From Candidatus Hydrogenedentota bacterium (GTDB lineage Bacteria; Hydrogenedentota; Hydrogenedentia; Hydrogenedentales; JAEUWI01), in the NCBI GenBank assembly GCA_024280935.1, contig JAJRPE010000155.1, positions 1-35,032 on the forward strand: DNA of 35,032 nucleotides. Direction: 5' to 3'. Shown piece by piece: positions 1-35,032 of the stretch. The number at the start of each line of letters is the position of its first letter. The first letter of the stretch is position 1. The notes under the pieces were generated by a model. That model saw nothing but the letters and a program-made list of their open reading frames with translations, made no database searches and was not told where the DNA came from. The position numbers and the translations under genes were made by a program.

Positions 1-189
1 AAGAAGATTATAACCGCCGAGGTAAAAATAACCGCCAAAGGCAGGGTCTTGGAAGATACGCACTAGCGGATAGTACAGGGCTTTGGTTTTCGGATGAAAA
101 CGGGTCCCGCACATCGCCAACACAAGCGCAGCAACGGGAGTGGCACCGTCCCTCCTCGTTGCTGCGTTTTCTATTGCGTGCCGCGGTGT
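1..189 (-). CDS. Possible partial reading frame running off the left edge
   Basis: The minus strand has a frame open from a TGA at 190-192 to the window edge. It is not in the ORF track because it has no stop inside the window. The distal part reads like protein (FHPKTKALYYPLVRIFQDP, then GGYFYLGGYNL). Candidate starts are GTG at 123, TTG at 120 or ATG at 114, none with a well-placed Shine-Dalgarno. A hairpin repeat (CGCAGCAACG / CGTTGCTGCG, about 127-166) lies across the possible start region, so the upstream part may be repeat rather than gene. I do not recognise the family. It could be chance, because only about 40 convincing codons are visible. Confidence 0.25.
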
Positions 190-280
190 TCAGTGAAATA
201 GGGCAGGCGGCCTTGTATACATCCGTGCAGGAATGTATCGTATTCTTATAAGTGTTCACCATCTGAGCGCGCGAGCGGCT

Positions 281-364
281 CGTCATCCCCGCGAAGGCGG
301 GGATCTAGTCTTGTCTTGAGCAGTTCCTGCCGCGTTCTGGATTCCCACGTTCGTGGGAATGACG
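281..364. repeat. BIME-like palindromic repeat with two inverted hairpins
   Basis: The arms CGTCATCCCCGCGAAGGCGG and ATTCCCACGTTCGTGGGAAT-GACG are near-perfect inverted copies. Each arm is also a hairpin with a trinucleotide loop (CCCCGC-GAA-GCGGGG and TCCCACG-TTC-GTGGGA). The stem sequences differ between arms while pairing is kept. This 'CGTCAT-CCCGCGAA-GGCGGG' type is widely dispersed in bacterial genomes. It sits about 90 bp upstream of the first complete gene. No transposase is nearby. Confidence 0.75.
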
Positions 365-453
365 GCGTACGATGTCATTGGTCGTGAAGGGTAGCGTGTT
401 CTTGTCTCGCCGCCGCTGGGCGCGATGCTTATTGCAGGGAGAAATGGAATACT

Positions 454-1872
454 ATGAATCACATTCGAGTCTCATCGTTCATCTTCATAGTAGCCGCCGG
501 TCTTTTTGCTGGTGGAGTCCAGGCAACTCCGCCCGATGTGGCAACGCGCAACGAAATGTGTCTGAAGCCTTACGGGGAAAACCCATACTACTGGCAATAC
601 AAAGGAGCGCCCGTGGTGCTTCTGGGTGGCTCGGTCGAGGACAATCTTTTTCAGACTTCCGATTTGGCGGCGCACCTTGACCTTCTGAAGGCCTCCGGCG
701 GCAATTACATCCGCAACACCCTGTCTTCCCGCGACGAGGGCAACGTCTGGATGTTCCAGCAGCGGGACGATGGTAAATACGACCTGGAGCACTACAACGA
801 GGAATACTATGCCCGTCTCCGGCACCTCCTCGATCTGTGCCTGGAACGGGATATCATGGTGCAGTTTGAGTTGTGGGATCGCTTCGACTATGCCCGCAAC
901 GAGTGGCATGGCAACCCCTTCCGTCCCATCAACAACATCAACTATACCGTCGCCTCCTCAGGCCTGAAAAACGAATATCCCCGTCACCCTGGCTCCAACG
1001 ACAATCCTTTTTTCCGCAGCATCCCCAAGCGGGACAACAACATGGTCGTGCTCAAATACCAACAGAAGCATATGAATCGGCTACTCGCCACCTCCTTCCC
1101 CTATCCCAACGTGCTCTATTGCATGGACAACGAGACCGGGGCCAATCCCGATTGGGGCGCGTATTGGTCCCAGTATGTGAAGGACAAGGCCAAGTTCATG
1201 GGTGTGATTGTTCAGACCACAGAAATGTGGGACGACTGGAATCTTCGGGGTGCCCAGCATCGCAATACACTGGACCACCCCGAAATCTATTCTTTTGTGG
1301 ATACATCGCAAAACAATCAGAAGAAAGGACAGGTCCACTGGGATAACCTCCAGTGGGTACGTGATTATCTGAAGAAATCACCTCGCCCCATTAACCACGT
1401 GAAGTGTTACGGCGCGGACACGGGTAGATTTGGTGACGCACGGGATGGTGTGGAGCGCTTCTGGCGCAGCCTTGTGGGCGGCGCGGCGTCCATTCGCTTC
1501 CATCGGCCCACATCGGGCCAGGGCCTCGGCGAACGTGCCCAGGCGAACATCAAGAGTGCGCGGATGTTCAGCGGTGCCTTCGATTTAACCAAGGGCACGC
1601 CGCTGCAAAGGAACGCGGTCGTGGACAAGCTCCTTCGCGATGTCGGCGAGAATGAAGCCTACGTCAATTCCGGGCCAAAGACCCATGCGATTTATATGCC
1701 CCGTGGCGGCGAGGTGCGCTTGGTGAGCAGCTACTTTGGGGCGAAGCCTGTCGTGCGTTGGCTCGACATCGAGCATAGCGCATGGCAAGAGTCCGTAGTG
1801 CTAAAGGGGGCCGACCCCACATTGAAAACACCGGGCGAAGGCGCGTGGCTTGCCTTGGTGACTCCAGAATAA
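454..1872 (+). CDS. Secreted TIM-barrel glycoside-hydrolase-like protein
   Basis: This 472-aa protein has a hydrophobic N-terminal signal peptide (IFIVAAGLFAGGVQA, probable cleavage near residue 24). The mature part opens with a substrate-barrel type segment (NPYYWQYKGAPVVLLGGSVE) followed by alternating beta/alpha elements typical of a TIM barrel. A candidate catalytic region is VLYCMDNETG (around residue 225), where the NE pair resembles the acid/base position of clan A glycosidases. The last 100 residues look like a small beta-sandwich (RGGEVRLVSSYFG). The start ATG has AGGGAG about 12 nt upstream. Similar uncharacterised secreted proteins occur in Planctomycetota-like bacteria. Extracytoplasmic carbohydrate processing is inferred; the substrate is unknown and no partner gene is adjacent. 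Confidence 0.6.
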   Translation: MNHIRVSSFIFIVAAGLFAGGVQATPPDVATRNEMCLKPYGENPYYWQYKGAPVVLLGGSVEDNLFQTSDLAAHLDLLKASGGNYIRNTLSSRDEGNVWMFQQRDDGKYDLEHYNEEYYARLRHLLDLCLERDIMVQFELWDRFDYARNEWHGNPFRPINNINYTVASSGLKNEYPRHPGSNDNPFFRSIPKRDNNMVVLKYQQKHMNRLLATSFPYPNVLYCMDNETGANPDWGAYWSQYVKDKAKFMGVIVQTTEMWDDWNLRGAQHRNTLDHPEIYSFVDTSQNNQKKGQVHWDNLQWVRDYLKKSPRPINHVKCYGADTGRFGDARDGVERFWRSLVGGAASIRFHRPTSGQGLGERAQANIKSARMFSGAFDLTKGTPLQRNAVVDKLLRDVGENEAYVNSGPKTHAIYMPRGGEVRLVSSYFGAKPVVRWLDIEHSAWQESVVLKGADPTLKTPGEGAWLALVTPE

Positions 1873-1929
1873 CCCGGTGTCAATTGCCAGATAAGGCTTT
1901 GGTCGCGATCAGGCGCTAACACTAATTCT

Positions 1930-2006
1930 GTGGACCGTGTGGACATGGTGGACGAAGTGGACCACGCATCTTGTCCACACGGTCCACTTCGTCCATAATG
2001 TCCACC
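1930..2006. repeat. Mirrored array of 9-bp units: (GTGGACnnn)4 then (GTCCACnnn)4
   Basis: Four GTGGAC hexamers spaced exactly 9 bp apart (spacers cgt, atg, gaa, cac) are followed, after a short centre, by four reverse-complement GTCCAC hexamers with the same spacing (spacers acg, ttc, aat; one unit is GTCCAT). The array lies 57 bp after one stop codon and 39 bp before the SDR start codon, so it would fold in the SDR leader or could bind a protein as a repeated operator. The ORF track's longer SDR start (1971) is inside this array and is not believable. Confidence 0.8.
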
Positions 2007-2045
2007 AATAAACGTTTCCTTCTTTCCGATCAGGAGAAATACCCT

Positions 2046-2780
2046 ATGAATACACCCTTCGACATTACGGGAAAAATCGCCCTCGTTACCGGGGCCAATC
2101 GTGGCATCGGAAAAGCCATCGTCAAGTCCCTGGTTGCCCACGGCGCGAAAAAGGTCTATGCGGCCGTGCGTACCTTGGCGTCCGCCCAACCCTTGGTGGA
2201 GGCCTTGGGCGATTCCGTGCATCCCCTCGAAATGGACCTGTCCAAGCCCGATACTATCGCGGCTGCAGCGACTGTGGCGACCGATGTCGACCTCGTCATC
2301 AACAATGCCGGGGTGTTGACACAAACGAACGCCCTCTCCAGCAAAGTCTTCGACAACCTGGCCTACGAATTCGACGTAAATGTCTTCGGGTTGATTCGCG
2401 TTGCCCAGGCTTTCGCCCCCATACTCAAGGCGAATGGCGGGGGTGCCTTTGCACAAATCAGCTCTGTGGCTTCCATCAAATCTTTCCCCGGTATCGACAC
2501 CTACTCCGCGTCGAAGGCGGCGTCCTACTCCATTACCCAAGGGCTTCGCGAAAGCCTGAAGGAGCAGGGCACCATCGTCCTCAGTGTACACCCTGGCCCC
2601 ATCGCGACCGACATGGCGGCGCAGGCGGGTATGCTGGAAGGTACGGAGCCGCCCGCCGTCGTTTCGGAAGGCATCGTTGCCGCCCTCAAGGCCGGTGACG
2701 TCCACCTCTTTCCCGATGCTCTCGCCCAGCAGTTTTGGGATGCCTACAAGGGCTACGCCGTGCCCATGGTGGAAGGGTAG
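2046..2780 (+). CDS. Short-chain dehydrogenase/reductase (SDR)
   Basis: A 244-aa classical SDR, the usual length for the family. It shows the Rossmann cofactor motif TGANRGIGKAI near the N-terminus, the structural NNAGV motif, the catalytic Ser in ISSVAS and the YSASKAA (YxxxK) active-site pair. After the active site, HPGPIATDM matches the usual PG motif. It is a cytosolic NAD(P)H-dependent oxidoreductase; the substrate cannot be read from sequence. I chose ATG 2046 over the track's 1971 because AGGAGA lies 9 nt upstream and homology begins here. The TAG stop overlaps the start of the following repeat. No pathway neighbours are evident. Confidence 0.9.
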   Translation: MNTPFDITGKIALVTGANRGIGKAIVKSLVAHGAKKVYAAVRTLASAQPLVEALGDSVHPLEMDLSKPDTIAAAATVATDVDLVINNAGVLTQTNALSSKVFDNLAYEFDVNVFGLIRVAQAFAPILKANGGGAFAQISSVASIKSFPGIDTYSASKAASYSITQGLRESLKEQGTIVLSVHPGPIATDMAAQAGMLEGTEPPAVVSEGIVAALKAGDVHLFPDALAQQFWDAYKGYAVPMVEG

Positions 2781-3008
2781 GAGGGCATCTTGCGCGTGGC
2801 GACGAAGCTCAGGTCGTGCCGCGCGATCCCCAAAAGGCGAGTATCAACGAGTCCTGACGGGTTCGTGCGATTGCGTGGAGCAGGACTGGAGGAAAGAAAA
2901 CGGGGTCACGTCGCTTGCGCAAGGTGCTTTGAGAGTATCTCGGTGTTGTTGCTCCAAGCGCACGAACTCTCGTGCCTCGGGATCGCGCGGCACGCCCGAC
3001 AGGATTGA
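2779..3008. repeat. Family A dispersed palindromic element, copy A1
   Basis: A perfect 15-bp inverted repeat GTGCCGCGCGATCCC (2816-2830) / GGGATCGCGCGGCAC (2979-2993) brackets this gene-free stretch. The left half (CCCAAAAGGCGAGT...GGTTCGTGCGA) recurs almost unchanged at 31445-31502. The right half (GCACGAACTCTCGTGCCTCG) recurs at about 7999 and, inverted, at about 6611. The outer ends (AGGAGGGCATC and CCCGACAGGATTG) are degenerate versions of the family ends. The left end shares bases with the SDR stop codon. No coding capacity is seen. Confidence 0.75.
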
Positions 3009-3030
3009 TGCTTGACCAGCGCCACCAAAA

Positions 3031-3438
3031 TTACTTCAAGGGTGGTCCCCAGTCTTCGTAGGTTGGTTCGGGTTCCAGGGGGCGGAGGCTCACGTAGATG
3101 TCATCGCCCTCAATTCTCAGTCCGTGACGGCGGAGGCATACGTTGCTGCCCCAGAGACATTCGCCGGTCATAAGATTGTACCTCCAGCCATGCCAGGGAC
3201 AGGTGACTACATCGCCCTTCATTTTCCCCTCGGTGAGATCCGCATTCTCGTGTTTGCAGCCCACTTCCGTGGCGAAAAAGGTGCCATCCTTCCGCTTGAT
3301 GATGCCCACCGGGCGGGCCAGAAGGCTAAAAGACTTGATGCGGGTCTTTTTGAAATCTTGAACGCGTGCGAGTTTAACGTATTCCACGGATACTACTTTC
3401 TGGTGGTCGGAATTTTTCCGTAAGTATACGTGTTCCAT
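3031..3438 (-). CDS. Rieske [2Fe-2S] domain protein
   Basis: This 135-aa protein carries both halves of the Rieske cluster-binding signature: CKH (C61, H63) in VGCKHENADL and CPWH (C80, H83) in TCPWHGWRYNLMTG. Its length and single-domain form fit stand-alone Rieske ferredoxins or small electron-transfer components of oxygenases and nitrite reductase NirD-like proteins. The ORF track begins 56 residues upstream, but that extension overlaps the divergent promoter and the start of the next gene and has no family character, so I use ATG 3438. No clear Shine-Dalgarno is visible. It is divergent from an Fe-S assembly group, suggesting a redox role; the electron partner is unknown. Confidence 0.85.
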   Translation of the reverse strand: MEHVYLRKNSDHQKVVSVEYVKLARVQDFKKTRIKSFSLLARPVGIIKRKDGTFFATEVGCKHENADLTEGKMKGDVVTCPWHGWRYNLMTGECLWGSNVCLRRHGLRIEGDDIYVSLRPLEPEPTYEDWGPPLK

Positions 3439-3488
3439 GGGGTTGTCAGCCACCGTGCGGGGCAGGTGGCTGCGGGTGCCGGGCCAAG

Positions 3489-3518
3489 TTGGCAGGAATC
3501 GGTGTAATCCGTTATAAT
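3489..3518 (+). promoter_or_regulatory. Sigma70-like promoter for the DUF1858/IscA group
   Basis: TTGGCA (3489-3494) and a consensus TATAAT (3513-3518) are separated by 18 bp, about 75 bp before the DUF1858 start codon. It lies in the 153-bp region between divergent genes. Inferred from motif match only. Confidence 0.6.
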
Positions 3519-3591
3519 TCAGGAAGATAGCATCGACATGCTGAGAAGGGTGTGGGTGCGTCACAATACATTGAATGAAGCGAGGTGTACT

Positions 3592-3882
3592 ATGCTCGAA
3601 GCGCAAGAATTCTATTTTTCATTGGACATGCCCGTGGCCGAAGCCATGGCAATGCATCCCCGTGCCGCAGAGGTTTTTGCCGCCTTCCATCTGGGCGGTT
3701 GTTCTCATTGTGGCGTGGCCCAGTTTGAGACCATCGAACAGGTTTGCATGGGCTACGGCGTGGATTCGGAGGTCTTGCTTGAGGTCCTCGAAGGACTCAT
3801 GGAAAACGATCCGCCCGAAGCCTTGCAAACAAAGACCAAAGCCGCCGAAGAGGCCCCTGCGGAAAGTCCCGCAGAAGGTTAA
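3592..3882 (+). CDS. DUF1858-type redox-disulfide domain protein
   Basis: A 96-aa protein with the pattern of the DUF1858/TIGR03980 family (hybrid-cluster-protein-associated redox disulfide domain): an N-terminal MPVAEAMAMHPRAAEVF helix, the GGCSHC motif (C37, C40), then ETIEQVC (C52). Family members are small and often linked to nitrosative-stress or Fe-S proteins. The C-terminal tail is Ala/Glu/Pro rich and probably disordered. Start ATG 3592 is chosen over 3538 because GAGGTG lies 5 nt upstream. It is 61 nt ahead of the A-type Fe-S carrier on the same strand and probably co-transcribed. A thiol redox or cluster-handling role is inferred. Confidence 0.85.
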   Translation: MLEAQEFYFSLDMPVAEAMAMHPRAAEVFAAFHLGGCSHCGVAQFETIEQVCMGYGVDSEVLLEVLEGLMENDPPEALQTKTKAAEEAPAESPAEG

Positions 3883-3901
3883 TACGGCCAGGCCCCGATC
3901 T

Positions 3902-3921
3902 CGCCGAAATTCGGCGCTTAT
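3902..3921 (+). terminator. Weak hairpin with T-rich tail between DUF1858 and IscA genes
   Basis: CGCCGAAATTCGGCG followed by CTTATTTTT. The stem is only about 5 bp with a realistic loop, so it could be an attenuator or chance rather than a strong terminator. Confidence 0.3.
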
Positions 3922-3943
3922 TTTTCGAATCAAGGAGGTCAGA

Positions 3944-4312
3944 ATGACCGTTTCCGATAACACGATTGAACAACCCAAGCCCAAAGCCCTGCTCCGCGCC
4001 ACCGACGATGCCATTGCCGCGTTGAAGAAGATGCAGCAGGGCGAAGAAGGCCAGGGCAAGGAGGGCGTTCGTCTGGGTGTCAAAGGCGGCGGCTGCTCGG
4101 GCTTTTCCTACGTGCTGGAGTTCGATAATCCACGGGAGGGCGACAATATCCTCGATCAGGATGGCGTGAAGTTCTTTATGGACCGAAAATCCGCCATCTA
4201 TCTCAAAGGCATTGTCCTAGAGCACAAGGCCGGATTACAGGGCAAAGGCTTCGTCTTCCAGAACCCGAACGCGACCAGCACCTGCGGCTGTGGTGAGTCC
4301 TTCTCCGTATAG
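3944..4312 (+). CDS. A-type Fe-S cluster carrier (HesB/IscA/ErpA family)
   Basis: A 122-aa protein of usual family length plus a short N-terminal extension. The three cluster-binding cysteines are present: C51 in KGGGCSGFSY and C114/C116 in STCGCGESFSV. The family accepts Fe-S clusters from a scaffold and delivers them to apo-proteins in the cytosol. ATG 3944 has an excellent AAGGAGGT 8 nt upstream; the track's longer ORF is spurious read-through from another frame. The gene sits between the DUF1858 protein and a YgfZ fusion, an assembly-themed context. Its TAG stop is made from the first bases of repeat A2. IscA, ErpA and HesB cannot be separated here. Confidence 0.93.
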   Translation: MTVSDNTIEQPKPKALLRATDDAIAALKKMQQGEEGQGKEGVRLGVKGGGCSGFSYVLEFDNPREGDNILDQDGVKFFMDRKSAIYLKGIVLEHKAGLQGKGFVFQNPNATSTCGCGESFSV

Positions 4313-4496
4313 GAGGTTGGGCATCCCTGCCCGACACAAATGGACTTCCGGTCATGAAAATCGCGTTCGCCGCATAGTCAGGCTTCGTCTCAACCAAGCA
4401 TATTGTTTTCCGCGTGGTGGTATTTTTCTTCAACGCCCCGCTGACTTGCCGTTCAACGGGCGCTTCGCGTCGGGCAGGGATGCCCAACCTCCTATA
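4308..4496. repeat. Family A element, copy A2, with perfect 28-bp terminal inverted repeats
   Basis: The left end TATAGGAGGTTGGGCATCCC (continuing TGCCCGAC, 4308-4335) is the exact reverse complement of 4469-4496. TA lies at both outer ends, as a TA target duplication would give. Each terminal repeat is also a hairpin (GGGCA-TCCC-TGCCC). The interior of about 130 bp has no ORF. It fills the whole gap between the Fe-S carrier and the YgfZ gene and supplies the former's TAG stop. Confidence 0.85.
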
Positions 4497-4516
4497 ATCA
4501 ACGGAACAACCCCTCC

Positions 4517-6247
4517 ATGCCCGTACTTCGAGAGATAAAGGCCGTCCGTGAAAACATTGGCCTCTGGATGCGCGACGACTATACCGTCGTCCAGTTTTCC
4601 GGCAAGGACGCTGGTACGTGGCTCCATGCCCAGACCACCAACGATGTCACGGGGCTGAAAACCGGCACCGGTAACCTTCAATCCATGCTGGACCGAAAGG
4701 GGCGGGTTCAAGCCTACTTTTCCCTACATCGCTGGGAGGACGAATTCTGGGTCATCATCGAATCGGCCCAGCTTCTCGCGTTGATGGCCCGTGTGGAAAC
4801 CCATCTCATTCTCGAAGACGTGACGGTGGAGGAGGTGGGCAAAGGTATCCCCCAGATTCTTTTGGAGGGTCCGCGTGCGGCCATCCTCATCGCCAACCAG
4901 CATGGCGACCCCCTGGAAGCGGCGCAGCAACTGCCCGCAGCGGATCATGCTTTCAGCGCCATTCAATTTCTCGGTCATGAAGTTCTTATTATTCGCCAAA
5001 GTGAATCGGGCGAAGACGGCTTCCTTCTGCTCCCGGCTCCTGGCGAGTCCCAGGCGCTCTATGAAAAAATCGAAGATCTCGGTGTCGACTTTGGCGTGGT
5101 GCCCGTTGGCCCCGAAGCCCGTTCCACCCTGATTCTCGAATCGGGTCTGCCCCGTTGGGATGCCGGTATCGACGCCACACGCATCGTGGCCGAGACGCCC
5201 CTTGCCCAGCCCGCCGTAAGCTATGAAAAGGGCTGCTACCTGGGACAGGAAGTCGTCGCCCGCCTCAAGGCCTATGGAAGCCCCAAGCAGCAACTTGTCG
5301 CCCTCCTGATCAAAGACGATGGCGCGCCCATCCCTGCGGAGGGCAGCACCCTTGTTGACACGGACAAGAAGGTGGGGACTTTGGTCCGTCGTGGATATTC
5401 GCCGACCCTCGAAAGCTGGCTGGCACTGGCCTACATGAATCGGGACTATCGTGTTCCTAGTGCGGTCTATGAATTGGGCACGGAAGACTCGGGCACTACG
5501 TTCAGCGCGACCTTGGCCCACCTGCCAGCCTACACGCCCCGGACCCGCCGCGAAAATGCGGAGCGCTATTACGAGGAAGCGCTCGGCCATTTTGAGGACG
5601 ACCACGACGACGAAAAAAACACCGCCATCGAAATCCTGATGGAGGTGCTCCTTCTTGCGCCGGATTACGAGGATGCCTACGAAGCCCTGGGCGTTATTCT
5701 TCACCGCCATCACCGGGTGGACGAGGCCATTCGCTTTATGAAGAAGCTCGCCGCCCTCAATCCCAATTGTGTAATGGCCCACACCAATCTTTCCGTTTTC
5801 TACATGAGCCAGGGGTTGATACAGGAAGCTGAGGATGAGAAGGCCCTGGCCAACCAGCTTGAGTTCAAGCAGGAACTCGATGCGCGGCAGGCGGAAGAAG
5901 CATCACGGCAAGAGCGGAAACGTATCAAGGCCGAGGCCGAAGGCCGCATCGGTATGTTCTTGGAAGTGCTCGACATTGACCCGGATGATCCCGTGGCCAC
6001 TATGGGCCTGGGACAGGCCTACATCCAACTGGGTCGCCACGAAGAGGCCATCCCCTGTCTGGAGACGGCCACCCGGGTGCAGAAGGACTTTTCCGCAGCC
6101 TACCTGAACCTCGGTAAGTGCCACGAGTATCTCGGTCATACCGATTCAGCCCGCGACACCTACACGCAGGGAATTGAAGTCGCCGGACGAAAGGGTGATC
6201 TCATGCCCATGCGCGAAATGGAGCGGCGGCTCAAACAGTTGGCGTAA
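4517..6247 (+). CDS. YgfZ/GcvT-like folate-binding protein fused to TPR repeats
   Basis: A 576-aa two-part protein. Residues 1 to about 330 are a GcvT/YgfZ-type fold with the diagnostic KGCYLGQE motif at about residue 237. YgfZ is a tetrahydrofolate-linked protein needed for maturation of certain Fe-S enzymes. After a linker, residues about 345-576 contain TPR helices (APDYEDAYEALGVILHRHHR, then ATMGLGQAYIQLGRHEEAIP and SAAYLNLGKCHEYLGHTDSA) with a charged helix between the two TPR groups. YgfZ proteins normally end near 330 aa, so the TPR half is an added protein-binding module. It follows the A-type carrier, separated only by repeat A2. Start ATG 4517 lacks a strong Shine-Dalgarno. Cytosolic. 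Confidence 0.88.
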   Translation: MPVLREIKAVRENIGLWMRDDYTVVQFSGKDAGTWLHAQTTNDVTGLKTGTGNLQSMLDRKGRVQAYFSLHRWEDEFWVIIESAQLLALMARVETHLILEDVTVEEVGKGIPQILLEGPRAAILIANQHGDPLEAAQQLPAADHAFSAIQFLGHEVLIIRQSESGEDGFLLLPAPGESQALYEKIEDLGVDFGVVPVGPEARSTLILESGLPRWDAGIDATRIVAETPLAQPAVSYEKGCYLGQEVVARLKAYGSPKQQLVALLIKDDGAPIPAEGSTLVDTDKKVGTLVRRGYSPTLESWLALAYMNRDYRVPSAVYELGTEDSGTTFSATLAHLPAYTPRTRRENAERYYEEALGHFEDDHDDEKNTAIEILMEVLLLAPDYEDAYEALGVILHRHHRVDEAIRFMKKLAALNPNCVMAHTNLSVFYMSQGLIQEAEDEKALANQLEFKQELDARQAEEASRQERKRIKAEAEGRIGMFLEVLDIDPDDPVATMGLGQAYIQLGRHEEAIPCLETATRVQKDFSAAYLNLGKCHEYLGHTDSARDTYTQGIEVAGRKGDLMPMREMERRLKQLA

Positions 6248-6319
6248 CGAAACACTGCCAAGGTTGTTGGTACCTTAGATGCCTGCCAGAATACGGTCTC
6301 TCATGAAGGACTGCCCTAC

Positions 6320-6559
6320 GTGCCACCCGATCGTGTACTCACGTTCGGGTGCCTTGCGCGAAAGAGAACTCAGGCAGAAATACCAGCAACACCGTAGCTT
6401 TTTTATCGCTTTTCGGGGGGAGACTTGTCGCCAGGCACCCGCAACAGAAAGCACAAAGGCTACGGTTATAGCACGGGGAAGCAGGCAGGCTTCAAGGGAC
6501 AAGGCACCCAAACTTGCCTTGTCCCGTCTCCGACGTTCCAAGTCAAGATCGGGTGGCAC
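6320..6559. repeat. Palindromic element with 13-bp inverted ends (GTGCCACCCGATC)
   Basis: GTGCCACCCGATC (6320-6332) and GATCGGGTGGCAC (6547-6559) are exact inverted copies in a 600-bp gene-free stretch (6248-6850). Inside is a strong hairpin at 6496-6525 (GGGACAAGGCA / TGCCTTGTCCC). I see no conserved ORF. The ends resemble the inner repeat of family A (GTGCCGCGCGATC), so it may be a diverged relative. Confidence 0.6.
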
Positions 6560-6596
6560 ACGGGAGCTTCTTTTTGTGGACTGAAGTGATGGTTAA

Positions 6597-6735
6597 GTGC
6601 CAATTCTGTCGGACGTGCCGCACGATCCCGAGGTACGAGTGTTCGTGCGTCTTTGGTGGACCCATAGATCCACGTGCGTTTCATTGCGCGGCGAGCGGCT
6701 TGTGTCGGACAGGAATGTCCGACCTCCTCTTTTCG
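6597..6735 (-). repeat. Family A element, copy A4 (inverted orientation)
   Basis: Read on the minus strand it aligns with copy A3: end AGGAGGTCGGACATTCCTGT, then CACAAG, then a conserved core GCACGAACACTCGTACCTCG and GGATCGTGCGGCAC. The terminal hairpin is GTCGGACA-TTCC-TGTCCGAC, where A2 has GGGCA/TGCCC, so both strands of the stem changed together. A second short copy of TCGGACGTGCCGCACGATC follows at 6734-6752. No coding potential is seen. Confidence 0.75.
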
Positions 6736-6850
6736 GACGTGCCGCACGATCATGTTTTCCTTTCAGCAAGCCAACTCTTGATGTGTTGTCAGACAAGCCC
6801 GGTTTTTCGCTGTAGTTGCCCCGCGCAAACCGGCTATACTTGCGGCTATC

Positions 6851-8146
6851 ATGGATGATAACACCGATAAGAAAACGCCGAGAAAAAAGCCGGGCACCCC
6901 CTTATTCATGGGGGCCATGGCCTTCTATCTTCTTCTGGTTCACGGCACCAGCCTGTTGATGACCCAGGCGGGTACGGTCCAAGGCCCGCCCCTGGATTGC
7001 CCCGATATCTGGCCGTGGCTCACGGGTACCCTGAATAGTCTCGGCGGTGCTTCGGCCCTGTCGTGCGCACTGGTGGCGCTGCCGCTGCTCTATGGATGCA
7101 TGGTGTGCGTCTTTCTGCTTACGCGCCAGATCGTGGGCGGGCCGCCATGGCTTGGTTCCCTCGCGGGTACATTCCTCATGGCGCACCCGGCGAAGACAGA
7201 AATCCTTTTCACGCCAACGGGACTCTTTTACTGCCTGGCGACGTTGGCTGCCCTTGCTGCGACCTTGGCCTATGTACGGCTTTGCACTCAGGGCTGCGTT
7301 GGGCGTTACATGATTGCCTTGGCATGTTTCGTGTGCGCAACCGTCCCATTTGCTGTGAATGCGGCATTATTTGGGGTACTTATCCTGATTGAGTTCATGG
7401 TGGGTGACCCGGAAAAACGCAATTGGCTCCGTCTTCTTCCTTTCGTATTGGTCACCATGTTGGCCAACTGGTTCCATCTGGATACCATCTATGCCCAAAT
7501 GCCGACACTGGCTACGATGTTTGGCCCCTTGCTCCTCGTGGTGTATCCCATCGGCCTCCTGCATGAAACGGTCGCCGGTTTGGGATTTGCCCCCTGGCAA
7601 GCGTGGGGGTGGGGCGGCCTCGTCTTTGTATGCGTCGTCGCTTCGTTGTATTACATAAAGTCCAAGCCCTACCGCTTTGCGGTGATTGCTATCATCCTCT
7701 TTCGCTTCTATCCCGGTGCCCTGCCCATCGACTACGTTACGATGGACGGCGGAGGCCAGCTTTTCTATCCGCTGGCCCTCACGGGCGTGGCGTTGGCCGC
7801 GCTGAGCGGGTGGCTCATGCGCTTTGAGGCGTGGGGCAAGCCGACGGTAGCCCTGACCACCATTTTGTGTGTGGTGCTGTTTATGTTGCAGTTTCAGGCC
7901 AACCGGGCTTATGTGAATCGCGTGCAGGAGCTTGGGCATCCCTGCCCGACACAAGAGGCACGTTGCGGCATGGAATCCACGCCGGTCTATGTTGCCAGTC
8001 CAAGCGCACGAACCCTCGTGCCTCGGGATCGCGCGGCACGACTATTGAGAGAGGGGGCGCTTTACAGTGTCGATGATGAATTCATGACACAACACGCCTC
8101 TTCTGTCGGGCAGGGATACCCAACCTCCTTTTTGGTGGCATCATGA
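6851..8146 (+). CDS. Polytopic membrane protein with repeat-encoded C-terminus
   Basis: A 431-aa ORF. Residues 1-19 are basic and cytosolic-like; then about eight or nine hydrophobic segments follow (for example FYLLLVHGTSLLM, ALVALPLLYGCMVCVFLL, VGLGFAPWQAWGWGGLVFVC-like and LTTILCVVLFML). I do not recognise a family; the layout resembles polytopic glycosyltransferase or O-antigen-type proteins. From about residue 360 (VQE|LGHPCPTQEARCGM) the sequence is encoded by repeat A3, so the last 70 residues are not ancestral. The TGA stop overlaps the next gene's ATG (ATGA), suggesting translational coupling. A TATACT box ends 10 nt before the ATG and there is no Shine-Dalgarno, so the leader may be very short. 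Confidence 0.6.
   Translation: MDDNTDKKTPRKKPGTPLFMGAMAFYLLLVHGTSLLMTQAGTVQGPPLDCPDIWPWLTGTLNSLGGASALSCALVALPLLYGCMVCVFLLTRQIVGGPPWLGSLAGTFLMAHPAKTEILFTPTGLFYCLATLAALAATLAYVRLCTQGCVGRYMIALACFVCATVPFAVNAALFGVLILIEFMVGDPEKRNWLRLLPFVLVTMLANWFHLDTIYAQMPTLATMFGPLLLVVYPIGLLHETVAGLGFAPWQAWGWGGLVFVCVVASLYYIKSKPYRFAVIAIILFRFYPGALPIDYVTMDGGGQLFYPLALTGVALAALSGWLMRFEAWGKPTVALTTILCVVLFMLQFQANRAYVNRVQELGHPCPTQEARCGMESTPVYVASPSARTLVPRDRAARLLREGALYSVDDEFMTQHASSVGQGYPTSFLVAS
7926..8129 (+). repeat. Family A element, copy A3, inserted into a gene end
   Basis: Ends 7926-7951 and 8104-8129 match as inverted repeats at 24 of 26 positions (AGGAGCTTGGGCATCCCTGC... and ...GGGATACCCAACCTCCT). The interior holds the family core GCACGAACCCTCGTGCCTCG and GGGATCGCGCGGCAC. 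The element lies wholly inside the membrane-protein ORF, which stays open through it, and finishes 13 bp before the GH38-like start codon. Its left end has CAGGAGC where other copies have TAGGAGG, so no stop codon is created. Confidence 0.85.
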
Positions 8147-11100
8147 ACCGGCTCCCAACACGATATCTCGCCCTACTGCTTCTCGTAGTGATGGCGGCCT
8201 TGCCAACGCATGCCCAGGATCCTGCCGAGGCAATGGCCCCAATCCTGGACCGGGGTTACATCGCCCATTGGCTCGTATGCGGACCCTTTACGCCCGATGT
8301 GCCCGGTGGTATTCTAGCGGCGATTCGCGATGATGCGGCTGTGCTCAGCGATAGGGACTTCATGGAGCTCGGCGGCGGTATTGCCCGGATGCGGCCCCGT
8401 CATCTGACGCGGATTCCACGGCCAGAGGGCGGCGATGAAGCGATATGGCAGCAGGCGGGCACGACCGGCCCCGAGCTGGATCTCGCTCCATTCTTTCCCG
8501 GCGAAGCCGTGGGTGTGGCCTACGCGGCCTTCTATGTGTCCTCGCCCAATCGGACGCGGCTTCTCCTTGATTTGGAGTCGCCCTTGGGCGTGCGCATCTG
8601 GGCCAATGGCTTTCCCGTGGCCGACTACGAAGCGGGGCCTTTCGATACGGTGGGCAAGGACCAGATTGCGGTGGGACTTCGTCGGGGCAGCAACCTGGTG
8701 ATCTTCGAGGTGCCCGGCGCGGACTATGCTGCCATGGCCCGCGCCAGGGGATTGAGTGTCGCCCAGCTCACGGCGGGGAGCATGGCCAACCGTCCCCGTC
8801 TGCGCAAGACGAGCGGCTTCGCCCTGTCGCTGAAACTGCACGAGACCAAGCCTTTGGGCGACAAGCTGGTCTACGTTCCGGTGTTGGAAGATGCGGGCAC
8901 CTTCTCTGGCTTTGTGGGCGATTTGAAGCAGGATGTCTTGCTTACGCTGAACAATCCCACAGAAGAAATTTCGGAGCCGGTGGAAGCGCTCATCGCCGTG
9001 CCCGGCATGCCTCTTCCGCAGTTGGTGGAGATTGAAGCGCTCAACGCCGGGGAAACCCGCCAGGTCTCCGTGGCCCTGCCGCTGAAAAGTAGCGGGGCCG
9101 GCAGTGGAATCACGGTGTCCGTCCGGTTGGTCAGTGGCGATGCTACCGCAGCTTTCACCGATACTGTGGTGCTGAATTCTGGCGCGGGCGAAAGCGGCGT
9201 GGTGCGGGTGATTACGGGCCACACCATGTCGGATTCCGATGCGCCCATGTCCGATGCCGACTATCTGAGCAGCGCAAAGCGGCAACTGTTTTTTTGGCGG
9301 CAATCCCCGGGCTACGGCTTTGATTTGGGCTATGCGTCCGCTTGGCACAAGCCCTTCGTGGCTTTTCCTGACTTGCGGGAAGATCTGAAACGGGCAACGC
9401 AGGAGGGTGCCGTTACGGTGCGGAGCGGCTACGCGCCCATCGACGAGCGGGTTGTTGGCGGAACCCTGCTCTGGCGCAACCTCCAACTGGGACTGCACAT
9501 GGCCGGAAGCCACCTCAATAGCACCACGCCGCACTACTTGGCGTGGGACGTGCCGGCCATCGCTCCCCAAACGGCCCAATTGCTTCGTTACACGCCCATC
9601 ACGGGCATGGTGAGCAATCTGGATACGCCGGGCCTCCATCCCTTGAGCCGCCTCTATGATCTTACGGGCAATACACGCTATCTTCGTCGCAAGCTGGTGG
9701 CCCAAGGCCCGGCCAATGTGGATGACCTCCGGGAAATGGTGGCCTTGCAGCGTCGTGAACTGCTCAACCAAGGCATAGCAACGGACGTCCTTGTGCTGGA
9801 AAATGTGGTGTCGCCCCCCGAACCTTTCTATCGTGGCAGCGTCGGGGATCTCGCCCGTGCCTACCCCCGCATTCGGCTGGACGACGGGGGCGCGGCGACC
9901 TTTTTCGAGGAACTCATGGGCTTGGGTGAAGGCGTTCAGATTGCCATTGCGCCCGTGGCGATTAATCTCAACCTGGGTCAACCGGGTGCGCTGCTGTCCA
10001 TGCCCCTGCTGCAACGGACCCATGGCGAGGTCGCCCGGCAATTGGAAGACGCGGAAACCCTGGCAACCTTGGCGAGCCTGCAGGGCGCGGTTTATCCCCA
10101 TGCGGCCATGGAATTTGCCTGGCGCCAGTTGCTCTATTACAGCACCCCGGCGCAGCTTGGCGTGCCTCGGGAGGAGGAAGAAGTGCTCGATGCTCTCGCC
10201 GGATACCGGGAGGTGGCCGAATGGACGGCGGACAGCATTCGGCGGAGCAGCGAGTTTTTGGCGGGTTCTATTGATACGGCGGGGAAGAGTCCCTTGAATC
10301 AGGGCGACTTTCAGGCCCTGGTCGTCTTCAATCCGTCAAGCGAGCGTGCCACGATTCCAGTAACGGCCCGGCTGCCAATCGAAGCACCCAGCGGCCTGGC
10401 CCTCGTCGACGAGGAGGGCACCGCAGTGTCCTTTATCGTTCGGTCCTACCAGGGTGCGCAGCTTATCGAGTTTGTTGCCGATGCACTGCCGCCCTTTGGC
10501 TACGCGACGTATTACGTGGGCGCAACAGGCCGCTTGCCCGCCCCGGTCGCTGGCGCGGACCTGCAAATCGAGAATGAGTACCTGGCGATTTTTGTGGACC
10601 CGGAGACTGGAGCGCTCCAGTCGATCTTGAACAAGAAAACCGGTGCCGAAGTGTCTGCGGGCCTCATGAACGAAATCCTGTTCCTTTCCGAAGATGAATC
10701 GGAGAATCGTGGGGGGACCGAGCTTTGGACACGTTCCGCCGGGGAGGACATGCCCACGCCGACAACGATCACGTCCGATCATTCGGCTTTCCGGGAACGG
10801 ATCTCCGTCATAACGCCGTTGGAATCTGGCTCGCTGGAACAGCACTACACCCTCTACGCGGGCGTGCCCTGGGTCTATTGCGAAACACTCCTCGATGGCG
10901 TCTCCCTGGCTGGAAAGGCAGCGGTCGCCTCCTTTCAGCTTCCCCACGAGGGTGCCAGCCTCTTGGTGGGGGAACGCTTCGGGGCCATGGTCGGCGCGCG
11001 GGGACAGGACGACTTTGTCTTAAAGACCCGTGGCGGAGAAAACGTGGGGGGGACCGTGCCCTATCCCGCCTATCAGTGGGCCGCCCTCAGCGCCAACGAT

Positions 11101-12951
11101 CTGATTCAGGTGGGCTCGGGCGGCGTGGTGCCCTGGGAACCTGCGATAATTGTCTATGGCCCGACCGCTGTGCTGGAGCGGGCCGCGCGTGATTTGCAGA
11201 AGGCCCTGATTGGCCGGGGCATTCCGAGCATTCTTCAGTCGGATGCGCCGGTGAAGCCCGACTTCCTCTGGACCGACAGTACGACGGAGCAAGACAGCAA
11301 CGCCTATCTGGCGTCGGGCTACCGGATGCGCATTGTGCTGGGGAGTCCCGACCAGAATCGATTTTGCGAAGGGTTGCTTGCCCAGTTGTCCGACGAGCGG
11401 GTGACCGAATACATCGAGCGGATTCCGGGCGGCGCGCGGCTGTTGCTCCACGATGAAAATGTTCCCGATGGCATGGCCCCCGTGCCCACCCTCATGCTTG
11501 GCGGACTTACGCCCTCCCAGAGCGCGGAGCTTGCCGATAGCCTTACGCGGGCCGTGCGCCTTGGCCAACGCTACTTGTTGCCGCCCTCAGCCTATGTGCC
11601 CAGTCGCATTCAGCAGGAAACGACCCAAGGTTGCGCCCTTCTTTTTTCGGATACCATGTCGGTGTCCCAGCAGCGCGATGGCCGATTGCTTCTGGGGCTG
11701 CAACATCGTACTCCCCTGGAGCGCCGTGACGGCGATGGAAGTCAGATGCTGACCCGCACGTCCTTTTCCTACGCCATCTTTCCCTTTCAGGACACGTGGC
11801 GGGATGCACAGGTTCCCGCAGCGGCGGCACGCTACGCCATCAAGCCGATTGTCGCCGTGACGGATATTCATCCCGGTGAACTGCCCACCCAACAGGCCTT
11901 TTTGGAGGTGGAACCCAGGGGACTTCGGGTGGCTGGATTGAAGCCTGCGGGCTTTCCCACGACCACCAACACACGCACGGCCTTTCACCCCCGTGATGGC
12001 TACAGCCTTCACGCGTGGGAGCCGACGGGACAGCGTTGGTCGGGCGTTCTGCGCAGCAGCAGCAACATCGCGGAAGCACGCACGGCGGATGTGCTCGAAT
12101 TGCCCCAGACCCCGTGGTCTGTTTCTGGTGCGGAGGTCGAGCTCGAAGTTGATGGATTTCAGTTCTTGCCGCTCTGGTTTCTTCCAACGGTTGCCAAGCC
12201 CCTGGATGGAATCGCGCGGTTGGGCCGGGAAACGGACCCTTATGGCGTGCTGGAGACGCGGTATTGGGACGAGAGGCGCGGTGCGGCTCCCTTGCGGAAA
12301 ATGCCGATTGGCTTGCTGCTGCGCGGTGCCCTGGCCGGAGAATCGCCCGCCATCGAGGTGGTGCTGAGCAACCACACGACCGACCGCACGGTGCAGGGTT
12401 CCGTCACGCTGGAGGTGACATCCGGGTTGAGCTTTGGGCCCCAGAGTTTTTATTACAATCTCGGGCCCGGTCAAAAACATGTAGAGCCAGTCCAGATGGC
12501 CCGCACCCCTGGCATGGACGGGGAAATGGCCGTGGTTGCCGAGACTAAATTTGAAGGCCAGGTCTATCGCGATGTCCTCATGACCAACGAAGCGCCCTAT
12601 CTGATGGAGACCAGTCGGAATGGTGCCCAGCTTCGGGTGAATATCCGAAACGACAGCAGCGTGTATGGCAAAGGCTATTTGGATGTAATCGTGGCACCGG
12701 CGCACTGGCCCGAGCTTGCTAAGTTCCCCGAGTTGTCCATTGCACCACGCAGGGCGGCGGTGTCCATCCCGCCCTATAAGTCGCAAAGCATCGTGTTTGC
12801 CCTGTCCGAGCCGGATGTCGACCTGCCCGTCGTGGTAAAGCTGGCGGCCAATGGGATGGTTCAATACCAGCGAATAACGGAATCAACACCGGCAGCAGGG
12901 GAGGAAGTCACAGGAGCAGACGCCCCCGTGCCGCCACCGCCCAGAAGATAA
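8143..12951 (+). CDS. Very large secreted GH38-like (alpha-mannosidase fold) protein, probably catalytically degenerate
   Basis: 1602 aa with a signal peptide (LALLLLVVMAALPTHA). An N-terminal beta domain with an IWANGFPVADYE carbohydrate-binding-like loop precedes a region with GH38 layout. The C-terminal GH38 sandwich is clear: ALVVFNPSSERATIPV (about 729), LPPFGYATYYV, then ENEYLAIFVDPETGALQSIL (about 809). The family's catalytic landmarks look replaced: where HxHxDxxW is expected there is ITGHTMSDSDAP (about 354), and where the QFHDILPG-type motif is expected there is AWRQLLYYSTPAQLG (about 659). This suggests a binding protein or altered chemistry. A further beta-rich 500 residues follow. 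It overlaps the membrane gene by ATGA; GGTGG lies 5 nt upstream of the start. Confidence 0.7.
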   Translation: MNRLPTRYLALLLLVVMAALPTHAQDPAEAMAPILDRGYIAHWLVCGPFTPDVPGGILAAIRDDAAVLSDRDFMELGGGIARMRPRHLTRIPRPEGGDEAIWQQAGTTGPELDLAPFFPGEAVGVAYAAFYVSSPNRTRLLLDLESPLGVRIWANGFPVADYEAGPFDTVGKDQIAVGLRRGSNLVIFEVPGADYAAMARARGLSVAQLTAGSMANRPRLRKTSGFALSLKLHETKPLGDKLVYVPVLEDAGTFSGFVGDLKQDVLLTLNNPTEEISEPVEALIAVPGMPLPQLVEIEALNAGETRQVSVALPLKSSGAGSGITVSVRLVSGDATAAFTDTVVLNSGAGESGVVRVITGHTMSDSDAPMSDADYLSSAKRQLFFWRQSPGYGFDLGYASAWHKPFVAFPDLREDLKRATQEGAVTVRSGYAPIDERVVGGTLLWRNLQLGLHMAGSHLNSTTPHYLAWDVPAIAPQTAQLLRYTPITGMVSNLDTPGLHPLSRLYDLTGNTRYLRRKLVAQGPANVDDLREMVALQRRELLNQGIATDVLVLENVVSPPEPFYRGSVGDLARAYPRIRLDDGGAATFFEELMGLGEGVQIAIAPVAINLNLGQPGALLSMPLLQRTHGEVARQLEDAETLATLASLQGAVYPHAAMEFAWRQLLYYSTPAQLGVPREEEEVLDALAGYREVAEWTADSIRRSSEFLAGSIDTAGKSPLNQGDFQALVVFNPSSERATIPVTARLPIEAPSGLALVDEEGTAVSFIVRSYQGAQLIEFVADALPPFGYATYYVGATGRLPAPVAGADLQIENEYLAIFVDPETGALQSILNKKTGAEVSAGLMNEILFLSEDESENRGGTELWTRSAGEDMPTPTTITSDHSAFRERISVITPLESGSLEQHYTLYAGVPWVYCETLLDGVSLAGKAAVASFQLPHEGASLLVGERFGAMVGARGQDDFVLKTRGGENVGGTVPYPAYQWAALSANDLIQVGSGGVVPWEPAIIVYGPTAVLERAARDLQKALIGRGIPSILQSDAPVKPDFLWTDSTTEQDSNAYLASGYRMRIVLGSPDQNRFCEGLLAQLSDERVTEYIERIPGGARLLLHDENVPDGMAPVPTLMLGGLTPSQSAELADSLTRAVRLGQRYLLPPSAYVPSRIQQETTQGCALLFSDTMSVSQQRDGRLLLGLQHRTPLERRDGDGSQMLTRTSFSYAIFPFQDTWRDAQVPAAAARYAIKPIVAVTDIHPGELPTQQAFLEVEPRGLRVAGLKPAGFPTTTNTRTAFHPRDGYSLHAWEPTGQRWSGVLRSSSNIAEARTADVLELPQTPWSVSGAEVELEVDGFQFLPLWFLPTVAKPLDGIARLGRETDPYGVLETRYWDERRGAAPLRKMPIGLLLRGALAGESPAIEVVLSNHTTDRTVQGSVTLEVTSGLSFGPQSFYYNLGPGQKHVEPVQMARTPGMDGEMAVVAETKFEGQVYRDVLMTNEAPYLMETSRNGAQLRVNIRNDSSVYGKGYLDVIVAPAHWPELAKFPELSIAPRRAAVSIPPYKSQSIVFALSEPDVDLPVVVKLAANGMVQYQRITESTPAAGEEVTGADAPVPPPPRR

Positions 12952-12963
12952 ATTTAATTTGCA

Positions 12964-13208
12964 CCACGAATGGACTTGGGGTGCCGTTGGCCGAGACCAA
13001 GAATGTTTTTCACCACGAAGAGCGTAGAATGTAGGACATCCGTCCCGGTTGTCACAGGCCGTTTACGGCCTCCTCCCACTTGGGAATCTGACAGCAGAGA
13101 CGGTCGCCCTACATATTTTGTCAGTATGACTACTCTTTGGGCTCTCTGCGTTTTTTGTGGTCAATAATTTTGTGTCATTAATTCGTGTTCATTGGTGTCC
13201 ATTCGTGG
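12964..13208. repeat. Composite repeat bounded by CCACGAATGGAC inverted ends
   Basis: CCACGAATGGAC (12964-12975) and GTCCATTCGTGG (13197-13208) are exact inverted copies. The right side also has the common dispersed string ATTCGTGTTCATTGGTGTCC. A second, inner pair (CACCACGAAGAGC at about 13011 and CTCTCTGCGTTTTTTGTGG) is imperfect. Element C1 is nested inside. This accounts for most of the gene-free interval 12952-13306. Confidence 0.65.
13029..13114. repeat. Family C palindromic element, copy C1
   Basis: Ends ATGTAGGACATCCGTCCCG and GAGACGGTCGCCCTACAT form an imperfect inverted repeat. The left half (TGTAGGAC..CCGTCCCGG.TGTCACAGGCCG) matches copy C2 at 27645. It is nested in the larger repeat 12964-13208. 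Confidence 0.7.
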
Positions 13209-13306
13209 TCAAAATTTTCCCATGGTGGGATGCGCCTTTCGGGCGGTAAAATAACAATCCGCCTGAAAACCTGTCACGACTCTCGCTATACGGAGTGCTA
13301 GCAAAC

Positions 13307-14203
13307 ATGGATATCAAAGGCATTGCCCTCTACCTGGGCCTTAGTTTCTCGCTCGTTTTCGTACTGTGTTTCGTGCTTATTTCCCAAGGGGCCATCGAAT
13401 TCCAATCCCCGAATCTTTTTCAATACCTCGCCCAAGTGGCCCTCATGGGGATTCCTGCCGTATCGGCGTTGCTCGCCGGGTTTCTTGTTCTCGCAAAGAC
13501 ACCGGCGGATCCGACACGACTCTGGCCCATCCCCCTGCCGGGCCTGTTGCGCGTGCTCGCAATGCCCATCGCGGTTTTTGCCGTGGCCTACGGTTTGGCG
13601 GCGCTCCTCGGCCTCAGCCATCCGCAATGGAATTTGGCAGGGCTACTGAATGAAGTCGAATCCGTTTCGCCCCGCCCTTTGGATCCCGACGTTAGGGCCA
13701 TCGCGCCCTACGTTGTTTTTCTGTCCTACCCGTTCCTGAGCGTGGGACTCGCGGCCCTCTTCGCCGTCGTCGCCGTGGCATCGGAATTCGGCTGGCGCGG
13801 CTTCCTCTTGCCCCGCCTTATGCCCCTTGGTGCTTTGCCCGCCTACGTGATTGTTGGTGTTTTCTGGGGACTCTGGTTCTTCCCCTTCCTCTACGGATGG
13901 CACCGGGAGATCGGGGACTTCGACGGTATGGCGGGCACCCAATTGCGGTTTGTGGCTCTGGGTGTTGTGTTGAGCGTGGTGCTCGGTCAGATAAAGAACC
14001 GAACACAACACCTGGGACTCTGCGCCCTCGCGCTGGGCGGTTTTGCGGCCCAAGCCTCCGGCCTCTGGGAACACCTATTCCAACAGTCCACCCCCCCTTG
14101 GACGGGACCCCTCGGCTGGATTATCATCGGGTGTGTGGGAGTGAGCGCCTTGCTGCCAGGGTTGTGGTCTGGGGCAAAGCCTCGCTCCATTGATGTTGTA
14201 TAG
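13307..14203 (+). CDS. CPBP (CAAX protease/bacteriocin-processing) family membrane protein, degenerate active site
   Basis: A 298-aa polytopic membrane protein. The SEFGWRGFLLPRL segment (about residue 159) is the CPBP motif 1, normally EExxxR, and GVFWGLWFFPFLYGW is motif 2, normally containing a catalytic His (WGLWH). Here the first Glu is Ser and the motif-2 His is Phe; the later conserved His/Asn region reads LGLCALALGGF without a His. The fold therefore seems kept but the glutamate protease residues are lost. I use ATG 13307 (CGGAG 11 nt upstream) rather than the track's GTG 13295, which lies on that site. It stands alone, convergent with the M42 gene. The role is unknown. Confidence 0.7.
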   Translation: MDIKGIALYLGLSFSLVFVLCFVLISQGAIEFQSPNLFQYLAQVALMGIPAVSALLAGFLVLAKTPADPTRLWPIPLPGLLRVLAMPIAVFAVAYGLAALLGLSHPQWNLAGLLNEVESVSPRPLDPDVRAIAPYVVFLSYPFLSVGLAALFAVVAVASEFGWRGFLLPRLMPLGALPAYVIVGVFWGLWFFPFLYGWHREIGDFDGMAGTQLRFVALGVVLSVVLGQIKNRTQHLGLCALALGGFAAQASGLWEHLFQQSTPPWTGPLGWIIIGCVGVSALLPGLWSGAKPRSIDVV

Positions 14204-14471
14204 GTGTGGTGTCTGCATCTCAGGGACTGACGCAGCCACACCCCTGTTGCAGTAACGATGCCACCTCGAATCTTCCCGTGCGATTCGGAAAAACAAGAAG
14301 CTCTTAGATGGCTGTGGATGTCCCTTGTGGCGATGATAGACCGCAGCCAACTCCCCCAACAGCGGGACAGCCACGGCCATTTACGGTGTCCTGTTCGGGC
14401 CGCTACAAACACAATAGCGATGTCGAATCAGCCTACTGCGCCGCCGTTTGGCCGCGTCAGTCCCTGGATGT
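14204..14471. other. Gene-free interval between convergent genes
   Basis: A hairpin GGTGTGG (14203-14209) / CCACACC (14236-14242) with an inner CTGC/GCAG stem lies just after the CPBP stop and could act as a terminator, but it has no T-run. A second dyad-rich patch (GGGACAGCCACGGCC...GGTGTCCTGTTC, about 14362-14397) resembles family C palindromes. I see no gene. Confidence 0.4.
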
Positions 14472-15533
14472 TTATTTCGGAATAAAACTCGTGTTGGCTT
14501 TCAGGCCCTGTATCCACGTGGCGATTAGCTTGGAGGCGTTCTCCACGTCTTTCAGCGAGACCAGTTCCACGGGCGTGTGCATGTAGCGGTTGGGAATCCC
14601 GATGAGGGCGGTGGCAACACCGCCGCGGCTCAATTGCATAGCGTTGGCATCGGTGCCGGTGCCCCGGGGTGCGGCGAGGGGTTGGAGGGGGATTTTCGCT
14701 TTCCTGGCGGCATCCAGGATGCCTTTGTGGACCACGGGGTTGATGTTGGGTCCACGGCTGATGATGGGGCCGTCTCCGATGGCCGTTTCGCCGTAGCGGC
14801 TGCCTTCGCCACGGGGATGATCGGGGGCCCAGGCGACATCCACCGCAAGACCCGCGTGGGGATTGCAGCCGTGGCTGCTGGTGGTCGCGCCGCGCAGTCC
14901 GATTTCTTCCTGCACCGTGGTAACGCAATAGAGCGCCACGTTAATCTTTTTTCGGGCCAGCAGGCGCACCGCTTCCATGATGACGAAGGCACCCACGCGG
15001 TCATCCAGCGCACGGGCGACGACCATGTCGTTGCGTAGCTCCTGGTAGCCAACCGCGATGGTAATGGGATCGGCGATGCCCACTACCTTCTCCGCGTCCT
15101 TTTTGTCCTTTGCGCCAATGTCGATCCACATCTCGTGCATTTCGAGGGCCTTGTTGCGGTCCTTCGCGGGGGTGAGGTGGATGGCTTTTCGACCGATAAC
15201 GCCGGGGACAGGGCCACCCTTGCCGTGGACCGTAACGCGCTGTCCGCCGAGAACCGCGCTATCCACGCCGCCGATGGGCACGAAGCCGAGGAAGCCGTCC
15301 TTGTCGATGGTGTTGACCATGAGTCCGATTTCATCGACATGGCCCGCAAGCATGATGCGGAGGTCGGCCTTCTTGTTAATGACGTGGTATTGGTTGCCGT
15401 GGACGTCCTTGTAAATCTCGTCCGCGTAGGGCTCCATATATTTTTTACAGACCCGTTGTATTTTTTCCTCAAATCCAGAGGGACTCGGGGTGCTGAGTAG
15501 TTTTTTCAGGAAATCGAGGGACTCTTTTCGCAT
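14472..15533 (-). CDS. M42 family metallo-aminopeptidase, paralog 1
   Basis: A 353-aa protein of typical M42 (glutamyl aminopeptidase/FrvX/TET) length. Metal and catalytic landmarks are all visible: AGHVDEIGLMV (zinc His and catalytic Asp), RALDDRVGAF (bridging Asp), VTTVQEEIGLRGATTS (catalytic Glu pair), LAVDVAWAPD (Asp ligand) and IPNRYMHTPVE (His ligand). M42 enzymes form large cytosolic dodecamers that trim peptides released by proteases. AAGGA lies about 10 nt before the ATG. It follows a second M42 gene in the same direction, separated by a palindromic element. The exact residue specificity cannot be read. Confidence 0.93.
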   Translation of the reverse strand: MRKESLDFLKKLLSTPSPSGFEEKIQRVCKKYMEPYADEIYKDVHGNQYHVINKKADLRIMLAGHVDEIGLMVNTIDKDGFLGFVPIGGVDSAVLGGQRVTVHGKGGPVPGVIGRKAIHLTPAKDRNKALEMHEMWIDIGAKDKKDAEKVVGIADPITIAVGYQELRNDMVVARALDDRVGAFVIMEAVRLLARKKINVALYCVTTVQEEIGLRGATTSSHGCNPHAGLAVDVAWAPDHPRGEGSRYGETAIGDGPIISRGPNINPVVHKGILDAARKAKIPLQPLAAPRGTGTDANAMQLSRGGVATALIGIPNRYMHTPVELVSLKDVENASKLIATWIQGLKANTSFIPK

Positions 15534-15641
15534 GGGTAATTATCCTTCCGAGGTTAGGGGCGCTATGATACCTGATCAGGACGGAATGTTGGGAATTTCG
15601 AGTTTGTGGGCATACCGTAGGGTCAAAACGGGAGTAGGACT

Positions 15642-15742
15642 ATTGGGAGCGCAGGCGGCCCGCCTGCATAGTGCAACGAAGTTGCACGAAAAACGTCGCA
15701 CGCTCTGTTGTGCGATGCGGTCGAGACGCCTACGCTCCCAAT
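15642..15742. repeat. Palindromic MITE-like element between the M42 genes
   Basis: The ends ATTGGGAGCGCAGGCG and CGCCTACGCTCCCAAT are inverted repeats with one mismatch. Inside are two hairpins, GTGCAAC-GAA-GTTGCAC and CGCAC...GTGCG. The right end touches the stop codon of the second M42 gene (15742-15744). It is about 101 bp and has no ORF. Confidence 0.75.
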
Positions 15743-16791
15743 CAGCGGGGCGTGTAATCCACGTCGTTTTTGCATTGCACAACCCACGCGGTGAGCAGGT
15801 CGATACAGTGCTGCACATCGTGCAGACAAATCATCTCAACGGCGGTGTGCATATAGCGGTTTGGGATGCCTATGTCTATGACAGCCACCCCGTCGTGGGC
15901 GAGTTGGAGGGCACCCGCGTCGGTGCCGTCGGCGTCGGGTTCGGCGCGAACCTGGGTCGGTATGTGGGCGCGTTGCGCCACATCCTTGAATTCTGAGAGT
16001 AGCCGGGGGTTGACACCGGGGCCATGGGCAAGGATAGGGCCTTTTGAGAGGCCGGTATCGCCCCACCGTTCGGGTTCGCCATCCGGGTGGTCGGTGGCGA
16101 AGTTGACATCAAGATTCACCGCGACATGGGGTGCGCACTGGTAACTGCTGGTGGTGGCGCCCCGCAGCCCGATCTCTTCCTGGACCGTTGTAACGCCGAT
16201 TATATCCACCGCGAGTTTTCGCCGCGCCAGCCGCCGCATGCTTTCCATCAGGATAAACACGCCAATGCGATTGTCCAGCCCACGGGCAGCAACACGGTCA
16301 TTGCGCAGCCACGTCACCGGCGTGTCGAGGGTTAGGGTGTCACCGATATGGACGAGGCGTTCCGCTTCTTTCTTGTTGCGTGCTCCAATATCAATCCAGA
16401 GCGTATCAATAGACAGGGCCGTGTCGCTATCCTCTTTCGATTGGAGATGGATAGCCCGCCGACCGATGACACCGGGCACCTTTCCTGTTCGCACCCGTTG
16501 TCCACTCAGTGTGCTGGGGTCCACGCCGCCAATACCCGTGACACGCAAGAAACCTTCCTTGTCAATGCCTTGAACCATGAGTCCAATTTCGTCGGCATGG
16601 GCGCAGAGCATGATGCGCCGGGGATGGCCTGCTGCCAAGGGGTAGTATTGGTTGCCGTGAACATCGCGGGTGATGGTCCCCACCTGGTCCTCAAGATAGC
16701 GAGCACACAGGTCCTGAAGCGCTGTCTCCGCGCCCGAAGGACTGGGCGTCTGAAGCAGCGTCTCGAGTCGTTTTCGAGTTGGCCCGTTCAT
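15742..16791 (-). CDS. M42 family metallo-aminopeptidase, paralog 2
   Basis: A 349-aa tandem paralog with the same layout as the neighbouring M42 gene: LCAHADEIGLMV, RGLDNRIGVF, VTTVQEEIGLRGATTS, VNLDVNFATD and IPNRYMHTAVE. One change is notable: the bridging-Asp segment reads LDNR rather than LDDR, though the first Asp, the usual ligand, is kept. The C-terminus is short. The start ATG is 60 nt downstream of a possible 40-codon gene on the same strand and overlaps the end of a 7-codon frame (ATGA); no strong Shine-Dalgarno is seen. The pair may form mixed or sequentially specific peptidase complexes, which is inference. Confidence 0.92.
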   Translation of the reverse strand: MNGPTRKRLETLLQTPSPSGAETALQDLCARYLEDQVGTITRDVHGNQYYPLAAGHPRRIMLCAHADEIGLMVQGIDKEGFLRVTGIGGVDPSTLSGQRVRTGKVPGVIGRRAIHLQSKEDSDTALSIDTLWIDIGARNKKEAERLVHIGDTLTLDTPVTWLRNDRVAARGLDNRIGVFILMESMRRLARRKLAVDIIGVTTVQEEIGLRGATTSSYQCAPHVAVNLDVNFATDHPDGEPERWGDTGLSKGPILAHGPGVNPRLLSEFKDVAQRAHIPTQVRAEPDADGTDAGALQLAHDGVAVIDIGIPNRYMHTAVEMICLHDVQHCIDLLTAWVVQCKNDVDYTPR

Positions 16792-16851
16792 TTCGTCAGC
16801 TTTCGCGACATGCGCCCCGTTGTTTTCTCTCGGTTCTCGGATGGTGGGGCA

Positions 16852-16974
16852 TCACAGTCCGCCGGACTTGCCATTTACGAGGCTTTCCTTCGCTTCGATC
16901 TTGGATTCCGAAACGGTATCGATAACGGTGCTGGCGGTGCCGGGTGTGCGCGATACGGTTTTTACATGCTTCAT
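16852..16974 (-). CDS. Small 40-aa ORF upstream of M42 paralog 2
   Basis: Too short for the supplied track. It begins ATG at 16974, preceded by AAAGGG with 6-nt spacing, and ends at TGA 16852-16854. The product starts MKHVKTVSRTPGTASTVIDT and ends VNGKSGGL. It is hydrophilic, Lys/Ser/Thr rich, with no cysteine and no membrane segment, and could form a short amphipathic helix at SESKIEAKESL. It lies 60 nt before the M42 gene on the same strand, so co-transcription is plausible. I do not recognise the family. Chance cannot be excluded, but the ribosome site and composition favour a real gene. Confidence 0.5.
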   Translation of the reverse strand: MKHVKTVSRTPGTASTVIDTVSESKIEAKESLVNGKSGGL

Positions 16975-17113
16975 GGGCGACCCTTTCATACAACGGTTTG
17001 AATGATGCCGGTTGCGTTTCTTCTCGTTACTTGGATAGTATCACTGATAGCCCCGCTTGTTTCTACAACGGGCTGCCGGGTCGAACGTTTGTGGGAAAGG
17101 TGCTCGAAGACCA

Positions 17114-19369
17114 ATGAAGTACAAGTATGCAGGATATATCAGTACGCTGCTCGAACAGCCCGACCCCGAACTCAGGGATAGCCTTGACTACGTTGAGTTT
17201 AGCGCCGAGGACATCGTGCAGTGGAACCTGGCAGATGATGACGCTTTCCGAGAGTGGCAGGTAATTCCGGCAGAGCGGGAAGGGACCGGTGCGGAAGTCC
17301 GGCTCACGGGGCGCTTTGAAGGCGTGCGCCAAATTGATAATCTTTCCCTTGATGAGCCGAGTTTCTGGGTGGCGCTCAGCTCCCGCCGCTGGAAAGATGA
17401 TCGCCTTCCCGTTGATCTCAGCCGCTATCCGATTGCCGAAATAACCTATCGATGCCAGTCGGTTACGGCCCGTCCTGTCTGGGTGCTGGGTTACGACGGG
17501 GGCACCCACTTCGACGGATTGGAACCCACGGATTCCTGGCAAACGATTGCCCGTCTGATTCAATACAATGGGTTTCCCGAGCAGATAGACACGGTGACGT
17601 TTCGGCTCTACGCAAATCGTCGGCAGACGGAATCCATGTTGATACGTTCAGTCCGGTTCCGGGCCATGAGCGAGGCCGAACGCACTGCGTGCGATGCTGC
17701 GCGGAATATCCGTTTTGCCAATCCCGAGCCGCCGCACTATCCGGTGCTGGATGACTTCATGCCCCTTGGTGTTTGCATGAAGGCGGGGACGGCCAAGCGG
17801 ATGGCTGCGTGCATGGAGATGTCGTTTCGCGACTATTGGCGTTTGGCTCTTGAAGATGTCGCCAGGCACCATCACAACGCCGTTGCCCTCGAAGAGATAA
17901 GCGAATTGACTCCGTCCGAATGGCGTGAGGTGCTGGGTTTGGCGGAGTCCTACGGGATTCGCATTCTCGCCCATCACGATTGGTCAGACGAAGAGTTTTT
18001 GGCCGATCCTGTCCGCCTTGTCGAACGAGATATTCGTCCCTATGCCGATTCGTCGGCACTGCTTGGCTGGGCCATCAGGAATGAGCCGCCGGCCCATACC
18101 TTTAACATGCATATGACGGCCCAGGCCCTCATCCGCGAGGCGGACCCCAATCACCCGCTGGTAGCGATTATGCGGGATCCGAGTTCTTTTCCCCTTTTTG
18201 CGCCCCACTTTCCCGTCGCTGGCATTGCCCATTTTAAGTCGCATGTGCCGTGGGAATTGGGCAAGATGATTCACGCCCACTTCGAGCAGGTGGGTGGGCA
18301 GCACCTGTGGGTGATTGCACCCGCTTTCGTGTACACGACCGATACGCCTGCTTGGAATACCAGTCCTGAGATGCGCCTGATGATTAACTCGGCGTTCGCC
18401 CATGGCGCACGGGGTTGGTTTGCCTTCACCTACCACAACGATCCTATCTGGGTGGAAGGCAATACGCAGCGCTCCTTGACAGGCCCCTTCTTGAATTTCA
18501 GTGACAACTGGTCGGAGCTGGGCCACCGCATGGAGCGTTTTTATGCGCTTACTCCCTTGGCTCTCAGCGCCACGCCATTGGACGCTCCCCCTGCGTGTGA
18601 CTTTGATATAACCTGGAAAGAACACGATAAGTCGTTACGCCCTGCGGATTTGCCCGCGATTCAGTGGAGTTGGCTGTCGGGACCGGACTTTCTTTTGCTC
18701 TACGTAATTAGCAATGAGCTGAGCGAGGTGACCACGGTGAATATCGAGGTTCCTGATGCCCTTCCGCGTGGGCTGGAAGTCTATGATATGACCGATTTCG
18801 TCCGAAGTCGCAATTGGCAACCTGCCGAGCGTCGGCGGCACCTCGAAATGTTTCCCGGCCAGGGGCAGATTCTGCTTGTGGCGGAGGTCGATGTGTGCGA
18901 GCATTGGCGCGATGCTGTTATTAAGCGCTTGCAAGAAGACGATCAGCGCCAAGTTGCTATTAATTTGGGTTTGGCTCGTCGATACAACCTGGATGTGTCT
19001 GAAATTCAACGCAATATTCGGCAAATGGGTACGCGGGATCCCATTGAGGACTCACGGATAACGCTGGAAACCAAAGAGCAGCTTGTTAATGTGCTCTACA
19101 CAGCACCCGACCTTGCGATGGCCCAGAGTGCGCTGACGAAAGCCGGAGCCGCACTTTGTGCCTGTGATGGTGCCTTGTGTCGGCTGATTGGGAACGGGTA
19201 TATGGAGCGCGCACGAGATATGGGGATTGCCGTCCTGCCCCTGGCGCGAAAGGCCGCTGAACTACGTCTTCGACTTCGCCGGGGCCAAGGGAGAGCTATT
19301 TCGGGGGAGGCCGACGAATTGTGCCGTAAGACACTGACTATTCTGGACGAGATCAGGGCCGTGCGCTGA
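17114..19369 (+). CDS. GH clan A-like TIM-barrel protein without signal peptide
   Basis: 751 aa from ATG 17114; the track's start adds 19 residues of non-conserved leader, and no signal peptide is seen with either. Residues about 40-205 form a beta-rich jelly-roll-like domain (WVLGYDGGTHFDGLEPTDSW). A TIM-barrel region (about 225-500) contains GWAIRNEPPAHT (about 330), matching the N-E-P acid/base motif of clan A glycosidases. The expected nucleophile strand reads LWVIAPAFVYTTDTP with no Glu, followed by AHGARGWFAFTYHNDP. A beta-sandwich and a helical tail follow. It resembles uncharacterised planctomycetal glycosidase-like proteins. Its enzymatic activity is uncertain. Confidence 0.6.
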   Translation: MKYKYAGYISTLLEQPDPELRDSLDYVEFSAEDIVQWNLADDDAFREWQVIPAEREGTGAEVRLTGRFEGVRQIDNLSLDEPSFWVALSSRRWKDDRLPVDLSRYPIAEITYRCQSVTARPVWVLGYDGGTHFDGLEPTDSWQTIARLIQYNGFPEQIDTVTFRLYANRRQTESMLIRSVRFRAMSEAERTACDAARNIRFANPEPPHYPVLDDFMPLGVCMKAGTAKRMAACMEMSFRDYWRLALEDVARHHHNAVALEEISELTPSEWREVLGLAESYGIRILAHHDWSDEEFLADPVRLVERDIRPYADSSALLGWAIRNEPPAHTFNMHMTAQALIREADPNHPLVAIMRDPSSFPLFAPHFPVAGIAHFKSHVPWELGKMIHAHFEQVGGQHLWVIAPAFVYTTDTPAWNTSPEMRLMINSAFAHGARGWFAFTYHNDPIWVEGNTQRSLTGPFLNFSDNWSELGHRMERFYALTPLALSATPLDAPPACDFDITWKEHDKSLRPADLPAIQWSWLSGPDFLLLYVISNELSEVTTVNIEVPDALPRGLEVYDMTDFVRSRNWQPAERRRHLEMFPGQGQILLVAEVDVCEHWRDAVIKRLQEDDQRQVAINLGLARRYNLDVSEIQRNIRQMGTRDPIEDSRITLETKEQLVNVLYTAPDLAMAQSALTKAGAALCACDGALCRLIGNGYMERARDMGIAVLPLARKAAELRLRLRRGQGRAISGEADELCRKTLTILDEIRAVR

Positions 19370-19435
19370 CGTAGCGCCTATGGTGATTCTCGGGGCGCCG
19401 GGCGCCTCGGGCATGGCAATTTTAGATTCCGAACG

Positions 19436-19465
19436 TTGACTTGGCAATTGTACAGTTGCTATACT
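19436..19465 (+). promoter_or_regulatory. Sigma70-like promoter upstream of tRNA-Gln and prs
   Basis: TTGACT (19436-19441) and TATACT (19460-19465) with an 18-bp spacer, about 98 bp before the tRNA. It probably drives the tRNA and perhaps prs-rplY-pth. Confidence 0.6.
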
Positions 19466-19563
19466 CCTCACTCCCTCGATGCCCTGACGCGGACCAGCCT
19501 TGTTGTTGCTTCTCGTGGGGTCGATCATAGTCCGCAAGGCCGTCAACAATGGCTGGGCTTTAC

Positions 19564-19638
19564 AGGGGCGTGGCCAAATGGTAAGGCACCTGCTTTTGGT
19601 GCAGGGTATTGTAGGTTCGAATCCTACCGCCCCTGCCA
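19564..19638 (+). tRNA. tRNA-Gln (anticodon UUG)
   Basis: A complete cloverleaf: acceptor AGGGGCG paired with CGCCCCT, a D arm around GCC...GGC, anticodon stem CCTGC/GCAGG with loop TTTTGGT giving UUG, T arm GTAGG-TTCGAAT-CCTAC, discriminator G and encoded CCA. It lies 47 bp upstream of prs, an arrangement (tRNA-Gln-prs-rplY-pth) known from many bacteria. Confidence 0.96.
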
Positions 19639-19685
19639 TTTTTCCTCCCATGCGGAGGACTATCTGGTAAAGGATCAGCATTTCT

Positions 19686-20642
<957 letters not shown>

Positions 20643-20666
20643 CGTGATTCGGAGGCATAGCCAAGC

Positions 20667-21329
20667 ATGGAAATACAGACACTTAAAGTAGCGACCCGGA
20701 ATGAGACGGGTAAAGGACCAGCAGGCCGCAGGCGCATGGCTGGGGAGATTCCCGGTGTGGTCTATGGCGAGAGCACGGAAAATTTTTCCGTTGCAATCAA
20801 TGCCAAGGCTTTTGAAGTCCTCGTCCATAGTGCTCAGGGTGAACACGCCGTCGTGCAACTCGACGTGGAAGACAAGCCCGAGTTGAGCGGCCCGATCATG
20901 ATCAAAGCGCTGCAGCACCATCCGATTAAGGATCACGTGATGCACGCCGATTTCCTGCGGATTCAGTTGGATAAGGCGATTCAGACGCATGTGCCCATCA
21001 AACTGGTTGGCCACTGCGTCGGTATTGTAGAAGGCGGCGTTCCCGATCAGCACGTCCGTGAGTTGCGTATCGAATGTCTGCCCCTCGAAGTTCCTGAGAA
21101 TTTTGAGATTGACATTACCGATATTGCGATCGGTGGGCGTTTGCACGTTTCCGATTTGACCACGCCTGATGGCATGACAATTTTGACGGAGGCTGACCGG
21201 ACTATTATCTCTATTCACGCACCGCGTGTTGTCGAAGAGACCACCACGGAAGAGGGTGAAGAGGGCGTTGCGGTGGATGCTGCTGATGGTGAAGGTGGAG
21301 GAGAAGGAGAGGAAACCGCCGAAGCCTAG
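20667..21329 (+). CDS. rplY: 50S ribosomal protein L25 (Ctc/TL5 long form)
   Basis: A 220-aa long-form bL25, with an N-terminal 5S rRNA-binding domain (about 1-95: RNETGKGPAGRRRMAGEIPG and VVYGES) and a C-terminal TL5/Ctc beta domain (about 100-190: RELRIECLPLEVPENFEIDI). The last 30 residues are a Glu/Gly-rich acidic tail. GGAGG lies 12 nt before the ATG. It is 24 nt after prs and precedes pth, the common bacterial order. It binds 5S rRNA in the large subunit; long forms are also linked to stress. Confidence 0.95.
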   Translation: MEIQTLKVATRNETGKGPAGRRRMAGEIPGVVYGESTENFSVAINAKAFEVLVHSAQGEHAVVQLDVEDKPELSGPIMIKALQHHPIKDHVMHADFLRIQLDKAIQTHVPIKLVGHCVGIVEGGVPDQHVRELRIECLPLEVPENFEIDITDIAIGGRLHVSDLTTPDGMTILTEADRTIISIHAPRVVEETTTEEGEEGVAVDAADGEGGGEGEETAEA

Positions 21330-21381
21330 TCGATGTGCGACGGCTTCGTGCTGTAGTCATCGAAAAGGTAGGCTTATCGCT

Positions 21382-21939
21382 ATGAAGATTATCGCAGGCT
21401 TGGGTAATCCGGGTCCGGGTTATAAGAATACCCGGCATAACCTTGGCTTCATGGTCTTGGATCGGATCGCGGAGGCTGTAGGTGTAGCCTTTGATCGGGA
21501 AAAGCATCAGGGATTGCTCGCCCAGGCGACGTATCGCGGCGAGAAGCTCCTGCTGGTTAAACCCAAGACGTACATGAACTGCAGCGGCGATTGCATCGCA
21601 CGCGTCAGCCGCAACGCAATCTACGATCCAGCCGACCTCTTGGTCGTGGTGGACGATATTAATCTGCCTCTCGGCAAAATCCGTCTGCGGGCAGGTGGTG
21701 GTGCGGGTGGTCACAACGGCCTGAAATCGATCATCGAACGCTTTGGCAGTCGCGACTACCATCGAATGCGCATGGGGGTGGGTGATGATAGACGGAGCAG
21801 CGATTTGGCCGACCACGTACTGTCCAAGTTCATGCCGGAAGAGCGTGATGAGGTGGAGTTGCTGATTGGCCGAGGCGTTGATGCCGCGTTGCTCTGGTCT
21901 GTCGAAGGTATAGCGTCAGCAATGAGCGCGTTTAATTGA
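21382..21939 (+). CDS. pth: Peptidyl-tRNA hydrolase
   Basis: 185 aa from ATG 21382; the track's 21226 start is read-through overlapping rplY. It hydrolyses the ester of peptidyl-tRNAs released from stalled ribosomes. Catalytic landmarks are present: GLGNPGPGYKNTRHNLGF with N9 and H19, KPKTYMNCSG, LVVVDDINLPLGKIRLR and GAGGHNGLKSI. GGTAGG lies about 10 nt before the start. It is part of the prs-rplY-pth translation/nucleotide group and is cytosolic. Confidence 0.97.
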   Translation: MKIIAGLGNPGPGYKNTRHNLGFMVLDRIAEAVGVAFDREKHQGLLAQATYRGEKLLLVKPKTYMNCSGDCIARVSRNAIYDPADLLVVVDDINLPLGKIRLRAGGGAGGHNGLKSIIERFGSRDYHRMRMGVGDDRRSSDLADHVLSKFMPEERDEVELLIGRGVDAALLWSVEGIASAMSAFN

Positions 21940-21988
21940 AGCCATATAGGCACGCTGCCCAGAAAAGACAGCGGGGAGGAACGAGATA

Positions 21989-22501
21989 GTGGATCAGATG
22001 AAAAAACACACGATTAGCGTTCTCGTGGAAAATCACTTTGGCGTGCTTGCGCGGGTTTCCGGCCTGTTCAGCGCACGCGGCTACAACATTTCCAGCCTCT
22101 GTGTGGGCGAGACGATGGATCCTACTATATCCCGCATGACCGTCGTGATTCGCGGGGATGACAACATCCTCTTTCAGATGATGCAGCAGCTCAATAAGCT
22201 CGTCGACGTGATTGAAGTGACCGATCTAACGGCATCATCCTTTATCGAGCGCGAGCTCGTGCTCGTAAAAGTGTCGGTCGACAAAGCTCTTCGTGCCGAA
22301 GTCGTGGAGATTGCGAGTATCTTCCGAGCCAATGTTGTGGATGTCGGACCAGACTCACTGACCATCGAGGTGATCGGCGCGGAGGGGAAAGTAGGGGCGT
22401 GTGTTGATATGCTTCGGCCCTACGGGATCAGGGAGTTGGTTCGTACGGGTGAAATTGCCATTGAGCGCGCTCCGAAGCGGGATTGCAGTTTGCCCGTATA
22501 A
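21989..22501 (+). CDS. ilvN: Acetolactate synthase small (regulatory) subunit
   Basis: 170 aa, typical of IlvN/IlvH. An N-terminal ACT domain (about 1-75: HTISVLVENHFGVLARVSGL and FSARGYNISSLCVGETMD) binds valine for feedback inhibition. The C-terminal domain (RELVLVKVSVDKALRAEV onward) stabilises the catalytic subunit. The partner ilvB is not in the window. Start GTG 21989 is chosen because GGGGAGGA is 8 nt upstream; ATG 21998 would be too far. It probably belongs to the preceding transcription unit and ends at the terminator at 22645. Confidence 0.93.
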   Translation: MDQMKKHTISVLVENHFGVLARVSGLFSARGYNISSLCVGETMDPTISRMTVVIRGDDNILFQMMQQLNKLVDVIEVTDLTASSFIERELVLVKVSVDKALRAEVVEIASIFRANVVDVGPDSLTIEVIGAEGKVGACVDMLRPYGIRELVRTGEIAIERAPKRDCSLPV

Positions 22502-22545
22502 CCGGTATCATTAAGGGATGAGTTTTTTGGTTAGAGTTATGATGG

Positions 22546-22615
22546 GCACCAGAAAAAGGCAAGCGTCTGGGCTTACGGACGTTGTGCCGATTTTGTGTCG
22601 TCCTTTTTCGGGTGC
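22546..22615 (+). other. Long imperfect RNA hairpin after ilvN
   Basis: GCACCAGAAAAAGG (22546-22559) pairs with CCTTTTTCGGGTGC (22602-22615) at 13 of 14 positions, with a smaller inner GGCA..CGTC / GACGTTGTGCC stem. It precedes the intrinsic terminator, so it is either a structured 3' UTR of ilvN or a small RNA. No separate promoter is convincing. Confidence 0.4.
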
Positions 22616-22644
22616 GCATTTCCATTTGGAAGCGAATATTACAA

Positions 22645-22670
22645 CCGCAGCTTAGGGCTGCGGTTTTTTT
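22645..22670 (+). terminator. Intrinsic terminator after ilvN
   Basis: A perfect 7-bp GC-rich stem CCGCAGC-TTAGG-GCTGCGG is followed by seven T. It ends the prs-rplY-pth-ilvN unit. Confidence 0.93.
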
Positions 22671-22686
22671 ATGTCCAGAGTCCTGG

Positions 22687-22713
22687 TTGGTCCAGGAGTA
22701 TAAAGAGTATAAT
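22687..22713 (+). promoter_or_regulatory. Possible promoter for the zinc-ribbon-accD-folC unit
   Basis: TATAAT (22708-22713) is a perfect -10 box. The best -35 is TTGGTC (22687-22692) with a short 15-bp spacer, so recognition is uncertain. Confidence 0.45.
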
Positions 22714-22754
22714 GAAGCGCATTTTCAGTTGAACTGGCGCGGAGGCGTGAAGCA

Positions 22755-23489
22755 TTGAAGAAGTTGTTAGACCTACAGAATCTCGACCTACAGATAGAAA
22801 AGTTTCGCGCGCGGGAGACGGAAATACCCAAGCAGAAGAGCAAATTTGATATTCACAAGAAGCGTCTCGGAGATGAACTCAAGGAGAGCGAGGCGAAGTT
22901 CAAGGGGCTGATGGTGGAGCAGAGGAAGTGTGAGACCGACATTTCGGCGAGTCAGGAAGAAATCCTGAAAAAAGAGGGGCAGCTCATCGCCGTTAAGAAA
23001 AACGAAGAGTACCAGGCCCTCCTCCATGAAATGGAGTCCATCAAGAAAAAGATCAGCCAAAAGGAAGATCGTATTCTGGTCATCATGGAGCAGATGGATG
23101 ATGCGGAGACTCGCTTCAACGAGGACAAGCAGCGCATAGCGGGGGAAGAGGCCGAGATAACCTCCGAATGCTCAAAAATTGATAAAGAATTGGCTGTGGC
23201 GGTATCCGAGCGGGAGGCCCTTGAGGCGCAGCGCAAGCCCCTGCTTGACGACATCGATCCTGCCCACATGCGAAAATATGATCGTATTCGTCGCGCAAAG
23301 AAGACCGGTGCGGCCTTGGTGCCCCTGCAGGGAGAGTCGTGCTCGGGCTGTTTTATGGGGATTACCGCGCAAAATGTAAATGAAATTCTGGGCGGCAAGT
23401 TTATTCCGTGCAGTCACTGTGGCAGGCTCGTTTATTTCCCAACCAAGGTCGCGGAAGAAGCCCTTGAAGTGACGGAAGGAGGACAGTAA
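22755..23489 (+). CDS. Coiled-coil protein with C-terminal C4 zinc ribbon (DUF164/zf-RING_7 type)
   Basis: 244 aa. Residues about 1-170 are a long charged coiled coil (KKLLDLQNLDLQIEKFRARE, DELKESEAKFKGLMVEQRK); the end carries two CxxC pairs (SCSGCFMG and PCSHCGR) forming a zinc ribbon. This matches the HP0958/CT398/CdsZ-like family, whose members act as RNA- or secretion/flagellar-associated chaperones; the role in this lineage is unknown. The start is TTG 22755, supported by GGAGG 9 nt upstream and by a stop in the GTG frame nearby. It precedes accD by 3 nt and is probably co-transcribed with it. Confidence 0.88.
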   Translation: MKKLLDLQNLDLQIEKFRARETEIPKQKSKFDIHKKRLGDELKESEAKFKGLMVEQRKCETDISASQEEILKKEGQLIAVKKNEEYQALLHEMESIKKKISQKEDRILVIMEQMDDAETRFNEDKQRIAGEEAEITSECSKIDKELAVAVSEREALEAQRKPLLDDIDPAHMRKYDRIRRAKKTGAALVPLQGESCSGCFMGITAQNVNEILGGKFIPCSHCGRLVYFPTKVAEEALEVTEGGQ

Positions 23490-23492
23490 GCT

Positions 23493-24422
23493 ATGGCCTT
23501 TTTTACACGAACGCCTTTTGGCCGAAAGAAGCGACCCCAGAGCGCCGTGTCCGACGGATTATGGAAGAAGTGCGACGGCTGCAAGCAGACCGTTTATCAG
23601 GCGGATATCGAGGAAAACATGCAGGTTTGCCCAAATTGCGGGCACCACTACCGGATCCAATCCCTCGCGCGTATCGAGCTTCTTGTGGATTCGGGTAGTT
23701 TCGAGATGACCCATGCCAATATCACGGCGGATGACCCGTTGGAGTTTTCGGTCGGTAAAGAAACCTATGCCGAGCGCATCGGACGGGCTCGGAAACAGTC
23801 TGGATTGAATGAGGCCCTGGTTACGGGCATGGCCCGCATCGAAGGGGTTCGCTGCGCCCTGGGTTGCATGGATTCGACGTTCGTTATGGCAAGTATGGGG
23901 TCCGCTGTAGGTGAGAAGTTCTGTCGCCTCGTAAAGGATGCTATCGTCAACAAGGTTCCGCTCATCATGATATCGGCTTCCGGTGGCGCACGTATGCAGG
24001 AGGGCATTCTGGCCCTCATGCAAATGGCCAAGACGGCCGATGCCGTGCGCCAGATTAACGAGGCCGGCTTGCCCTACATCGTGGTTCAGACCGACCCCAC
24101 GTCGGGCGGCGTGTTCGCCAGCTTCGCGAACTTGGGTGACGTAACCATCGCAGAGCCCAAGGCTTATATCGGTTTTGCGGGAGCCCGGCTTATTGAGGGT
24201 GCCTTCGGAATTAAGCTTCCCGAAGGGTTTCAGCGTGCGGAATATCAGCGGGACAACGGTTTCGTGGATGAGATCGTGACCCGCCCCGAAATGCGTGCCT
24301 ATCTGGGCAAGCTCCTGCGCTACCTGGCCCCCTCGGCCGACAAGGATCTGGAGAATTACACGCCGGAGAAAGAAGAACCCGCGATGGCGACCGCTGCTTC
24401 GGGGACCGAAGAAGAAGCATGA
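23493..24422 (+). CDS. accD: Acetyl-CoA carboxylase carboxyltransferase subunit beta
   Basis: 309 aa with the AccD N-terminal zinc ribbon (C27/C30 in KKCDGC, C46/C49 in VCPNCG) and the crotonase-like carboxyltransferase domain. Typical segments are FVMASMGSAVGEKFCRL, MISASGGARMQEGILALMQM and TDPTSGGVFASFANLGDV. With AccA it moves the carboxyl group from biotin to acetyl-CoA, giving malonyl-CoA for fatty acid synthesis. GGAGG precedes the ATG. It overlaps folC by ATGA, the widespread accD-folC pairing. The last 25 residues form an acidic tail. Confidence 0.97.
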   Translation: MAFFTRTPFGRKKRPQSAVSDGLWKKCDGCKQTVYQADIEENMQVCPNCGHHYRIQSLARIELLVDSGSFEMTHANITADDPLEFSVGKETYAERIGRARKQSGLNEALVTGMARIEGVRCALGCMDSTFVMASMGSAVGEKFCRLVKDAIVNKVPLIMISASGGARMQEGILALMQMAKTADAVRQINEAGLPYIVVQTDPTSGGVFASFANLGDVTIAEPKAYIGFAGARLIEGAFGIKLPEGFQRAEYQRDNGFVDEIVTRPEMRAYLGKLLRYLAPSADKDLENYTPEKEEPAMATAASGTEEEA

Positions 24423-25717
24423 ACACGGTGCCAACGGCGCGGTCGCGGACACCCTTGCGGCAGTACCTTTTCGACTTAACGCTGCACGGCATTAAACTGG
24501 GCTTGGATAACATCCAGGCCCTTGTTCGTGCGGCCGACGATCCGCATCTGGCCTATCCCACCGTTCATGTGGGTGGTACAAACGGCAAGGGGAGCGTCGT
24601 GGCCATGCTGGCCGCCATGCTTTCAGCGGCGGGGTATCGGGTGGGCCGCTTTACGAGTCCCCACCTTATCGATGTGTCGGAGCGTTTTCTCATTAATGGC
24701 GAAGCCATTCCTGAGTCGGCCTTGGAAGAGAATATCCAGTTTTTTCGAGAAATCGCCGAGGGAATGGCTCAATGCCCCACCTTCTTTGAAATGAACACGG
24801 CCATCGCTTTTCGCTACTTTGCCCAGGAGAAGGTCGATATTGCGTTGATTGAGGTTGGGATGGGTGGTCGCTTCGACAGTACCAACGTCGTCCAGCCCCT
24901 GGTCACGGCCATCACCAATATTGACTTGGATCATACGGCTTTTCTGGGCGATACCATCAAGGCTATTGCCACTGAGAAGGCGGGCATCATCAAGCAGGGG
25001 GTGCCCCTGGTAACTACCGAGACACAGTCAGAAGCCCTGGGCGTTTTCCACCTGCGTGCGGCGGAAGCGGATGCGCCGGTTTTGCAGGTGATGAAGGATT
25101 TCGATTTTCGGCTGGAGGGCGCGCCCTGGGAACAACGGCTTACCTATGTCAGTGCAGAGCGTTCTCTTGTAGATGTTCCACTGGGTTTGGCCGGTTCATG
25201 CCAGGGGGCCAACGCAGCCGTGGCGGTGGCTCTGGCGGGTGAACTTGTGTCTGCCTTCCCCGAATTGACCCAGGAACATATGGAGACGGGCTTGGCTAAG
25301 GTCGCGTGGCCCTGTCGCCTGGAAAAAGTGCTCGACGACCCACCGGTAATAATTGACGTAGCCCATAACAGGGCGGGTACGGAACGACTCGCAGAGCTCT
25401 TTGATGAATGTGTGGTGGTCTTCGCGGCATCATCCGACAAAGATGCCGAGGGTATGCTGGCGGCCCTCCGACCCAAGGCCCGCCATCTTATCCTGACGCA
25501 ATTCGAGGGCAAGCGCGCTACGCCCGTGGAAGAACTTGCCACAGACCTTGAGCCGGGAAGCTACCACCGCGACGAAAGGCTGGGGGATGCCATTCTTCGA
25601 GGGCTTGCCTTGGCGAGCGCGGAATGTCCCCTTCTTATTACCGGATCCATCTACGCAGCGGGGGAGGCGCGACAATACCTCATCGAAGAGCACGGCGCGA
25701 CGCCCTTGACGTTTTAG
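24419..25717 (+). CDS. folC: Bifunctional folylpolyglutamate synthase/dihydrofolate synthase
   Basis: 432 aa, the usual Mur-ligase-like size. It has the P-loop VGGTNGKGSVVAML (about 50), GRFTSPHLIDVSERF, EVGMGGRFDSTN and TNIDLDHTAFLGDTIKAIA, all FolC signatures, and the C-terminal glutamate-ligase domain with DVAHNRAGTERL. It adds glutamates to folates using ATP in the cytosol. The start overlaps the accD stop (ATGA), indicating translational coupling. Whether it has both activities cannot be read. Confidence 0.95.
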   Translation: MNTVPTARSRTPLRQYLFDLTLHGIKLGLDNIQALVRAADDPHLAYPTVHVGGTNGKGSVVAMLAAMLSAAGYRVGRFTSPHLIDVSERFLINGEAIPESALEENIQFFREIAEGMAQCPTFFEMNTAIAFRYFAQEKVDIALIEVGMGGRFDSTNVVQPLVTAITNIDLDHTAFLGDTIKAIATEKAGIIKQGVPLVTTETQSEALGVFHLRAAEADAPVLQVMKDFDFRLEGAPWEQRLTYVSAERSLVDVPLGLAGSCQGANAAVAVALAGELVSAFPELTQEHMETGLAKVAWPCRLEKVLDDPPVIIDVAHNRAGTERLAELFDECVVVFAASSDKDAEGMLAALRPKARHLILTQFEGKRATPVEELATDLEPGSYHRDERLGDAILRGLALASAECPLLITGSIYAAGEARQYLIEEHGATPLTF

Positions 25718-25794
25718 TCGTTGTGGAAAAAGAAGATTTTGCCAGCAGGCCCACGGGTACCGGACTGCGCATTCCCAGACTTCCTGATCTCGAT

Positions 25795-25988
25795 GGGTGC
25801 CACCTACACAGACACGAGGTACGAGTGGCTTTGTGGGTGTGGGGCACAGCGATAGGCCGGGAGTTTTAGAGGCAGTGTCGTGGCGTGCAACACGCGCTTT
25901 TGGCATCAAGATGCGCCTCGAGTTTCTTGCCGCGAACCCGCACCCACAAGCTTATCCGCGAAGCGGCTGCGCGTGTAGGTGGCACCCC
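25795..25988. repeat. Palindromic element with 15-bp inverted ends (GGGTGCCACCTACAC)
   Basis: GGGTGCCACCTACAC (25795-25809) and GTGTAGGTGGCACCC (25973-25987) are exact inverted copies; a nested TGTGGGTG / CACCCACA pair lies inside. It takes up the middle of the gene-free interval 25718-26166. No ORF with conserved features was seen in that interval. Confidence 0.7.
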
Positions 25989-26166
25989 GAAATTTGTTTT
26001 TGCAGCCTGAAGGTTGACACGCCAAAATCAAGAAAGTGCCGAACCGAATTTTACCGTGATCAGAAAGCCGACTCCACCCTCATTCGTGATATTATATCCG
26101 CGTGTGCGTTGGTGCGGGGGTATATGTGGCCGCCGCAGTGTGCAACAAACTTTACAGGAATGATCC

Positions 26167-27633
26167 ATGAAAGACCTATATCGTTTTCTGGCCTTTGATC
26201 TGGGTGCGGAGAGTGGCCGCGCCGTCTTGGGAACCCTTCAGGGCAGCAAGATAACGTTGGAAGAAATCCACCGATTTCGGACGGAAGGACTCGTCATGCT
26301 TGGGCGGCGCCAGTGGGACTTGGCACGCATCTATGAGGAAATGATAACGGGTATGACGAAGTGTGCCCGGGAGCATACCGCTGATATCGACGCCATCGCC
26401 ATCGATACCTGGGGGGTAGATTTTGGCCTCCTCGACAGCGAGGGCCATGTGTTGGCGAACCCGGTCCATTACCGCGACAAGCGCACGGAGGGCATGTTTG
26501 AGGCGGCCTACGCCAAGGTGCCTAAAGAAGAAATTTACAAGGCCACGGGCATCCAGTTCTTGCCTTTCAATACGAGTTTTCAGCTATTGGCGCTGGTGGA
26601 GGCAAATTCGCCTCAATTGGCCGCAGCGAAGGATCTTCTGCTTATGGGGGATTTGTTAGCCTACCTGCTCTGTGGCAAGAAGGCTTGCGAATACACCAAC
26701 GCTTCCACGACCCAGCTCCTGGATCCCCACACGCGCACGTGGAACGACGATCTCATCAAGCGCTTTGGCATTCCCCGCGAAATCCTCTCCGACCCGGTGG
26801 ATCCGGGTACCAATCTCGGGTTTATCCTGCCCGAAGTCGCGGAACTCACCGGCATTAATCCGGAGACGCCGGTTATCGCGCCTGGAACCCATGACACGGC
26901 TTCGGCGGTGGTGGCCGTACCCGCGACGGGGAACAGTGGGAACTGGTCTTATCTTTCCAGCGGCACGTGGTCCCTCCTGGGGGCCGAACTCGATGAACCC
27001 TGTATCACGGATGCCAGCATGGCCCAGGATTTCACCAACGAAGGGGGCGTGGGGGGGAAGATTCGCTTCCTGAAGAATATTTTCGGCCTCTGGCTGGTGC
27101 AGGAATGCCGCCGCTCCTGGGAGCGCCAGGAAGGGTCGAAACTCGATTATAGCGTGATTACGGAAGAAGCGGCGCAAAGCGAGGCCTTCCGCTCTATTAT
27201 CAATCTCGACGATCCCCGTCTCTTCGCGCCCGACGATATGCCCAGCCTTATCCAGGAGATCTGCCGCGAGGTGGGGCAGCCCATCCCCGAGACCCACGGC
27301 CAAATTATCCGTTGCGCCTTGGAAAGCCTGGCGCTGAAATACCGCGAGACCCTAAAGGCCCTCGATGATACCCTGGGGCGCAAGACAGATACCCTCCACA
27401 TCATCGGCGGCGGTACACAGAACAAACTGCTCAACCAGATGACCGCCGATGCGTGCGGTGTTACCGTGGTAACGGGGCCGATTGAAGCCACAGTGCTGGG
27501 GAACATCGGCGTGCAGGCCATGGCCGTGGGCGCGTTGGACTCGCTGGATGCCGTGCGCAAGGTGATTGGGGATAGCGTTACGCTGGATACCTACACCCCG
27601 CAGAACACAGAGAAATGGGCGGCGTTTGCGTAG
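26167..27633 (+). CDS. rhaB: Rhamnulokinase (FGGY family)
   Basis: 488 aa, full length. It phosphorylates L-rhamnulose to rhamnulose 1-phosphate. FGGY features: the phosphate-1 loop LAFDLGAESGRAVLG, IDTWGVDFGLLD, APGTHDTASAVV, the RhaB-like SSGTWSLLGAELDEP and the C-terminal adenosine loop IGGGTQNKLLNQMTADA. Absence of xylulokinase-type neighbours and the GAESGR start favour rhamnulokinase over other FGGY sugars. AGGA lies about 8 nt before the ATG. rhaA and rhaD are not in the window, so the pathway is dispersed or partly elsewhere. Cytosolic. Confidence 0.9.
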   Translation: MKDLYRFLAFDLGAESGRAVLGTLQGSKITLEEIHRFRTEGLVMLGRRQWDLARIYEEMITGMTKCAREHTADIDAIAIDTWGVDFGLLDSEGHVLANPVHYRDKRTEGMFEAAYAKVPKEEIYKATGIQFLPFNTSFQLLALVEANSPQLAAAKDLLLMGDLLAYLLCGKKACEYTNASTTQLLDPHTRTWNDDLIKRFGIPREILSDPVDPGTNLGFILPEVAELTGINPETPVIAPGTHDTASAVVAVPATGNSGNWSYLSSGTWSLLGAELDEPCITDASMAQDFTNEGGVGGKIRFLKNIFGLWLVQECRRSWERQEGSKLDYSVITEEAAQSEAFRSIINLDDPRLFAPDDMPSLIQEICREVGQPIPETHGQIIRCALESLALKYRETLKALDDTLGRKTDTLHIIGGGTQNKLLNQMTADACGVTVVTGPIEATVLGNIGVQAMAVGALDSLDAVRKVIGDSVTLDTYTPQNTEKWAAFA

Positions 27634-27644
27634 GGACTGCCAGA

Positions 27645-27765
27645 ATGTAGGATAGCCGTCCCGGCTGTCACAGGCCGGTCACGGCTTGGAGATATGTGGT
27701 TAAAGAGATTCGTGGTGACAGGCTTTGGCCTGTCATGACAGCCGAGACGGCTGTTCCACCCTACT
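27645..27765. repeat. Family C palindromic element, copy C2
   Basis: The left half AATGTAGGATAGCCGTCCCG with GGCTGTCACAGGCC pairs with the right half GGCCTGTCATGACAGCC and GAGACGGCTGTTCCACCCTA over about 30 bp with few mismatches. It contains several small hairpins (AGCCG-TCC-CGGCT, GACAGGC-TTT-GGCCTGTC). It lies between convergent rhaB and the di-heme gene and could double as a bidirectional terminator. Confidence 0.8.
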
Positions 27766-27811
27766 CAGCGCCATCACCTCCGTCAGCAGCTCGGCCACAT
27801 CGCACCTGTCT

Positions 27812-30800
27812 TCATCCATCCAAATCCACCGGCCCTGGCCGCACGATTTCGGGCGCGTTTTGGATCGTGGGCCGAATGGCGAGCCAGTCGATGCCCTGAA
27901 ATTCGGGGTCGGGGATCTCCCTGATTTCTTCGCTGCCCCGGTAGGGGGCCATGGCATCGACCCAGAGAATGAGGCGGCGGATATTCTCGGGATCAACCTT
28001 GGTGTTATAGTGCGTTCCGCTGGAGGCGATGTCGATGAGCTTGCTCGTGTAGGAGAGCTGGGTCATGGGCGGAGGCGTGGCGTAGGCTTTCGGGTCGCGT
28101 TGCCCATAGCCTTCGACCATGAGCATGCCCGCGATGCCAAAACCGGGCGGCGGATTCTCGGGCATTTCATAGGCGCGGCCCCAGGCGGGCTGCCCGGTGA
28201 ATAACCAGTAGTTCACATCGAAGCCCAGCTTGCCTGGTCGTGGTGTTGTGTCGAGGACTTTTCGCGCCTCACCGTCTCCTTCGTGGCAGGACGCACAGTA
28301 TTGGTCGAGGGCCGGGCGGACGTAGCGCTCCCAACTGATGCTGTCTTCACCCCAGGGCGGCGGTGTGATTCTGTCGGGTTCGCGGTGCAATGCGGCGGCT
28401 CGGAGCGGCGCTTCGGGCGTGGCATTGTGGCGTTCATGACAGCCCACGCAGCCCCGCCGCTCACCCGGCATCACCCCGGTAAAACTGCGCATGGTCTGCA
28501 AGGCGCGGTAACGCTCGTCGAGCAACTGGAAATGCAGCGGAATCCCTGACGGCGCATGAAAGGATACGGAGCCGTCCTTTTCGATGGGCACCGTGCCGAG
28601 AATGCGCTTGACACCATCCGACTGCACGCCCGAGACCACGGGGCCCGTGGAGAGATAGGGGCGTTTGTTCCAGTAGGTGTACGTTTTGTGCTCGATGCTG
28701 AGGACGCGCAGGAACTTTGCTTTTCCGTTCAGTGCCGGTGGCGCGCCTTCGTAGATGTTGCTGCTGAAGATGACACCATCCTTGGGGTTCAGCCGCTCTT
28801 CACGGGTTGGCCAATCCACCTGGTCCGGGATGATGGGCGGTTTCTGACGCGCCTTCAACGGGATGGCATGAAAGATATTATGCACCCCCTCGTAAATTAA
28901 TTCCCGGTTACCGTCCACATCCATCAAATACAAGACAAACTTGCCGTCGCGGTTCGCGGAGACGATGAAATCCTTTTCGCTGAGCGGATAGGGCGAGTAG
29001 TAGCTCTTGTAGGCGCCGCTGCTGTGGTAATTTTCTGATTCCACCGGATCAACGGGGCCATTACCCGATTCTGGCCATTGCACATCGGCGGTGACTTTGG
29101 TGAGTCCGTCGGGGAAATTGAGGCCCTTGTCGGGGTCGATGATGCCGACGGAGCCCGAAAACCAGTCGTGGTGGGCGCTGCCGGTGAACATGATGCGTTG
29201 GCTGCCGGGAATACTCCGCGCATCCTTGAGGAGATCCGGCCAGACACTCTGGTTGCCCCACAACGTGTTTACCTGCGTGCCATCGGGACGCATTGTCCAG
29301 AGGCTCTGGGCACGCCAGAGGGGCTTGTCGGTGTATTCCCAGCGCGTGTAAATTACCCGGCCATCCTGCAACACGGAGGGCAGATAATCCGGCTCGTTGG
29401 CACGGGAAAGAATGTAGATGTTCTTCCCATCGGCATCGGAGCGGGCCAGCGGGTAGGCGCTCGTCGGCGGCATGCAGCGCACATAGGTATGGCCCCGCGT
29501 GGTGCTGAAAAGGATGTGCCCGTCGGGAAGGTAGACGGGATCGAGATCGTCGTAGTTGCCAAAGGTGAGCTGGGTCAGGTTGGTGCCATCGGTATTGATT
29601 TCGTAGAGGTGGAAGGCTTTTTCATTGTGGGGCTTGAAGGAAAACAGCACCTTCGTGCCATCGTAAGAGAGGTCTGGTCGCCAGAAGGAGCCGTGTAAGG
29701 GGAGTTGGGGCATCAACTGTGTAAGGCGTCCTTCCGGGGAGAGGCCATCCAGGATCAACAGCCGCGCACCAGGAACCGCCATGTAACCCAGACGATGGCG
29801 TGTTTCATGGGGCCATTCCGATCCATCCGGGAAGGGCATGTCCACAAACAGCATCTTGTCGAAATCCAGTGTGGGATTCTTGAACATGATTTTCCGCTTG
29901 ATCGACCGCACCGCAAAGTAGCGTTCGCGGTCCGTCACGGCCTGGCCTTCCAAGGCGCTCAACTGCTCCAGCTCCGTCGTGAAATCCACGCCTTCGATGC
30001 GTGCCGCCAACTGGCGTGTCCACCGGATCTCATCGCGGATGCGTTCGGGTGTTGGGGTGTTGTTCGCCTGATAAAGCCAATCACGCTCCAGCGCTTCCCT
30101 GGCTTCCGTAGCATCAAGCGTGCGTGTCTCCGGGGTGCTGGGCGTGCGGTAGGGAGCGACGGCTTCGCGGACGACGGGCCGGTGATCGATCCGTGCGCCC
30201 GCCTCAAGCAGCAGCTCGATCCATTCGGACGAAAAGCGTGCGGCCTCGTCCTGTTTACTAAGGGCCGTGAGTCGCTGCGCTATCGCATCGACCTCCTCCC
30301 ACCCTTTGCGAGCCTCGGGATCCAGCGCAGCATACTGGGATTCCGTCAGGGGTTTGTACTCCGACATCAAGGCGATAAGTTGTGTCGCCAGTGATTGGTG
30401 CAATCCAGATTCGCTTGAGAGGAGGTAATCTATCGGGGTGATGCCCATCTGCTCCGCGAAGGCCCTGGCTTTCTTGGGAAACTCCTTCCCCAGTTTGGCG
30501 GAGAGGGCCAGCGAAATCTCACCATCAAGTTGTGCCGACTTTTCACTGAGCATCTGATCTATCCGAACCAAGGTCTCCGCAAAAGAAAGCCCGGTTGGAT
30601 AAAAGGTATTCAATCTGGCTTCGAGTTCTCGTGCAAATTCCGCCACCGTCGTCTGCCCTTCCGCGTAGAGGGCCGCCACGTCGTTGCCCGACAGCGCCAC
30701 GCTGTAGATGCGCAAATCGTCCATCGTGCCATTGAAATGTTCGAGCCTTCCGCCCAACGAGCCGATGTATACGGAAGGCGACTTGGATAGCTTCATCGGA

Positions 30801-31288
30801 GCGGAGCGTTTCAGGCTGGTGATTTCCACACCGTCCAGGTAGAGCCGCATCACGGCACCATCGTAGGTGGCCGCGCAATGGTGCCACTGTCCGTCCATCA
30901 CCTGATCCGGCACAATGGCTGTTTCGCATTCCACATAGCCGCCTGCATTCAGTCCGAAGGAGAGAATCGTGCCATTGTGCTGGAAGGAGAAGAGGAGTCG
31001 GTTCCCACTCTCCTGCCGAAGAATCTCTCGATGCCCCGAAAGATTCGTGGGACGCACCCAGACCGAAAGGGTGATCTGTTCCAGCCCATCGAATTTGGAC
31101 GCAACATCGACTTCGTGATTGTGCTTGCCTTCGAGAGCCAAAGCATTGCCAAGTACGCCTTTGGGATTATCCGCATCATCAAAGGTCCATCGCGCAAGGA
31201 GGGAGCCTTCCAGATCCTGTGCGATGCCGGGGGCCGCTAAAAGCAAGATGAGTGCGACAAGGCTTGCGCGTAAGTGTGGGGTGTACAT
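27812..31288 (-). CDS. Secreted LamG / propeller / di-heme protein (hydrazine synthase alpha-like family)
   Basis: 1158 aa from ATG 31288, which has AGGAGG 8 nt upstream; the track's extra 34 residues are dismissed. A signal peptide (LVALILLLAAPGIA) is followed by a LamG concanavalin-like domain (about 25-215: LARWTFDD, ITLSVWVRPTNL, WHHCAATYDGAVMRLYLDGV). A helical linker leads to TolB/propeller-like blades (about 520-800: RPDLSYDGTKVLFSFKP, DLDPVYLPDGHILFSTTRG). The C-terminal third has two c-type heme sites, CVGCH (about 947) and CASCH (about 998). The arrangement of propeller, SFTGVMPGERRGCVGCHERH and heme tail matches proteins annotated with the hydrazine-synthase-alpha middle domain. 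No anammox partners are present, so hydrazine synthesis is not implied. Confidence 0.75.
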   Translation of the reverse strand: MYTPHLRASLVALILLLAAPGIAQDLEGSLLARWTFDDADNPKGVLGNALALEGKHNHEVDVASKFDGLEQITLSVWVRPTNLSGHREILRQESGNRLLFSFQHNGTILSFGLNAGGYVECETAIVPDQVMDGQWHHCAATYDGAVMRLYLDGVEITSLKRSAPMKLSKSPSVYIGSLGGRLEHFNGTMDDLRIYSVALSGNDVAALYAEGQTTVAEFARELEARLNTFYPTGLSFAETLVRIDQMLSEKSAQLDGEISLALSAKLGKEFPKKARAFAEQMGITPIDYLLSSESGLHQSLATQLIALMSEYKPLTESQYAALDPEARKGWEEVDAIAQRLTALSKQDEAARFSSEWIELLLEAGARIDHRPVVREAVAPYRTPSTPETRTLDATEAREALERDWLYQANNTPTPERIRDEIRWTRQLAARIEGVDFTTELEQLSALEGQAVTDRERYFAVRSIKRKIMFKNPTLDFDKMLFVDMPFPDGSEWPHETRHRLGYMAVPGARLLILDGLSPEGRLTQLMPQLPLHGSFWRPDLSYDGTKVLFSFKPHNEKAFHLYEINTDGTNLTQLTFGNYDDLDPVYLPDGHILFSTTRGHTYVRCMPPTSAYPLARSDADGKNIYILSRANEPDYLPSVLQDGRVIYTRWEYTDKPLWRAQSLWTMRPDGTQVNTLWGNQSVWPDLLKDARSIPGSQRIMFTGSAHHDWFSGSVGIIDPDKGLNFPDGLTKVTADVQWPESGNGPVDPVESENYHSSGAYKSYYSPYPLSEKDFIVSANRDGKFVLYLMDVDGNRELIYEGVHNIFHAIPLKARQKPPIIPDQVDWPTREERLNPKDGVIFSSNIYEGAPPALNGKAKFLRVLSIEHKTYTYWNKRPYLSTGPVVSGVQSDGVKRILGTVPIEKDGSVSFHAPSGIPLHFQLLDERYRALQTMRSFTGVMPGERRGCVGCHERHNATPEAPLRAAALHREPDRITPPPWGEDSISWERYVRPALDQYCASCHEGDGEARKVLDTTPRPGKLGFDVNYWLFTGQPAWGRAYEMPENPPPGFGIAGMLMVEGYGQRDPKAYATPPPMTQLSYTSKLIDIASSGTHYNTKVDPENIRRLILWVDAMAPYRGSEEIREIPDPEFQGIDWLAIRPTIQNAPEIVRPGPVDLDG

Positions 31289-31440
31289 GGGGCGTTCCTC
31301 CTGAATGGTGGATAATAATATCCAGTATATACCCTCGTGGATAGACGTTGCACCTCTGTTTTTGAGAGTGTTCGGAACGGCAGCGCTCACAAGGAGATTA
31401 AACGTTCTACCCGCTTCCGGCTGAAAGAGCGACTATAAGA

Positions 31441-31556
31441 TCAGCTCGTGCCGCGCGATCCCCAAAAGGGGAGTTTCAACGAGTCCTGACGGGTTCGTGC
31501 GACTACGCGGAGCAAGCGCTATCTGCTGCGAGTCTTTGACCCTCGTGTCTCGGGGG
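31441..31556 (+). repeat. Family A element, copy A5 (left half, degenerate right)
   Basis: CTCGTGCCGCGCGATCCCCA, AAAGGGGAGT and ACGAGTCCTGACGGGTTCGT match copy A1 (2815-2870) with few changes. The right part (GACCCTCGTGTCTCGGG) is a worn version of the core seen in A3. The gene-free interval 31391-31898 starts here. Confidence 0.75.
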
Positions 31557-31898
31557 CGTATCGGAGGTACCTACCCTTACGGCACCCATAGCAAAGTTTT
31601 TGGCGGAGAGGAGCCTGGATTTTTCCCTCGTTCCCAAGCTCCGCTTGGTAATGCAGATTCCAGGCGCTCTGCGTCGGAAGGTCTCTGGGCATGGAAGATC
31701 GCGTTGAGGGAAAGTGGCACAGCCGTCTCGGCTGTGATTAATGACTCCAGGACTTTCCACAGCGTTTCGTCCGATTGGTTGAGCGCCGCGTCTTTTGTGG
31801 CGGGTAGGAAAACCCGTCCTCCTATGCCGTCTGCGTCACGAGGGCCTTTATCTGTGCTTGGTTGCCAGCGGATGCCAACCTCCTTCACCCTTCAAACT
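31557..31898. other. Repeat-rich gene-free interval
   Basis: It contains a hairpin TTCCCAAGC-TCC-GCTTGGTAA (about 31631-31651), related to the one at 34136; a dyad ACAGCC-GTCTC-GGCTGT (about 31728-31735) like family C; a GCGGGTAGGAAAACCCGTCC stem (about 31800); and a family A-like end GCGGATGCCAACCTCCT (about 31869-31885). It is a patchwork of decayed elements. The long plus-strand ORF crossing it is a shadow. Confidence 0.55.
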
Positions 31899-34055
31899 TC
31901 ACTCCCCAAGCTCACGCTTCTTGTCCCGAATCGGGCGGTAGCAGTATTCATTCATCAACGCGACAGCACCGAGGTCGCCGTGGTCGGTAGCCACATCAAC
32001 GTAGCTCTGCAGTGCATCGCGAATCGCTTCATAGGCCAATCCAATCTGCTTCTTGGCCTCACCATTGTCTTTGGCCTTCTCAGCCACCGAGGTAGCACCG
32101 TAGGCTTCGGCGGCATCGAGGTAGCGGACGGCGAATTTCAGGCGGCCCACGTAGTAGGCGGTGTATGCTTTCCCCGAGGGCGTGCTGCGTTGGTGAGCTT
32201 CTTCCATCTTTTGCAGCGCTATCCGGTATTGAGCGTGATCTTTTTTCAGGTTCGCCGAAAGCCCACCGGCACCGTAGTGTTTCGTCATCATGCCAGGCAC
32301 GGGGAAACCAAAGCCGAGGCCGTGCTGGTCGAGGCCGATGGTGATGGCCTCAATAATGGCCAGCGCTTCCAAGGCGGGCTTGGTCGCCTCTTCACCACAA
32401 ATGTTGGCAAATTGATCGCGGTAGGCGCTCTGGGGCGTTACGGATGCGTCCCAACTGGCCCGGGCCAGAAAGTGGATGGTCGGGTTGAGATCGCTGACGG
32501 TCCAATAGCGGGTGTAGAAACCGGCCCAGTCATTTTGACGCAGTTCTTGCATAAGCTGGTACAAGGAACCTGTCGCAAGCTGGGGGAGGACTCCCACGTT
32601 GTCGTCTGCCAGGGTAAAGGTGAGGGTGGCGGGCACGGTTTCTTTCGGAGTCTGCCGCAGGAGTTCGCGCTGCTTGAGTTGGCGGCTTGCCGTGTAGTCG
32701 ATGAAGCTCAAGATTTCGCCACCGCTCGGCAGGACCTCTTCGATGAGGGGGAAGAGTTCGGCCACGATACCGGTGTAGACGATTTTGATTTGCTCGTCGC
32801 TGTTCGGGCGTTTGAGCAGATCGTATTCCGCGATCAGCGAGTCCAGGAACCAAAGCGAAGCCACGTCGCCCTTCAGCATCTTCTCGACGCGTTCACCGCC
32901 GCCGGGGAAGGAGGTCCGCGCCCGTGCTTTGGCGCAGAGTTCTTCGTAGCTGCCCAGGTTCTTCTCCGGGTACCGCGCCTGAAACTTCTCGTAGGCCGCT
33001 TTCGCCTGGCTGACCCAGCTGCGGTGCTCGGGGGTGTTGAGGTGGAGGTAATCGACCTCGGGATAGGTCTCGATGTAAGCACGAATAATGGTGCTGACCA
33101 TTTCCCGAAGCAGGGGGTCGTCCATGGACTGTTCGGGACCCGGTCCCGCCGTAAGCTTTCCGAGCTGGTTCACCGGCTCCGATTGGGGCATGACTTCCAT
33201 GAACTGCTTTGGCCATTCGAAGGGCTGGATAGAGAGGCCCGTTTCCATGCCGAGGGTGCGGGCTTCGTCCAGGATGCCACGAACCAGCGCGATGCCGCGC
33301 TTGTTGAAGTCTTCCGGGGACGTGCTTCCTGCAAGGTCGGGGTTCATAAAAAAATCCCCATTCCCGAGTTTCTCCCGCCCCACAGTATCGTCATCAATAG
33401 GAAACTTCGCACCGAAGTTGACGATACCCGGTGGCTTTTCCATGCCTCGGAAGGCGTACTGCACGAAGGGCTGCATAGGCCAAAGGGAGACATGGATGCG
33501 GTTGTACTTCATCTTCGCCATCTGGCGCAGAAAGCGCTGGTTCTCGGCGAGACTCCAGGAAATGGGACCACTCGCGAGATCATTCACCAGACGCCAGCAA
33601 CGGATACGCATGTTGGGTGTCATGGAAACACTCAAGTCGGGGAGGCCGGTCCAGGTTTTGGACTCAGGCAGGACATCCCGGTCCTGTAGATAACGGACGC
33701 CCCACCGCTCCGCCTGTTCATAGACCGCCCAAAGGGTCGCCACAGGGCTGCCACCTGCGATGAGAAAGGTGTCGCCCTCGCGCCGAAGGGTGATGGATTG
33801 GGTATCAGTCGCGTTTGGTGTGGTGGCGACGAGGAAACGCTGTTCATTGTCCACCGCCGCCGCCCGAATCGGGGCCTCCACCTTGAACAGTTTAGTTACG
33901 TAGCCTTGGAGTTCCTCCGCCGCGAGCTTTTCGAGGGGATGGGCATCCGCCTTAACGACAATAGAGACCGATTCGACCGCCGAGAGTTCCCTGCAGATTG
34001 CGAGGGAACAAATGAGGATCAGACACTTGAGAATGTGAGGGTAGAAGTGTTTCAT
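31899..34055 (-). CDS. Secreted glycosidase-like protein with GH67-type N-terminal domain
   Basis: 718 aa from ATG 34055; the 13-residue upstream extension is unlikely. A signal peptide (ILKCLILICSLAICRELSA) precedes a GH67N/GH20b-like alpha/beta domain (HPLEKLAAEELQGYVTKLF, ATLWAVYEQAERWGVRYL), which normally sits in front of TIM-barrel catalytic domains such as alpha-glucuronidases. The barrel region (about 150-480) has MAKMKYNRIHVSLWP and VDYLHLNTPEH, where the EH may hold an acidic catalytic residue. The C-terminus is helical. The substrate is not clear; plausible neighbours in function are the sialidase remnant upstream and the di-heme LamG gene downstream. It may share an upstream promoter with the broken gene. 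Confidence 0.65.
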   Translation of the reverse strand: MKHFYPHILKCLILICSLAICRELSAVESVSIVVKADAHPLEKLAAEELQGYVTKLFKVEAPIRAAAVDNEQRFLVATTPNATDTQSITLRREGDTFLIAGGSPVATLWAVYEQAERWGVRYLQDRDVLPESKTWTGLPDLSVSMTPNMRIRCWRLVNDLASGPISWSLAENQRFLRQMAKMKYNRIHVSLWPMQPFVQYAFRGMEKPPGIVNFGAKFPIDDDTVGREKLGNGDFFMNPDLAGSTSPEDFNKRGIALVRGILDEARTLGMETGLSIQPFEWPKQFMEVMPQSEPVNQLGKLTAGPGPEQSMDDPLLREMVSTIIRAYIETYPEVDYLHLNTPEHRSWVSQAKAAYEKFQARYPEKNLGSYEELCAKARARTSFPGGGERVEKMLKGDVASLWFLDSLIAEYDLLKRPNSDEQIKIVYTGIVAELFPLIEEVLPSGGEILSFIDYTASRQLKQRELLRQTPKETVPATLTFTLADDNVGVLPQLATGSLYQLMQELRQNDWAGFYTRYWTVSDLNPTIHFLARASWDASVTPQSAYRDQFANICGEEATKPALEALAIIEAITIGLDQHGLGFGFPVPGMMTKHYGAGGLSANLKKDHAQYRIALQKMEEAHQRSTPSGKAYTAYYVGRLKFAVRYLDAAEAYGATSVAEKAKDNGEAKKQIGLAYEAIRDALQSYVDVATDHGDLGAVALMNEYCYRPIRDKKRELGE

Positions 34056-34135
34056 TGATATCTCTCTTTGGATCGTATTGGTTGGTTGTATCACGCGAAA
34101 CGGAGTGCCGATAGATTGGGGTTGCTGATAGATTT

Positions 34136-34166
34136 CCTCGTTCCCAAGCGGAGCGTGGGAACGAGG
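34136..34166. repeat. Dispersed hairpin (CCTCGTTCCCAAGC type)
   Basis: CCTCGTTCCCAAGC-GGA-GCGTGGGAACGAGG forms a 14-bp stem with one mismatch. This is a widely dispersed bacterial repeat that gives the spurious peptide SFPRSAWER. It lies between the sialidase remnant and the GH67N-like gene and could act as a terminator, although no T-run follows. Confidence 0.7.
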
Positions 34167-34176
34167 CCCCCATGTC

Positions 34177-34729
34177 TTATTGGGAAACCGTCAGTATATC
34201 AATACCCTGTCGGTCTTCCCGAATCTTCAGGCGAATCCCCCCAGATGGCGGTCTTGGTCTGATTGCCCATGGGATCGTAATACACAATATAGATGGAGCC
34301 ATCGGGCATTTCGCAGCCCATGGCGTAGAGGTATACCGAATTGTCAATACTGAATCCCCGATCTGCTGCGGGCGCAACCCAAGTGTGTCTGCCGTCCTCG
34401 CTGAAGATCAATTCAATCCCGCCACGGCCCACACCACCATAAATGCAGACCACCGTACCGTCCATCAGGGTCAACAGGCCCGGGGCCACCATTTTGATGC
34501 CGCACGACACCGGTTTGCTCCAGGTCTTCGCTTCATCCGTGGAGAAAGCTACTTCGCCATCCATACGGGCGATCATCACGACCTCCTCCTCTTGATTGAG
34601 ACAAAAGGCCGGTTCATCGAGGCGTTCCAGAGGTGATTTGAGCCGCGAAACGAATTGCCAGCTGAGGAAGGGACCGTGATTACAGATAGTTAGTCTGGGA
34701 ACGTGCTTTCTGAATTTCACTACCCACAT
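34177..34729 (-). pseudogene. Sialidase/BNR-family remnant, truncated and frameshifted
   Basis: The track ORF (34199-34729) resembles the C-terminal half of a bacterial exo-sialidase-like protein (FSTDEAKTWSKPVSCG, FSEDGRHTWVAPA, PDGSIYIVYYDPMGNQTKTA). At a run of six C on the plus strand (34237-34242) the frame shifts: removing one base restores IWGIRLKIREDRQGIDIL and a stop at 34177-34179, which fits the usual end of such proteins. Upstream of ATG 34729 an in-frame TAG is close, and the N-terminal half with the active-site Arg/Asp is absent. It is therefore probably a pseudogene, although a single-base assembly error could explain the 3' shift alone. Confidence 0.65.
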
Positions 34730-34826
34730 ACGGTCTTCAGGATACTACGACAGATCGGTGCTGCGTACGGCGTACTCTGAATCAGGTAAGGGAAGACGAT
34801 GAAATTCCGTCTAATGGGGCAGTGAT

Positions 34827-34851
34827 TGACGAAACTTGTACTATTTCGTCA
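34827..34851. promoter_or_regulatory. Operator-like dyad TGACGAAA-N9-TTTCGTCA
   Basis: A perfect 8-bp inverted repeat with a 9-bp centre, about 135 bp before the start of the edge gene and upstream of the broken sialidase gene. Possible regulator site; the protein is unknown. The rest of 34730-34951 shows nothing else clear. Confidence 0.35.
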
Positions 34852-34951
34852 GAAATCGGACGTTTTCCGGGATGTCTGTTGAGGTGCCGATGGTAAACAT
34901 TCGTTTAACCCGTGCCGTTTTTCTGTGGCTGTCGCGGGGCCATATTTTTGC

Positions 34952-34980
34952 TGGACACAGGCCCATCGAATGTGCATAAT
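34952..34980 (+). promoter_or_regulatory. Possible promoter for the right-edge gene
   Basis: TGGACA (34952-34957) and CATAAT (34975-34980) with a 17-bp spacer. Transcription would begin at about the ATG at 34987. Confidence 0.4.
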
Positions 34981-34986
34981 ACGGTT

Positions 34987-35032
34987 ATGGAAGTTCCAGA
35001 CAGCGAATTATTTGGTCTGCGTCAACAAGCGG
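34987..35032 (+). CDS. Start of a gene running off the right edge
   Basis: An ATG followed by 14 open codons (MEVPDSELFGLRQQA) to the window end. No Shine-Dalgarno is seen, but a promoter-like pair places the transcript start at the ATG, which would make a leaderless mRNA. Too little sequence to name a family; chance is possible. Confidence 0.35.
   Translation, partial: MEVPDSELFGLRQQA

Follow-up and report, generated by a model that had tools for sequence, protein, structure and literature searches.

To our knowledge, hydrazine synthase was long regarded as an enzyme without relatives, and the only role published for the fold of its alpha subunit, HzsA, is N-N bond formation. In HzsA, Tyr591 is the iron ligand of heme alphaI, and His587 and Cys303 are located on a zinc ion (PMC12607021 and PMC12758564). 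Homologues resembling HzsA and HzsBC have already been published from outside the anammox bacteria (PMC12758564 and PMC10732223). According to PMC12758564, Cys303 is absent from Scalindua too, clade I lacks His772, and clades II and III lack heme alphaII. Planctomycete-specific cytochrome (PSCyt) proteins that bear carbohydrate-binding modules have been proposed to act in carbohydrate metabolism (PMC5615132). The homologous family of the protein described here is already known, and the clade that carries an N-terminal LamG domain is a new variant within it.

The window, i.e., the whole stretch of 35,032 nucleotides that was analyzed, encodes this protein on its minus strand. Translation confirmed an ORF of 1158 amino acids from the ATG at 31288 to the stop at 27812. 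Laminin_G_3 (PF13385) was matched with 96.8 bits against a gathering cut-off of 27.6 (1.7e-27) and HZS_alpha (PF18582) with 85.5 bits against 26.6 (4e-24), while propeller repeats of the TolB/PD40 type gave weaker Pfam scores. An AlphaFold2 model built from an input alignment of 103 relatives (pLDDT 92.1, pTM 0.87) comprises a LamG beta-sandwich, a helical part, a beta-propeller, and the HZS_alpha and cytochrome regions. The features of the gene are as follows.

27812..31288, minus strand: gene for the LamG-HzsA-like di-heme protein, 1158 aa (ORF and translation, Pfam, AlphaFold2, Foldseek)
31217..31288, minus strand: putative Sec-type signal peptide, approximately residues 1-24, MYTPHLRASLVALILLLAAPGIAQ (read from the translation by eye)
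30674..31084, minus strand: LamG/concanavalin-A-like domain, residues 69-205 (PF13385, 1.7e-27; beta-sandwich in the model)
29882..30688, minus strand: helical linker domain, residues 201-469 (DSSP of the model; alignment extent)
28793..29857, minus strand: beta-propeller, approximately residues 478-832 (model; TolB/PD40 matches; aligned with the HzsA propeller)
29474..29476, minus strand: Cys605, present in 103/103 family members; HzsA has no Cys counterpart in the collinear alignment
29168..29170, minus strand: His707 of the propeller, kept in 102/103; candidate pocket residue with a putative role
28433..28726, minus strand: HZS_alpha middle domain, residues 855-952 (PF18582, 4e-24)
28436..28450, minus strand: heme site 1, CVGCH, residues 947-951 (alignments; the Tyr equivalent to Tyr591 is absent)
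27929..28396, minus strand: C-terminal cytochrome c domain, approximately residues 965-1120 (model; alignment to HzsA)
28283..28297, minus strand: heme site 2, CASCH, residues 998-1002 (translation; alignment of relatives)
28010..28012, minus strand: His1093, invariant, at most one residue from HzsA His772, the distal ligand of heme alphaII

The initial annotation, made from the letters of the DNA, had described an N-terminal LamG domain, a propeller, two CxxCH sites, and a resemblance to the HzsA middle domain, and all four are present. Within the helical linker, only residues ∼390-469 are common to relatives that lack LamG, as judged from the extent of the alignment. The sequence HETRH (residues 494-498) has the HExxH pattern of a metalloprotease site, but this assignment was rejected, since no helix in the model carries it and the motif is not conserved in the family.

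The best PDB fold for the model in a Foldseek search was HzsA itself (5c2v_A; E 6.1e-25, 845 columns, TM 0.60 by target length), with generic TolB propellers next in the ranking at ∼6e-12. A profile built from the alignment of the 103 relatives likewise retrieved 5c2v_A from the PDB at E 3.2e-34. Eight anammox proteins from the wider genome sample (L159-L166) served as the reference for genuine HzsA, and hhalign aligned the family to them with a probability of 100 (E 7.5e-45, 638 columns, 20% identity). In a phmmer search of the PDB, the C-terminal piece alone found no match, and the relationship to full-length HzsA was reached by profile only. The window protein belongs to the HZS_alpha family and is built like HzsA, with the same domain order and fold. 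The absence of an HzsA profile match and an unrelated fold had been named in advance as the outcomes that would speak against the resemblance; on both counts the result was clearly the opposite.

CVGCH and CASCH are invariant across the 103 relatives, as are Cys605, Trp650, Tyr652, Tyr1027, His1093, and Trp1109. Two of the anammox reference proteins (L165 and L166) have their first heme motif at residues 583-587, a numbering identical to that of Kuenenia. The position of Tyr591 is occupied by Asn in the window protein, and a Tyr at +4 after CxxCH occurs in 0/103 relatives. Cys303 of HzsA aligns by hhalign with Gln680 of a conserved GNQ motif, a correspondence that is somewhat doubtful because propeller blades can slip and the register is uncertain; at an alignment identity of only 20%, the same caution applies to the matching of other propeller residues. 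Two hallmarks of HzsA, the proximal Tyr ligand and the zinc-binding Cys303, are missing, and heme 1 is therefore probably an ordinary His-ligated c-heme, to judge from the sequence. It would face a pocket in the propeller whose lining would be formed by the invariant Cys605, Trp650, and Tyr652 together with His707. The bis-His arrangement of heme alphaII (His689 and His772) has counterparts in CASCH and in the invariant His1093. The latter is no more than one residue away from His772, which makes a bis-His second heme probable, with both ligands (His1002/His1093) apparently retained. Genes for c-heme assembly are present.

These features could also describe a cytochrome that serves electron transfer or docking and catalyzes nothing, in which both hemes would do no more than pass electrons on, or the propeller would act purely as a scaffold, and LamG would anchor the protein at the cell surface or in the matrix. 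Two observations agree with such a protein: heme 2 bears the bis-His marks of electron transfer, and heme 1 has lost the features that make it catalytic in HzsA. However, polar and aromatic residues of the propeller (Cys605, Trp650, Tyr652, and His707) are strictly conserved across 103 diverse sequences, which suggests that selection has maintained a pocket there and not simply a scaffold, and we consider a purely electron-relaying or docking role unlikely.

The LamG-HzsA arrangement is kept in 56 homologues from public genomes and from the window's own phylum, and in a quick tree the sampled LamG homologues form one clade (SH-aLRT 100), with genuine HzsA on a separate long branch. Given this conservation and the single clade, the arrangement is not a chance fusion. 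The LamG branch has members in Planctomycetota, Verrucomicrobiota, Lentisphaerota, and other metagenome-assembled genomes (MAGs). The sampled genomes are mostly MAGs, and the names of some records appear to be ill-fitting binning labels, such as "Nitrospiraceae" for L079. HZS_alpha genes are present in 22/40 genomes of the phylum that were examined. The genome from which the window comes has 11, and copy numbers range from 6 to 39 in six further genomes, among them the complete genome of Lentisphaerae strain WC36 with 19. We found no literature on the LamG-HzsA combination, which the initial annotation had called unusual. The joining of LamG to a cytochrome is not unique, however, because fusions of LamG to planctomycete-specific cytochromes have been described from Verrucomicrobia (PMC5615132).

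A survey of neighboring genes in related genomes, proposed in the initial annotation, was carried out. Conserved neighbors were absent around LamG-type genes in 54 public loci and seven genomes of the phylum, so guilt by association fails at the window locus, and the LamG-less sister group yielded scattered families only. The wider family gave a different picture, with a partner gene beside some relatives. On another contig of the window's genome (C581), two HzsA-like paralogs are followed by one HzsB-HzsC-like fusion gene, whose product joins a YVTN/lactonase propeller to a CCP_MauG di-heme domain with two CxxCH motifs. The top PDB fold for the partner model was HzsB (5c2v_B; E 2.9e-25, TM 0.86), and its profile matched both HzsB (2.2e-54) and HzsC (2.6e-38); the third heme cysteine of HzsC and the His144 region are missing. 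The partner occurs in 18/22 genomes of the phylum with HzsA-like genes versus 1/18 without them (Fisher p 1e-6, uncorrected for kinship) and in 21/22 genomes that carry an alpha of the window type or the sister type.

An HzsA-like gene lies directly upstream of the partner on the same strand in 16/32 partner loci, with 0 other arrangements within the examined flank. At least three alpha types occupy this slot, namely, the L014a2 type, the L014a1 type, and, in one genome (G038), the window type. The upstream gene encodes an alpha of 58% identity in one case (L057/L173). In another (L127/L216), it belongs to the LamG clade by tree and ends 15 nt before the partner, although its N-terminus lies off the contig and its own LamG is unseen. 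The completely sequenced strain WC36 also has an alpha gene immediately upstream of a beta-gamma gene, and in one MAG (L208), alpha and beta-gamma are joined in a single ORF of 1770 aa with four CxxCH motifs. Gene context therefore shows a functional link between the wider family and an HzsB-HzsC-like di-heme partner of the MauG/peroxidase type. The protein had initially been taken to occur without hzsB/C. This stands for the window, where no HzsB/HzsC-like match was found, but not for its genome, which has the C581 fusion gene, nor for the family, which has adjacent pairs and the L208 fusion. Gene context supports pairing for the relatives; for the window protein, we infer pairing with a distant beta-gamma-like partner, since none adjoins its gene.

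The HzsA fold, the HzsBC-like partner, and the one octaheme HAO-type cytochrome found in the genome would also fit a true hydrazine synthase, or some other enzyme that forms N-N bonds in a hidden metabolism of the anammox type. Against this reading, the window protein scores 40.8 bits on the NCBI equivalog model for HzsA (NF052339), which requires 800 and on which genuine anammox HzsA proteins score 1065-1642. On these scores, and with Tyr591 absent and Cys303 replaced, the window protein is no hydrazine synthase. The HzsC features named above are missing from the partner, the octaheme protein reaches a score of 67 where the hydrazine dehydrogenase cut-off is 900, and the family reaches 39 copies per genome. 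Together, the score, the lost residues, the partner features, and the copy number largely refute this identity, and hidden N-N chemistry is highly improbable. Genuine HzsA was found neither in the sampled genomes of the window's phylum (a small phylum, represented by 68 genomes of one order and probably Hydrogenedentota, judging from where L089 falls in the tree) nor in one planctomycete class. The expectation of a redox role other than hydrazine synthesis, expressed in the initial annotation, is likely to hold.

Accessory modules recur across the family. Among 35 full-length paralogs and homologues, the carbohydrate-binding-type modules NPCBM, F5/8 type C, and PA14 occur in 4/35, 2/35, and 1/35, respectively, an FGE-sulfatase domain in 3/35, and HEAT repeats in 2/35; one further paralog has a sub-threshold match to rhamnosidase-N. 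Planctomycete-specific cytochromes carry a closely similar list of modules, including LamG_3, which has been read as a hint of carbohydrate metabolism (PMC5615132). Such modules could belong to a stand-alone oxidoreductase that acts on glycans, in which LamG binds a polysaccharide, heme 1 oxidizes it, and heme 2 passes electrons to a soluble cytochrome with no beta-gamma partner; the initial annotation had raised such oxidative glycan chemistry as a possibility. Members of the LamG clade are indeed single genes without conserved neighbors, their closest solved LamG relatives by sequence include a domain of the arabinanase AbnA (5hon), and the number of copies per genome resembles that of substrate-diversified families. 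The recurrent modules, possibly including rhamnosidase-N, are circumstantial support, for which LamG, NPCBM, and PA14 on planctomycete cytochromes are a precedent (PMC5615132). On the other hand, genes related to glycans are not enriched among the neighbors of LamG-type genes, and the wider family is tied to its HzsBC-like partner. We know of no carbohydrate-acting enzyme with the HzsA fold. A glycan oxidoreductase that works alone is thus a doubtful explanation.

The reading that we favor, with a probability of roughly 55%, is that the window protein is a LamG-bearing, exported alpha-type subunit of an extracytoplasmic heme redox system that resembles hydrazine synthase and does not make hydrazine. 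It would be one of several interchangeable alpha "heads" on a beta-gamma-like partner or a similar cytochrome. LamG would dock the protein at the site of the reaction, onto a glycan or a ligand of the cell surface, and targeting to a glycan or surface is probable; heme 2 would probably transfer electrons. Counting against this reading are the excess of alpha copies over partner genes (11 to 1 in the window's genome), the absence of a partner beside the window gene, the published role of the fold in N-N bond formation, and the occurrence of LamG domains in proteins that do not bind glycans. Because the catalytic residues of hydrazine synthase are absent and the family is large, with relatives that often have a matching partner, the protein probably performs some other redox job outside the cell. 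The copy number and the variety of modules favor an organic or glycan-associated substrate over a nitrogen compound.

In a broader and rather improbable extension of this reading, HZS-like tetraheme enzymes would consist of one or a few HzsBC-like cores and many exchangeable HzsA-like heads with their own glycan or surface modules, oxidizing extracellular organic polymers, and hydrazine synthase would be a specialized offshoot. If true, hydrazine synthase would come from a class of enzymes that serves carbon rather than nitrogen chemistry. Knowing the function of one family member would hint at the possible activity of the ancestor of hydrazine synthase, and it would assign a function to the very abundant "HZS_alpha" proteins, which could be misread as anammox genes in naive annotation. 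The alpha/beta-gamma pair of strain WC36 makes the question testable if a culture is available.

Compared with HzsA (PDB 5C2V, Kuenenia stuttgartiensis; NF052339; PF18582), the window protein has the same order of propeller, HZS_alpha, and cytochrome c domains, the same overall fold, two CxxCH motifs, and a second heme that is likely bis-His. It differs in its ∼20% identity, its additional N-terminal LamG domain and helical linker, the missing Tyr591 and Cys303, a score far under the family cut-off, a spacing of ∼51 residues between heme motifs versus 102 in HzsA, and the lack of an adjoining HzsB/C. The available portion of PMC12758564 describes clades I-IV with an HzsA-like alpha that also lacks Tyr591 or Cys303 and, in many genomes, a fused beta-gamma homologue with alpha upstream; the relatives analyzed here are alike, whereas the window locus has no partner. 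That portion contains no mention that we found of LamG fusions, and in contrast to clades I-III as described there, the window branch keeps the second heme and the equivalent His1093. The partner, located outside the window, shares two CxxCH motifs and a CCP_MauG match in its HzsC-like half with the MauG/di-heme cytochrome c peroxidase family, from which it differs by an HzsB-like propeller at its N-terminus. Like the PSCyt proteins, the window protein belongs to an expanded family of PVC c-type cytochromes with LamG_3, NPCBM, PA14, F5/8C, or rhamnosidase-N modules (PMC5615132); unlike them, it has an HzsA core in place of PSCyt or PSD domains.

Three further genes stand out in the window besides the LamG-HzsA-like gene (27812-31288, minus strand):

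8143-12951, plus strand: exported protein of 1602 aa, whose sole match is a sub-threshold one to a GH38 C-terminal domain
26167-27633, plus strand: rhamnulokinase-type FGGY kinase, convergent with the LamG-HzsA-like gene
31899-34094, minus strand: exported protein of 731 aa, upstream of the LamG-HzsA-like gene and on the same strand

The kinase scored 512.6 bits, slightly under the equivalog cut-off of 527.95 bits. The 731-aa protein had no match in Pfam or NCBIfam and none convincing in the PDB; its N terminus gives the impression of resembling those of GH67/GH20-type glycosidases.

Elsewhere in the same genome, two HzsA-like genes and an HzsBC-like fusion gene lie in tandem, in that order (L014, contig C581, 3-6550), and this trio is probably an operon. 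At locus L211, an HzsA-like gene (1684-5718, plus strand) is immediately 5′ of a beta-gamma-like gene; its product carries a C-terminal FGE-sulfatase (formylglycine-generating-enzyme-like) domain, which was found in 3/35 family members scanned. Mala_s_1-like propeller domains are fused to HzsA-like genes or located between them (L139:2461-6456 and L012:15855-16823). In a "Ca. Brocadiia" MAG, a single 1770-aa open frame (L208:2046-7355, minus strand; G068:C285) fuses an HzsA-like alpha with a half that resembles HzsB-HzsC; the resulting polypeptide has four CxxCH motifs.

The window's own genome also encodes an HAO-type octaheme cytochrome (L187:3093-4535, contig C215; 481 aa, eight CxxCH motifs), downstream of a protein with four CxxCH motifs; the octaheme cytochrome's score falls far short of the hydrazine dehydrogenase cut-off.

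With 19 HZS_alpha genes in its complete genome, one of them immediately 5′ of beta-gamma, Lentisphaerae bacterium WC36 (L210, G071) is a possible experimental model.
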